Below, piece after piece: positions 1 to 64,000 of a stretch of DNA of 64,000 bases; positions within the stretch are counted from its first letter, which is position 1; the number at the start of each line of letters is the position of its first letter. Position numbers and translations under genes: made by a program. The notes below the pieces were generated by a model that saw only the letters and a program-made list of their open reading frames with translations, was not told the origin of the DNA and did no database searches. Source of the DNA: Plazaster borealis (Eukaryota; Echinodermata; Asteroidea; Forcipulatida; Labidiasteridae); the NCBI GenBank assembly GCA_021014325.1, contig CM037469.1:13830663-13894662 (forward strand), given 5' to 3'.

Positions 1-779
1 ATAGAGTCCTGATAAAAATGGCGAACAAAATTACAAGTCTCAACCTCATGTAAACATGGTGTAAAGTGTCTTTTAATTTGATACTCTTTCAGAACGAAAT
101 TTGAAACATGGAGATCGGACATCAACAATGGGTCTGTACTTTCCAAAGAGAATTTTTGTGCGCCAGTTAAAAGGTCAAATTCAACGCCGTTTTGATTAAA
201 TATCGTCAACATTCGGTAATGAACAAACCAATTATCATCGAACGTCTTTGGATTTGGACAGAAAATGCACTTGAAGAATACCCAAACACAGTGGCATTTT
301 ACACAATTTTAACAAGAGGACTCTATTTTTTAATTTCCCCCCATTTTTATAAGGACTCTATTGGAAAATGAGTGAATCACAAAACTTAATTTGACCTCGG
401 AACCCCTCTTTAAAATTTCGTGAGGTTACATTAACCACAACAAAATTAAAAGGTAGTTTGAATTTAAATGAATGTATCATGTCATAGAATTTGTAAACTT
501 GCACACCTCACAGAATGTCATTGGTTTATTTAGCGTTAGTCATTCAACCCACATCACATTACATAACAAAGTCGGTGGCTTCAGCGAACGAAATATTAGT
601 AACATCATACCTTAGTTATTTAAACATCTCAAAAAGGATAAAAATAATTCAATCGATGGTATACATCGAGTTTGCAAACTGCATTGGACTGCAAGTGAAT
701 TTCTTAGTAATTACTTTGAATTACTGAGACATTCACTTGTAGTCCAATTTTAAGATCCGGAGACTGCCGGATTATGACA
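1..779. other. AT-rich stretch with no recognisable gene
   Basis: I see only short chance reading frames here; the longest (about 70 codons near 515-727) has no recognisable motif and ordinary non-coding composition. No tRNA, repeat or splice structure was recognised. It is probably intergenic DNA upstream of the nuclear receptor gene. Confidence 0.5.
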
Positions 780-1262
780 TCATAACCGTAATATGACGAC
801 ATCCTCAGAACGTTTATCTCGGGATCACGACATCCTAATGTGAGATGTCGTCTTCCCGATATGTTTATCTTAGGATGTCGACATCATGAAAGTAAGATGT
901 CGACTTCTCGGGTTGACGACACACTGAACGTATAGGATGTCGACTTCCCGATATACTTTATCTTAGGATGTCGACATCATCATGAAAGTAAATATGTCGA
1001 CTTCTCGGGTTGACGAAACACTGAACGTATAGGATGTCGACTTCCCGGTGTACTTTATCTTAGGATGTCGACATCATATAAGTAAGATGTCGACTTCTCG
1101 GGTTGACGAGCAATGAATGTATAGGATGTCGACTTCCCGATATAATTCATCACGGGATGACAACATTCTACTTTTCATGATGTCGTCATCCCATGATAAT
1201 ATCTCTGCATGTCGTCATCTGATGTTTGTGATGTCATCATCCTGCCAGTAAATTATCTTAGG
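780..1262. repeat. GTCGAC-rich minisatellite
   Basis: A block of roughly 95-115 bp is repeated about three to four times with variation. Each unit contains AGGATGTCGACTTCCCG, then TTATCTTAGGATGTCGACAT, then GATGTCGACTTCTCGGGTTG. The GTCGAC palindrome (a SalI site) recurs in both halves of the unit, so the array is rich in short hairpins. The edges decay into variants with GTCGTC and GACATC (780-880 and 1140-1262). No coding potential was seen. Confidence 0.8.
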
Positions 1263-1710
1263 ATTCAATTCAATTCAATGAATATTTATTTCGGTATTGC
1301 CCTCACATGATATAATTCATCATCATTGGTGTTTCATGAATATTAACAGTGACAGTTATAAACAGTAGCCAAAATTATTAACAAGTCAGAAGGGCAAAAC
1401 TTAGGATTGGGTGAAGCCTTGGCTTTTGTACCCTAACCTATTGACATACTAACACAGCATAAGACTCACAAAGACAAGGGACTACAAGGACAGACGAACA
1501 AATGTAGGTGTACCAACAATATACCAAAAAGCAAGCCATCATTAAATTGACTCATACTATTAAAGTCATGAAATAATTATAATGAAAATGCATTGAGTAG
1601 TAATTGTTTTAGTTTTTTGAAAATATAGGTATAGAGTGATTGCAGATTTAACAGAACCATCTAAATTATTCCAGTATGTAACACCACGTTGAACAAGGCT
1701 GTTTCTTTAC
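1263..1710. other. Unassigned AT-rich DNA, possible decayed retroelement tail
   Basis: The stretch opens with CAATTCAATGAATATTTATT, which on the minus strand reads like the AT-rich 3' tail of a LINE. No coding part of such an element is recognisable, so this is only a suggestion. Confidence 0.25.
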
Positions 1711-1936
1711 AGGATCTCAACGAGTTGGATGGCACGTCCAGAGCTCCGATAAAAAGCGAAAAGGGTTATTTTTTGAAGATGAATATTGATACCTAATAGA
1801 TAGATATCGGGCATTTGGGTGTATTACGCATGTAATTGAGTTGTTGTAGTATAATTTTGATAACGGTTTCTGTAGTTGGTTTGATATTACAACGGGGCTC
1901 TGGAAATGCCATCCAACTTGTTGGAGATCCTAAGAT
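1711..1936. repeat. Foldback repeat (MITE-like)
   Basis: The arms GGATCTCAACGAGTTGGATG (from about 1711) and its near reverse complement (about 1893-1934, ending TTGGAGATCCT) form an imperfect inverted repeat of about 38 bp around a 150-bp AT-rich centre. A further piece of the same arm (GGATGGCACTTCCAGAGC) lies near 2083-2100, so the sequence is dispersed. It looks like a non-autonomous DNA element; no transposase is present. Confidence 0.65.
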
Positions 1937-3110
1937 AATTTACTGCAGTATGATGACATCATGCTCCCCAGGGCATACCACTGTTGTTTAATGTTAGGTT
2001 TTAAATGTATTTTAATGTTTGTACATGTATTTGTAAAGTTTTTGCCCGAATAAATATTAAATGAACTATTATTAGAACATGTCGGATGGCACTTCCAGAG
2101 CGCGTATTTAAGAGCTGCTTGTGATAGCTAATAATTTATACCGGAAGTAAATTGTCACATTGGTGAGAATTTCATCGCAAAATGTACATTAGTTAAAGAT
2201 GTCTTCTTTGTCAGTGTTTAACTATATTCAAGATGACGTCTTATTCCTGCAACCTAATTGAACTATACACCATGTTATGACATCACATGTTTATAAAAGA
2301 GCCACAGAGCCTGGACATCCTACAGACACGGTTTGTACACAGCCCAAAAGTAACAACACAAAATCTTACATTTGATGGAGATTGCACTGTCTAATTTTTA
2401 TCAACTGTTGTTATAGAGAAACGGGGCGCATCTCAAAAATTGTTCAGCTGTTATTTTTTATAACTCTTGAATGAATGTGGAAATTATGACACAATGTGCA
2501 AAACTTCCCATATGAACAGTGTAGCATCTTGCCTGCCAGGAAATTACCTGGAATGTACAAAGTCACTCTCTTTGTCAACATGGTTACATGATCTATCAGT
2601 GTAATTTTAAAGAAATTTATAGCTACTTCTTTGATTTAACTTAAATCGTTAGTTCTTAATTACTATCTTCAATATTTGGGTTAACATTTCTAGACGAAAC
2701 TCAGTTTTCGTTTATCTATGCGTTTCCGTGTGATAAAGTCATTGAAATGTGGAAACATCATTTTCCTACAGTTAGGTTTTGTCTGATGCTGATTGCCACT
2801 AACTGTGTCAGTTCATGGCAATATATCGATCCACTAATTAACAACTAAATTATGTTAGCCCTATGTGGTTTCCTCACAGGTAGTTATAAACATAAGTGAC
2901 TGTTATAATTTATTGTTTGGCATATTATGGCATATCATACTATATTTTGTGACCCCAAATCATATTTTATTGATTGATCAACACAACTCAAACTCCTAAA
3001 AAAAGTAATGTTTGAAGAATTTAAAAATGAATATACACCTGTGTCTACTTTGAAGTACAACATGTGCAGGGGATCTCTGGGTGTAAAATCTCACATTTCA
3101 GATGAGGTAA
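1937..3110. other. Intergenic DNA without recognised gene
   Basis: AT-rich sequence with no long open frame. Apart from the repeat-arm fragment near 2083-2100 I recognise nothing. Confidence 0.4.
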
Positions 3111-3116
3111 AACCGG

Positions 3117-3290
3117 GCTAGCTCGCAGGTCTAGTGGTAAGACATCTGCTCTAGCAATGCAAAGGTCGTTGGTTCGAATCCCACCCTAGTAATTTGCCTG
3201 TGGATTTTTTTCCACAGAACTCAGGAAAGTACTGAGTATACAGTGCTTAATACACATCGGTGTAAGGGTAAAAAACAAATTATACGGTAG
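3117..3290 (+). mobile_element. tRNA-derived SINE
   Basis: A tRNA-like head begins near 3119, with box A-like CAGGTCTAGTGGTAAGA and box B-like GGTTCGAATCC (about 3171-3181), the RNA polymerase III internal promoter layout. The region continues into an unrelated tail containing TCAGGAAAGTACTGAGTATA and GTGCTTAATACAC. Similar tail words (GGGAAAGTACTAAGTATGTG) recur near 45630 and 50660, so this is a dispersed SINE and not a tRNA gene. The cloverleaf is imperfect. Confidence 0.7.
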
Positions 3291-5211
3291 AACTTATTAC
3301 CCATCAGGGAAAAAACATAAACAAAGAAATAAACTAGATTGATCTAATTTGATTTAATCAAGCCTGTACGATAATTTAACAATCAATCAATTTATAATAT
3401 AGATCTAAAATCAAATCAACAGGATATGTGTGGTATTTGAATAAAGTGATAATATGACTAGTGCCTAGAATCAGGATGATCATAGTAAACACATCCACAC
3501 TCCAAAAAAACACGCATCCAATCCCACCAGAGAGGTTAACCACTTCAACAACGAGAAGAGAAGAAAAAAAGATGAAAGAGAGTGAGGGAGAGAGAGAGGC
3601 TGAGAAAAGAAAAAGAAAAAAAAGGGAAGGACAAGAACTAGAGCCTTCCTACTCCTACCCCGTAGCACATCGTCGTCTGCTCGATTGTTTGAAGTAAATT
3701 CCGCCTAATCGCACGGACTGGAAATTGATACTCTCACCGCTGAAGTGCAAATGGGTCGATCGCGCCGTGGCGTCACCGTCACGTATGTGGTAAAAAAAAA
3801 AATAAAAAAAAAAATCCGCTCGGCCCAGGCTCTGTAACGCCCGGCGGAGAGACGAGGTAAGCTGGTACTTTCTGTTCCTACCCCTTCCCCTGTCTCTCTG
3901 TCTCTCTACCTCTATATAGTCTTCTATCCATCCATAGCGGACTGGATCGAGATGTACAGAAAGTAGACTGAGGTAAAAGTAAAGCCTTGCAGCCCCAGGG
4001 TACGAGCATGTTCAACCGCAACGGTATCATCTGTCGGCCCGAGGATAACTTCTCCTTTCCATCAATAACGAGATCCCTCACAGGGAGGCCCAAAAGAAAA
4101 CCAGTTACAATGTAAGGCTAGCCTACCTATCCATTCAGACCCCCCTCACTCTTATGATCAAAAACAAATCTAGAAAGTAGAAATCAATAAAGCAGACGAT
4201 TAGCAACCATACGTGTTCTGTCAAACTAGCATGGTGATATTTTTTTCCCCGCGCTAAGTTCATGATCGGAGTATACAACGCGGCGTTGAGCGCGCCAAAA
4301 TGTCGTAGGCGGCAGAATTTGCTGAGTCTGAAAGGTTAGTCGTTTGTCTTTACTTTAGATTGATACCACGCCCTCCATGCATTGAATGTATAGCCTTGAT
4401 ATACAAACTAGCTTGGAAAGCAGACTTTGAAGCATCTTCTGTAGCGATACCATGTCGTTCGTCACAGAACAGTGACATTTTGACAGGTTACATTTCCAAC
4501 AATACTGATTCAATAAAAAAAAAATGATGCATTTTTGCATTTTCATTACTGGATCCTTTTTTTCGGTGGGGGAAAAATTTGCTCCCCCCTTCAAACGACT
4601 CGAGTTGAGCGACGTTTCTGGCAAGCACTTGGCATCGATTGGCAACTGATTAAACAAAATTATCCCGTTATTGAAGCCACGCGAGGCGATAGATCAGAGA
4701 GCAAAGCGGTGGGTCGAAACAGTGCTGCGATTTTCGCTGGCCGCGCAGCCGTTCCATCAACCACCGACCCTCCCCTCGAGGCGCTACTCTCTAGCCATCG
4801 TGTCCCGGCTGGCGTGCAGGTGGCTGTTGCATCCAACCATCTCACCGAAAAAGCCCCGGAGTGAGAAAGTTTGGATTTTCAGACAGCTTTACCCTCCATT
4901 CTTTTTTTTTTTCTCGATGAATCAGCTCATTCTTTCCGTTATCTTGGCTTTCAGTCAGTCACTACCCGCCACACCGTCCGTCCTGAAAGCTAGCGTGATT
5001 TGATGTCCGGAGTCATTCGACAAGACTGGTGGGAGGGATAGGACTTCACAGCGTATAGCTGAGCCGACATTGCGCAGGGGTTCAGCGCTTATCTCTTGGG
5101 GATACTTTCGTTCTCTTACTCGGTGGTCTCACTTCTATTCGTCGCTCATCACTATTCTATTCTTCGTATTCACTTGGTTTGTTTGTATCTGACGCTTGAG
5201 AGTCAACCGTC
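3291..5211 (+). promoter_or_regulatory. Upstream region and probable 5' UTR of the nuclear receptor gene
   Basis: From about 4600 to 5100 the sequence becomes clearly more GC- and CpG-rich than its surroundings, ending 110 bp before the coding start at 5212. This fits a promoter or 5' UTR block for the downstream receptor gene, but no TATA box or initiator can be fixed from sequence alone. Purine-rich and homopolymer tracts occur at 3550-3640 and 3790-3815. Open frames of about 110 codons across 4535-5003 overlap in several frames and look like a side effect of the GC-rich composition. Confidence 0.45.
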
Positions 5212-5215
5212 ATGG
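5212..5215 (+). CDS. Exon 1 of the NR2E receptor (start codon plus one base)
   Basis: The coding part is only ATGG, followed at once by the strong donor GTAAGT. Joined in phase 1 to the acceptor TTTACAG at 6106 it gives M-G-R-T-L-P before the first zinc-finger cysteine, matching the short N-terminus expected for this receptor group. No other ATG fits the exon 2 phase as well. The rest of the exon would be 5' UTR. Confidence 0.82.
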
Positions 5216-6999
5216 GTAAGTGTGATCTTCAAGGAATCAGAAGAATAAACTCATGGATTCTACATCAATTAATTAGAACTGTTTAATTGTCTCTCAATTT
5301 GTCTTCAGTTTACGACTAACGTAATATTTGTTTTCTTCTAAACAAAACCTCTGCGTTATGTCGTTTTTGTGCAGTTGTGAAGAATTGTTTTCCCCTTTTC
5401 CTGATATTTTCTCAAAAGTAATGATGTCTGAATATAGCACCAAAAAAATACTACGTTGATTTGATTAGAAAACTTCATCTAACCATTTGATACATTTACT
5501 TTCAAAAGTCAATACCGTTAAATCATACCGTTTTATCTCTCATTCCGTTTTATCTTCATAAATAATTGATGCCAAAAACACACATAAAGTGAGTACCTTG
5601 ATTTGCCTTAGCACCATTTATGAACCATCCCCGAATCTACATTTATTATGAGCCAAGGGAAGTTGACTCGAAATAGAAAAACAAACAAACAACTAAGTTG
5701 TAAAAACAAACAACTATAATGGGCCTATCCACAATGACACTTTATAATCCTTACATTGGAGGCAGTTGAGTACCGTATTTGATGTTGTCACCAAATTATG
5801 TTCGATAGTTTCAGATGCCGGCGTTGAACAGCAAAAACCATTTTAAATAAAATTATTCGAAAGTACAATAATTCGAACAAAAGTCATCAACATTCAAAAT
5901 AAATCAAAAATCTAGAATTACATTTTTAAAAGTAAAACGCATTTACTTTCATTTTTGGTTACCTAACAAATCGGTTTACGCCTGTTGGTAAAACCTACCC
6001 TAATAGTTTCCCAGCTCGGTTTAAATTTTGAATTCCAGACCTCAAACTCTATCTATATAATTTGCTTTTTTCACTGACCGACAGTTTTCTCTATCGAACT
6101 TTACAGGTCGTACTTTACCCAACCCTGTGCCGTGTAAAGTATGCGGTGACAAGAGCTACGGAAAACACTACGGGGTCTACTGCTGCGACGGCTGTAGCTG
6201 TTTTTTTAAGCGGAGCATTCGACGCAATATGCGGTACACCTGCATCGGTAAAGGCAACTGCCTTGTTGATAAAGCACGGAGAAACTGGTGCCCTTACTGT
6301 CGGCTGAAAAAATGCTTCGGAGTCAACATGAACAAAAATGGTAAGAATTTACATTTTTAGAATAAAAGGGAATTGAATTTGAGCAGCATTATACAGGATT
6401 GGTAGAAGGATTAAAAAAAAACAGCATTGTTTAATTTTAGTCTGATTATGAAGTTCATAACTAGAACTATTTTTTTTATGTGACATATTTTCCTCTGAAA
6501 TGAAGTCATATTCGAGAGAACCTGAAAACCTCTATAAAAAAAAACATTAACAAAAAAACGCAACAGCTGATTTCGGTTGTTACAACCCAAATTAAGGACA
6601 ATAAGTTTACATGCTTACAATTGTGCATGGTTTTACACTATTTTCTCCCGACTCACACAACGGATTAATCCAAAATGTTCAAAGTTTTGTTATTTCATGT
6701 ATATGGTTGATGACAAAAAAACATGCACACTGTCTGCGAGTATTTTCTTCAGCTCTACCAATCCTGTATAATACCTTTATAACCAATACAAATTAATAAA
6801 GTCATTAATTGATAGTTCATGTAGTTGTGAGGACATTTTAATGGTGCTGTTCTTATACTGGTTTTTTAAGCAATTTCGACGATACTTCTTTGATTGTATC
6901 TCAAACTTTCTTTAAAATACAATCAGATTATAAACAGATCAAACAGATTTATCGTCGTCGACCTCGCTCATATGATACTTTAATTTTTTACATCAGAAT

Positions 7000-7046
<47 letters not shown>

Positions 7047-10000
7047 AACAATTTGATTTTAAGCTCAACATATTTACGTGATTATGTTTACAAAAATGTA
7101 GACAAAGTTCCTTTATCAAACTGACGAATTTCAGTTACTACCAGACACATTTTTTTGAGGATTGTGAAAAATTTTAAACTGTTGTAATTAAAGTTGAATT
7201 ATATTCACTTACACTGAAATCTGACTGTGATTTGTTAAAACAAATTAGCATGAATGAACAATCCATTGTGATATATTTCGTTTTAAAATGCTCATAATTG
7301 AACAATTCACTGTGCCTTGTTTGTTTTAAAATGATCATGATTAACACAATTCATTGTGCTATGTTTTGTTTTATGAGAAACTATTTTCTTTGATGACAAA
7401 ATTTGTACAGACGAAATTATACTGTGGCACGGATTTGTGTTAATACTTTAACAGACTTCATTTTATGTCTGTTGAATTTATGTAGCAAAAACAAATCTCT
7501 GATTGATGTTAATGCACATCAGGTATAATTACACCAAACGAAATCTAACTATGCAATTTTAAAAATGAAAAACTTTCATGAATAATGTCAACAACCTTCC
7601 GAGTCTAATTTGTTTTGCATGACCAAAGCTCGACACAAGTAGATAACTTTGACATTTTATCTCTGGAAATCCAATCTTAACACCGATACATTGCACCTGT
7701 TATGCTGCAAGCTCGAACGGTGGGCTCGCCTTAAAACAGGTCTACCCTAGACCCGTATGGGTTTGCTTTCCGTTCACCAATTTTAAGCCAAGCAACCCTT
7801 GCCATTTCCGGTGAAATGCAAGATGGGAAGGACACAATTACCAGGTACATGGTAACAACAGAAGCTTATGGAGACTTAATTAATTAACTAGGTTTTTTTT
7901 AAGTTGGATTGAAATGGTTAACAAAAACAAACAATCAAACAAACAAACAAACAACAGTGCGAGGCTGTTCATACAAACAAACAAACAGTGCGAGGCTGTT
8001 CATACGAATGTTAGTTCTATAGCACTGGTTTCACATTGGATTTTACATAAGTTTTGTGTCGAAAAACAAATTTACCCTACGGATAATTTTTCCAGCTTCC
8101 TATCTGATATTTATTTGAAAATTTCAACGAGAGAGACAAACTTATCATTTGAAGAAAAGAAAAAAAAACATTTATCTGACAACAGGCTTCTTTTGGCGAA
8201 ACACTTCACACACTTTAACTTTGTGTTTCAAATTGCACTAAGCGCCAATACAATAATCAGAGCTCTATTGTGATTGGTTTTCGATAAGACATGTCACCAA
8301 GGAAAGCCTTAAGTCTAAAACCCACCTAACGTATAAACACCATCATGTGAAACTTGAGTGAGACCCAATTAAATCGGACAGCGTCAGCAGTCAGATGTTT
8401 CCGTTGCGACCCACTAGCTCACGGGGGAAAAGTGGCAGCTTTGAAGGAATCAACAATTGGATGTATTATATAAAAACGCCGTAAGACTCGAGACCAGCGA
8501 GTATAAGAGGGGTGTCTCTTTTTACACTGAGACATACTGAAGGAACCAGCAGTCGTTTCAGTGGGGGAAATGCTTTGTTAGTATGAACACCACTTTTTTT
8601 CTCTCTCCTCTTGGCGTTATGTGTAAACGACTAGCCACGCGAGCAGTCCATTCATTGGACTGATTAGTGCCGGAAAATCATGGCACGCGCGCACAAGTGC
8701 CAGCATTATGAGCAGCAAGCCGAGCAGAAAGCGAATCTAAACGTTGTCGCGTGCGGTACGGTGGACATTTACTCAGCTTGCGCATTACTGGTGTAGTGTT
8801 TCTGTGGTTCTAACGCCGATGTGTTGAGCTGGGCATGGGGTTTGCTGAGCGCGTGGCTCGGCCAAGGCGACACAGTAGAGAAGATCAAAGATCACTGGTT
8901 GTTAGCATACTTGTGTCAGGCCGGCCCGGGCCAACGGGACCCATGGCACACAAGGAGGGTGCCAGTGTGTCAACTATTACAGATTTACCATGTGTGTTTT
9001 GTCTGTTCGTCACAGGGGGTACCCTTACCCCCCCCCCCGCCTTCCCCTTCACTTTCTTTACTTTCTGTTTTCTTCTAATGAGACATGCAGCCGTTAATCG
9101 ATCCACAGACGCCGCTGGACCACAAAACGTGCCGTTGTCACGAACAGGGATTTTAAATGACTTTGGTCGTGGAATAAATACAGCGTGTTAACCATTCTCT
9201 TTAGCCACCGTGCACAGAAAGTTGATTTTGTGCAGCTGCTGACGATTGCTAGCTCGGCACTTTTTTTTTCCCTCTCTTCACTCCCACCCTTTTATTTGTC
9301 GAATTCGGGAGTAAATTGAACGGACGAAAGTTCATTACGGTTAGTAATGCTTGGCAAGGCGGCAGTATTTTCATTGTAATTGCACACCTATACTCGGAGT
9401 GTGACAACCTTGTTCTATCAATACCGCCCTGTTTGCAAGGCACATGATAAAAGCCTCTTTCGAAATCATCATCCAGGCGCAAGCAAACAGAAATTTACCC
9501 CTCAAACAACTTGTAGTCAAACAGAAAAATACAAGAGGCAAAGTTTAAAGTCAATACGTCCCAAGTGAAGTCGGCAATAGATTAGAAAAAAAAGCACTGT
9601 TGATAAACGGAAATTGGAACAAGGGTATAACAATGGCGGAGATCAAAGATGGAGTCTCATGTCGGGGTATTAGACATAATGTGAGAGAGAGAAAAAAACC
9701 GCCAAATAAAAAATGCAGGGAGTTAAAGTGTCTGGAATTTATTGGATTCATTCGTATTATAGAGATGTCTTCATTAGTTTATCTTTTCCCACCTTATCTC
9801 ACTCTGTTGATAAGTGTGTATAATCTGGTCATTTAATTATTTGGAATTGCGCTATATAAGAGTCGATATTATTATTATTATTGAATAAGGAAAAACAACC
9901 ATACCTTGGGTTTTTTTCCACAAAATAATTGCATGTGCTTACCATTACAATAGAATTACATAAACAAAAAGTTTGTACGTAACAACTCCAATCTGACCGA

Positions 10001-13000
10001 CTGAAGTGACTATTCAACATACCGTAAGCCTCTATGCGTACTTTAAAAAGGTTCAACTGAGCAATTATTTTTTTAAGACCCGAAATAGTTAATGTTTAAC
10101 TTAATGCTACGCGCATGTGCAGTTTGGTCCATTTACTACATTAGCTCAGGGACTTAACTGACATTGTCCAAAATGTAAAATGATACAAAGTTCAGGATGT
10201 TTATACAGATAAGAGTGTTATATTCGTTGATATAATATTTAATTGTAATTTTACCATTCTCCCACAGCAGTACAGGAGGAACGCGGACCCAGAAAGAAGA
10301 AACCTCAACAGCAGCAAAAGACAGGTGTTCCGGGGGCGAACGGTGATCTGTGCTGCCAGGGGGCCGGCAGCGGTAGCCACGCCCGAGCCCTTGCCGCAGC
10401 GGCCGCCAAGTCCAACTCCAAACCATCATTCCGCCCCTTCCAGCCGTGGACGAGCAAGACATCGGGATGGAGGGAGCAAAACGCGTTGGTTGCCGCCGCG
10501 GCTCACGCTGGAGGACCGGGGAGTGCTTTCCGTGTTGTCGCGGTCCGGAGCGGGTTGTTTCCTGGCGGTGTGCCGCCTCACCTCTCGCCGACCCTACCGT
10601 TTGATGCGGCTGCAGACAGGCTACTTGTACCAACGCTACCGTCACAGTTTGCAGGATTTAGAATGGAGGACCGAGCTGGTAGGTTATCAATCCGAATATT
10701 TCGTATCTAGTTTCTTATAGTGTCTGAAAATAAATTATCAGTTTTCATGACAGAGAAAATTTTGCCATTGAATCGGAGCTAAGCCATTCCCAGCGACTAA
10801 TTCAAAATTGAAACAAAACAAGAAATGTCAAACATTTAAGGAAATATCGAAATGAATGACATTCATCCCACCAACGAAAATCACAAACTCCAGACCAAAA
10901 CTACTTACATCTTTCAACTCAACTTTCTGTTTGATCTTTTTCTTTAATATAGCTTTGATTGCCAAACGTTCTGCAGAAAGACCACCATTCCCGTGGGCCA
11001 GCCGTCCACCGGGAGCCGCAACAGTCCTCGCCCTGCCGGTAACGCCATCGCCCAGTACCTCCATTGAAGAGATTGCCACCCATATTCTTGTCCACGCCGT
11101 ACGAACCTCTCGATCTGTTCAGCCATTTCAATCTTTGGACACTTGGGACCAGATCTCTGTGTTACAGGAGTGTTGGAACGAACTGTTTCTTCTTCATGCT
11201 GCGTACTGGCCGGGGGTTGATTTCTGCGCTTTGTTGAGTCATTCCAATCTCAGGGCAGAGAGTTCAGGTGCTGGATCGTCAAGCTCATCTAGCGAGTCCT
11301 CGGTTAGTGTTTAAACCCTCGATATAAGAATATTTTAGAATGATGCAAGGATGACCTAAGATCCTTTACACCCTAAAACCTCCGGGTCAGAATTGACCCG
11401 GCTTCCGGGTCTCAGGGGACCTGACCAATTTCTGGGTCAGGCTGACCCGGAAAGTGTTTTTTTTTTATTTTTTTTTATGAGATTTTAACTCGGAATCCGC
11501 GTCAGTTTGACTCAATTCTGGGTCCTTTTGACACATAATGCGGGTCATACTGACCAACAAAGGGGTCAGGCCCCATGGGACCCGGATCCTGGTAAATTTT
11601 AACCCGGACGTTTTTAGAGTCTAGAAAAGAACCAGCACCACAACCCCATTAAAGAAAATTTCAAAAATTGTAGAAGGTTCACTTTAAGTGTATTTTTGGA
11701 ACAAAGCTTTGAAGAAATCTGAACTAAAAAAAAACCCCAAAATTACAAGAAAAGAAGACCGTTGAATACATTCTTTCATCGACTTACATTTTTGCCAGAC
11801 AATTAAAGAATTCCTTGTTCCCTCTCATCTCCAGGTTTCAATAAGACAGAGGAATGAAATCATTGACGACATACAAGAAATCACTGTCAGATTAAGAAGT
11901 CTCAATCTTAGCTCCTATGAGTTTGCATCCCTGGAGGCCATCGTACTCTTCAAACCAGGTGAATATAACACATCTATTCAGATAGTGGTATCTTTTCATA
12001 TAACACATCTATTCAGATAGTGATATATTTTTATATAACACATCCATTCAGATGGTGATATCTTTTTATATAACACTTCAATTCTGAAAGTGATATCTTT
12101 TTATATAACACATCCATTCTGAAAGTGGTGTCGTTTTATATAACACATCCATCGAAATAGTGGTCACTTTTATAAGTATAACACATTCATTCAGATAGAG
12201 GTATATTTTGTATAATAACACATCCATCCGGTGTGTCAGATAGTGGTATATTTTGTATAACACATCCATTCAGAGTGGTATCTTTCTAAATAACACGTCC
12301 ATTCAGATAGTGGTATGTTTTTACATAACACATCCATTCTAAAAGTGGTATCTTTATAACACATTCATTCAGAAAGTGGTCACTTTTATAAATATTACAC
12401 ATCCATTCAGATAGTGGTATATTTCGTATATAACACATACATTCAGATATAGTAACATTACATATTTTATTTCATCTTTATAGTTTATGCCAGTTAGTAA
12501 TTGTATACACCTTGCATGGGAATATTTCTCGGAGGAGGATCTTAATTATAGTTTACAACATACTGAATTCAACTCCATCTAACCAAACTAAGAATTAGTC
12601 TGGTTCCTGTAATCTTACCATCATTGTGTATATGAAAAAAGCTTTCAAGTCTGGGAGCAGCCAGAAGCCAAAGTGACTTATATTATAGCAGACACAATGG
12701 CGCCACAAATGAAATCACTCTCAGTTTCCCTGAGAGAAATCAAATCGATCCTCTTAAAATAATCTCAAAGAATCTTCCCAAACTCTCATCGATAAACCCC
12801 CTTATAGCTTCAAGAACTTACCCCCATCATTGGATTCGCGAAACAACCTCAGCAAGCTATATCCTTAATAAAGAAAAATCGTTATTCGTACGCGTTTGTA
12901 ACCCACTGGCAGAAGCCATTATCTGCAGTGGAACTAGATTAGCAACAAGGCCATCTCCTAATTTATAAAAAGATATACAGTGGAGCAAGTTTTAGAGGTT

Positions 13001-16000
13001 AGTCCATGAGATCAAGCACATCATTAATCAATGTAACCCCAAATTCCTTAAGTATAGTGTTTTTATCTACAAAACCATGCACAGTTGTTAAAAAACCTAA
13101 ACATTTAAAGTGAAATAAAATATTAGCTCTCCCTTTCGAACACGCCTTTCGTGAACAACTTGAGAATGACTTCGCAGACATTCTGACGTTCCAGGTTACG
13201 ACCATAAGAGCAGTCTCTGTTTCACAGCAGATTGCCTTATAAGCGACACAGGAAGTCCACGCATTGCCAAAACATAAATGTTGACGTACATTACTCAACC
13301 CCCCTTTGCCCGAGCCATGTTTTTTTTCTTCTCGATGTTTCTTAATTACACGCCTTTCCAAGATACCTCAGGGGGAAGGTGATGCGGTTGACATATAATA
13401 ATGTAAAAAGAAGTGGACCCGTAACGGTGCCGTTGGAAAACTCGACAGACTCCACCGTTTGTATCATCCGGATGCAACTTAAAAAGCGTCAAGTCGATAC
13501 TTTCTCATCACCTGTAGGCTGTACTCTCTCTCTTTCAATCCACAACCAAAGTGATCGCAGTGATCTCCGCTGGGGAAAAAGAAATCCTGAGAGAAAAAAA
13601 GCAACAAATATATTCATGGTATAGCCATACTCCTTGATTGAACTATGCATGATAACACACTACCGGTACCTCGCGGATATCCACGTCAAGGGGAAGGATT
13701 TGGTAAAAGGGGGCGGGGACCTCGCCGTGGGGGTGTAATGCACACATCTATATAAACCAAACAAGGCATGCTAAGGTCATGTGAATCCATACTTAATCTT
13801 GCGCCAAAGTTTGACATCTAAAAAGAGAGAGATACCAACACTGACATTAACTTCTTCAGTTTCCGAGGACTGTGCGTTTTTTCGATGTCGGGTTCAAATA
13901 TTGAATAATCTTTTGCGAAGAATGTTTACTCTTTCCACAAGCGCTGTGATAACACAATTTAGCAAGAGTCCCCGTTTACAAATAAGCCTCGAATACTAAC
14001 AAAAAACACGACTACCTCGGTTTTGTTGACACAAATCCTAACCCATGTCACCGGCACGTGTGTTCATATTTATTATTCATAAAAGGGATCCTGTTAATCG
14101 TTTGAACCTCTAGAGATATTAAGTTGACTTGTGGCATGTCGTGGCCGAGCCGCGGTTAAGAGCACTGGACTCAAGCTCATATTTCTGATCAGAAGAGTGT
14201 GGGTTCGAGTCCCGGTCGTTGCACTTGTGTCCTTGAGCAAGATACTTTACTATGCTTTGCCCTTCGGATTGGACATTGAGCCGTAGGTCCCGTGTACTAA
14301 GATTGGTAGTGCACGTAAAAGAACCCAGAACACTTATCGATGAAGAGAAGGGGTTAACCCCGGTGTTTCTGGTTCACAGCAAGCACCCCAGGTTTCCTCA
14401 GGCTTGCGAGCTACAGTGATTAAGTTCACTTATGAGGCATCCTTGGTTTCATTACCAGAAATCATAATAATAACAATAATAAGAATAACAATAATGTGGC
14501 CATAATCTTCCCTTCTAATGGTTGTCTAGTAACTTCATAAAGAAAAATTGTGACAAAATATTACTTTTTACTTTCTGATTACGGCTGCATATTTAAACCT
14601 TGATCTAATCTGGAACACTTGAAATTAAAGCTTGTTGACGATAATTCTAAATATAAAAAAATGGTGTATGTTATATTGATTTTGAAAATGTGAGGGTTAG
14701 TACAGAAATTTCAATCTGAAAAGGGATTTGTGAAACCCTAAATTCCCCCCCAAAGTTTATGAGGCCCTGATAAAAAAACTAAATTCGTCCCTTAGTACTA
14801 TATACGAAAAGAACCGAGAACATTAGGAGCACTTTGTTTCCCATTATTAAGAAAAGATTCCCGTTGGCAATACTGATATTGCATTCTGAGGTGGACTCTA
14901 AATGAACCCTTGATACAAGAAATAATCGAACGAAACAAGATCCTGCTGTATCTCTCTATTATTATCATCTTTTCTTGAAAAGAGTCTCAAGTCCTTTGTG
15001 TATATTGAATATAGTTTCAATATACAGTCTTTTTCTGGACATAAAGCGGTCAGAAGGCCGTACGGACTATAGTGCTACCCAACCCGGCCTGCGGTCACTT
15101 TTCTACTCTTTTCATACACCGCAGCAAATCTTGCCACAGCCGGAACCCCCATGGGTTGTCCAAAGGATCCGAGGGGCAGTTTATCTAGGCGTGGCAGTTC
15201 ATCTGAGTTCCTTGGCGTTTAAACACGCCCAAGGCTCCCAAGGATCCAGATGCAAGAAAAAGGGAAGGGGGAAATATTCAAGCAATAAAAATGCGGTTAA
15301 TCGGGCCTGTTTAATTGAATTACTTGAAGCCCACGGGCAGTGTTTGGTTGGGCAGTAACCAAAATGAAACTGTAGCAACTTTTGGGGAGGAGGAAACATC
15401 AATGCCTGGGTTTTTTGTTTTTCTTCCTTGGTAAAGGGTAGGCAGACGTTGGACATGGCCCAGTAAGAGGCACGCAGCTGAGATACGCTGGCTATCTCAT
15501 ACACAAACAGGTTGCGGTTAGTTTCGACCAGTTTTAATGATTTGCAGATCAACTGGTCACTCAACCGTTAGGTAAAAATAAAATATGAGCTTGAGGTTTG
15601 GCTGCCACAGTCTATTGTAGGCCTATGGCTAGACATCTCCCACTGTGAACTTAGTGTAATTTTTTTACGAAAAAAGGAACGATTAATGATCAAGCGTGAA
15701 AGCAGTTGCGTTTTTTTTAATCTTTGAAATTGTCAATTATTTATAAAATTATAAGATTGTTGTAAAAGCACCGGCACCAATTAAGTACACAATGATATTT
15801 TAAAAATATTTTGTTTATGTTTCGCTGTTTTGGGCGCTATTTGCTTAGCTTCCTTTGTTAACTCTCCTGCTCTGTCTTTGCATCTTCAATTGTCAAATAT
15901 ATTTGAAGTATACAGCAGTCTTATTCCCAATATTTAAGCTATCTCATTAAATCTATAAGTAAGTAAACAAGATGCAGTTGATGAAATTGAATCTCAAATC

Positions 16001-18782
16001 CCGTAAATTATAAGAAGACGAGCAGAGTATACTGTTCGAAACGTCGAGACCAGAGCCAACACTCCTCCAAAAGAGATTTTACACATGGTTGTAGAGGCAA
16101 GTTCACTATCTATTTAAAGACTCTGCTAGGGTCGAAACGTCAGGCCATTAACTATTTTTTGCATTTATACCATAGGTCCTTTTGGTTGGTAAGCAGTTTG
16201 CAACAGCTAATTCTGTTTTATCATTTACATTTATTTATAGTTACTTATTGTTTTTCCACACCATGCAAGGCTTCAAACGACACTTACCCATAAATTATGG
16301 CAACAAATTGAATCTCAATTTCTAAAAAGTTGAAAACTGATTACAGTAGATTGTGAAACGTTGATTTTTTTTTACAACGCCAAAGCGTCCCGAGCACTTC
16401 CTAAATAAACCATAATAAAATAGAATAAACGGTTTGTGTAATAATAGAATTGCTGATACTTGTGCAAATCCTTCTGAGAAACAAGTCCGTCATGTTTAAG
16501 GAACAGTGTTTGAATCCGCTCTTATTTTTCTTATCACGCAAAGAACTTTAATTAAAGGGTCTACATACGTTTGGTAATGACTCTTAAAATTAATGGCAAT
16601 AAAAACTTACTTGGTAGGAAGTACAGCAGCTTTGGATAGTATAATGCATTTTGAGAAACTTTTCACCTAGCTGCGGTTATGGAAAAACAAAAATCACATT
16701 TTATCCCCGAAAATTTGAATCTAAAAGGGAGTTACTGCAGTAACGTTTCTGAGATAGTGTATTCCAACTGCATATTATTCTTCCTGCGTGGACATAACCG
16801 CTCAAGATTTTCCGTAATATCTCAAAATTGCTATCCACCTTTTGAAATGAAATTTTCACAGGTTAGTTTTATGGTATATATCTACAACTATATAGGATCG
16901 AAACAAACAGTGAGTTCCTATTACCAAACATATACACTCCCTTTTAGAATAAAATAACACATACTAACATGTCAATGTGGTACACTTGCTCATCGGAAAA
17001 GTAACCGAATAAACGAATTCTGGTAGACGTCTTAATTACAAACTTGTTGGTGATAATATTTCATGACTTGCATGAATAACTAGTCCACCTTCACTGCACA
17101 AAAACTGGGGTGTTTAAATTGACACCAATGGTGTTTTCACATATAGATACCAAAAGAAAATTAAAATTGACTCCATAGGGTGTTAAAAGAAAAACACTCA
17201 ATTATGCCAAAACAATTACATTGGTGTTATTTTAGTACCATATGATGTAAATTTTGATTCACTCTTCGGTATCTATATGTGAAAACACCCATGGTGTCAA
17301 TTTTAACACCCCAGTTTTTGCAGTGTTGAAAATATTCTTATATTGTAAGAATATTGAGCAATCAATTTGCTCTTGTATTGAGCATTCAATTTGCAGAATA
17401 AACGAAATCTAGTTGTTGCCTTGATTACAGACTTTTGAATGACGATGTTTCATGACTTGCATGAGTGACTGTAGTCCTCTTTAAAAATATTATTTTCTTG
17501 TGAGAATATTGAACGATCAATTTGTCTCCTCACGTTGGTGCTTATTGATGACTTATTAGTGACTCAAACACAAACATGTCTTACGTTTAATACTTAAAGG
17601 GATTGTATATACGTTTGGTAATTGGAACCAAATGTTTTTTTCAATCCTATATAGGTAGATATATACCATAAAACTAACCTGTGAAAATTTCATTTCAAAA
17701 GGTGGTAGCGTTTTAGTGATATTGCCGAAAATCTGGAGCGGTTATTTCCACGCAGGAAGAATAAATCTGCAATTGGAATACAAACACAATTGAATCTGAG
17801 AAACGTTACTGCAGTAACGCTTCTCAGATTCAAATTTGTTGGGATAAAAACTGATATCTTTTTCCATAACCGCAGTACTTCGAAGGGAAAAGTTTTTTTT
17901 AAATGCGTTTTACTATCCAAAGCTGCTGTACTTTTTACAAAGAAGGTTTTTAATGCCATTATTTTTTTAGAGTCATTACCAAACATATACAGACCCTTTA
18001 AAATAAGTGGTGGGTAGCCGTGTTAGTCAGGTAATTGCAGAAAGGAAAATAAATCGTAGCACTGTAATGACTAGTAAGAAATATCTGCATAAGCTTTCGT
18101 GGCAACGAAAACTTAATAATTGTTATTTTCTTTGGATAATTTCATGTACCACCCAAACATTATGTCTTAAGTTTAAGACTTAATAACTACTGTTTTCATT
18201 GATTATTTCAGATACCACTCAAACACATTGTCGTACATTGAAGACTTAATAACTGTTATTTTTATTGACAATTTCCGATACCACTCAAATACATCATGTC
18301 TCACGCTTAAGCCTGAATACTTGCTATTTTGATCGATATTTTCAGATACCGTTCAAACACATTATGTCTTACGTTTAGGACTTAATAATTGTAATATTTT
18401 AATCGATATTTTCAGATACCACTCAAACACATTATATCTTATACGTTTAAGGCTGATTGCTATTTCGATCGATCATTTCAGATACCATTCAAACATATCA
18501 TGTCTTAAGTTTAGCACTAAATAATGACTACTTTCATTGATAATTTCAGATACCACTAAGACACTCCGAGAGAAGAGCAAGGTGGAGTTCTTCCGTGATC
18601 AAGCCCAAGTTGTCTTGGCTCAGTACGAAAACGTGGTCCACCCAGAGAGTCCGGCCCGCTTCGGCAAGCTCCTGCTCACCATGCCGTCTCTCAAACGAAT
18701 CAGCGGGGAAGATCTGGAGGAACTATTTTTCAGACGGACTCTCGGGAACGTTCAGATCGAAAAGATTCTTGACAGAGTATAA
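5212..18782 (+). CDS. NR2E-group nuclear receptor (tailless/PNR relative), six exons
   Basis: Joined exons 5212-5215, 6107-6340, 10268-10678, 10953-11302, 11835-11958 and 18550-18782 total 1356 nt, giving a 451-residue protein with its stop. All five introns are GT-AG and every junction keeps frame (phases 1,1,1,0,1). Residues 11-71 form a two-finger nuclear-receptor DNA-binding domain (Cys 11/14/28/31 and 47/53/63/66), followed by an [12 protein letters not shown] extension typical of NR2E proteins. Residues about 80-250 are a long Gln/Ala/Pro-rich hinge. Residues about 253-451 are the ligand-binding domain, with the [17 protein letters not shown] signature and a C-terminal [11 protein letters not shown] helix like the NR2E AF-2 region. 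The family acts in the nucleus as DNA-binding transcription factors, often repressors, in neural and eye development. The P-box CDGCSC differs from the CDGCSG of tailless and suggests the NR2E5/NR2E6 (Hr83-like) branch; the exact orthologue is unproven. Confidence 0.93.
6107..6340 (+). CDS. Exon 2 of the NR2E receptor: zinc-finger DNA-binding domain
   Basis: Encodes residues 2-79. Finger one has the P-box CDGCSC. Finger two has only five residues (IGKGN) between its first two cysteines, then [11 protein letters not shown]. Acceptor TTTACAG and donor GTAAGA are both canonical. The recognition helix reads [11 protein letters not shown], compared with CSGFFKRS in most NR2E proteins. Confidence 0.95.
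6386..6781. mobile_element. MITE family 3, copy 1
   Basis: Inverted ends ATTATACAGGATTGGTAGA and CTCTACCAATCCTGTATAAT bracket about 380 bp related to copies at 19892, 30630 and 58413. Internal words shared with those copies include GAAATGAAGTCATATTCGAG and GACTCACACAACGGATTAA. It begins less than 50 bp downstream of exon 2. No open transposase frame is present, so this is a non-autonomous element. Confidence 0.85.
7005..7050. repeat. (CAA)n microsatellite
   Basis: About fifteen uninterrupted CAA units inside intron 2, ending in CAATAACAA. Confidence 0.95.
7930..8006 (+). repeat. (CAAA)n tract with short direct duplication
   Basis: AAACAAACAAAC-type repeats flank two copies of CAGTGCGAGGCTGTTCATAC about 30 bp apart, consistent with slippage in the simple repeat. 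It lies in intron 2. Confidence 0.75.
10268..10678 (+). CDS. Exon 3 of the NR2E receptor: DNA-binding extension and hinge
   Basis: Encodes residues 80-216, beginning with [17 protein letters not shown], the C-terminal extension that follows the second finger in NR2E proteins. The remainder is low-complexity hinge rich in Ala, Gly, Pro and Gln, with a short poly-Ala run. The donor is GTAGGT. This exon is markedly more GC-rich than the neighbouring introns. Confidence 0.9.
10953..11302 (+). CDS. Exon 4 of the NR2E receptor: start of ligand-binding domain
   Basis: Encodes residues 217-333. Helix 3-5 signature elements are clear: F275, D282-Q283 and W291 in [17 protein letters not shown], followed by [10 protein letters not shown]. 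The exon ends in a serine run (residues about 324-333). The acceptor after TTTAATATAG and the donor GTTAGT are weaker than the others but keep the frame. A stop lies 10 nt beyond the donor, so failure to splice here would truncate the receptor. Confidence 0.9.
11371..11623. mobile_element. GGGTCA-rich inverted repeat element in intron 4
   Basis: The ends TACACCCTAAAACCTCCGGG and CCCGGACGTTTTTAGAGT are imperfect inverted repeats. The interior is built of GGGTCA/TGACCC words, including an exact GGTCA-GGC-TGACC palindrome at 11435-11447 and a 4-spaced version near 11384. Related copies lie at 43.4, 44.8, 48.5, 49.8 and 53.9 kb. It appears to be a non-autonomous element. Confidence 0.8.
11835..11958 (+). 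CDS. Exon 5 of the NR2E receptor: mid ligand-binding domain
   Basis: Encodes residues 334-374, including [18 protein letters not shown] and [13 protein letters not shown], the helix 7-8 stretch that in NR2E1-like receptors reads as FACLKxIVxFK. Acceptor CTCCAG, donor GTGAAT. A minisatellite starts at the donor itself. Confidence 0.92.
11959..12456 (+). repeat. Minisatellite starting at the intron 5 donor
   Basis: About thirteen or fourteen imperfect units of some 30-45 bp with the consensus ATAACACATCCATTCAGATA followed by GTGGTATCTTTT. The first unit begins within 6 bp of the exon 5 donor (GTGAATATAACACATC). Units vary in length and include a few insertions. A frame made only of the array on the minus strand has no meaning as protein. 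Confidence 0.9.
12457..14132 (+). other. Intron 5, no gene recognised
   Basis: AT-rich intronic DNA. Frames of about 80-120 codons at 12999-13361 (minus) and 13379-13624 (plus) show no domain, no splice context and no supporting composition. Nothing else was recognised. Confidence 0.4.
14137..14495 (+). mobile_element. tRNA-derived SINE A, copy 1 (near complete)
   Basis: The tRNA-like head carries GTGGCCGAGCCGCGGTTAAG (box A region) and GGGTTCGAGTCCCGG (box B, about 14200-14214). The body includes GTGCACGTAAAAGAACCCAG and CTTGCGAGCTACAGTGATTA, and it ends in TTTCATTACCAGAAATCATA with an (ATA)n tail. Copies recur at 21979, 32781 (minus) and 61915. The head resembles a Leu/Ser-type tRNA with an extra arm, but pairing is degenerate. 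Confidence 0.88.
14496..16009 (+). other. Intron 5, no gene recognised
   Basis: Overlapping frames on both strands at 14975-15564 have no recognisable motif. The 15060-15260 part is slightly GC-richer than its surroundings; I cannot assign it. Confidence 0.35.
16010..16302 (+). mobile_element. Penelope-like repeat fragment, copy 1
   Basis: Contains GAGCAGAGTATACTGTTCGA followed by AACGTCGAGACC, then ACACATGGTTGTAGAGGC, and a 3' part ATTTATTTATAGTTACTTAT with CCACACCATGCAAGGCTTCA. The same series of words occurs at 58880-59043 and, more diverged, at 46140-46345 and 51170-51375. The GAAACGTC motif next to a short hairpin resembles repeats of Penelope-like retroelements; no reverse transcriptase is present. 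A second GTCGAAACGTCAGG lies near 16132. Confidence 0.6.
16552..16945 (+). mobile_element. MITE family 2, copy 1
   Basis: Starts TTAAAGGGTCTACATACGTT and ends TTACCAAACATATACACTCCC. It contains the internal palindrome around GTTACTGCAGTAACGTTTCT and the box CACAGGTTAGTTTTATGGT. Inserted in intron 5 of the receptor gene. About 394 bp, with no coding frame. Confidence 0.88.
17092..17328. mobile_element. Foldback MITE, copy 1
   Basis: Long inverted arms (about 65 bp) from CACTGCACAAAAACTGGGGT to CCCCAGTTTTTGCAGTG, both containing GACACCAATGGTGTTTTCAC-like and ATATAGATACC words. A related copy lies at 21153-21396. No coding capacity. Confidence 0.85.
17594..18002 (-). mobile_element. MITE family 2, copy 2
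   Basis: Minus-strand copy of the element at 16552. The ends are TTAAAGGGATTGTATATACG and CATATACAGACCCTTTAA. The hairpin GAAACGTTACTGCAGTAACG lies at about 17800-17823. It sits in intron 5. Confidence 0.88.
18004..18118 (-). mobile_element. Short repeat module with GTAGCCGTGTTAGTC and CATAAGCTTTCGTGG
   Basis: The two ends of this 115-bp piece carry GTAGCCGTGTTAGTC and GCATAAGCTTTCGTGG. On the minus strand it reads CCACGAAAGCTTATGC to GACTAACACGGCTAC, a pair of words I remember from an abundant dispersed repeat in vertebrate genomes. A plus-strand relative of the first part is at 40677-40725. The class of element is uncertain. Confidence 0.5.
18112..18560 (+). repeat. Minisatellite carrying copies of the exon 6 splice acceptor
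   Basis: Seven units of about 60-70 bp: ACTTAATAACTG, then ATTTTCATTGAT, then TTTCAGATACCACTCAAACA, then ATTATGTCTTAAGTTTA. The last unit contains the true intron 5 acceptor (AG at 18548-18549) and the first bases of exon 6 (ATACCACT). Four earlier units keep an intact TTTCAG/ATACC junction (AG at 18210-18211, 18344-18345, 18414-18415 and 18480-18481). Two others are mutated. Confidence 0.92.
18550..18782 (+). CDS. Exon 6 of the NR2E receptor: C-terminal ligand-binding domain and stop
   Basis: Encodes residues 375-451: [34 protein letters not shown], then [20 protein letters not shown] before TAA (18780-18782). RFGKLLL and the FF-(R/K)-T-(I/L)-GN terminal helix are strong NR2E-type signatures. 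The AG at 18549 is the only acceptor in the array followed by a long open frame. Confidence 0.95.
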
Positions 18783-19891
18783 ACAATATTTCCAACGAAA
18801 TTGACAAACGGGAACCCGGCGAAATAATTTGAATGATTCGTTGTTGTAAGGTCAAGAAACTTAATGGCAACTTTAAGGGTCAAATTAACTGGAAACAGGA
18901 GCGAAAAGGTACTGGTTTGATCACTAAAGGCCCAATATCAGAAAGTTTTTTACAGGTAAGCACATGTTTTGTGATAACTTTATTAGAAAAAGATATAACC
19001 AAATCAAGAAAATTTGACAGCGTGTGTTCGCGTTCTCAATCAATTGGAATGTTGTTGCGTCACTGAAATTAGCTTGTCTTTCGCTTTGGTTATGGTTATA
19101 GCAGTGTTTATTAAATACAAACTGTGGTAAGGAATGTTCCTTTTAGCAGGTTTCACGATTTGGGCCCAGTGACACCTCAGAAGATTTTTATTAATTTTAT
19201 TTTGTTGCTTTTTTTAAGAACGAGCAGGTTTTTATACACAGTAAAATTCCTTGTTATAATAATTATTAAATACTTCTATAAGAGAGAATACGAATTTTGA
19301 AAGAACGGTGCAATCTCTTTAGCAAGATACTTAACCATGTTGCTTCCCTTCACCCAGGTGTACAAGTTGACATCGTACTGTATCCATTTAACTTATTAAT
19401 AAGATTATTATTATTTTTTTAAGGATTGCATTATTCTAATGAACCGATTTAGGATAGGTTAAAGTAGCAGGAACTATATTTCGTGCAATATCAACCTCTG
19501 ATCGTGTGAACTTTAGAAACAAAGGTATATGAACATTTTAATATTTCATGATAAAAAGAGTTGGACAAGATGCAATCTGTTGAAATCATCAATATCAAAT
19601 TGCATTACAAATGTATATAACACGTTTTTAAAATGTGGATAATTTTAGCCAACTCTACCCAGATGATTATGCATCAACTTTGACTGATGTGAAAATAGTA
19701 ATAGTAATCAGTAAATAAAATTGTATCTGTTATTTTCGACAATTTGTTATGTTAATTTTTGTTAGTTTCATAAAAACAAATCTTTTTTATATATGGGCGG
19801 TGCAATAAGAGACCAAAACAAATCCAAACGAAAGTGACTATAGTCTTTCTATTATTTTTTCACTTAAGACTTAACTGTTTATTTTGAGGTT
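18783..19891 (+). other. Region downstream of the receptor gene, probable 3' UTR
   Basis: AT-rich. An AATAAA hexamer occurs at 19714-19719 (GTAAATAAAATTG), a candidate polyadenylation signal about 930 bp after the stop, but the end of the transcript cannot be fixed. No other gene recognised. Confidence 0.4.
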
Positions 19892-20276
19892 AAATGTATT
19901 ATACAGGATTGGTAGAGCTGACAAAGTAATCGCAGACAGTGTTCACGATTTGTGTGATCAACCATAAAACATTAAATAACAAACCTGTGAAAATTTGGGC
20001 TTTATTCAGTTGTGTGAGTCAGGAGAAAATAGTGAAAAACCATGCATAATTTTCAGCATGTGAACAAATTGTCCTTTTTGTGTGGGTTGCAGCAACCGAA
20101 ATCAGCTGTTGCATTTTTGTTAGGTTTTCAGATACAGTTTTCTTGAATATGACTTCATTTCAGAGGGAAATATTTCACAGTAAAAAGGGTTCTTTTATAA
20201 GCTTCGGAATCAGTAAGCTTTCAGACTAAAATTAACAATTATGTTTTGTATCCATACCAATCCTGTATACCTTTAT
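19892..20276. mobile_element. MITE family 3, copy 2
   Basis: The ends are GTATTATACAGGATTGGTAG and CATACCAATCCTGTATACCT. About 95 bp inside is AACAAACCTGTGAAAATTTG, the box shared with MITE family 1. It is inverted relative to copy 1. Confidence 0.88.
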
Positions 20277-20422
20277 GCACATGTTGTAGTTTTGAATACA
20301 GTAAGACGAAGAGAGTGTATACGAACTGAGAAAGTTTGCAACTTTTATCAAACCAGTGACAGATATATAAAAACCTGGTTTACAGTATAATATGCAATAT
20401 TCAAATCGAGGGACCAGTATTA

Positions 20423-20822
20423 AAGGGTCCGTATACGTTTGGTAATGACTCTGAAAATTAATGGCAATAAAAACTTACTTGGTAAGAAGTACAGCAGCTT
20501 TGGATAGTAAAATGCATTTTTGGGGGAAAAATCACTTCAAGGTACTGCGGTTATGGAAAAAGATATCACTATTTATCCCAATAAATTTGAATCTGAGAAG
20601 CGTTTCTGACAGTAACGTTTCTCAGATTGTGTATTCCAATTGAAGAGTATTCTTCCCGCGCCTTGACAAACCGCTCCAGATTTTTGGCAATATCTCAAAA
20701 TTGCTATCCACCTTTTGAAATGAATTTTTCACAGGTTAGTTTTATGGTATATATCTACAACTATATAGTATTGAAACAAACAGTGGGTTCCAATTACCAA
20801 ATGTATACAATCCCTTTACCGA
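20423..20822 (+). mobile_element. MITE family 2, copy 3
   Basis: The left end TTAAAGGGTCCGTATACGTT and right end CCAAATGTATACAATCCCTT bracket the standard 400-bp body, including CAGCTTTGGATAGTAAAATG and TTTTCACAGGTTAGTTTTAT. Confidence 0.9.
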
Positions 20823-20883
20823 ATAGAATTAAATATTAAGACAAATAGTCGGAGTGACATAACAACAGTGATGCCTAGTCTAT

Positions 20884-21050
20884 AATGTATGGGCGTTTTC
20901 GAAAACACTGATTGATGGGCTGGCTCCGGCTACGGCTCCGTTCGCCTGTTTGAAGCCCCTTAAGGAAAGCACACGTTTTCTAAACAACTAACAGAGCCTA
21001 TAAGCAAAAGCCCAACCCACGCAATGGTTTCGAAAACACCCATGTATGCC
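20884..21050. mobile_element. Short foldback element
   Basis: The inverted ends ATGTATGGGCGTTTTCGAAA and TTCGAAAACACCCATGTAT enclose about 125 bp with GGCTCCGGCTACGGCTCCG. A MITE-like structure with no coding frame. Confidence 0.65.
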
Positions 21051-21152
21051 AAACATGACTTGTGGTATTCAGACGTAATTCTACGGTGCCAAACATTTTT
21101 AAGGATACATGTCGACAATGTGACATCGTACCTTTGTAATGTTACAACCTTA

Positions 21153-21396
21153 TACACTGCAAAAACTGGGGTGTTAAAATTGACACCATGTATGTTGTCA
21201 CATATAGATACCCAAGAGAGAATCAAAATTAACACCAAAGGGTGTTGAAAAAAAAACACTGTCATTGTGTTGGCATAAATTAGTGTTATTTTAACACCCT
21301 GTGTTGTAAATGTTGATTCTTTTTTGGTATCTATATGTGACAACACCCATGGTGTCAATTTTAATCAGTTTTAACACCCTAGTTTTTTCAGTGTAG
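21153..21396. mobile_element. Foldback MITE, copy 2
   Basis: Inverted arms from TACACTGCAAAAACTGGGGT to AGTTTTTTCAGTGTA, with CACATATAGATACC in each. Same family as 17092-17328. The right arm has gained TTTTAATCAG next to its end. Confidence 0.85.
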
Positions 21397-21978
21397 GCTT
21401 GCTTCTCTTCAATTCGTTGTCACCGACAATTGATCATTACAAAAATGGTTACCTCTTTATATCTTTAAACTGGCCTCATGAATGACGTAATCAAGATGGC
21501 CGTCGCAGCATGCACCTTTATATTGCTTGTTGTTGGTGGGAATGTTTTTGACTCGCTAAACATAATTTGTAAATATCAAAAAACTTCAAGTTCAAGCTCA
21601 TTATAACGAGGTTGCCATCTCATTTTGATGCAAAAGATAATCCCTTGAATAAATCCTTTCAGAGTTATCAATGTATATAAATGTTATTTGAAGTTAACGG
21701 AATCGTTACTTATTAATTCATGTAAATACGAACGAATCGAAAGTTTTTAGAGATTAATATTAATTAAAAAATAAATGAAACATTAAAAGACAGAATAAAA
21801 CAAAATATCGTTTTGAGTTGTTATAATGAGTTTCGTTGCCCAAACATATGTTATTCGAGTGTTTGTACCAGGTTCCACAACGACAGTCAAAATTTGAAAA
21901 AATTTATAATATATCGAAGCTAACTTGGAAACTTCTGTATATTATGAATGTCAACGAGCGAACAAATTTTAGTTTTAA
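21397..21978. other. No gene recognised
   Basis: AT-rich sequence with no long frame and no clear repeat signature. Confidence 0.4.
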
Positions 21979-22322
21979 ATGGATGTAGAGCTCCGGACCC
22001 AAGCTCTGGTGTTTCTGATCAGCAGAGTGTGGGTTCGAGTCCCGGTTGTGACACTTGTGTCCTTTATTAAGCAGGATACTTCACCAGTATTTCTTTGCTC
22101 TTCGGATGGGACATTATGCCGTAGGTCCCGTATACTAGGATTGGTAGTGCACGTAAAAGAACCCAGACCACATATCGTGGAAGAGTAGGGGTGAACCCCT
22201 GTGTTTCTGGTTCACAAAGCCAGCACCCTTGTTCACAGGTTTCCTCAGGCTTGCGAGCTACAGTGATTAAGTCACTTATGGGACATCCTTGGTTTCATTA
22301 CCAGAAATATATAATAATAATT
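21979..22322 (+). mobile_element. tRNA-derived SINE A, copy 2 (degraded head)
   Basis: Box B-like GGGTTCGAGTCCCGG is near 22031-22045. The body words GTGCACGTAAAAGAACCCAG and CTTGCGAGCTACAGTGATTA and the 3' end TTTCATTACCAGAAATATAT match copy 1. The box A part is altered, so independent transcription is doubtful. Confidence 0.85.
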
Positions 22323-22683
22323 ATATTTATAGCAGCATTGTCTATCAGCGAGTATTGCCATCCTAACTGATTTTGTTTCACTAAATACCTTTGAAAAATC
22401 ATTTGTGGACGCCTTATTAAAAAATTATATTTTGCTTTCAATTAATCTATGAAGAATAAATAATTTTGTAAATTTATGTTATAATGGCAAAAAATGCACA
22501 CAAAGGAAATCAAATGTAACACATGATTCGGCTGTGTTTCTTGATGAGGATTTAGGACAGGACGGTCTAAGAATGGAGAATAATGGTCGCTTGATTCACA
22601 GAGCAAAACCGATTCGTCCGGTTTGGGATTTAACAGTTTATATCAACAGGAGAAAGAAGACTGGATTATGTGATCGAGTCAAG

Positions 22684-23440
22684 CCATTAGCCGCTTCATC
22701 AACTGACCTTTGAGACATAGTCTGCCTAGCCATAGCCGCTTCATCAACTGACCTTTGAGACATAGTCTGCCTAGCCATAGCCGCTTCATCAACTGACCTT
22801 TGGGACATAGTCTGCCTAGCCATATCCACTTCATCAACTGACCTTTGAGGCATAGTCTGCCTAGCCAGAGCCGCTTCATCAACTGACCTTTGAGACATAG
22901 TCTGTCTAGACTTAGCCGCTTCATGCTGACCTTTGAGACATAGTCTGCCTAGCCATAGCCGCTTCATCAACTGACCTTTGAGACATAGTCTGCCTAGCCA
23001 TAGCCTCTTCGTCACTTGACCTTTGAGACATATAGTCTGCCTAGCCATAGCCGCTTTATCAACTGACCTTTGAGACATAGTCTGCCTAGCCATAGCCGCT
23101 TCATCAACTGACCTTTGAGACATAGTCTGCATAGCCATATCCACTTCATAAGCCGACTTTTGAGGCATAGTCTGCCTAGCCATAGCCGCTTCATCAACTG
23201 ACCTTTGAGACATAGTCTGCCTAGCCTTAACCGCTTCATCAACTGACCTTTGAGACATAGTCTGCCTAGCCTTAGCCGCTTCATCAACTGACCTTTGATA
23301 CATAGTCTGCCTAGCCATAGCCGCTTTATTAACTGACCTTTGAGACATGTCTGACTAGCCATAGCCGCTTCATCAACTGACCTTTGAGACATAGTCTGCC
23401 TAGCCTTAGCCGCTTCATCAACCGGCCACCAAGACACAGT
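22684..23440 (-). repeat. 45-bp minisatellite, open as 15-residue repeats
   Basis: About sixteen tandem units of 45 bp (TGACCTTTGAGACATAGTCT followed by GCCTAGCCATAGCCGCTTCATCAAC). Because 45 is a multiple of three, an open minus-strand frame at 22638-23348 reads repeats of MSQRSVDEAAMARQT, ending in a short unique tail. A second minus-strand frame (23012-23551) enters from 44 unique residues and shifts frame after two units. Other frames are also open through the array, so openness alone is not evidence of a gene. No signal peptide or known domain is seen. It is best treated as a repeat with uncertain coding status. Confidence 0.85.
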
Positions 23441-24264
23441 CAGCCCAGACAAAAACCGACCTTTGAAAACTCTAATAGGATTTATACTGAGCAACTCTTC
23501 TGTATGTAATAATGCTTTTATAAGTGTCAAGCGCGAGGGGGCGCTATTCAATAATCATGAACACCGAATATCATTATTTGTCATATTAATACGAGATAGA
23601 TCACTGGATCGCTGGATGTAAACAGTGACCCAACACAAACAGTTCTAAACAATTTCATTGCTGTTATCCCCTATGGTCGCAGAAACAGAAAGCGTGTAGG
23701 ACATTCATCCAACCCCCCCCCCGGATTTTCTTTATAACACAAAAATGACCAGAAACTACACGACTTATGATTGCCTTATTAATTAAAACAAATTTATTGT
23801 TTTCAATTAAATGTTGAAGAAACTTTTCAACAGGATAAAATACTTCTACCTGTTTTGCCATTTTTGACACAGTCTCATATTATTTGGGGCGACGTCCAAT
23901 GTTGTTCAATAACTCAAATAATAATTCGGGAATATTGAAATGCAGTATCTGACAGTAGTTGTTGTTCAAGGGTTCCGAACATTTGAAGGTTAAAAGGAAT
24001 AATACTCACGGGTTTAATTGTATAGAATGTGTTTACAACCATTCACTGTATTTCATTATCAACTGACGGAGTTGTTTTTATGCGTAAACATTGACATTTG
24101 TCAAACGAGAATGACCTTTTACATATACTTTTGTCAAGTCTGACAGATTAAAATTGTTCTTTTTGTTTTCACAGTCTTTCAAGTCTATGGAGAAGTTTAT
24201 TATAAAACCAAAACTTGAAACTCATTTAATTATCAAAATGAAAATGTGCTCAAATTAACCTAAA
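23441..24264. other. No gene recognised
   Basis: AT-rich sequence with a short poly-C run near 23715. The 23441-23551 part is the unique upstream end of one frame running into the minisatellite. Confidence 0.35.
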
Positions 24265-24268
24265 CACT

Positions 24269-24753
24269 ACACTGTAAAAAAAAATCATGTAAGTTTACAA
24301 GAAAATGCAGGCAACTCCATTTCAAACATTTTGCTGTAGGCCTATAATACTTTTACATAACTGGAATGTCAACTCGGCTTACAAAATTTCAATAAAAGCC
24401 TATTAATAAAAATCCTGTAAATTTACAGAAAAATGCAGGCAACTCCATTTACAGAACTCGTCCAAAACTTTTCTACAAGATTCTGTAAGTATAATACGCG
24501 AAATTGAGTAAGGTTACTTAAAACTACGAGAAATTACGAGAAACATTACTCATGTATTTTTACAGACAAATCTACAATGATTTCTGTAAATTTACAGAAA
24601 TCGTCCCTTTTTAAATGTAATTACAAAGTTGGTAAAAAAAACCAGAGATTTTTGATTTTTTGTTGTTGTAATTTTGCAGAAATATTTTAATAAAAATGAA
24701 GAAAAAAAATGTGTTTTTTTTTCATTTTAAAATACAGATTTTGTTTACAGTGT
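24269..24753. mobile_element. MITE-like element with ACACTGTAAA ends
   Basis: The left end ACACTGTAAAAAAAAATC and right end GATTTTGTTTACAGTGT are inverted. The interior repeats GTAAATTTACAGAAA and AAAATGCAGGCAACTCCATT. No coding frame. Related only by style to the other elements. Confidence 0.7.
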
Positions 24754-24788
24754 ATGTTACCGACGCCATGAACTGAAATACCTACCAA

Positions 24789-25413
24789 TAGACTGTGCAA
24801 GTCTCGCACGTATCGGTACCACAAAAATACTCATTACATGTTTATAAAATCAGTTTTATTTTTTATAATAAATACACAAACAATGTGTTAATTATTATTG
24901 AAGCAAAATTAAAACCCTGGGACAAGGATGCTTATTTGATCTTAACTTTTCAGAAACCACCTACGTGGATTCGCGATGGTCACACGAGCGTAAAATTAAC
25001 GCTTGACGCAGTTTATAGAGGGCACTGACGCCTCAACAACCATAGACTGCAATGAAAAGGCTTCGCGTTGCAATTACAGCATCTGGCGATTATAATCGCG
25101 CATCCAAAACAAGCGTATACATAAGTTTTGTGATCGGAGGTGAGCAGAAAATTCTTAATTTTTTGCAGCAACTGGAAGCTGAGGTCAAGTTTAATTCTCG
25201 GGTTTTCTTCGTTATATTGTTGAATTGATTTTACTTTCATATTTTTTATCACTATAGGTATTACATTTCCAACAACAAATACATTTGTCATGGTCATAAA
25301 CCACGTTAAACTAAAATAATTGACAAAACATAATCTTGCCCACGTAAATCTCCATATGGTTGGGACCACGGTGGTCCCGAAGTTCAAATTATGCGCGAGA
25401 CTTGCACAGTCTA
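24789..25413. mobile_element. 625-bp TIR element, copy 1
   Basis: The perfect-looking termini TAGACTGTGCAAGTCTCGC and GCGAGACTTGCACAGTCTA are inverted repeats of about 19-20 bp. The interior matches 28219-28904 over most of its length (for example TTCGCGATGGTCACACGAGC and CTTCGCGTTGCAATTACAGC). No long transposase frame, so it is non-autonomous. A TA target duplication is possible but cannot be separated from the TIR. Confidence 0.85.
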
Positions 25414-25850
25414 AACAAGAAAAAAACTACATTTCGAAGAAAACGTCGTCTACACAGTTGAACGCTTCAAACAATTTCAGAGTGTTTTCAACTTGTTCGT
25501 TATGGAGAACGCTTTATGCTTTGAACTTGATAAAGATACTGTTTGAATGTTTTACGTCCTAAGTTAATAAGAAATCAAGTAAGAAATATAAGTTCGTGAG
25601 CGAAATAAAAGTAAAACAGACAACTTTCGTTTTCACGAAGTGTAACATTACAATGTTATGCACTACGTGTGTGTCACTTCCTAAAAACGGGGGTCCGCGC
25701 TCGCACTATACACAAAGTTTCCGTCAGTTAGTGAAAACGTTTATATTATGTTTTGAAATTACATGTTTTGCATTTCAATGGTAGATGGTATCTTTGAGTC
25801 AGTTCGTGAAAACAAAAATGTTCACTTCCGTGCAAAGGTTGCAATGCAGC
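25414..25850. other. No gene recognised
   Basis: Short open frames only, with no motif seen. Confidence 0.35.
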
Positions 25851-25851
25851 C

Positions 25852-26128
25852 CGGGTGGTCGGGTTGGTGGAGTGGTATCTTTCCTCGCCTTCCACCTCTA
25901 GGACCCCGGTTCAAATCACACCGGGGGCACTATGTGGATTTGGTTTTCAGTCCCTAACCCGACTGCGTGGCTTTTCCCCTGGAATAAGTCTCTGGGGTTT
26001 TTCCCCCACATCTAAAACTGAAACTTCCTTCCTTGTCTTCTCTCCATGGGGTTCTTGGCTAGTACAGTGACTGAGCTCGTTCCTCTGGGAGTCATTGGCT
26101 ACACAACCAGAATTAATAAATGAAATGC
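25852..26128 (+). mobile_element. tRNA-derived SINE C
   Basis: The head GGTCGGGTTGGTGGAGTGGT resembles a box A region and CCCCGGTTCAAATCAC a box B. It is followed by CCCTAACCCGACTGCGTGGC, then CCCACATCTAAAACTGAAAC, ending ACCAGAATTAATAAATGAAA. Truncated relatives occur at 45080-45380 and 50110-50410. SINE structure is clear; the parental tRNA is not. Confidence 0.8.
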
Positions 26129-26870
26129 ATAATTATCATAATTAATCAAGTAAAGCTCTTCTAGCTTTGAAAATTCATGAAATTGTTGGCCTTGACGAAT
26201 ATTGTTTAAAAAACTTATGTAAAAACTATAAGCGGAAAAAAAAAGAAATAGCTTGTATAGTGTCAGTTCGTGGCGTCAGTTTGTATACGTGAACTTTTGC
26301 TAACCCCACTATATGTCATTATTCAGCAGACTTTATCGTTGATTTTATATTATTTCTTCCTGTAATAGAGTTTCGATTTGAACGCTTGGGTGATATTGAA
26401 TCGGTTGTTTTTCAACAGTAGACATCGTCTTGTTTTTTCATTAAACATTATTTTTTAAATTAAGGCATAGGCATACTTCCTACACTTGAATACCAATGTG
26501 TCACCAGAGTCTTTGACATAATTTCCTTTCCACTTGTGAAAGACAAGACTTAAAATCAGCAGAGAGTTATTTAATCAAAATAGTAAAAGAGGGTATAACC
26601 AATACTCCGAGAGTGCAGCCTGTTGATGTAGGCGTGGACAGACTGACTGAGTGACCGGGCGCCAAGCGAAATCTTCCCCACGAACTTTGCGTGTCTGTCC
26701 CCGTCAATATCCCATGCAATGTTGGTCATATTACATTGTTAAAACAGAATCCTCCTGAAACATGACGAGGTAAGACTATAGCACTGTTGATAGATTATGA
26801 GATTCATCATTTCACGTAGGCTCATACCGGTACTTACCAATGACTGTAATCTCAAGTAGGCTACATTTAT
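26129..26870. other. No gene recognised
   Basis: AT-rich DNA without a credible coding frame or a recognised repeat. Confidence 0.35.
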
Positions 26871-27244
26871 TTAAAGGCAGGACACGTTTGGAAATTGTCA
26901 AAGACCAGTGTTCTCACTTGGTGTATCCAAACATATGCATAAAATAACAAGCCTGTGAAAGGTTGGGCTCAATTGGTCATCGAAGTTGCAAGAAAATGAT
27001 GAAAGAAAAAACACCCTTGTTGTACAAATTTGTGTGCTTTCAGATAGAAATAAAAGGCTTCTTGCAAGAAGTCTTTTATTATTTTAGTGAGAAATTACCT
27101 CTTTCTCAAAAACTACGTTACTTCAGAGGGAGTCGTGTCCTACAATGTTTTATACTATCAACAGCTCTCCGTTGCTCGTTACCAAGTACGTTTTTATGCT
27201 AATATTTGTTTTGAGTCATTACCAAATGTGTACGATACCTTTAA
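26871..27244 (+). mobile_element. MITE family 1, copy 1
   Basis: Starts TTAAAGGCAGGACACGTTTG and ends CCAAATGTGTACGATACCTTTAA. It contains AACAAGCCTGTGAAAGGTTG, the hairpin GGCTTCTTGCAAGAAGTC and CTTCAGAGGGAGTCGTGTCC. TTAA is present on both outer edges. No transposase. Confidence 0.9.
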
Positions 27245-27287
27245 GGAACATGAGACACAGATCGTTCTTTTTATTTGTGTTTATTTA

Positions 27288-27410
27288 TTTAAAGGGAGGG
27301 ACCGGTATACCTTTGGTAATTACTCCCAAAAATTAAAGACCGTGAACATTTCCTTTGTAAAGAGCAATGGAGAGCTGTTGATATTATAAAACATTGTAAT
27401 AAGTGAAGGA
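27288..27410 (-). mobile_element. MITE family 1, truncated copy
   Basis: Only the right end is present, inverted: GTATACCTTTGGTAATTACT followed by AGCAATGGAGAGCTGTTGAT. It stops after ATTATAAAACATTGTAATAAG. Confidence 0.7.
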
Positions 27411-27469
27411 TACAAACTGCTGGATGTTAGAGGATTTCTCAGAATAGTTGTTCCGGAATAGATTACACT

Positions 27470-27545
27470 CAATATTGATGATTTTGGGTTGAACAAAGAA
27501 AAAAGCTCTACCAACTAAGCTATCTAGCCCTATGTTGGTGATCAC
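27470..27545 (-). mobile_element. SINE B fragment
   Basis: TTTTGGGTTGAACAAAGAAA is joined directly to CTCTACCAACTAAGCTATCT, so the middle of the tRNA-like head (including box B) is deleted. Related to 29110-29270 and 39305-39470. Confidence 0.6.
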
Positions 27546-27781
27546 CTTATTTTGTCAATATCTTCGTTTCCCTTATGGTTTATTACTTGAACTAAATTGA
27601 TATTAAAAATTGGAAAAGTGTATGTGACCTTACACCTAAAAAAACCTAGAAATTTTCACTATACAACGTAGGTCCGTTAGATAAGTTAAAACTGAATCAG
27701 TCTGCCGATTTAGCAAATGTCGTTGGCAAAAGTAATATTCTGAACAATCGTTTTGTGAAATCGGCCCTTCTATAAGTTTGC

Positions 27782-28126
27782 TTTAAAAGGGATATCGAAC
27801 CAAAAACTTTACGTAAATATTCACGATTTGGTCCCAAATCGCAATTATTTACGTTAGTATTCACGATTTCGACCGTGTCGCGAATATTTACGAGAATAGT
27901 TACGATTTGTGCCCCAAATCAGAAATTCACGTGAATATTTACGTCAATATTTCCGTAATTGTGATTTGGGGGTGCACATCGTGAACATTCTCGTAAATAT
28001 TCGCGACACGGTCGAAATCGTGAATACTTACGTTAATAATTACGTGAATATTTGCGATTTGGGGCACAAAACGTACATATTTATGTAAACATTTACGTAA
28101 CACATATGTTCAACATCCCTTTAAAG
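27782..28126. mobile_element. Large foldback element with TTTAAA-GGGAT ends
   Basis: An almost complete inverted repeat. The left arm (27782-27950) contains CGATTTCGACCGTGTCGCGA, and the right arm carries its complement TCGCGACACGGTCGAAATCG. The outer ends are TTTAAAAGGGATATCGAAC and GTTCAACATCCCTTTAAA. Within the arms GTAAATATTCACGAT-like words repeat, so each arm also has internal periodicity. No coding frame. Confidence 0.88.
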
Positions 28127-28218
28127 CCACATTATACTTTGCAGGTAGTTGAACATTCACAGCCCCTTTAAAAGATGTCTCTATACCCACGTTTAAATCC
28201 AAGATCGGACATTGCCCA

Positions 28219-28904
28219 TAGACTGTGCAAGTCTCGCGCGTATCGGAACGAGAAAACACGTCAAACGAAGAACATTTTTTTCTCTGAAATCAAATCTTTG
28301 TTTTCAATTATATTCAATGATAAAATCTGAACAACAAAAATACTCATAACATGCTTATAAAATCAGTTTTCGTTTTTATAATAATTTCAAAAAAAATGTG
28401 TTAATTATTATTATTGAAGCAAAATTATTTAGTCTTAACTTTTCAGAAACCACTTTCGCGGATTCGCGATGGTCACACGAGCGTAAAATTAACGCTTGAC
28501 GCAGTTTATAGAGGATGTTGACACCTCAACAACCATAGACTGCAATGAAAAGGCTTCGCGTTGCAATTACAGCATCTGGCGATTATCATCGCGCATCCAA
28601 AACAAGCGTTTACACAAATTTTGTGATCGGAGGTGAGCACAAAATTCTTAATTTGTTTGCAGCAACCGGAAGCTGAGGTCAAGTTTAATTCTCGGGTTTT
28701 CTTCGTTGTATTGTTGAATTGATTTTACTTTCCTACTTGTTATCACTAAGTGTTACATTCCCAAAAAACATATATATTTTTCATGGTCATAAACCACGTG
28801 AAACTAAAATAATTGACAAAACAAAATCTTGCCCGCGTAAATCTCCATATGGTTGGGACCACAATGGTACCGGAAGTTCAAATATGCGCGAGACTTGCAC
28901 AGTA
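28219..28904. mobile_element. 686-bp TIR element, copy 2
   Basis: Same family as 24789-25413: TAGACTGTGCAAGTCTCGCG at the left and GCGCGAGACTTGCACAGTA at the right. It is longer by about 60 bp, mostly near the left end (extra TCAAACGAAGAACATTTTTT). Decayed differently, so the copies are probably independent insertions. Confidence 0.85.
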
Positions 28905-29109
28905 TACTGTGCCCATTCTCTGCTTCTTTCCAATTGTTACCGGTAGTTCACAAGCCATAATGAAACCGAAAATTTTGGCTGCACCTTCTCACAACAATGT
29001 GCAATCAAAATAAAGGATTTATCACTATTGATTTTTTCCTTAACGAGGATTCCCTTTTTTCACATTCAGAAAGGCATCCAATGAATTTCAATTACAAATT
29101 TTAGTCTTT

Positions 29110-29270
29110 TCAAAAATTATCAAGTAATAAACCACTAGGACAACTGACTGTGTAAATTTTCAAATAAGTTTGGGTTGTTGAACAAGAAAAATTGACTGGA
29201 GCATCGGGACTTGAACCTGCGACCTTTCGAAGCTGGCACTCTACCAACTGAGCTATCTAGCCCTATCTTT
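29110..29270 (-). mobile_element. tRNA-derived SINE B, copy 1
   Basis: On the minus strand the head reads GGGCTAGATAGCTCAGTTGG with TAGAGTGCCAG (box A) and GCAGGTTCAAGTCCCGA (box B), then a tail through CAACCCAAACTTATTTGAAA. Similar units occur at 39060, 39305 and 42070. A stand-alone tRNA is unlikely because a shared non-tRNA tail follows each copy. Confidence 0.75.
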
Positions 29271-29877
29271 ACAAATGTGGACTGAGTTTCCCCATTCTAA
29301 GAAATAATTCTAAGTTCTTTCCTTTCATGACGCTTGAAACCAAAGCAAAGTGATCGAAACGGTGAGAATAAAGCTACCATAGCTCCCTTCAGAGTAAACC
29401 ACTTCTTCATGTCCAAGAAGATTATTACGAGATCGTGTAACCCAAAGGTACCGTATGGCTAGTGATATCTATCTCCACCGTGAGCGGGGTCAATATCTAC
29501 CCGAGATTATAACTCGTAGTACCCATCACTATGCTTGCATCATCAACATATTTTTCATATTGATGTATTCGCACGAAGGGAAACTATATATCATAGAGTG
29601 AAAAGAACCAAACTATCTTCAATTTGTGTCTGACTGTGTTACTGAACCAATCTGTTTTTGCCTTGAATGTTCTACCGTTAGCGAAGGAGACTAGAGTCCC
29701 CTGGGTAAGAAAGACCAAAGCCAAGGTGAATGGAATGTCCAGTCTTGGGTACAATTCATTTCATTTCTGCACTCTCTCTCTCTTTCTCCGGAAATTGTGT
29801 CAGTATTTAAAACAAAATATGAAAGGAAAAGGTGGTTGACAGTTTGTGTACTTTCCACGGTACTTAGGGAATTGTTT
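29271..29877. other. No gene recognised
   Basis: Short frames with no motif. A CT-rich stretch lies near 29770-29792. Confidence 0.35.
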
Positions 29878-30262
29878 CAAAGGGTCTGTAAACGTTTGGT
29901 AATGACTCTGAAAATGAATGGCAACAAGAACTTACGTAAGAAGTACAGCAGCTTTGGATATAGTATAATGCATTTTGAGAAAATTTTCACCTAGAAGTAC
30001 TGCTGTTATGGAAAAAGATATCACTTTTTGTCCCCCAAATTGTTGAATCTGAGACAGTAACGTTTCTCAGATTGTGTATTGCAATTGCAGATTATTCTTC
30101 CTGCGAGGACATAAACGCTCCAGATTTTCGGCAATATCTCAAAAACGCTACCACCTTCGGAAATGAATTTTTATCAGGTTATTGTTATGGTATATTTATC
30201 TACAACTATGAAGGATTGAAACAAACAGTGGGTTCCAAATAAACCAAACGAATACAATCCCT
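29878..30262 (+). mobile_element. MITE family 2, copy 4
   Basis: Left end AAAGGGTCTGTAAACGTTTG and right end AAACGAATACAATCCCTTTA. Its right end abuts a minus-strand family 1 copy, with CCCTTTACGTTTGGTAATTA at the junction. Confidence 0.88.
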
Positions 30263-30637
30263 TTACGTTTGGTAATTACTATAAAGAAAAAATAGCATAA
30301 AAACTTACTTGGTAACAAGCAACGGAGAGCTGTTGATATAAAACATTGTGATAAACGACTCCCTCTGAAGTAACGTAGTTTTTGAGAAAAAATGTTAATT
30401 CTCACTGAAATATTTGAATCTGAAAAAGACTTTTAGCCAGAAGTTTTTTTTAGGCATCTGAAAGCACACAAATTTATGCAACAAGGGTGTTTTTTCTTTC
30501 ATTATTTTCTCGCAACTTCGATGACCAATTAAACCTAAATTTTCACGTTTTTGTTTATTTTATGCATATGTTGGGATACACCAAGTGAGAATACTGGTCT
30601 TTGACAATTACCAAACGTGTCCAGTGCCTTTAAAGGT
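30259..30637 (-). mobile_element. MITE family 1, copy 2
   Basis: Inverted copy: CGTTTGGTAATTACTATAAA to CCAAACGTGTCCAGTGCCTT, containing AGCAACGGAGAGCTGTTGAT. It lacks the usual first bases because it is fused to the neighbouring family 2 element. Confidence 0.88.
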
Positions 30638-31022
30638 ATTTTACAGGGTATTAAAGTTAAGGATAAAAAACATCATTGTTTAATTTAGTCTGAAAGCTTA
30701 CTGTTTATGAAGTTTATACTAGAACATTTTATTTTCTGTGAAATATTTCCCTCTGCAATGAAGTCATAATCGAGAAAACTGTATCTGAAAATCTATTTTA
30801 AAAAAACGCATCAGCTGATTTCGATTGTTACAACCAAACTTAAGGATATTGCGTTTACATGCTGAAAATTCTGCATGTTTTTTTTTCACTATTTTCTCCT
30901 GACTCACACAACGGATTAAGCCCAAATTTTCACAGGTTTATATTGTATGTATATTGTTGATCACATAAAACATAAACACCGACTGCGAATATTTTGTCAG
31001 CTCTACTAATCCTGTATACGAA
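30630..31022. mobile_element. MITE family 3, copy 3
   Basis: Begins TTTAAAGGTATTTTACAGGG directly at the end of the family 1 copy and ends GCTCTACTAATCCTGTATAC. Three elements (families 2, 1 and 3) are therefore placed end to end at 29878-31022. Confidence 0.85.
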
Positions 31023-32780
31023 ACAAAAACAGGTTATAGGTTATTTTTTCAAGATGAAATTTGATGGTGGAATCCTTAAATTAAACCTCAATATATTTTT
31101 TTTCTCTATAAGAACATACAATTTCCGTAAGAACCTTCGGACAATGAGTTTTTGTCTCACCTTTCACATATAGATTTAAACGGTAACAAAAGCTGGTACA
31201 GTAACTAGCCGTCCAGGTCATCTCTTTTTGTTCAAGCGCAGATGACACGATGACATCGACACAGATCAGTCTCCAATGGGTGAATATACACCGACGAGCC
31301 CGGCCAGTAAGTGCCGAGCATCGCGAAGAAGCTACGCCGTCCATTGACACTCAATCACGGTAGCGTGTCCGGCTATATCTCCCGGTGAGTATAGATAGGG
31401 CGTGTAACAACGACAAGTGAAAATTAAACCTTTTTAAAAGGGTCTATCCGCGTTGTTTGCTAAAATAACCAATACAGAAATACGGGAAAATAATGAAGTT
31501 AAAACTGTAGTTTTATCGTGGTAGAGAGGGACATTCTAATAAACTGAGATTTGGTCAAACAGTTTCGCTTTTTACAAAAACAAATCCCGCTCAAAAAGTC
31601 CAAACATCAAATACAAATGTTCGAAAATAAAATCTAATAATAACAATAGATATATAAATACAGCCTTGTCAATACGAGAACAATCATCTTCAGCCCGAAT
31701 TCATTTCAACAAGGACTCATCGTATCAGTTATCAGTTACAGCTTAGAATATGTTTGCACTTTCCTGTAATACTAAATTCTACTTCGTAGAATCCCAAAGG
31801 TATATTGATTACAGAGACTGAGAAAAGAATACTTGGAACCTAAAATCAGCGGATTTAGTAGACTGTGGAGTCCAGAAACGGGGCAAACAAATTACAAGAG
31901 AGCCAAGAAACACAAGTCAACGTAAACTATATACGTAAAATCGTACGATGTTGGTTGGTGTTACTCTTCTTAAAACCAATATTGCAAGAATGAATTCCCA
32001 ACTCGTTTTAAAAAAACATCTTCCCGTCAGCAAACAATCATTAAAACCCCAGTGTCAGAAATACATTTGTCTCTTCTATACGTCCTCATCAGCAGAAAAC
32101 AAAATATTGAAAAAGTTGCTTAAACACGGGCGACTTCGCTCTCGGGTGTAGAGAAAAGAAAAACGCCAATGACCGCCGGCAAAACAGTTGTCATTATTGT
32201 TCCAAAATTTAATTACTTTTCATTCAAACTTGGAAGGAAAAGGCCCGGAGGAAAGAGAGGTATCGTATGCATGATTCAATAATTATTTAGTTTGTGGTGC
32301 CGGCCCGGCAGTCGATGCATTTTCCCGCCTCACACCAGTGACGAATTTGCAACACGTAAGACACCACCACGTTTAGTCAGAATCACTTCAAGCGTTTGTT
32401 TCTACTTTTGGCGGAAAACAACAAAATCGACATGTTGTGCTCTTAAGGCGTGCGAGCACTTAATAATGAAAACAATGCGTTAGATTCAGCTTGATGCATT
32501 GAGCACCGATGATTCATCGGGCTTTATGACAAATGCTTTCGGATATTGTTTCATTTGTGGAAAGCTCTTTTGGTTCGTTATCTTCTCTCAAGCAGAAGTT
32601 AGGATGGATTCAGTTCCCATCGTTTTACGGACACTCAGAGTTGGAATGACGTCATCAAAGGAAAACGATAGCGATCATGGCTATACCAATATAATTGTAG
32701 TCCGTATAAAGAAAGTCTACTTAACAAGTTAAGCTTGGTATCAAGGTGGAGTAGAGTATCGTCAATTTAGTTTGTAGGAT
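31023..32780. other. Unassigned 1.75 kb, no gene recognised
   Basis: The 31130-31400 part is more GC-rich and has a 90-codon minus-strand frame, but I recognise no domain. Remaining frames (31948-32151, 32292-32483, 32499-32732) are short and lack motifs. Confidence 0.35.
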
Positions 32781-33126
32781 ATTATTATTATTATGTATAT
32801 CTGGTAATGAAACCAAGGATGCCTCATACGTGAACTTAATCACTGTAGCTCGCAAGCCTGAGGAAACGTGTAAACAAGGGTGCTTGCTTTGTGAACCAGA
32901 AACACCGGAGTTAACCCCTATCTTCCACGATATGTGTTCATGGTTCTTTTACGTGCGCTACCAATCCTAATAAACGGAACCTACGACTTAAAATCCCATC
33001 TGAAGGACAATCTCGCTCAAGGACACAAGTGCCACGACCGGGACTCGAACCCACACTCTGCTGATCAGAAACACCAGAGCTTGAGTCTGGTGCATGCTCC
33101 AAAGGCGCTCGGCCACAATACGTCAC
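32781..33126 (-). mobile_element. tRNA-derived SINE A, copy 3
   Basis: The minus strand reads GGCCGAGCGCCTTTGGAGCA (box A region), GGGTTCGAGTCCCGG (box B), GCGCACGTAAAAGAACCATG and ends in an (AAT)n tail. It is a near full-length member of the family at 14137. Confidence 0.88.
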
Positions 33127-33234
33127 GATAACTACTTTGATATGTTGTATTGTCATATGAAAGTACCTTAATGAAACACATGACATCCAGGGCAAGGTAT
33201 TAGCCCTAACCCCCAACTGAATCAAAACTAAACT

Positions 33235-33510
33235 GGTACTGTGGTTATGGAAAAATATATCACTTTTTATCCCCCAAAACATTTGAATCTGAGAAGCGTT
33301 ACGCGTAACGCTTCTCAGAGTGTGTATTCCATTGCAGATTATTCTTCCTGCGTGGACATTACCGCTCCAGATTTTCGGCAATATCTCAAAAACGCTACCA
33401 CCTTTTGAAATAAAATGTTCACAGGTTAGTTTTATGGTATATATCTACAACTATAGGTTTGAAACAAACAATAGGCTCCAACTACCAAACGTGTACGATG
33501 CCTTTTAGAC
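33235..33510 (+). mobile_element. MITE family 2, 5'-truncated copy
   Basis: Starts mid-element at GGTACTGTGGTTATGGAAAA and runs through the palindrome GAAGCGTTACGCGTAACGCT to CCAAACGTGTACGATGCC. The central palindrome here reads GTTACGCGTAAC, shorter than the GTTACTGCAGTAAC of other copies. Confidence 0.82.
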
Positions 33511-35119
33511 ACATCTATTCACTTTCTATCAGTAATGTGTTCTTCCGTTGGTATTTTGTTTGTATCTTGTTGTTTTCTATTCCTATAAAGCACAGACTTT
33601 GCAGTGATATGCCCTATACAAATACGGTTTATTCTTGTTAAGATAACCTCATTTGAAGAAAAAAAATTATCAAACAGTGAACTGCTACTCATGTTGTTTT
33701 ATCATCCCTTTATGATTTCAATTCATGAAACAACTTGTAACGATAAAAACAAAATTACCAAAGTCTTGATGGAAAAAGAGAAGGGATGGAGCGAGCTTCA
33801 TCAAATTTATTATCTTCAACATTCTTCAATCATTACTGTGGTCCAGAACGTCTATGCCTTGATTGAATTCTCGTTTTATTTCTCTTATCCACCTTGTCAC
33901 TTGAAATTGCCACTCGGAAAAAAAAAAGATGCATCGACAGGATGAGCCATCGATGCAGACTTCACGAGCAGTGAATAGTTTTGCGTGAATAAACTTCAAC
34001 TGTCCACTTATAGTAACGGGTTGCAATAAGGGTTTATCGACATGATGCATCACAAGAAGATAGTTTTTCCTTATAAACAATCTTCTTGTTTCTTATCTTT
34101 TTTTTCTGCTAAGAATCCGGAGGACTCATATTCGTCTCATCTTTCGTTCTTATACGAGACATCTCCTGGAGCGTATATTGCCCGTGCAAGCCCATTAACT
34201 AAAAAGCTTAAACCCTTAATATGTCCCACAAAACAATAATTTCCGCACTGACCTCCCCCCAACCCACACAACTCAATCAGAGAAAATGTAATAATTGTAG
34301 TCGGATTGGATTTCACCAAAATTAAACGCCGAGAGAATGATCAATTTTTTGATGTTTCAGCCGATCAGCGAGAGAATGAACAAGGGACAATATTAACGGG
34401 GTTCGGTTGGCCGGCTGAGGCCCATAGCCGCAGGGGGGTGTACCGGGGGAGGCTTTTGTTGGTCCGCCTAAGCGGGTAGCCATTGATCTAGCGTAGCCGT
34501 GGAGATTTTTCTGGCACCTGCTCGCCAGCAATAAAACCTGGGTATCATTGAACACTTTCCCCTCCCATCCATGATAATGACCCACTCTAAAAGACCGCAA
34601 GGTGTAGCGTTTCCCATGTGCAATTTTAGTGAGGTCTCGTTGGCACAGGATGACAATAGAAACATTTATCAGTTGGCTAAATTTGTTGGTCTGTTATTGC
34701 ATGACCTCGGGGTATGGGTTTGTCACGGTACGCACGGCGCTGTGTGGTGGTGTGTTAGCTGGAAGACACCGTTTCCCTTCATGCAGAACCTCATAATAAT
34801 ACGGTACTCCTACCCTGTCAAAACGCTGCTCCTTTGGGCATTTTCCTGTCTCTTTGTCTCTTTATTTGTAACCAACATTTCCTCCTCATCGTCAAATCTG
34901 TTTTAACTGTTTGTGTTCTGTTCATACCGTTGAAGGAACTAAACCAAGTTAATGACGAACACTTAAGAAAATATTGTAATTAATGTTACTCACAAAAGTG
35001 AAAGAAAATACTTTGTGACCTGACGTTTTTCAACCTAGCAGAGGCTTTCTCGAAGGCTAAATGACAACAGAACACAACACACATAAACAGGTATGTTATT
35101 TCCCTTATTCCATCGGTTA
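33511..35119. other. Unassigned 1.6 kb, no gene recognised
   Basis: Several frames of 60-110 codons (for example 33604-33945 and 34571-34906) show no motif. A G-rich patch at 34395-34470 is unlike its neighbours but unexplained. Confidence 0.35.
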
Positions 35120-35775
35120 CATTGGCTGCATATTATATTAATTTTCGTGTTAATTTCAAAAATACTTCATTGACATTCACTGGCCCTTTATGACCTCGCT
35201 CCAAAGTACATCATTGATATGTTGCGTGCTAAAGACCATTCCAATTATTGTATACGTTCTAATAACAGGTTACTTTTTAATTACCCCAAAGGAAAAATGC
35301 ATAACAAATCCACTGGGGACAAATTAGTCATTTATTCAAGCTGCACCGACACTTTGGAATGGATTACCCGCTTTTGTCCAATCTAGTTTTCTTGTTTTGC
35401 TTAGTTAGTGGCTCTATTTGTCTTGTTATTCTGTCTCCAAAAGTTACGTTAGTTTCACATTTTGTATTTTGTATTTATTTATTGTGTCTATATCTTGGCA
35501 GTAGAGATTGTATTGGGTCTGACACATCTATCATTACAGGGTTTTTTTTTTACTTTTGTCTTGACCCGGACAATTTTAAATGTATATATGTAGGCCAACT
35601 TATGTCAGAAGATTTAAAATAAATAAATTAATTAATTAATTAATTAATTAATTAATAAATAAATAAATTAATTAATAAATAAATAAATAAATAAATACAG
35701 CCTCTTTCTGTTTTTAAGAATAAGCTTAAGATTTTTCTTTTTATTAAACAAGCTTTTGGCAAATGTTGCTTGATT
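35120..35775 (+). mobile_element. Decayed LINE 3' end, split by an AT-rich insertion
   Basis: Allowing for frame breaks, the plus strand reads LAPKYIIDMLRAKDHSNY, then AAPTLWNGLPAFVQS (35340-35380), then SLSVFKNKLKIFLF (35697-35740). These are motifs of the C-terminal end of non-LTR retrotransposon polymerases. The last two blocks are separated by about 310 bp ending in (TTAA)n/(AATA)n, so a second AT-rich sequence was probably inserted. Reverse-transcriptase core motifs are absent; the element is dead. Confidence 0.7.
35622..35697. repeat. (TTAA)n / (AAAT)n simple repeat
   Basis: About 75 bp of AATTAATTAATT and AAATAAATAAAT, resembling the simple-repeat tail of a retroelement inserted into the LINE fragment. 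Confidence 0.9.
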
Positions 35776-36378
35776 TGTGTGTGTTCTTTTTACTCTGTTG
35801 TGTTACTCCATTGTGCTGACTTGTTAAGATTGTATCTGATTGTTAAGCAGTTATGAACATGTATTATGGTGAAATGCATACAGAAAATGTGGTATTATTT
35901 TTTATTTAAATTAAAAGCAAGGAGCTGAATGCCTAAACTAACCGACAATATGTCTTGCATGTTCAAATTTATTCAGAGAAATGTTGTAAGATTGTCCTGT
36001 TTTATTAATTCACGCAGAAAGCTGAACAGTTAAACAAATACCACACACTGTTAATCAGGACTGGAGACCTTTCCATCCATTGTTTATCATCTTCAAGAAA
36101 TATGATGTTCAGTACGCTCGGCAAAACTTCTCAATATCATACACTAAGTTGTGCAAGGTTAGAGCTGCCGAAGCATGAGTGCAATCATGGAATGATGCAA
36201 TACTGTTATTGCTCTATTTAATTGGAAATACTACTGTGTCTCATCTGCCTTTTATCTAAAGCGATTGCTTTTAACATCAAACATCAATTTCATGTTATTG
36301 CAATGTATTACATCTGGTGGTTTACATAAGGTACAAAGTCATAGCAGGCACATATCCGTGGTTTCCTGGGGCACAAGG

Positions 36379-36381
36379 ATG

Positions 36382-36432
<51 letters not shown>

Positions 36433-36498
36433 ACATTAACAACAAAACGACAGCAACAAAAACACCACCAACAACAACAGCAGCATTAGCAGCAGCAA

Positions 36499-36530
<32 letters not shown>

Positions 36531-36708
36531 ACAACAACAACTACAGCAGCAGAAACAACTACAACAGCAGCAACAGCAACAGCAGCAGCATCAGTATCCG
36601 CAACAAACAACAACAACAATAACAACAACAACAGCAACAACAACAACAACAACAACAACAACAGCATCATCAGCAGCAGCAACAGCAGCAGCAACAACAA
36701 CAACTTCG
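36379..36708. repeat. Long (ACA)n / (CAG)n trinucleotide tract
   Basis: Roughly 330 bp of ACA, CAG and CAA triplets with few interruptions. It is open in several frames on both strands, as poly-Thr/Gln on plus and poly-Leu/Val/Ala on minus, which reflects the repeat and not a gene. Confidence 0.95.
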
Positions 36709-37457
36709 AGTACGCAAGTTGCAGTCTAAATAAGACACTATAAAAAAAAACATTTTATTCTAAATAATTATGAAGTATATAATTCACTGCCAGTTGATGG
36801 GTCGGCACGTTTCTGTTTCGTTAAATTAATATTGTGCCTGCATTTTCATAAATTTGACTCTCGTAACAAAATCATTTTTCTAATCTGATAAACATTAGTG
36901 TATCGAATGAACGACCGGTGGAAAAGTATTTCGTGCCAGCCATAAACAATGTCAAACAATGGAAAAATTTATTGAGAATTCGATTTAAAGTTATTGTGTT
37001 CTTGCAATTTGAAAAAAAGGTAGTCTTTGAATATAAAGCGTGAATGGAAATATTTTACTATTTGATAATCTCAGCAAAATGTGGAGGTATGTAATTTAAA
37101 TATTTACATGTCATTGTTAAAAGATATTTGTGAAGACTAGATGATTAGAATGACTGTATTAATCAACCATTCTGTAAGTGTAAGCACGACGCATTTCCAA
37201 TCAGCCGACCCCATACCTTTTCTTAAAATGGCTTTGTTTCGATTAGCTTGCTCATGAAGAAGCGTTGAATCTTAAATCTTGACCGAACTTTTTTTGTATG
37301 AGATGCTAAATAGTCGCACAGCAAGACTTCGTTGTAGAGTTCCTTTGTGACTTAAAACAAATCATCATGACAGTATAAGCTTTACTTCTGATTTACCTCT
37401 TGCAGAGTGTTTCGTTTGAAAAAAACTTTGAAGTGTCAACTCCCAAAATTTCTTGAG
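36709..37457. other. No gene recognised
   Basis: AT-rich; nothing recognised. Confidence 0.4.
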
Positions 37458-37832
37458 TTAAAAGGCACTGAACACGTTTGGAAATTGTCAAAGACCAGTG
37501 TTCTCACTTGGTGTATCCCAACATATGCATAAAATAACAAGCCTGTGAAAATTTGGGCTCAATTGGTCATCGAAGTTGCAAGAAAATGATGAAAGAAAAA
37601 ACACCCTTTTTGTACAAATGTGTGTGCTTTCAGACAGGAATAAAAACTTCTTGCAAGAAGTTTTTATTATTTTAGTGAGAAATGACCTCTTTCTCAAAAC
37701 CTACGTTACTTCAGAGGGAGTCGTTTCCTACAATGTTTTATACTATCAACAGCTCTTCGTTGCTTATTACCAAGTAAGTTTCTATGCTAATATTGGTTTT
37801 GAGTCATTACCAAACGTGTACGATACCTTTAA
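37458..37832 (+). mobile_element. MITE family 1, copy 3
   Basis: TTAAAAGGCACTGAACACGT to CCAAACGTGTACGATACCTTTAA, with AACAAGCCTGTGAAAATTTG at about 90 bp and the hairpin ACTTCTTGCAAGAAGT. One of the best preserved copies. Confidence 0.92.
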
Positions 37833-39040
37833 AAAAGAACAAAACATGGTGGGGTTTTTAAGTGGACTGAATATACTAGATGATTTGCTGTTGGAACTAT
37901 TATACATTTCAGCGAGAGATGATGCGATGGGTGTGTTCATCTGCCAAGTTCTTCACACCTGTAGTTTAACAAGGAGATACACGACACCTCACTCGTCTTC
38001 CTGGCTCCACCAATGGAAAACATCCACGCGGTAAAACACCTCAACCATCCAAGTCAGAAACTTTGGGAGGGGAATGTCAAAGATTCACAGCGCTAGCAAG
38101 TACTATCGACCAGCCCGTCTTGCGTTTCCGAGACTTTCCATCACTTCGTCAGGCAGTAGGATCACTCGGCTTGGATTTCAGCCAAACACTTCTGCCAAAG
38201 TTAGACCACTTTACGAGTGAGGGGCTTCCGTGGGGAGCTGAATTTCCGATGCGGCGTCTGCCATTGGTCGGTACCGTCGCCGGCGCCGATATCCCCCATG
38301 CGAGTCACTGCCCTAGATCCATCCGGCTCTCGGACTCCGGGCTATTCCAACTCAAGTTCTTTTCTCTCGCGTTTCCAGGTGTGTCTTCTCTGATGGTGTC
38401 CCCTTGGCCTAAATAATACCCCCCTCTAGCGATATAGCTTCTCGGGTTGTACCAAGCTTCGGGCTGTGTTGGTCATGAATACTCCGCGAGTTTTAACTTG
38501 AAAGTTAAAACAAGAAGTCTTGATGGACTCATTAAAAACAAAAAACCTCCCAAAAAAGAATATACAAATGAACTACAAATTTAGTCACGTTAGCATCAAT
38601 AAGTGGGCTTGGTTCACACTCCTAACTTCAGATTTCACTCGTGTCAAAGAAAACAGTACAACTTTTTATTTTGTCTCAGTTTTATGTCAACTAAAGTTTC
38701 ATGGAGATTTTTTCTCATCTCACTTCAGTATTAAATTTATCATAACCCTCTATACCAATTTGTTGAGAGAGTGGTGTGCGCATGACAGAACGCAACCAAT
38801 CATGGGCTTGTTCAATGAAGATGTGCATGACTGGTTTATCAACCAATCAAATTCGCCGCTTTGAAAGAATGAGCCGTTGGGGGCGTCCTAATGGCAAGAT
38901 CGGCAAGACACTGCCGCTGTTGGTGACCAACAACAGAACTAAACTAAGCATCCTTCTTGTTGTGGTAAGTTCTACATGCAAGTCTTCAAATAATATGGTA
39001 TTTTTAAGACATGGTTCTGTTTACTATGAATGGTTGTAAA
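37833..39040 (+). other. Unassigned region with GC-rich block at 38040-38430
   Basis: 38040-38430 is CpG- and GC-richer than anything nearby and open for about 118 codons on the plus strand from 38063, but I recognise no domain. It contains CCATTGG (an inverted CCAAT word) near 38261 and GTCGCCGGCGCC. It could be an unrecognised promoter or exon, or a decayed element. The flanks are ordinary AT-rich DNA. Confidence 0.35.
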
Positions 39041-39049
39041 CCTCAAAAT

Positions 39050-39160
39050 AAAAGTGATTTGGGTTTTAAACAAAGAAAAAAATACCAGAGCGGGACTTGA
39101 ACCTGCGACCTACTGATTAACGTGCCGGCGCTCTACCAACTGAGCTAGCCCTAATGTCGG
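39050..39160 (-). mobile_element. tRNA-derived SINE B, copy 2
   Basis: On the minus strand, GGGCTAGCTCAGTTGGTAGA (box A) and GGTCGCAGGTTCAAGTCCCG (box B) lead into the TTTGTTTAAAACCCAAATCA tail. The tRNA-like part is 39086-39152. Confidence 0.8.
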
Positions 39161-39304
39161 CGGTCTCCCTATTTTTGTTAACATCTTTGTTCAGGGGAGC
39201 CATAAACCTGTAACTGCCGTACAGCCACGGATCACACCCAAGTTTACAATACAACCCGGGAAGCGGCAGCAGAGGGATTACCTTAGGGTGCGACTTTTGT
39301 TTAT

Positions 39305-39472
39305 TTCAAATATTGAGTAATAAACCACAAGGTAAACTGGACTGGGTAAATTTTAAATAATTTTGGGTTGAACAAAGACAAATTGAATAGAGCGGGACTT
39401 GAACATGCGACTTGAACCTGCAACCTCCGGGTTAACGTGCCGGTGCTCTACCAACTGAGCTATGTACTAATC
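39305..39472 (-). mobile_element. tRNA-derived SINE B, copy 3
   Basis: Minus strand: TAGCTCAGTTGGTAGAGCAC and GGTTGCAGGTTCAAGTCGC, with a small duplication of the box B word. The tail TTGTCTTTGTTCAACCCAAA matches 29160-29200. It lies about 200 bp from copy 2 in the same orientation. Confidence 0.78.
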
Positions 39473-40560
39473 TTAATCTTTATTTGAACAGATCTTAAGG
39501 AGAAAGATGAATTCGAAAATGAACAAGATGTGTTTTGAACTGCATATCATTCATGGATCAAAATAAAAGGATTTTGACTTTTAGGGGTTATTGCTCAGCT
39601 GTTGTTGATTTTTATTTGTTTTTTTCTGAAAATATTTTTTCGAAAGAAAAATTCCTTAAACGTCTTGAGAAAATAAAGCCGTAGGCCCCCCTATACATAT
39701 ACAATCATGGAATTTCAACTATAATCGTACAACTTGCGTTTCTGCATCCACTATTGTTGGATTCCGTATAGCTGTCAAATTGTATATTTATTTATTTATT
39801 TATTTTTATATATTTATTTGTTTAATAATACTTGGTTATTGATTTGAATGATTTTTTTTTCAAACATTTTTTTTTAACTCAAGGGAAAATTGTTTACACT
39901 GCATCGATTTGTAATTGATTCATAAAATACAATCTTCTGTTTTTACTCTCGTGTATAAAATTGAGCTAACAAGGAGCATTTGGCAGAACATTGAGAAATT
40001 TTAATACAGGTAACTAAACTTTTGAAATGAGTATAGGAATTAAGGGAGTTAAAGTCTCATGTTGACAAACGGTTATTTACGAAGAAGAAGAACCGCAGGC
40101 CAGGGCAAAATGAAACGAACCGGGAAAGAAACTAAAACAAAAGAAATTAATTAATAAAGTTCATGAAATAATTTGTTTGCAGTAAGTACGATTGAACATC
40201 TCTCGGGTAAATTTCCATGCGGTCCTCGATTCACTCCTGCTTCACTACCAGATTCGTTCATTGTACGAAACAGCAAAACAAAAAAACACAGGCAGGTTTA
40301 ACAAGGAGCCTGTGCCGTTGAAAGCAGCGCAGACCCGGTATCTAGTAGACGGAAGATTGACGTCCGGTTACTGCAACGGAGTGATACATAAATGACCGTG
40401 AGCGTTCATCGTGAGGCCGCCGATATGAAACGCGCTCCAGTCGGTATAGAACTCCTCACGCGGTTGCAAGGCTACGTGGGTGGGTAATACGCCAGAGCAA
40501 GAGATTGATGCAGCGGTGGGATTTATCTAAATTTAGAATGGGAGGTCCGGAAGATCCGAA
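39473..40560. other. No gene recognised
   Basis: Contains a short (TTTA)n tract at 39785-39825. A GC-richer patch at 40190-40530 has only a 67-codon frame with no motif. Confidence 0.35.
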
Positions 40561-40599
40561 CCTTACTTTATAATAATAGGGACCGTGATGCTCTGGTCA

Positions 40600-40740
40600 C
40601 CAACTCCACCGTTTTGTCATTGTATTCATTCACCAGTAACTTTCTTGTATATATAACATGTACTTGGCTTGTCCCCTTCATTGCATCTGATGAAGTAGTT
40701 GTTGCTACGAAAGCTCATGCTGTTTTTTTATGTATATAGT
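40600..40740 (+). mobile_element. Repeat module with CTGATGA...GAAAGC hairpin
   Basis: TGCATCTGATGAAGTAGTTG then TTGCTACGAAAGCTCATGCT (about 40684-40722). The GTAG/CTAC stem lies between CTGATGA and GAAA, which resembles a hammerhead ribozyme core with one extra base after CTGATGA. A minus-strand relative of the GAAAGCTTATGC part lies at 18004-18118. Probably a fragment of a dispersed retroelement. Confidence 0.5.
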
Positions 40741-40746
40741 TTAGTC

Positions 40747-41127
40747 TTTTAAGGCATCGTACACGTTTGGTAATTGGAGCCTATTGTTTGTTTCAAACCT
40801 ATATAGTTGTAGATAGGCCTATATACCGTAAAACTAAGCTGTGAAAATTTCATTTCAAAAGGTGGTAGCGTTTTTGAGATAATATTGCCGAAAATCTGAA
40901 GCGGTTATGTCCACGCAGGAAGAATAATCTGCATTGGAATACACACTCTGAGATGCAAATGTTTTGGGGGATAAAAAGTGATATATTTTTCCATAACCGC
41001 AGTACTTCGAAGTGAAAAGATTCTCAAAAAGCATTTTACTATCCAAAGCTGCTGTACTTCTTACCAATTTAGTTTGTATTGCCATTAATTATCAGAGTCA
41101 TTACCAAACGCGAACGATGCATTTAAG
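40747..41127 (-). mobile_element. MITE family 2, copy 5
   Basis: Minus-strand copy with ends TTTTAAGGCATCGTACACGT and CCAAACGCGAACGATGCATTTAA. Its outer ends resemble the family 1 right end, yet the body (AACTAAGCTGTGAAAATTTC, AGGTGGTAGCGTTTTTGAGA) is family 2. The central palindrome is mostly lost. Confidence 0.85.
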
Positions 41128-42069
41128 TGCTACCACAACCTTCCTTGTTTTATCTAACAGACTAACCCGGCTATCTCCATCATTGTTCAAAGTAATTGTC
41201 AATAGTTTCTCGGCTCGCTCCCACCATCCTTGTAACTTAGTGTAGTCATCTTGTTTCGCATGTTTTGTTTTGTCTGTTGTTTGTGTGTGAGTGTGAACGT
41301 ACTGCTCCATTCTTTCCGCAGTCATAATACACATTACTTCGTCACAATCGCTTATTTTACAATACTTCACTCATTATAACAACACAAAATGCATAATTTT
41401 GCGAAAAGCCTGCCGAGCGATTGCACGAGAAGCCGGCTACTTTGATCATTTTCGCTCTAAATCAGTTTCTCACTCAACTTTGAATTGTTCATTAATGTTT
41501 GTATCTTGTTTTACTGATGATACAGAGAAAAAATAGGTCCGGGATTAGAAAGCCAGAGATAAAACTTAAAAAGCGCAAAACTCTGAGAAAAACCCTCGGC
41601 CATGGCTTAATAAGCCGCCTGAAAACAATACATGCTGTGGATGAACATCTCTCATGCGGTTTGCTTAAATTTATTAATCTTTGATGGTATTTTTAAGTTT
41701 GTTAAAAACGTGCTATTTGCATGAAGTGCAAAGCTAGAATGAACTCTTCGTTCAGTACACACCGCCACCTGGCGGAACTCAGTGAAATGCATTCTGATTC
41801 CCGTGTTACATAACAACACTGTGTTAACACTTGTTAAGCGCATAAACAATGTTCACCTGCTATACCCGGTACTCTGTAACGCAGGTAAAAAGCATTTCTC
41901 AAGTCTCCCTAGATGAGTGTGCTTTTTGATGTGCAATATTGTTTATGTGCCTTGGTTGTTCAATTTCTTTAATGTTTATTATTTAATTTTATTTATTAGA
42001 TTCTATTTTCTCACTATTTTTTTTAATACTCAATTTCTTTCTGTTTGTATTATTTATAAATTGTTTATG
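41128..42069. other. No gene recognised
   Basis: AT-rich, with short frames on both strands and no motif. Confidence 0.35.
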
Positions 42070-42170
42070 TTGAATTGAACAAAAAAAAGTTGACTAGAGC
42101 GGGATTTGAACCAACAACCTCAAGATGAAAGTGCCGGCTGCGCTTTACCAACTAAGCCAAAGCTCCAATT
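42070..42170 (-). mobile_element. tRNA-derived SINE B, copy 4 (degraded)
   Basis: Minus strand: TTTGGCTTAGTTGGTAAAGC and GGTTGTTGGTTCAAATCCCG, then the tail TTTTTTTGTTCAATTCAACA. Both box A and box B carry changes. Confidence 0.75.
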
Positions 42171-42219
42171 AATGTTGGCGTCTCCCTATTTTGTCAATAT
42201 CTTTGTTCGGGGTGCCAGT

Positions 42220-42562
42220 AGGCACTGGACACGTTTGGTAATTGTCAAAGACCAGTATTCTATTCTCTCTTTGGGCTCAATTGGTCATCGAAGTTGCAAG
42301 AAAATAATGAAAGAAAAAACTCCCTTGTTGCACAAACTTGTGTTCTTTCAGATGCCTGAAAATGCTTCAGGCCTGAAGTCTTTCTCAGATTCAAATATTT
42401 CAGTGACAAATTACCTCTTTCTCAAAAAAACGTTACTTCAGAAGGAGTCGTTTCTCACAATGTTTTATACTATCAACAGCTCTCCGTATTGCTCGTTACC
42501 AAGTCAGTTGTTATGCTATTATATATTGTGAGTAATTACCAAACTTGTCCAGTGACTTTAAT
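42220..42562 (+). mobile_element. MITE family 1, copy 4 (internally deleted)
   Basis: AGGCACTGGACACGTTTGGT to CCAAACTTGTCCAGTGACTTTAA. The segment holding the CCTGTGAAAATTTGGGC box is missing, so TCTCTCTTTGGGCTCAATTG joins the two sides. The TTGCAAGAAG hairpin is replaced by TTCAGGCCTGAAG. Confidence 0.88.
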
Positions 42563-43445
42563 TAACTTTTTTTGTGATCAGCCGGCAAAAATGAGCATTT
42601 ATTTTAATAAACCATACTGAGTTCCACATTTCAGATTAAGTTGTTGTAACTAAAGCATTTGATCAGTTTGTTTGTGCATTTTTATTAAGCTGTTAACACA
42701 AACATTTATATGATAATCTTAATAAATATTTTAAAATTATAATCAACTACAAAAATCTGAAAAATCAGAAAGGTGAACAAAATGCTTTTCAATACAGCCT
42801 ATATTTTTGTTTCCTCTCTCCCTCTCTCTTTGAAAATTTAACTAAATCTACAATAGCTTTGGACAACGCTAAAACGGATAGTACCTTACTGAGTACATAC
42901 AATCATGGTAACATTTTTAACAGTAAGTGCAGATTGACCATTTTGTTTCCTCTTTTTTTCCTCTCCTTTTTTTACAGAGAGATTCAACTAGCCAAATTCT
43001 AGAATTGATCAAAACGTTTACGAAGTGAAACAAGAAAATAGTATGCAAAAGCACTTCAAGAACACTTTTTTTTCTGAAAAAAAAAATACATTACAATTTT
43101 CCACAAAAATTATCCATCATATAACACTTGTTTTTACTCCTCAGGAATACAATACGACCATGTCTATATTTTATTAAAGGCTTGTAGATGATGACAATAT
43201 TTATATAAAAAAAGGAGAAGTTGCGGCCAGCTCCCGAAAGAAAAGGAATGTTAAGTTTATACATGTTTGTTTGTAGATGCTTGGCACCTCTGAAAAATAG
43301 TGTTTTACTGAGAGGTCTCCCCGGGGTAAAGAAGAAATAAAAAAATAAATACATAAATAAAGTTGGGCCATCTTAAACTGGGATGCATAATTTAAAGTTT
43401 CATAAATCAGAAAGACTTATTTGCCATTATTATATTGACATGATT

Positions 43446-43856
43446 GTGGTTACATTCGAAAAAACTTCTGGATCAGAATTGATCCGAATCCGGGTCCCGT
43501 TGGGCCTGACCCAATTCTGGGTCAGTATGACCCGGAATCTGTGGGCGTTTAAGAATCCACGGCTTCGGCTTCGGATTCGGCTCAGGCTAGCTAGGCCCCT
43601 CAGTTGTTTTGACTTTACGCGTGCTATGCGTTCAGGGATTCAGACGAGAGAACGGAGCCTGAAGTCTAAGCCTGAGCCTGAGTCTCCGTTTCGTAAGACG
43701 TCAAAATGACCCAGAAATGGGTCAAACTCACGCAGGATCGGGGTTTATATACAATTTTTAACCCTATTCTGGGTCAGCCTGACCCAGAAATGGGTCAAGC
43801 CCTCTGGAACCCGGAATCTGGGTTAAGTCTGACCCGGGAGTTTTTAAAGTGTAGCA
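43446..43856. mobile_element. GGGTCA element in unit A, first copy
   Basis: Ends AAAAACTTCTGGATCAGAAT and CCCGGGAGTTTTTAAAGTGT. It has exact GGTCAnnnTGACC palindromes at 43520-43532 and 43772-43784. A roughly 140-bp piece (43545-43690) with CGGCTTCGGCTTCGGATTCG and AAGCCTGAGCCTGAG lies in the middle and may be a nested insertion. Confidence 0.8.
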
Positions 43857-44228
43857 TTTAAAATTTGTATATCGGTTTCAATATTTATCTATTTATACTC
43901 AACACAGTGTACAAAATAAGACAAAGGCAACACTTATGGTTGCGTGATCTCTCTCTAGTCCCAGAACCACAAGCTGCTGCATGAAAACTTAGAGGTACAG
44001 TTTGCAAGACACTTGCAGTAAATTAATAAAATTGCCGTATACTATAGGGCTTTTTCTTTTCGCGCAATTCGTCTTTTCCGTTAATACTAACAATAAATGA
44101 CATATTATTCCATGCTCATAATTAATAATTCATAAAAGAACAATACTATGTCTCATATAGTGCAGATTAACACACGTTGATCACAATAGTGTTTGAAGGA
44201 TCTACCTGGAATTTCAATATTCCTACTG

Positions 44229-44630
44229 ATTTAAAGGAATTGTATACGTTTGGTAATTGTAACCCACTGTTTGCTTCAATACTATATAATTTATGTATAT
44301 GTACTAAAGATTTAATTAACCTGTGAAAATTTCTTTTCAAAAGGTGGTAGCGTTTTTGAGATATTGCCGTGAATCTGGAGCGGTTATGTCCACGCAGGAA
44401 GAATAATCTGCAATTGGAATACACTATCTGAGAAACGTAACCGCAGTTACGCTTCTGAGATTCAAATGGGGGATAAAAACTGATATATCTTTTTCCTTAA
44501 CCGTAGTACTTCGAAGTGAAAAGTTTCTCAAAATGCATTATACTATCCAAAGCTGCTGTACTTCTTCCGAGTAAGTTTGTATTGCCATTAATTTCCAGAG
44601 TCATTACCAAACGTATACAGACCCTTTAAT
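44229..44630 (-). mobile_element. MITE family 2 in unit A
   Basis: Minus-strand copy, TTTAAAGGAATTGTATACGT to ACGTATACAGACCCTTTAA. The palindrome here reads GTAACCGCAGTTAC, compared with GTTACTGCAGTAAC in unit B. Confidence 0.9.
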
Positions 44631-44818
44631 CCTGAGGCATCGGGTTTTTGGGTGGTTTCTTTTTTACAATCACCATGATGAAATTTTTTTACATTATTGG
44701 TAGTACTGAATGAGCACAAGGGACAACATTCACCTCAGAATATTCATTAACTATTGTTCCCATCATTTTTAATAGGATTAAACAAGTCAACTGTACTAGC
44801 GAGGGAATCACAAAAGTA

Positions 44819-45530
44819 CGCTCAAAACCCCCGGGTCAGAATTGACCCGAATTCCGGATCATGAAGAGGACTCATTTCTGGGTCAGTACAACCTGGGCCC
44901 AATGTCATACGGCTGCTTAAGCACAAAAAGTAGCTAAGCATAACAAAATCACGCTTACCAGAATAAGTTTACCAGCCAAACTGCCATGTCACAAGTACAA
45001 TTTGTGACTGCTCATTTCTGCTTAGCAGCAAATTGTTAAGCAATATTTTCTGTTAAGCAGCTATATCACACTGACCCCAAACTGGGTGGTCGGGTTGGCG
45101 TATAGTGGTATCTCGGGGTTTTCTTCCCACATCTAAAACTGAAACTTCCTTCCTTGTCTTCATCCATATTATCCCTTTTGAGATATGGTGGACACTATAG
45201 GAGTGCGCTGTTTGGTTTGGGTGTATACAGATAGATTTACCAAAACCCAATAGCGCCCTCGTAGTGTGTCCACCAAATCTCAAAATTGCTAATTGGGGTC
45301 TTGGCATGCAAGTGCAGTGATTAAGTTTGATTTTCTGAGAGTCCTCGGCTTTAGGCATAAATCAGAATAAATGAAATGATATGAAACTGTCGAACTGACG
45401 TTGAATCATAGTCAAAATCCACATTTCTAACCAGTTTCCCGGGTCAGCCTGACCCATAAGTGGTTCAGGTTTCCATGGGACCCGGAAACCGCGGTCAATT
45501 TTGACCCAAAAAACAGGAGTTTTAGGGTGT
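44819..45530. mobile_element. GGGTCA element with three nested insertions (unit A)
   Basis: The outer halves are CTCAAAACCCCCGGGTCAGA at the left and AGGAGTTTTAGGGTGT at the right. Inside are a GGGCCCAATGTCATACGGCT repeat (44890-45060), a truncated SINE C (45078-45370) and a 108-bp MITE within that SINE (45177-45284). An exact GGTCAnnnTGACC palindrome is at 45442-45454. Confidence 0.75.
45177..45284. mobile_element. 108-bp MITE nested in SINE C (unit A)
   Basis: The inverted ends TTTTGAGATATGGTGGACAC and GTGTCCACCAAATCTCAAAA enclose about 65 bp. It separates SINE C words found together at 26035-26060. The unit B copy is at 50207-50314. Confidence 0.8.
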
Positions 45531-46137
45531 AATTGTAATGAAGTTATTACACGGTTTCAAGTTTGATTTGCCTGAACGTGAGATTGATTTTTCTTAATAG
45601 GTGTTGAATTTGCATGATAAAGACTCGGGAAAGTACTAAGTATGTGCTTTTAAAAAAGGTCGGTGTACAGGTAAAACCGAAATAATATTGATAATTGATA
45701 ATTTTTTAATTTTTTAAAACTTTTTCAAACAAGTTGATGAGCGTTCCTTCTGACAGCATGTACTTGATTTCGCTTTGGGTGAATGGGGTGGCTCAATGGC
45801 TAAACGGTTAAAAGGAATAAGTAACTACCGGTAAGTTATGTTGGCTTTTCAAAATAAATTACAACGATAATACCTTTCGCCCAGGAAGTGGTTAAGAAAT
45901 AGGACAGTTCTTTTCAGAACTTGGTAGTCTCCCGAATTCCGAAATCTACTCTGCAGCAGTAGAATACATAGCAAGACAAGTTCTCAAAGAACAACATCTA
46001 CACGGCGAAGGTTTATAGATATACACATTTATATACATAGATACCTCACCATGCAATGCCTAAAATCCTATAAACAACAATTGATTAGCTTTTACTGGTA
46101 ACAACCATGTGGTTCAAGTATTTTTGGGAAAGGTATT

Positions 46138-46348
46138 GTCTTCATGAAGACGAAGAGAGTCGTCTTCCTGAAGACAAGTAGAACACACCGCTCGAAACGT
46201 CGAGACTCTACTCTTAAAGCCTATTCCACCCAGTTCTGTTGAGAATCAATGCTTCTCGTGATGGCGGATGGAGATTTTAATCACTTGTTGTTACTCATAA
46301 ACAAACTCAGTTCTTTTCCCTACACCGTGCGAAGCTACCAATCTTATG
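46138..46348 (+). mobile_element. Penelope-like repeat fragment (unit A)
   Basis: Contains CCGCTCGAAACGTCGAGACT and CCCTACACCGTGCGAAGCTA, the diverged equivalents of words in 58880-59040. The CTGATGA word is CTGAAGA here, so any ribozyme-like core is broken. The unit B copy is near 51168-51378. Confidence 0.55.
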
Positions 46349-46609
46349 AGTACTTACTTTATTTGTTCTGCTTTCAGCTGATTAAATGTGGTGGTGCCTT
46401 ACTAATTATTGGATAACCAGTTCACCATCCAGAGATGTTTGAAACATTGTGACAATTGTTCTAAGTCTTTTAAGACGCTACTGTGGATGCAGAGTTAGTG
46501 AGTTCAGTTTCCTTAAAGATTGTCTTCTATGAGAAGGTAAATCTCGGCCCATTATCGCGGAAACCTACAGAGGACTTTACTGACGGTCTATCGATGCCCG
46601 ATATTGTTT

Positions 46610-47536
46610 TCAATCATCCGCCCGGTCCAGTCTACCCGCCAGTGTTTTGAGCGCCTTTCTGAATTGTTTGTATTTGATGGCATAAATGAAAGGGTTGGCA
46701 CAACTGTTCACTGATACCATTGCTACTGTTATAAGATAAATGGTAGAGGAAAAATCGATGTCATATCCAAGGGAAAAGAGTGTAAATATGAAGCAGTTGG
46801 GCGTCCAGCAGACGGTAAAGGTTACGAAGACAATCAGGAGGGTCTTGAAGGTGTTACGTCGGGCTCGCATCAGGGACTCTCTCTGGTTGTCGATAGCTCC
46901 ACCCTCACCAGAGATAGCAGCTGCCGGTGCAGGTCCAACTCTCCCAGCTCCCTTCTTCAAGACTACTGAGATGTGGACGTAGACAATCAGCATCACAACA
47001 ACAGGAATCATGTAGATAACACTGACAGTCGCAACTCCAAGTACCTCTGGATGTTTCACCGACTTCTGCAAACACTTCCCATTTTCAAGAACCCGGAGAA
47101 AGATGTTGTAAGTAACGAACAGAAATGCTGAAATCCAGACACAGAGTAGAGCTACAGTAACATTTCTACGAGTGCCTACAACTTGGTATTTGAAAGGAAA
47201 CACTATCGCTAGGTACCTCTCCAGAGTCAAAGCTACCAGGTTGAAGGTGGAGGTGGTAAAAATGGCCCAAATGAAGTACTGAGAAACCCAAATGTGGCAC
47301 ATGAGTATCCCTCCAACCCCGGACGGGATTGGGTCTGGGATGGGTATCAGACTGCTGAGTAGAATCAGAAGCGATCCGAAGAAATCGATTACAGCTTGGT
47401 TGAAGATGAAGGCGTTGGTGATAGTGTGCATGAAGTGGACTTTGGCGATCACTACACACACTAAACCATTACCACAGACGCCAAGAACTCCAACGATACA
47501 CTGAAAAGTCTTAAGAGCTAAACTCTGTTCTGCCAT
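46610..47536 (-). CDS. Class A (rhodopsin-like) GPCR, orphan, copy A
   Basis: An intronless 308-residue seven-transmembrane receptor of the plasma membrane. TM1 is about 10-33 (N23 in GNGLVC), TM2 about 41-63 (D51), TM3 about 78-110 (C80 at its start, ERY 106-108 replacing DRY), TM4 about 124-146 (W134), TM5 about 168-194, TM6 about 229-254 (CWTP 243-246) and TM7 about 265-287 (NPFIY 281-285). C80 and C155 can form the usual extracellular disulphide. The N-terminus is very short, with no signal peptide and no glycosylation site before TM1. I chose the ATG at 47536 (MAEQ) because the third copy also begins MAEQ; an in-frame GTG lies two codons upstream. It couples presumably to G proteins; the ligand is unknown. 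The style recalls lineage-expanded echinoderm receptors, an inference from memory. Confidence 0.93.
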   Translation of the reverse strand: MAEQSLALKTFQCIVGVLGVCGNGLVCVVIAKVHFMHTITNAFIFNQAVIDFFGSLLILLSSLIPIPDPIPSGVGGILMCHIWVSQYFIWAIFTTSTFNLVALTLERYLAIVFPFKYQVVGTRRNVTVALLCVWISAFLFVTYNIFLRVLENGKCLQKSVKHPEVLGVATVSVIYMIPVVVMLIVYVHISVVLKKGAGRVGPAPAAAISGEGGAIDNQRESLMRARRNTFKTLLIVFVTFTVCWTPNCFIFTLFSLGYDIDFSSTIYLITVAMVSVNSCANPFIYAIKYKQFRKALKTLAGRLDRADD

Positions 47537-47700
47537 GTTCACAAGCGAAGTGTTCTAAGCAGCAGATGTAGCTGATGCAGGATCAATCATAACAAATGAA
47601 AATGTCACAAGAGAAGCACACCTCTTATTTATCGAGTCATATCCAATGGTCAATGCAGTTGTCAACCACTTTTCAATAGCTATTTCTAAACAATTCAATT
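47537..47700 (-). promoter_or_regulatory. Candidate core promoter of GPCR copy A
   Basis: Read on the minus strand, upstream of the ATG there is CCATTGGATATGACTCGATA followed by AATAAGAGG, giving a TATA-like GATAAATAAGAGG at about 47622-47634, roughly 90 bp before the start codon. The unit B equivalent reads CCCGATAATATGAGG, so the AT box differs. No start site is proven. Confidence 0.4.
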
Positions 47701-48473
47701 TTTACTCCACATATCATGAAAAATGCATCCTTGTGGAGCATTCTTTTGTCCTTTCCATTGTCCCTGCACTTAGCAGTTTCTCATAGACTTTCCTTGTGGA
47801 GCCTTCATGGAGTCCTTTTATTTTCCATTTTTTTTGCTGTTTTCTTGGTCTCCATAATGTACCGAAAGTAGAGCAATGGACGCGTGTAGGAAAAATTCTT
47901 AAACTACATAATAATCTAATCATTTTGTACATTAATATAATAAGAGTAATATTGAATGGGTTGCATAAGGAAACGCAGCTTCTTTTTTTCCTCTCCTTTT
48001 TTTTATAGAGAGATTCAACTAGCCAAATTCTAGAATTGATCAAAACGTTTACGAAATGAATCAAGAAAATAGTATGTAAAAGCACTTCCAAAACACTTTT
48101 TTCTGAAAAAAAAAATACATTACAATTTTCCACAAAAATTATCCATCATACAACACTTGTTTTTACTCCTCAGGAATACAATACGACCATGTCTATATTT
48201 TATTAAAGGCTTGTAGATGATGACAATATTTATATAAAAAAAGGAGAAGTTGCGGCCAGCTCCCGAAAGAAAGGGATATTAAGTTTATACATGTTTGTTT
48301 GTAGATGCTTGGCACCTCTGAAAAATAGTGTTTTACTGAGAGGTCTCCCCGGGATAAAGAAGAAATAAAAAAATTAATACATAAATAAAGTTGGGCCATC
48401 TTAAACTGGGATGCATAATTTAAAGTTTCATAAATCAGAAAGACTTATTTGCCATTATTATATTGACATGATT

Positions 48474-48886
48474 GTGGTTACATTCGAAAAAACTTCTGGA
48501 TCAGAATTGATCCGAATCCGGGTCCGTTGGGGCCTGACCCATTTCTGGGTCAGTATGACCCGGAATCTGTGGGCGTTTAAGAATCCACGGCTTCGGCTTC
48601 GGATTCGGCTCAGGCTAGCTAGGCCCCTCAGTTGTTTTGACTTTACGCGTGCTATGCGTTCAGGGATTCAGACGAGAGAACGGAGCCTGAAGTCTAAGCC
48701 TGAGCCTGAGCCTCCGTTTCGTAAGACGTCAAAATGACCCAGAAATGGGTCAAACTCACGAAGGATCGGGGTTTATATACAATTTTTAACCCTATTCTGG
48801 GTCAGCCTGACCCAGAAATGGGTCAGGCCCTCTGGAACCCGGAATCTGGGTTAAGTCCGACCCGGGAGTTTTTAAAGTGTAGCATT
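48474..48886. mobile_element. GGGTCA element in unit B, first copy
   Basis: Equivalent of 43446-43856. Exact GGTCAnnnTGACC palindromes lie at 48548-48560 and 48800-48812. Confidence 0.8.
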
Positions 48887-49254
48887 TAAAATTTGTATAT
48901 TATTCAATATTTATCTATTTATACTCAACATAGTGTACAAAATAAGACAAAGGCAACACTTATGGTTGCGTGATCTCTCTCTAGTCCCAGAACCACAAGC
49001 TGCTGCATGAAAACTTAGAGGTACAGTTTGCAAGACACTTGCAGTAAATTAATAGAATTGCCGTATACTATAGGGCTTTTTCTTTTCGCGCAATTCGTCT
49101 TTTCCGTTAATACTTACAATAAATGACATATTATTCCATGCTCATAATTAATAATTCATAAAAGAACAATAATATGTCTCATGTAGTGCAGATTAACACA
49201 CGTTGATCACAATTGTGTTTGAAGGATTTACCTGGAGTTTCAATATTCCTACTG

Positions 49255-49658
49255 ATATAAAGGGATTGTATACGTTTGGTAATTGGAACCCACTGTTTGC
49301 TTCAATACTATATAATTTATGTATATGTATACTAAAGATTTAATTAACCTGTGAAAATTTCTTTTCAAAAGGTGGTAGCGTTTTTGAGATATTGCCGAAA
49401 ATCTGGAGCGGTTATGTCCACGCAGGAAGAATAATCTGCAATTGGAATACACTATCTGGGAAACGTTACTGCAGTAACGCTTCTGAGATTCAAATGGGGG
49501 ATAAAAACTGATATATCTTTTTCCATAACCGCAGTACTTCGAAGTGAAAGGTTTCTCAAAATGCATTATACTATCCAAAGCTGCTGTACTTCTTCCGAGT
49601 AAGTTTGTATTGCCGTTAATTTTCAGAGTCATTACCAAACGTATACAGACCCTTTAAT
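49255..49658 (-). mobile_element. MITE family 2 in unit B
   Basis: ATAAAGGGATTGTATACGTT to ACGTATACAGACCCTTTAA, with an intact hairpin AACGTTACTGCAGTAACGCT. It is more like the family consensus than the unit A copy. Confidence 0.9.
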
Positions 49659-49848
49659 CCTGAGGCATCGGGTTTTGGGGTGTTTTTTTTTTTACAATCA
49701 CCATGATGAAAGAAAATTACATTATTTGTAGTACTGAATGAGCACAAGGGACAACATTCACCTCAGAATATTCATTAACTATTGTTCCCATCATTTTTAT
49801 TAGGATTAAACAAGTCAACTGTACTAGCGAGGGAATCACAAAAGTATA

Positions 49849-50560
49849 CGCTCAAAACCCCTGGGTGTGAATTGACCCGAATTCCGGATCATAAAGAGGA
49901 CTCATTTCTGGGTCAGTACAACCTGGGCCCAATGTCATACGGCTGCTTAAGCACAAAAAGTAGCTAAGCATAACAAAATCACGCTTACCAGAATAAGTTT
50001 ACCAGCCAAACTGCCATGTCACAAGTACAACTTGTGACTGCTCATTTCTGCTTAGCAGCAAATTGTTAAGCAATATTTTCTGTTAAGCAGCTATATCACA
50101 CTGACCCCAAACTGGGTGGTCGGGTTGGCGTATAGTGGTATCTCGGGGTTTTCTTCCCACATCTAAAACTGAAACTTTCTTCCTTGTCTTCATCCATATT
50201 ATCCCTTTTGAGATATGGTGGACACTATAGGAGTGCACTGTTTGGTTTGGGTGTATACAGATAGATTTACCAAAACCCAATAGCGCCCTCGTAGTGTGTC
50301 CACCAAATCTCAAAATTGCTAATTGGGGTCTTGGCATGCAAGTGCAGTGATTAAGTTTGATTTTCTGAGAGTCCTCGGCTTTAGGCATAAATCAGAATAA
50401 ATGAAATGATATGAAACTGTCGAACTGACGTTGAATCATAGTCAAAATCCACATTTCTAACCAGTTTCCCGGGTCAGCCTGACCCATAAGTGGTTCAGGT
50501 TTCCATGGGACCCGGAAACCGCGGTCAATTTTGACCCAAAAAACAGGAGTTTTAGGGTGT
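49849..50560. mobile_element. GGGTCA element with nested insertions (unit B)
   Basis: Same nest as 44819-45530, with the 108-bp MITE at 50207-50314. The exact palindrome is at 50472-50484. The left half has lost its first GGGTCA (CTGGGTGTGAATTGACCCG). Confidence 0.75.
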
Positions 50561-51167
50561 AATTGTAATGAAGTTATTACACGGTTTCAAGTTTGATTTG
50601 CCTGAACGTGAGATTGATTTTTCTTAATAGGTGTTGAATTTGCATGATAAAGACTCGGGAAAGTACTAAGTATGTGCTTTTAAAAAAGGTCGGTGTACAG
50701 GTAAAACCGAAATAATATTGATAATTGATAATTTTTTAATTTTTTAAAACTTTTTCAAACAAGTTGATGAGCGTTCCTTCTGACAGCATGTACTTGATTT
50801 CGCTTTGGGCGAATGGGGTGGCTCAATGGCTAAACGGTTAAAAGGAATAAGTAACTACCGGTAAGTTATGTTGGCTTTTCAAAATAAATTACAACGATAA
50901 TACCTTTCGCCCAGGAAGTGGTTAAGAAATAGGACAGTTCTTTTCAGAACTTGGTAGTCTCCCGAATTCCGAAATCTACTCTGCAGCAGTAGAATACATA
51001 GCAAGACAAGTTCTCAAAGAACAACATCTACACGGCGAAGGTTTATAGATATACACATTCATATACCTAGATACCTCACCATGCAATGCCTAAAATCCTA
51101 TAAACAACAATTGATTAGCTTTTACTGGTAACAACCATGTGATTCAAGTATTTTTGGGAAAGGTATT

Positions 51168-51378
51168 GTCTTCATGAAGACGAAGAGAGTCGTCTTCCTG
51201 AAGACAAGTAGAACACACCGCTCGAAACGTCGAGACTCTACTCTTAAAGCCTATTCCACCCAGTTCTGTTGAGAATCAATGCTTCTCGTGATGGCGGATG
51301 GAGATTTTAATCACTTGTTGTTACTCATAAACAAACTCAGTTCTTTTCCCTACACCGTGCGAAGCTACCAATCTTATG
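51168..51378 (+). mobile_element. Penelope-like repeat fragment (unit B)
   Basis: Equivalent of 46138-46348 with the same CCGCTCGAAACGTCGAGACT and CCCTACACCGTGCGAAGC words. It inherited the insertion by segmental duplication, so it is not an independent copy. Confidence 0.55.
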
Positions 51379-51639
51379 AGTACTTACTTTATTTGTTCTG
51401 CTTTCAGCTGATTAAATGTGGTGGTGCCTTACTAATTATTGGATAACCAGTTCACCATCCAGAGATGTTTGAAACATTGTGACAATTGTTCTAAGTCTTT
51501 TAAGACGCTACTGTGGATGCAGAGTTAGTGAGTTCAGTTTCCTTAAAGATTGTCTTCTATGAGAAGGTAAATCTCGGCCCATTATCGCGGAAACCTACAG
51601 AGGACTTTACTGACGGTCTATCGATGCCCGATATTGTTT

Positions 51640-52566
51640 TCAATCATCCGCCCGGTCCAGTCTACCCGCCAGTGTTTTGAGCGCCTTTCTGAATTGTTTG
51701 TATTTGATGGCATAAATGAAAGGGTTGGCACAACTGTTCACTGATACCATTGCTACTGTTATAAGATAAATGGTAGAGGAAAAATCGATGTCATATCCAA
51801 GGGAAAAGAGTGTAAATATGAAGCAGTTGGGCGTCCAGCAGACGGTAAAGGTTACGAAGACAATCAGGAGGGTCTTGAAGGTGTTACGTCGGGCTCGCAT
51901 CAGGGACTCTCTCTGGTTGTCGATAGCTCCACCCTCACCAGAGATAGCAGCTGCCGGTGCAGGTCCAACTCTCCCAGCTCCCTTCTTCAAGACTACTGAG
52001 ATGTGGACGTAGACAATCAGCATCACAACAACAGGAATCATGTAGATAACACTGACAGTCGCAACTCTAAGTACCTCTGGATGTTTCACCGACTTCTGCA
52101 AACACTTCCCATTTTCAAGAACCCGGAGAAAGATGTTGTAAGTAACGAACAGAAATGCTGAAATCCAGACACAGAGTAGAGCTACAGTAACATTTCTACG
52201 AGTGCCTACAACTTGGTATTTGAAAGGAAACACTATCGCTAGGTACCTCTCCAGAGTCAAAGCTACCAGGTTGAAGGTGGAGGTGGTAAAAATGGCCCAA
52301 ATGAAGTACTGAGAAACCCAAATGTGGCACATGAGTATCCCTCCAACCCCGGACGGGATTGGGTCTGGGATGGGTATCAGACTGCTAAGTAGAATCAGAA
52401 GCGATCCGAAGAAATCGATTACAGCTTGGTTGAAGATGAAGGCGTTGGTGATAGTGTGCATGAAGTGGACTTTGGCGATCACCACACACACTAAACCATT
52501 ACCACAGACGCCAAGAACTCCAACGATACACTGAAAAGTCTTAAGAGCTAAACTCTGTTCTGCCAT
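51640..52566 (-). CDS. Class A GPCR, orphan, copy B
   Basis: A 308-residue receptor, identical to copy A except residue 167 (Gly in A, Arg here), at the start of TM5. By line-by-line reading I find three nucleotide differences in 927 (47038/52068, 47357/52387, 47453/52483); the other two are silent. All landmarks are intact: C80, ERY 106-108, C155, CWTP 243-246, NPFIY 281-285. An arginine near the outer end of TM5 might affect folding or ligand contact, but the effect is unknown. The start is MAEQ at 52566, with the same in-frame GTG two codons upstream as in copy A. Confidence 0.93.
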   Translation of the reverse strand: MAEQSLALKTFQCIVGVLGVCGNGLVCVVIAKVHFMHTITNAFIFNQAVIDFFGSLLILLSSLIPIPDPIPSGVGGILMCHIWVSQYFIWAIFTTSTFNLVALTLERYLAIVFPFKYQVVGTRRNVTVALLCVWISAFLFVTYNIFLRVLENGKCLQKSVKHPEVLRVATVSVIYMIPVVVMLIVYVHISVVLKKGAGRVGPAPAAAISGEGGAIDNQRESLMRARRNTFKTLLIVFVTFTVCWTPNCFIFTLFSLGYDIDFSSTIYLITVAMVSVNSCANPFIYAIKYKQFRKALKTLAGRLDRADD

Positions 52567-53015
52567 GTTCACAAGCGAAGTGTTCTAAGCAGCAGATGTA
52601 GCTGATGCAGGATCAATCATAACAAATGAAAATGTCACAAGAGAAGCACGCCTCATATTATCGGGTCATATCCAATGGTCAATGCAGTTGTCAACCACTT
52701 TTCAATAGCTATTTCTAAATAATTGCAATTTTTAGTACTCCACATCATGAAAAATGCATCCTTGTGGAGCATTCTTTTGTCCTTTCCATCGTCCCTGCAC
52801 TTAACAGTTTCCCATAGACTTTCCCTGTGGAGCCTTTATGGAGTCCTTTTATTTTCCCTTTTTGTTGTTGTATCCTTGGTCTCCATAATGTACCGAAAGT
52901 AGAGCAATGGACGCGTGTAGGAAAAAAATATTCAAACTGCATGATATTCTAACCATTTTGTACATTATTATAATGAGAGTAATATTGAATGGGTTGCATA
53001 AGGAAACGCAGCATC

Positions 53016-53553
53016 CTTTAGGCAAATATCAAACGTAGAATAATTTGGAAATATTTAGTCAATCTTATTTCATACATAGCTAGCTGAAAGGGACACGTTG
53101 CCTTAGTTTTGGGCTATCAAAGCGTTTGTTATGAAATGAGTTGAATTGGTTGGAATGACGTTTTGAAAGGAGAATATAATGATCCACACAAATATGCCTC
53201 GAAATTGTGTGGTTTTCCTTTAGTTTGTAACAATGTTACACAACAAATTCAAAAATAGTGCTGAATTTGTTGGAAACAAAGCAACAAATCATGGGATGTA
53301 TTTATTATTATTTTTAAAAAAATAGTTTGCAGAAATGTTTAATTTGGTCACAATATCTGTAAACACGATTGAATGTTTGCTAACATTTTGGCCGTCCATG
53401 CAAATGTATAATATTTGTATCTTTTCATCTTGTTGTTTTAGTTGAACAACCGGTTATAGGTTATATCTAATGGTGACGTACATACACGTAATGATCACAT
53501 GGTTTGTGTGTCCTCGTCTTATTGGTCGGCGTCTCACTGAGATCCAGGGTAGT
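53016..53553. other. No gene recognised
   Basis: Unique DNA after the tandem duplication; AT-rich with no credible frame. Confidence 0.4.
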
Positions 53554-53555
53554 TA

Positions 53556-53738
53556 TTCATATAGACCTTTATGCACATGATGTCATTGCAGTAGGGCGCC
53601 CTCCCCTAGTGGTCACAAGGAGGTTGTTCATTGGCCAAACATGTGCTCCGCGCGTACAAATTTGTGTGTTTCCATTGTTTCGTCATCAGTTTACCTCTAA
53701 GATGGCGGCTGGATGACGCCAATGCATAAGGTCTATTA
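53556..53738. mobile_element. Short MITE with ATAGACCTTTATGCA ends
   Basis: CATATAGACCTTTATGCACA at the left is inverted at the right as CAATGCATAAGGTCTAT. The interior includes CTAAGATGGCGGCTGGATGA. The ends match over about 15 bp with one gap. No coding frame of note. Confidence 0.7.
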
Positions 53739-53870
53739 TACTGCCGCTATATAGACAGTCAATTTTCACTTGTATCTAGTTGTAAGATCTGAGTGCATTC
53801 AAGTAACCATTAATAATTTTGATTCGCATCAAAAGATTCTTCTCATTGGTATTTCATTCACTTCCCTTCA

Positions 53871-54472
53871 CTGTAAACTCAGAAACTCCCAAGTCAGAGT
53901 TGACCTGATTTCACCAAAAGATAAGACTAGTCTTATGTGAAGTTAGGACCACTAACTGGTCTTAACTTAAGACTAGTCCTATCTCTTAGCATTGCCTAGG
54001 ACTAGTCCTAAGTTGGGAAGAGTTTTGTGAAATCGAGGGAGCCATACCCATTCCCGGGTTAGGGTGACCCGGAAACTGGTTAGAATTGACCATAGTTTTG
54101 ACCGCATGAGGGCGCTTTCTTCAGGGAATGTCTTGCATCACAGATACAGTTTCATCTTATTTTAATTGCCTGTATGTAGTTTTCTTGCATCATTGACGAA
54201 ATACATAAACATAATGATAACAAAAATGAAAACCCCCCGTTTGTTTTCTTGTTTTTCTTCACGTACAAATTGGTCCACAAACGCCCTCACGCGGTCAAAA
54301 ATACGACGAATTGGGATTTTTAATTAGCTCGGATTCTGCGTCAGTTTGACCCATATACTGGTCATGTTGACACAGATTCCAGGTCACACTGACCCACAAA
54401 AAGGGGTCAGGCCCCACTGGGACACTGAACAGAGTCAATTCTGACCTGGTAGTTTTTAGAGTGTGGAGAATG
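53871..54472. mobile_element. GGGTCA element carrying two nested foldback elements
   Basis: The outer parts AACTCAGAAACTCCCAAGTC and CCTGGTAGTTTTTAGAGTGT belong to the GGGTCA family (diverged; no exact palindrome remains). Nested in it are a 120-bp foldback at 53917-54037 (TGATTTCACCAAAAG to TTTTGTGAAATCGAG, with AGACTAGTCTTA and GGACTAGTCC palindromes) and a roughly 208-bp element at 54094-54301 (TTTTGACCGCATGAGGGCGC to GCCCTCACGCGGTCAAAA). Confidence 0.75.
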
Positions 54473-54474
54473 CT

Positions 54475-55110
54475 TGTATATCTCACCAATGGTTCACTGA
54501 TTTAGAAAAGGTGAGTATAAAGGCGTGTGGTGGTTTTTTATGTGTGTACTCCAGGTATCGGCATTCTTCGCTTACACAGCTAGCGGAGATTGGTGACTCC
54601 AAGCGGAGAATTCGGCGGTAAGCACAGCCAAGAAATTGAGAATGCCTGTATATCTCACCAATGGTTCACTGATATAGAAAAGGTGAGTATAAAGGCATGT
54701 GTTTTTATTTTCTTCTGAGATTCAGTAGGCTGAAACCTGTACAAAAGGTGCCCTCAGTTAGCTGTGCTACAATTACTCTTAAAAGAATCAAAGACAATAT
54801 ATGCTGAAATACGATTATATGGCTTTATAGAACTGTGTTATCCCGCAAACAATGACAAGAATGGATTCCCCCCGTAGTGAACCCCCATGAGACTGTCCAT
54901 CTATGAAATTTTCCAGATATCAGGAAGCTAATCAAATTTTATTCCTTCCTTAAGGACCTAATTAACCATCAGTTGGATTCAAATGTTATTTTTTTTAAAT
55001 CTTCACAATAAAGACAAGGTCGTAAGAATGACCTTGTTATACTACGTACTAGAGCAAAAAGTGATTCAAGGACATAAAAACCTATACAAAGATTTCCCAA
55101 TGTGGTTAAA
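54475..55110. repeat. Segment S, copy 1
   Basis: Contains TATATCTCACCAATGGTTCA twice (about 54477 and 54650), then ATTCCCCCCGTAGTGAACCC, CATCAGTTGGATTCAAATG and CCTATACAAAGATTTCCC. Most of the segment recurs at 57360-57890, and its last third at 58263-58413. No gene recognised. Confidence 0.75.
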
Positions 55111-55206
55111 GGCAATTGTACAGGTAAGCCTAATATACAGGATACAGGGTGGCCAGTCCTGAATGAACTTTCCTGTTTATCTTCTGGCGGAGTATTTCTT
55201 CTCATT

Positions 55207-56290
55207 GTACACTCTAGGCACTCCCTATCAGAATTGATCTGGATTCCGGGGTCCAAAGGAGCCATACCTAGGGGTAAAAGTTGACTATAACCTCAGCTGG
55301 GAATTGCATGTCAGGAATCTCTGTAAATATATTGCCTGTATATACAAGGTGTATATAAAGGCATCGTACACGTTTGGTAATATTGTCAAAGACCAGTGTT
55401 TGGTGTAGGCTATCCCAACATATGCATAAAATAACAGACCTGTGAAAATTTGGGCTCAATTGGTCATCGAAGTTGCAAGAAAATGATGAAAGAAAAAACA
55501 CCCTTGTTGTACAAATTTGTGTGCTTTCAGATAGAAATAAAAAAAATTCTTGCAAGAACTTTTTTTATTATTTTAGTGAGAAATTACCCCTTTCTCAAAA
55601 CTACGTTACTTCAGAGGGAGTCGTTTCTCACAATGTTTTATACTATCAACAGCTCTTTGTTGCTCGTTACCAAGTCAGTTTTTATGCTAATATATATTTT
55701 GAGTAATTACCAAACGTGTACAGTGCCTTTAAGTATGATTAGGCATACAATTAACAGTCGTTTACTTGACACGCTTTTACAAGACGACCATTCAACCCTG
55801 CTTCGATTATGGGTGTTCTGTTTGGGGAAATTGTTCACTGAATAGTAAAAAGGCACTTCTCAGACTGCAGGAAAGAGCTGCACGGGTTGTCTCCAACAAT
55901 TTTGATTATATAAACTTTCGTGGTGAAGACATTATTAATCAATTATCTTGGCAAACCTTAGAACAAAGAAGTTTTTTATTTAGCCTGTCTATTTTATAAA
56001 TTAGTTCATGGACTTGCTCCAAGTCGACTATGTAATGACGTAGAAATGTACTTCGATAGGCATATATAAATAAAAGAAATGCAGACTCTCTTAATGTTGT
56101 TGTCCCTAAACTGAACGTCGAGTGTTTTGAACAATCTTTTAAGTTTGCCGGTGCCAAAGTTTGGAACAATATTCCTTCTTCTATTCAAGTTACTCCTCCA
56201 TTGAAATTGTTAAATGTTTATACAAGAAACTGTACTGTAAGTAGTTGTACTTTTTATTCTTCTTTATTCTAGCCTGTTGTTTAAGGTGAC
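55207..56290 (+). mobile_element. Decayed LINE 3' end interrupted by a MITE
   Basis: 55262-55354 reads PYLGVKVDYNLSW and NLCKYIACIYK, a conserved stretch after the reverse-transcriptase core in non-LTR elements. After the MITE at 55355-55733 the frame resumes with TIQPCFDYGCSVWGN, LLRLQERAARVV and LSWQTLEQRS. A shifted frame then gives HGLAPSRLCNDVE and KVWNNIPSSI. It is typical of Jockey/CR1-like polymerase C-termini. At least one frameshift and the insertion make it dead. The first 60 bp (55207-55265) resemble a GGGTCA element edge. Confidence 0.78.
55355..55733 (+). mobile_element. MITE family 1, copy 5 (inserted in a LINE)
   Basis: TAAAGGCATCGTACACGTTT to CCAAACGTGTACAGTGCCTTTAA, with AACAGACCTGTGAAAATTTG and an ATTCTTGCAAGAACT hairpin. 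It splits a LINE reading frame, so it inserted after the LINE. Confidence 0.9.
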
Positions 56291-56379
56291 CATTTATGTT
56301 TAAACTGCCCAGAGGTAGAAAAACTCAAATAAAAAATATGAAACATGATTAAATGACCTCAAGGAGACCCAGGAAAAAA

Positions 56380-57055
56380 ATCAAAAAAGAAAAAAGAAGA
56401 AAAAAAAAATCCCCCCTCAAAAAAAAAAGTCCGCCCCCCAAAAAAATATATATATATAAAAATAAATAATAATTCCTGGTTATTATTAAAAGTTAGGCAA
56501 TGTATCATATGTGATACATTGGGCAGACGAGGCAATCTTTTCTCAGAATTAATAAGTACATGTACAAGTTAATGCATATCTTTGATTGTTGCCCACACAA
56601 GGATTGTGGCATGTTTGTTGTGGCTTTTCTCAATATAATTATCTCAAATTGTTCTCTAACAGGGTAATTTCAGCCCCCCTCCCTTTTTCCTGCACCGCCC
56701 ACCAGAATCACCCTTTTCAATGCAAAATACAATGGGACTACTTTGTTGCCATTTTGAGCGCAATATTCAAATTCCTTAGATCTAACTACCCCCCCCCCCG
56801 CGTTACAAAACCAGTGGGGGTTGGGATACGGAGCCTCCCCCTCCCCCATCCCGGCAATTCAGAACCCTTGCGCCCCTCCCCCAAATGAGATCGAACAAAG
56901 CACAAAAGTCATGGTTTGACACCGTAAAAAGCCGCCCACACAAATTTAGGCTCCCCCACCCCCATTGAGAATGTCTGATTATGCCACTGCCAACAACCCC
57001 CACCCCCACCCCCACCCCGAGCTTTGATTTCCAATGTACTCTTTATAAAATAAAA
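56380..57055. repeat. Low-complexity A-, C- and CCCCCA-rich DNA
   Basis: Poly-A with AGA interruptions at 56370-56420, an AT microsatellite at 56447-56457, a poly-C run at 56790-56799 and (CCCCCA)n at 56995-57015. Short frames of 70-100 codons here are compositional. Confidence 0.7.
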
Positions 57056-57224
57056 AAAAACATGAAAGGTTTAGCACAAGATAACAAATAAGATTGGGGC
57101 GAAAACTACAGAGACATTGGTTTCATCTCACAGTCAAAGTTACTTGTGGTGTGCAAGGAAACAGTTCCTGGTTTTGATCAGGCAGAGATGCAAATTACAC
57201 TAAGTTCATGCACTTGACGAAGGC

Positions 57225-57890
57225 GATTTCACCTGGGCCCAATTTCATGGCTCTGCTTACCGTAAGCAAAGAATCAGCGCTTGTACGGAAGCAGGGAATT
57301 CCACGCTTACGTCAAGCGTATTTCACAGCTAGCAGGGAATTGTTGCTTGTGCTTGTGCGTACTCCATGCATTCTTCGCTTACACAGCTAGTAGATTGGTG
57401 ACTCCAAGCGGAGAATTCGGCGGTACGCACAGCCATGAAATTGAGAATGCTTGTATATCTCACCGATAGTTCACTGATATAGAAAAGGTGAGTATAAGGC
57501 GTGTGATTTTTTTCTTCTTCTGAGATTCAGTATACGCTGAAACCTGTACAAAAGGTGCCCTCAGTTTGCTGTGCTACAAGTACAACTCTTACAAGAGTCA
57601 ATACAATATGGTGAAATTAGATTACATGGCTTATAGAACTGTGTTTTCCCGCAAACAATGACAAGAATGGATTCCCCCCGTAGTGAACTCACATGAGACT
57701 GTCCATCTATTAAGCAGATGAATCTGGAATATCTTCATTACGTGAGGACTAAATTAATCATCAGTTGGATTCACAGAAGTCTGTTTGTATATAAAGACAA
57801 GGTCGTGAAGAATGTCCTTGTTTTTTCTAGTACTATCAAAAAACTGATTCTAGGACATAAAAACCTATACAAAGATTTCCCATGTGATTA
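57225..57890. repeat. GGGCCCAAT repeat plus segment S, copy 2
   Basis: 57230-57430 carries CTGGGCCCAATTTCATGGCT, CTTACCGTAAGC and TTCGCTTACACAGCTAG. 57440-57885 is the second copy of segment S, ending ACAAAGATTTCCCATGTGAT at the TTAAAGG of the following MITE. Confidence 0.7.
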
Positions 57891-58264
57891 AAGGCACTGA
57901 ACACGTTTGGTAATTGTCAAAGACCAGTGTTCTCACTCACCGTATCCCAACGTATGCATAAAATAACAAGCCTGTGAAAATTTGGGCTCAATTGGTCATC
58001 GAAGTTGCAAGAAAATTATGAAAGAAAGAACACCCTTGTTGTACAAATTTGTGTGCTTTCAGATAGGAATAAAAGGCTTCTTGCAAGAAGTATTTCATTA
58101 TTTTAGTGAGAAATTACCTCTTTCTAAAAAACTACGTTACTTCAGAGGGAGTCGTTTGTCACAATGTTTTATACTATCAACAGCTCTCTGTTGCTCGTAA
58201 CCAAGTAAGTTTTTATGCTAATACTTTTTTTGAGTAATTACCAAACGTGTACAGTGCCTTTAAG
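57887..58264 (+). mobile_element. MITE family 1, copy 6
   Basis: TTAAAGGCACTGAACACGTT to CCAAACGTGTACAGTGCCTTTAA, with the box AACAAGCCTGTGAAAATTTG at about 80 bp. TTAA lies at both outer edges (GATTAA on the left, TTTAAGG on the right). Confidence 0.92.
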
Positions 58265-58413
58265 GACTAAATTAACCATCAGTTTGATTCACAAAAGTAT
58301 ATTTTTAATCTTCACAACAAAGACAAGGTCGTAAGAATGTCCTTGTTTTTTTAATACGGGAGCAAGAACTTATTCTAGGACATAACAACCTATACAAAGA
58401 TTTCCCATGTGAT
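58263..58413. repeat. Segment S, copy 3 (last third only)
   Basis: AAGGACTAAATTAACCATCA to ACAAAGATTTCCCATGTGAT. It ends at TTAAAGG, where a family 3 MITE begins, the same position where a family 1 MITE begins in copy 2. Confidence 0.8.
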
Positions 58414-59070
58414 TAAAGGTATTATTATACAGGTTTGGTCAGGATAAAAAACATCATTATTGTTTACTTGTATTCTGAAAGCTTAAATATGAAGTTCATA
58501 CTACCCTTTTTGGTGAAATATTTCCCTCTGAAATGAAGTCATAGTGGAGAAAAAAAACAGATTTCAGTTATAACAACCAACATGCAAAAAATCGGCATGG
58601 TTTTTCACTATTTTCTCCTGACTCACACTAATCAGCCAGAGTTTTCACAGGTTTGTTATTTCATGTACTGTATAAGGTTGATCACTCTAAACATGCACAC
58701 TTAACTGTCTGCGACTATGTTGTCAGCTCTACAAATCCTAAGAAAAAACTATAAATAAATAGTAAACTCGCGGGTAAAACCATGTGTAAATCTCTTTGTG
58801 GGAGAGTTGGCTCTGAAAAGAGCCGGTGTGTTCTCGACGTTGTGAACAGTATACTCTGGTCGTCTTAAGTTTCTCCTGATGAAGACGAGCAGAGTATACT
58901 GTTCGAAACGTCGAGACCACACCGGCTCTTTTGAGAGCCAACACTCCCACAAAGACATTTTACACATGGTTGTACCCGCAAGTTTACTATTTATTTATAG
59001 TTATTTCTTTTTTCTCCACACCATGCAAAGCTTCAAACAACATCTACAAATCCTGTATAATACATTTAAG
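58413..59070. mobile_element. MITE family 3, copy 4, split by another insertion
   Basis: TTAAAGGTATTATTATACAG at the left, ATCCTGTATAATACATTTAA at the right. The body is interrupted at 58740-59043 by an inverted-pair element with an 11-bp direct duplication. The left part keeps TTTTCACTATTTTCTCCTGA. Confidence 0.88.
58740..59043. mobile_element. Penelope-like inverted-pair insertion with hammerhead-like core
   Basis: Two inverted arms of about 125 bp (58745-58870 and 58880-59005) share ACTATAAATAAATAGTAAAC and GAGTTGGCTCT; the outer 3' tail is CTCCACACCATGCAAAGCTT. The element is bounded by the direct repeat CTACAAATCCT (58729-58739 and 59044-59054). Between the arms are CTGATGA (58876-58882), a GAGCAG/CTGTTC stem and GAAAC-GTC (58905-58912), resembling a hammerhead core but with four extra bases after CTGATGA. 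No protein frame. The Penelope assignment is by style. Confidence 0.65.
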
Positions 59071-59977
59071 GTTATACCTCCATATCGTATTGCATTCTGA
59101 TTTTTCATGTTAGACAAGTGGGTTCTCTCCTCTAAAGGAAGATGCGTGCCAACGGGTTCACACAATGCGTTTTGGATCACTGCTGCAAATGGAAGTCGAG
59201 TATGGGTACTTTGTTCGGAGTCATTTATCATTTAAGAAACTATATCAAGATATTATTAGCGCCTTTTTCCAATCCATTGGAGAGACCAGCCTCGCTGTAT
59301 CAATTTTGAGCAGAACTTCTTTGAGATGTGGCTGTTGCGAAAGACCCTCGAGATCTAAGGCAACGGAGTGTAGCCCGACTCGAGGAGTAACCGGCAAAAA
59401 GGAAAAATGTGATCTTTCTTTTGCATGCTGTGATAAAATTTAATAATAATAACAAATTATAATACTAATAATATGTTGTGGGGAATTCAGGTGATAAATT
59501 CAGGTGATACTGCTTAACAGTAAAGCATTTTTCGTACCGCAGACATGTTCTTTTTGTTATCTATACAGGCGAAATTGGGGACATTGACGAATATATCAAT
59601 GCAAAAAACATAGCATTCAGTAAATACGCTAATGCATTTGGTAATTGCATTCAGCAGAACACTTCAATACATCCTGTTTACGATTAACTCATGTGATATA
59701 TCAGTCGGTATGGATGATTATAATTATTATTATGGTTATTATTTCAGGGATATACTGTATGTAAAAGGGATGAGACAAAAGCCATATTTAGAATGTCATG
59801 ATCAGTTGCCTGGAAAACTAGTGTAAGCCTATTATTGGTTGCTTTTAACCTCGTTTTGCATTAGCATTCTCGCGATAACCTGTCCTCCGTTTAGAGTCCT
59901 ATACACAGTAATGAATTCAAACTAAATTGTGAGCATCTGTTATGAACCATCAGAAACAGAGGTAGCCTACAGTAGAC
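59071..59977 (+). other. Region upstream of the third GPCR copy
   Basis: A 92-codon frame at 59165-59443 has no recognised motif. No obvious similarity to the 5' flanks of GPCR copies A and B was seen. Otherwise AT-rich. Confidence 0.4.
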
Positions 59978-60901
59978 ATGGCTGAACAGAAGCTAGCTCT
60001 CCAAATTGTCAAGAATATCGTTGGAGTTCTTGGAATGTGTGGTAATGGTTTAGTGTGTGTGGTGATCGCCAAAGTCCACTTCATGCACACTATCACCAAC
60101 GCCTTCATCTTCAACCAAGCTGTGATCGATTTCTTCGGATCGCTTCTGATTCTACTTAGCAGTCTGATACCCATCCCAGACCACATCCCGTCCGGGGTTG
60201 GAGGGATACTCTTGTGCCACATTTGGGTTTCTCAATACTTCAATTGGGCCGTTTTTATCACCTCCACCTTCAACCTGGTAGCTTTGACTCTGGAGAGGTA
60301 CCTAGCGATAGTGTTTCCTTTCAAATACCAAGTTGTAGGCACTCGTAGAAATGTTACTGTAGCTCTACTCTGTGTCTGGATTTCAGCATTTCTGTTCGTT
60401 ACTTACAACATCTTTCTCCGGGTTCTTGAAAATGGGAAGTGTTTGCTGAAGTTGGTGAAACATCCAGAGGTACTGGGAGTTGCAATTTTCAGTGTCATCT
60501 ACATGATTTCTGTTGTTGTGATGCTGATTGTCTACGTCCACATCTCAGTAGTCTTGAAGAAGGGAGCTGTGAGAGTTGGACCTGCACCGGCAGCTGCTAC
60601 TATCTCTGGCGAGGGTGGAGCTATCGACAACCAGAGAGAGTCCCTGATGCGAGCCCGACGTAACACCTTCAAGACCCTCCTGATTGTCTTCGTAACCTTC
60701 ACCGTCTGCTGGACGCCCAACTGCATCATAGCTGTACTATTCTTCCTTGGATATGACATCGATTTTTCCTCTACCATTTATCTTTTAACAGTAGCAATGG
60801 TAGCATTGAACAGTGTTGTGTCAACCCTTTCATTTATGCCATCAAATACAAGCAATTCAGAAAGGCGCTCAAAACACTGGCTGGTAGACCGGACCAGATA
60901 G
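59978..60901 (+). pseudogene. Class A GPCR copy C, frameshifted in TM7
   Basis: A diverged paralogue of the two minus-strand copies, on the opposite strand. MAEQKLALQ aligns with MAEQSLALK; GNGLVC, ERYLAIVFPFKYQ, the extracellular cysteines, an alanine-rich third loop and CWTPN are all kept. After VALNS a 2-base insertion (AACAGT-GT-TGTG at about 60809-60821) shifts the frame, so the NPFIYA motif is lost and the last 26 residues are unrelated, with a stop at 60899-60901. The underlying bases for the lost motif remain in another frame. Flanking similarity to copies A/B continues about 50 bp past the stop. Either a young pseudogene or an assembly error; about 307 residues are predicted as read. 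Confidence 0.85.
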
Positions 60902-61039
60902 CTGAAAACAATACCGGAGATCGTTAAGACCGTCAGTAAATTTACCTGTGGCTTATGACAGACATGGCGTTTAATACGATTCTTTGTAAACAATTTGTTT
61001 TAAACATGTTCTTACGCACATACTTCTATTTCAAGGGTG

Positions 61040-61413
61040 TTAAAGGCACTGAACACGTTTGGTAATTGTCAAAGACCAGTCTTCTCACTTGGTGTATCCC
61101 AACGAATGCATAAAATAACAAGCCTGTGAAAATTTGGGCTCAATTGGTCATCGAAGTGGCAAGAAAATGAGGAAAGAAAAACACCCTTGTTGTACAAATT
61201 TGTGTGGTTTCAGATAGGAATAAATACTTCTTGCAAGAAGTTTTTTATTATTTTAGTGAGAAATTACCTCTTTCTCGAAAACTACGTTACTTCAGAGGGA
61301 GTCGTTTCCTACAATGTTTTATACTATCCACAGCTCTCCGTTGCTTGTTACCAAGTAAGTTTTTATGCTAATATTTGTTTTGAGTCATTACCAAACGTGT
61401 ACGATACCGTTAA
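61040..61413 (+). mobile_element. MITE family 1, copy 7
   Basis: TTAAAGGCACTGAACACGTT to CCAAACGTGTACGATACCGTTAA, close to the consensus, with AACAAGCCTGTGAAAATTTG. TTAA on both edges. Confidence 0.92.
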
Positions 61414-61914
61414 TACCCTCCGAGCAGCCACGGGCAGCAGGCGGGAGGACCAGCTTCATACCTTTTTAATAACTACAAAATGTGTGGATCAATTCCGCTA
61501 ATTGTTTTTTTAAACTACTTTTAAACACCCCTCTTTCATATACTGTAGTGATTTCTGGGTGAGTGAACTCCGAGGTTGACAAATAGTGTGGGAAAGCTGG
61601 GTCCCATTATAACGTGCAAAAAAAAAATCATTTTGTGCGCACAAAAACTTAACCATTTCGAAATGTACAATTTTTTGAAATTTAGTAGTGAACCAATTTG
61701 TAAATTTCCAGAATGCTTCAATCTTTAGTGTGTTGGTCCAGGGAACATCTATTCATCTGTTCAGACCTTTAGAACAAGAATTGTGCCCCCAAACACAGTT
61801 ATTTATTTCAATGCTATAAATTGAAAAAGGTACAAGTTACAAGGAGTTCCATTTAAGATTGGATTGTTGCAACAAGTCTTCAACTGATTTGAAAAATCGT
61901 GGATGTTTGGTCAA
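61414..61914. other. No gene recognised
   Basis: AT-rich, with no supported frame or repeat. Confidence 0.35.
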
Positions 61915-62165
61915 AATAGAGTTTCTGGTCAGCAGAGTGTGGGTTCGAGTCCCGGTCTTGACACTTGTGTCGTTAAGCAAGACACTTAACCATTATTGCT
62001 TCGTCTTTCGGACGGGACGTAAAACCATAGGTCTCATGTGTTGTGTAATGCACGTAAAAGAACCCAGTTAGGCCTACACGTATCGCTAGGGAAAAGGAGT
62101 TTGCCCCGGTGTTTCTGGCAGTGGCTGCTGAGTGCGCCGAACCACCTTGTAAACTGTAAGGTGCT
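61915..62165 (+). mobile_element. tRNA-derived SINE A, copy 4 (truncated)
   Basis: CAGAGTGTGGGTTCGAGTCC with box B, then AATGCACGTAAAAGAACCCA. The 5' box A part is missing, and the 3' end diverges after GTGTTTCTGGCAGTGGCTGC, ending CTGTAAGGTGCTAAATATTA. Confidence 0.8.
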
Positions 62166-62703
62166 AAATATTATATCGGTCTTATAATTCAAAAATTTCA
62201 AAAACCTGTCTTAAAATTGTTTTCTGTTTTTTTTTCACTCGCCTTGAGTACCGATACATTAATGGTAGATACGTGCGCTATAAGACTATATTTGTCGGCT
62301 CAGTGCTATAAGGTCATTAATTGCAATTTCATACTCGTAATGATCAAAAGGTCATTAAATAAACAAATGCGTATAAATTTGGAGATTTTTTTTTCGAAAT
62401 CAACAAATAAATATTTTACTTATAAATAAATGTTCTTTTAGCCAAACAAATAATATTCTGAAGCCCAATCTTGATCAAAAAACTCCATTTAACAGGAGCT
62501 CCAAATTATATGCCAAGGTAATTTTATGAAATCCATACAAACTGCACTAATGACCTTTAAGTCCTGAGCAGATGATCTATTATTATAGATCTACAGATTC
62601 AACCCGTCCTAAAAATTACGAATGCCGACAAGACACAAATTACAAATAAATATCACACATCAATTTGGCAAAATAGCGCCCCCTACATTTCGCGCACATT
62701 GAC
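62166..62703. other. No gene recognised
   Basis: AT-rich, with only short frames and no repeat recognised. Confidence 0.35.
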
Positions 62704-62928
62704 TCGGTGCTTGGGGATTGCAGTCCCTATTATGTTCTTGCATATTATCATAATTGAGTTCAGATGTGGATAAATGACTTTCTTTATACTTTTTCGCACT
62801 TTCTATGGATGCTATAATTATCCTGAGGAGATGTCAATAGTATTTATTTAATTTTGGAAGAAAATATTGTTCACACTTAATTAACCATAAATACTGTATA
62901 GGGACAGCAATCCCCAAGACAGGCGCTG
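62704..62928. mobile_element. Foldback element
   Basis: Inverted arms TGCTTGGGGATTGCAGTCCC (62708) and GGGACAGCAATCCCCAAGAC (62900) around a 170-bp AT-rich centre. Non-coding, MITE-like. Confidence 0.7.
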
Positions 62929-63594
62929 ATGGACTAACCAGCTGTTTTTTCCCTGACCCCAGGCTAAATTGGGCGGCAAAGTCTGCAATTCAACCTTGAG
63001 GTATTGACAGATGCCCCATTACAGGATAATCTGAAATTCCAGGCCCAGTGTTTTTTTTTTCAGAGGTGGCAGATTAAAAACCAATTGGTTGGGGAGAGCT
63101 GTAACAATGTTACAGGGTTAATCAGCGATTACCTTTTAGTTTAATATCGCATTATTGTTATCCTAAAAATTGTTATTTTGTAAATATATTCTTATTATAC
63201 TTATAGATTCAATAAACTTTTCACAATATACAGAAACAAAAATATTTTGGCTATTTCCGTCTTAGATTAGACCGCAGCGGATTGGTGTGTATGTGAACAT
63301 TAAGCAAGTACATGTATATTATATTAAAACATTATAAGGATTTCAGAATTTATGTTAATAACTTACTATAAATTGTGGAACCAAATTAAGCTAAATCCGA
63401 AGGCAACGTACCCCTCATAAACAAAATTCTTGCTAACTTGCCAGTTTCTGTAGACAGATCCATGAACGCGCATACCCCACTGTCAACCCTAAGTTTGTGA
63501 AACACACTTTTGCTTAAGCGCATTCTGAGTGTATGCGTGGCTATATAGTAAACCCTTTTGGGTGTATGATATACACCCTCCAGCTTAAAGGGAG
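62929..63594. other. No gene recognised
   Basis: AT-rich, with short frames only. Confidence 0.35.
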
Positions 63595-64000
63595 ATGGAT
63601 TGGGGGCTTTGGGCTATAAAACGCGTTTTCTGATAAGTTCCATTGACAACTGACAGATATTTCTCGCAGAAATAGCTCTTTAGGTCTATTTTAAAAGCTA
63701 CGATGCAAGGACGTCTGTCGTTCATTTTCATTTCATAAATGTGAAAGCGAGCAACTCGTTGTCTACTACGTGATAGCCTTGGTCTTGTTCTTGATCCAAT
63801 CAATAGTTGAGTTCCAGAAAGAGGTTACATAATAACATTTACAAAAAAGATGAATGAGGGATTCCTCTTCAGTCTTACAAAAGGTACATAAAATTGGAAT
63901 CTTTGTTATTGACTTTGAACAAAAAAAGGAGTTTGTACCTAAAATCCATTTGAGCTTGCAATCAACAGTACATGTAAAGAATACACTAAAAACATGAGAC
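63595..64000 (-). mobile_element. LINE polymerase C-terminus, running off the window
   Basis: On the minus strand 64000-63766 is open for 78 codons, including WILGTNSFF and CTFCKTEEESLIHLFCKC, then TSFWNS. This is the CxxC-H-C zinc-binding module that follows the reverse transcriptase in many L1/Tx1-like non-LTR retrotransposons. After a stop (63766-63768) a continuation in a nearby frame reads IYEMKMNDRRPCIVAFKIDL and EKYLSVVNGTYQKT, the usual end of that protein. The internal stop or frameshift marks a decayed copy; its upstream part lies beyond the window. Confidence 0.75.

Follow-up and report, generated by a model that had tools for sequence, protein, structure and literature searches.

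The window, a stretch of 64,000 nucleotides of the sea star Plazaster borealis, contains a gene for a nuclear receptor (Table 1). The encoded protein carries the Pfam domains PF00105 and PF00104, i.e., a C4 zinc finger and a hormone-receptor ligand-binding domain. On the basis of sequence comparisons, the gene is an NR2E-type nuclear receptor gene (NR2E3/PNR-like). Among solved structures, the last two exons matched NR2E3 (4log) and NR2E1 (4xaj) best, the closest relatives among the best 120 of 579 matches are named NR2E1-like or photoreceptor-specific nuclear receptor, and the zinc finger taken alone had its top score against COUP-TF1. The last intron of 6.6 kb lies in phase 1 between the donor after 11958 and the acceptor at 18550, which is the start of coding exon 6 when the candidate exon 1 is counted. 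The authentic junction is preserved and the coding sequence is intact. The receptor is 98% identical to a protein of A. amurensis that runs uninterrupted across the 11958/18550 joint, and the exon 5/6 meeting point reads KPDT without an insertion in all five aligned echinoderm relatives, which are protein models with invisible exon borders. Eight short proteins were also found; four of them depart from the receptor sequence just before the D of KPDT and three just after KP-G, so that the intron is at the same place in those genomes, too. The window also encodes a neighbouring GPCR, whose best named match was from A. amurensis (84%), an Rfam scan of the window yielded one tRNA-like match and nothing more, and scans of genome contigs and viral contigs retrieved no relatives of the locus.

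Table 1. Features of the receptor gene and of the two arrays in its last intron
Feature	Positions	Strand	Basis
Candidate coding exon 1, ATG G/GTAAGT, fits the MG start of relatives	5212-5215	+	
Coding exon, C4 zinc-finger DNA-binding domain	6107-6340	+	
Coding exon, hinge region	10268-10678	+	
Coding exon	10953-11302	+	
Penultimate coding exon, end VLFKP-G (phase 1), donor CAG/GTGAAT at 11959	11835-11958	+	
Donor-side minisatellite, 35-bp unit, 13.6 copies, from intron position +5; units do not copy the donor CAG/GTGAAT	11963-12449	+	repeat finder
Motif TAGTGGTATCT of the first donor-side unit, fully reverse-complementary to AGATACCACTA (18548-18558, true acceptor)	11983-11993	+	
Unit 1, at the left end, AG lost (TTTCATGTACC); greatest divergence of all units, identity with the others 58-68%	18111-18163	+	repeat finder and unit comparison (identities computed from 18097)
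Unit 2, intact decoy acceptor, AG 18210-18211	18164-18229	+	
Unit 3, AG lost (TTTCCGATACC)	18230-18295	+	
Unit 4, intact decoy acceptor, AG 18344-18345; frame of the true site, stop upstream of the true site	18296-18363	+	
Unit 5, intact decoy acceptor, AG 18414-18415	18364-18433	+	
Unit 6, intact decoy acceptor, AG 18480-18481	18434-18499	+	
Unit 7, AG 18548-18549 of the true acceptor, followed by the initial 18 bases of the exon	18500-18567	+	
Last coding exon, 77 residues of the C-terminal ligand-binding domain with AF-2, stop 18780-18782	18550-18782	+	

The first-pass annotation had described a minisatellite over the last acceptor of a nuclear receptor gene, and this description was verified. 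Positions 18111-18564 form a tandem array with a period of 68, 6.7 copies, 74% matches and a score of 422 (Tandem Repeats Finder). It consists of seven units, which end in the true acceptor and have junction anchors at 18146, 18212, 18278, 18346, 18416, 18482, and 18550, i.e., at spacings of 66, 66, 68, 70, 66, and 68 bp. Pairwise identities among the units range from 58 to 85%. The unit alignment bore out that whole acceptor cassettes have been duplicated, and the repeat extends across the intron/exon boundary, with the splice signal and exon bases copied. TTTCAG/ATACC is intact in four of the six upstream units, with the AG at exactly the coordinates given before (18211, 18345, 18415, and 18481), while the AG is gone from the other two (TTTCATGTACC at 18146, TTTCCGATACC at 18278). 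The first five exon bases, ATACC, are retained in five of the six upstream units and the first eight, ATACCACT, are exact in three, followed by a looser likeness over about 10 further bases. TTTCAGATACC occurs five times in the window, each time inside the array, compared with an expectation of 0.05, and five copies were reached in none of 100 shuffles.

Tandem arrays easily collapse or expand during assembly. An assembly artefact was considered, as was a wrong gene model. Either is highly improbable, because an assembly duplication would not yield units as diverged as these, and the five aligned echinoderm proteins are in agreement with the gene model. The low identity of the units rather suggests that the array is old and slowly changing; copy-number variation is possible.

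The junction core was better conserved than the remainder of the unit. In units 2-6 only 1 of 55 core cells was changed, versus 39 of 271 cells in the rest of the unit (p 0.006, for cells that are not independent), and p was 0.02 once CpG columns were dropped from the rest. This conservation would not be predicted by pure drift. The loss of the AG from two of six copies is about as expected from the general divergence, because 57 of the 326 non-core cells were changed, which corresponds to about 1.9 losses in six copies. Within the core, 2 of 12 AG cells were changed versus 1 of 54 flank cells (p 0.08), and for units 2-6 alone the numbers were 1 of 10 versus 0 of 45 (p 0.18); this excess hints weakly at decoy loss.

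The strength of the splice signals was estimated with acceptor, donor and branch-point matrices that are approximations and were not trained on this species. With the acceptor matrix, the true site scored -0.46, compared with 1.91, 0.09, -0.55, and 0.28 for the four decoys, and the acceptor at 18550 was the lowest-scoring of the five acceptors of the gene that were scored. When the equally approximate branch score was added, the true site was placed 61st among the 350 AGs, behind all four decoys (15th to 32nd). Sequence strength thus gives 18550 no advantage, because the decoys score about equally or better. The first-pass annotation had named branch-point signals confined to the last unit as a sign against competing acceptors. 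The signals are not confined in this way: by the approximate matrix, the best branch-like motifs scored 3.6-5.6 ahead of the four decoys, each of them higher than the value of 3.0 ahead of the true site. Cassette exons within the array were also considered and rejected, as the donor-like sites at 18112-18549 peaked at 0.7 (18146) and 0.1 (18391) with the approximate donor matrix.

The use of a decoy would truncate the receptor. The frames reach a stop after 12 (18211), 59 (18345), 11 (18415), and 19 codons (18481), and all four stops precede 18550; for the latter two decoys this agrees with the earlier estimate of about 20 codons at most. Receptors lacking AF-2 had been proposed as a result, and the stops indeed precede this helix, but the loss would be larger, as the use of any decoy would remove all 77 last-exon residues of the ligand-binding domain. 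The second outcome that had been proposed was nonsense-mediated decay. Its classical form is not to be expected, since each stop would fall in what is presumed to be the terminal exon, with no further junction after it.

It could be envisaged that the array provides competing acceptors, and that a measurable share of receptors lacks the 77 C-terminal residues of the ligand-binding domain and is possibly dominant-negative or constitutively DNA-bound. The four intact cassettes with branch-like motifs, which score about like or above the weak true site with the approximate matrices, the stop of each decoy frame upstream of 18550 and the conservation of the junction core would be in line with this. 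Furthermore, PMC2812944 indicates that alternative splicing can arise from human repeats at exon-intron boundaries, and a human minisatellite with multiple splice donors is cited in the literature. Nevertheless, active competition, as suggested by the first-pass annotation, is unlikely. It is weakened by the lancelet arrays of like anatomy, which PMC3087553 and PMC3902484 mostly describe as leaving regular splicing undisturbed. In addition, two of the six copies have lost the AG and the core changes lean to the AG over the flanks, and the best 120 of the 579 matches of the full-length search included no separate truncated form and a single A. amurensis protein for the gene, although clustering at 90% could hide one.

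Taken together, the array is probably a tolerated minisatellite of the type called "mirage" in lancelets, in which the acceptor junction has been duplicated, 18550 is mostly used and the upstream decoys are used rarely or never. The duplicated segment would comprise about 50 bp of the 3′-end of the intron, with a branch-like motif, a pyrimidine stretch and the AG, and about 8-18 bp of the exon. The units are likely to derive from the true junction, because their exon part is coding sequence that is conserved in starfish relatives. The array would have grown leftwards into the intron, and since the authentic junction stays at its right edge, the mature mRNA would be unchanged. The spliceosome is expected to choose mainly 18550, because this is the sole acceptor with a real exon behind it; the upstream copies would be tolerated as decoys. 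The array is most likely without effect on receptor splicing, because similar lancelet arrays are reported not to disturb it, and the protein models of the relatives are consistent with regular splicing; the decoy scores, the weak true site and the conserved junction core count against a harmless array.

A second minisatellite, which the first-pass annotation did not contain, is located at the opposite end of the same intron (Table 1). The two arrays are not related by direct repeat: in direct orientation they share no 10-base word and a single 9-base word. They might pair via AGTGGTATCT : AGATACCACT and thereby join donor and acceptor and aid the weak last acceptor. The first donor-side unit is perfectly complementary to the true junction over 11 bases, and a complementary 10-mer is common to three donor-side and three acceptor-side units; both would fit such pairing. 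Of 2000 shuffled consensus pairs, 0.55% reached 10 bases in this orientation and 1.7% in either. Whole-array pairing amounted to -124.0 kcal/mol, compared with -98.8 (sd 7.1) in 60 shuffles, none of which reached this strength; reversal of one array gave -111.7. When the two intron ends were folded jointly, the minimum-energy structure contained the 11-base helix.

However, this complementarity was noticed after the fact, and the pairing does not single out the true site, because the decoys at 18210 and 18414 likewise have an 11-base partner (at 12273). The helix would also cover the true AG. When the intron ends (the first 100 bases, and the last 80 with 20 exon bases) were compared with 500 interior pieces, 55% of these paired equally well; therefore, a general bridging of the intron ends was rejected. 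Their pairing was also equalled by 8.4% of 500 shuffles, and both reversed-strand controls paired more strongly. Only by the strict measure was the placement of arrays at junctions seldom reached by chance, and the result became weaker as further arrays were counted. Three arrays with a period of at least 30 were considered first, without 7943-8005 (31 bp, 2.1 copies); 7943-8005 was then restored, and all seven arrays with a period of at least 10 were counted as well. Accordingly, it is very doubtful that pairing assists splicing. Even less probable is a two-ended device, in which four working decoys are combined with a donor-side motif that covers or juxtaposes the junction copies, so that the array length would tune the share of sea star receptors without the C-terminal ligand-binding domain. 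Further copies of AGATACCACT were found in different contexts at 25871, 45104, and 50134, and we have the impression that they are part of a dispersed element.

Several systems are comparable to the tolerated array that is favoured here. A human interferon-induced minisatellite with 12-bp units, attributed to Turri in 1995, reportedly contains multiple splice donors; it shares with the sea star array that one minisatellite holds several splice sites, but its units would give donors instead of acceptors. In duplicated human genes, internal tandem repeats between exon and intron likewise place a minisatellite at a splice boundary, and they are able to alter splicing according to PMC2812944; there, altered introns are backed by transcripts, whereas the sea star array is described from genomic sequence.

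The closest likeness is to the lancelet mirage minisatellites, which PMC3087553 and PMC3902484 describe for Adh3, the globins BflGb6 and BflGb9 and troponin C, with PGBD5 likened to them. They, too, contain an intron/exon boundary in tandem and keep the splice signals in many, but not all, units; the lancelet arrays are unstable in length. PMC3087553 also allows that copies in such arrays could act as cryptic splice sites, and arrays of this type are proposed there as a route to new introns. Our literature search retrieved no echinoderm case of a boundary-spanning mirage array. The host is a sea star instead of a lancelet, which bears on the range and not on the anatomy, because "mirage" describes a structure. 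A lancelet origin of the window, to which the anatomy of the array had pointed at first, was rejected, because the receptor and GPCR proteins are those of a sea star close to Asterias. This extends mirage arrays to an echinoderm, and suggests a wider range in deuterostomes than is stated in the literature found. It also offers a natural setting for testing how the spliceosome chooses among five near-identical acceptors, only the last of which precedes a real exon. As far as described in PMC3087553 and PMC3902484, the 68 bp of the sea star fall within the range of the Adh3 units (10-72 bp), and in BflGb6 an intron 3′-end is repeated together with the 5′-part of the exon, as in the sea star array, but with units of 150-160 bp that are 81-100% identical. 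In contrast to the lancelet arrays, the sea star array is located at the last coding exon of a nuclear receptor gene, and its intron has a second, unlike array at the donor end.

In the last intron of an NR2E-type nuclear receptor gene the terminal splice acceptor was found to be duplicated in tandem, as the first-pass annotation had stated for the sequence at 18112-18560, and its four positions for upstream acceptor AGs (18211, 18345, 18415 and 18481) were exact. When anchored on the junction, seven units are spaced 66-70 bases apart, with pairwise identities of 58-85%. The seventh carries the true acceptor (exon start 18550), units 2, 4, 5 and 6 carry the intact copies, here called decoys, and the AG is absent from units 1 and 3. 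The sequence TTTCAGATACC has five copies in the 64-kb window, every one within this array (0.05 expected).

The encoded protein contains a C4 zinc finger and a hormone-receptor ligand-binding domain. Its closest relative is an Asterias amurensis protein (98% along the full length), followed by proteins of Acanthaster, Patiria and sea urchins, and a solved-structure comparison of the last two exons yielded NR2E3 and NR2E1 as nearest. The translation used for the analysis was begun at 6109, two bases inside exon 6107-6340; with the candidate first coding exon (see table) counted, coding exon 6 would begin at 18550. At the exon 5/6 joint KPDT is uninterrupted in all five relatives aligned. Eight short related proteins include four that diverge from the receptor right before the D of KPDT and three right after KP-G, which is expected if an intron sits there.

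Approximate acceptor and branch matrices were used to score the 350 AGs lying between 12000 and 18549. On the acceptor matrix the true site scored -0.46 (rank 47 of 350), the decoys, in order, 1.91, 0.09, -0.55 and 0.28 (ranks 13, 41, 51 and 36), and the remaining four acceptors of the gene 5.06, 4.49, 1.20 and 8.88. After addition of the best branch motif, again with approximate matrices, the true site ranked 61 and the decoys 18, 15, 32 and 25. Branch signals confined to the last unit, which the first-pass annotation had named among the signs against its proposal, were not observed: on the approximate matrix the branch score is lowest at the true site (3.0 versus 3.6-5.6 at the decoys). Many further AGs of the same intron also outscore 18550 on these approximate matrices. 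By these scores local strength does not single out 18550, and if anything it favours the decoys. Downstream of each decoy at most 18 exon-like bases are followed by intron, and the true site alone differs, in the exon that follows it. In classic duplicated-acceptor experiments downstream exon sequence is reported to have carried weight, which argues for the use of 18550.

When the phase set by the 11958 donor is kept, the four decoys lead to 12, 59, 11 and 19 new codons and then a stop, always upstream of 18550; the annotated stop within about 20 codons for 18415 and 18481 agrees with this. The product of decoy splicing would lack all 77 last-exon residues, which in an alignment to 4log cover the last helices of the ligand-binding domain, as far as AF-2 at its C-terminal end. 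The rule of junction-dependent nonsense-mediated decay is established; this outcome, also proposed in the annotation, is not expected, because the decoy stops would fall within the presumed last exon, though an intron in the 3' UTR could still exist.

Among the unit's 11-column windows, the 11-base junction core ranks first in conservation (permutation p 0.0056, all seven units, gaps as letters). The p values of the cell counts that follow are too small because the cells share ancestry: 1/55 cells were changed in the core versus 39/271 elsewhere in units 2-6 (p 0.006), and 3/66 versus 57/326 in units 1-6 (p 0.008); without CpG columns in the non-core part, p was 0.02 and 0.03, and by columns 0.04 and 0.09. 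In the core itself, units 1-6 show changes at the AG in 2 of 12 cells and at the flanks in 1 of 54 (p 0.08). The result is mixed: the core is unexpectedly steady, yet its changes tend to hit the AG.

A further array lies at the donor end of the intron. The true donor is not copied in it; donor-like sites at 12231 (8.5) and 12313 (7.2) score close to the true donor (8.9, approximate matrix), and thus the donor end may also offer decoys. This array contains AGTGGTATCT, which on the opposite strand reads as AGATACCACT, the sequence at the acceptor junction. Its first unit is complementary to the true junction over 11 bases, and another unit to two decoys, also over 11; shuffled consensus pairs reached 10 bases in 0.55% of 2000 trials in this orientation and in 1.7% in either orientation. 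Whole-array pairing was stronger than in 60 of 60 shuffles and in the reversed control. The intron ends paired no more strongly than interior pieces, and their reversed controls paired better. Under random placement, 0.43-0.44% of trials put one end of at least two of three arrays no more than 15 bases from a junction, rising to 0.9% with a fourth array and to 3.4% with all seven arrays of period at least 10; mere contact with a junction was frequent (8.0-15.8%). On these placement figures, the association of arrays with junctions in this single gene is suggestive only. Further copies of AGATACCACT lie at 25871, 45104 and 50134 on the minus strand, with CCAACCCGACCACCC following at a distance of a few bases at most, and resemble part of a dispersed element.

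Features of the receptor gene and its surroundings
Feature	Position	Strand	Properties
Receptor coding exons	6107-6340, 10268-10678, 10953-11302, 11835-11958, 18550-18782		449 residues when joined (from RTLP)
Candidate coding exon 1	5212-5215		ATG G; agrees with MG start of relatives
Acceptor-side array	18111-18564		period 68, 6.7 copies; single array (TRF)
Donor-side array	from intron position +5		35-bp unit, 13.6 copies (TRF)
97-bp tandem array	844-1151		3.3 copies; upstream of receptor gene (TRF)
45-bp minisatellite	22682-23422		16.5 copies, 90% matches; more than one minus-strand frame open
Dispersed repeat, ~375 bp, five copies	26870, 37457, 55350, 57884, 61037		88-94% identical; partial sixth at 42270
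Second dispersed repeat, 270-400 bp	16551-16944, 17611-17878, 20415-20818, 33235-33505, 49258-49662		85-87% identical
Tandem GPCR duplication	42951-53019		period ~5.03 kb, 97.8% identity; 314-residue GPCR frame per copy
Third GPCR copy, inverted	59966-60901	+	~93% identical to other two; reading frame altered near 3' end

Elsewhere in the window, the 45-bp minisatellite is, by its sequence, a likelier length polymorphism than the acceptor-side array, because it is more uniform. Two copies of the second dispersed repeat lie within the last receptor intron. For a GPCR encoded in the window the best named relative is from A. amurensis (84%), and another relative reaches 90%. Together with the receptor matches, this places the window in a sea star close to Asterias. 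The tandem GPCR copies reflect either a recent duplication or an uncollapsed haplotype, and the third copy is possibly a pseudogene.

Minisatellites that span an intron/exon boundary are called mirages in lancelet work (PMC3087553, PMC3902484; other uses of the word were judged from titles and abstract openings). The globin gene BflGb6 is described with the 3' intron end and the 5' part of the exon repeated, splice signals kept in many but not all repeats, and copy numbers of 6 and 3 in different haplotypes; Adh3 data and globin RT-PCR are said there to suggest that regular splicing is undisturbed, cryptic use being possible (PMC3087553). The Adh and troponin C mirages are stated to give rise to no aberrant mRNAs, which for PGBD5 is only suggested (PMC3902484). 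Human exon-intron boundary repeats are described as able to alter splicing (PMC2812944). Among titles and abstract openings of the sea star, starfish and sea urchin minisatellite literature, which covered few subscription papers, no echinoderm case was found; one paper from the minisatellite search deals, by its title and abstract opening, with tandem repeats within an immune gene family of a sea urchin. Of the first-pass proposal, the duplicated acceptor stands; regulation by competing acceptors is possible, unproven and, because of the lancelet precedent, unlikely. Judged by its sequence, the acceptor-side array is alike in anatomy to the lancelet mirages, in a host that is here an echinoderm.
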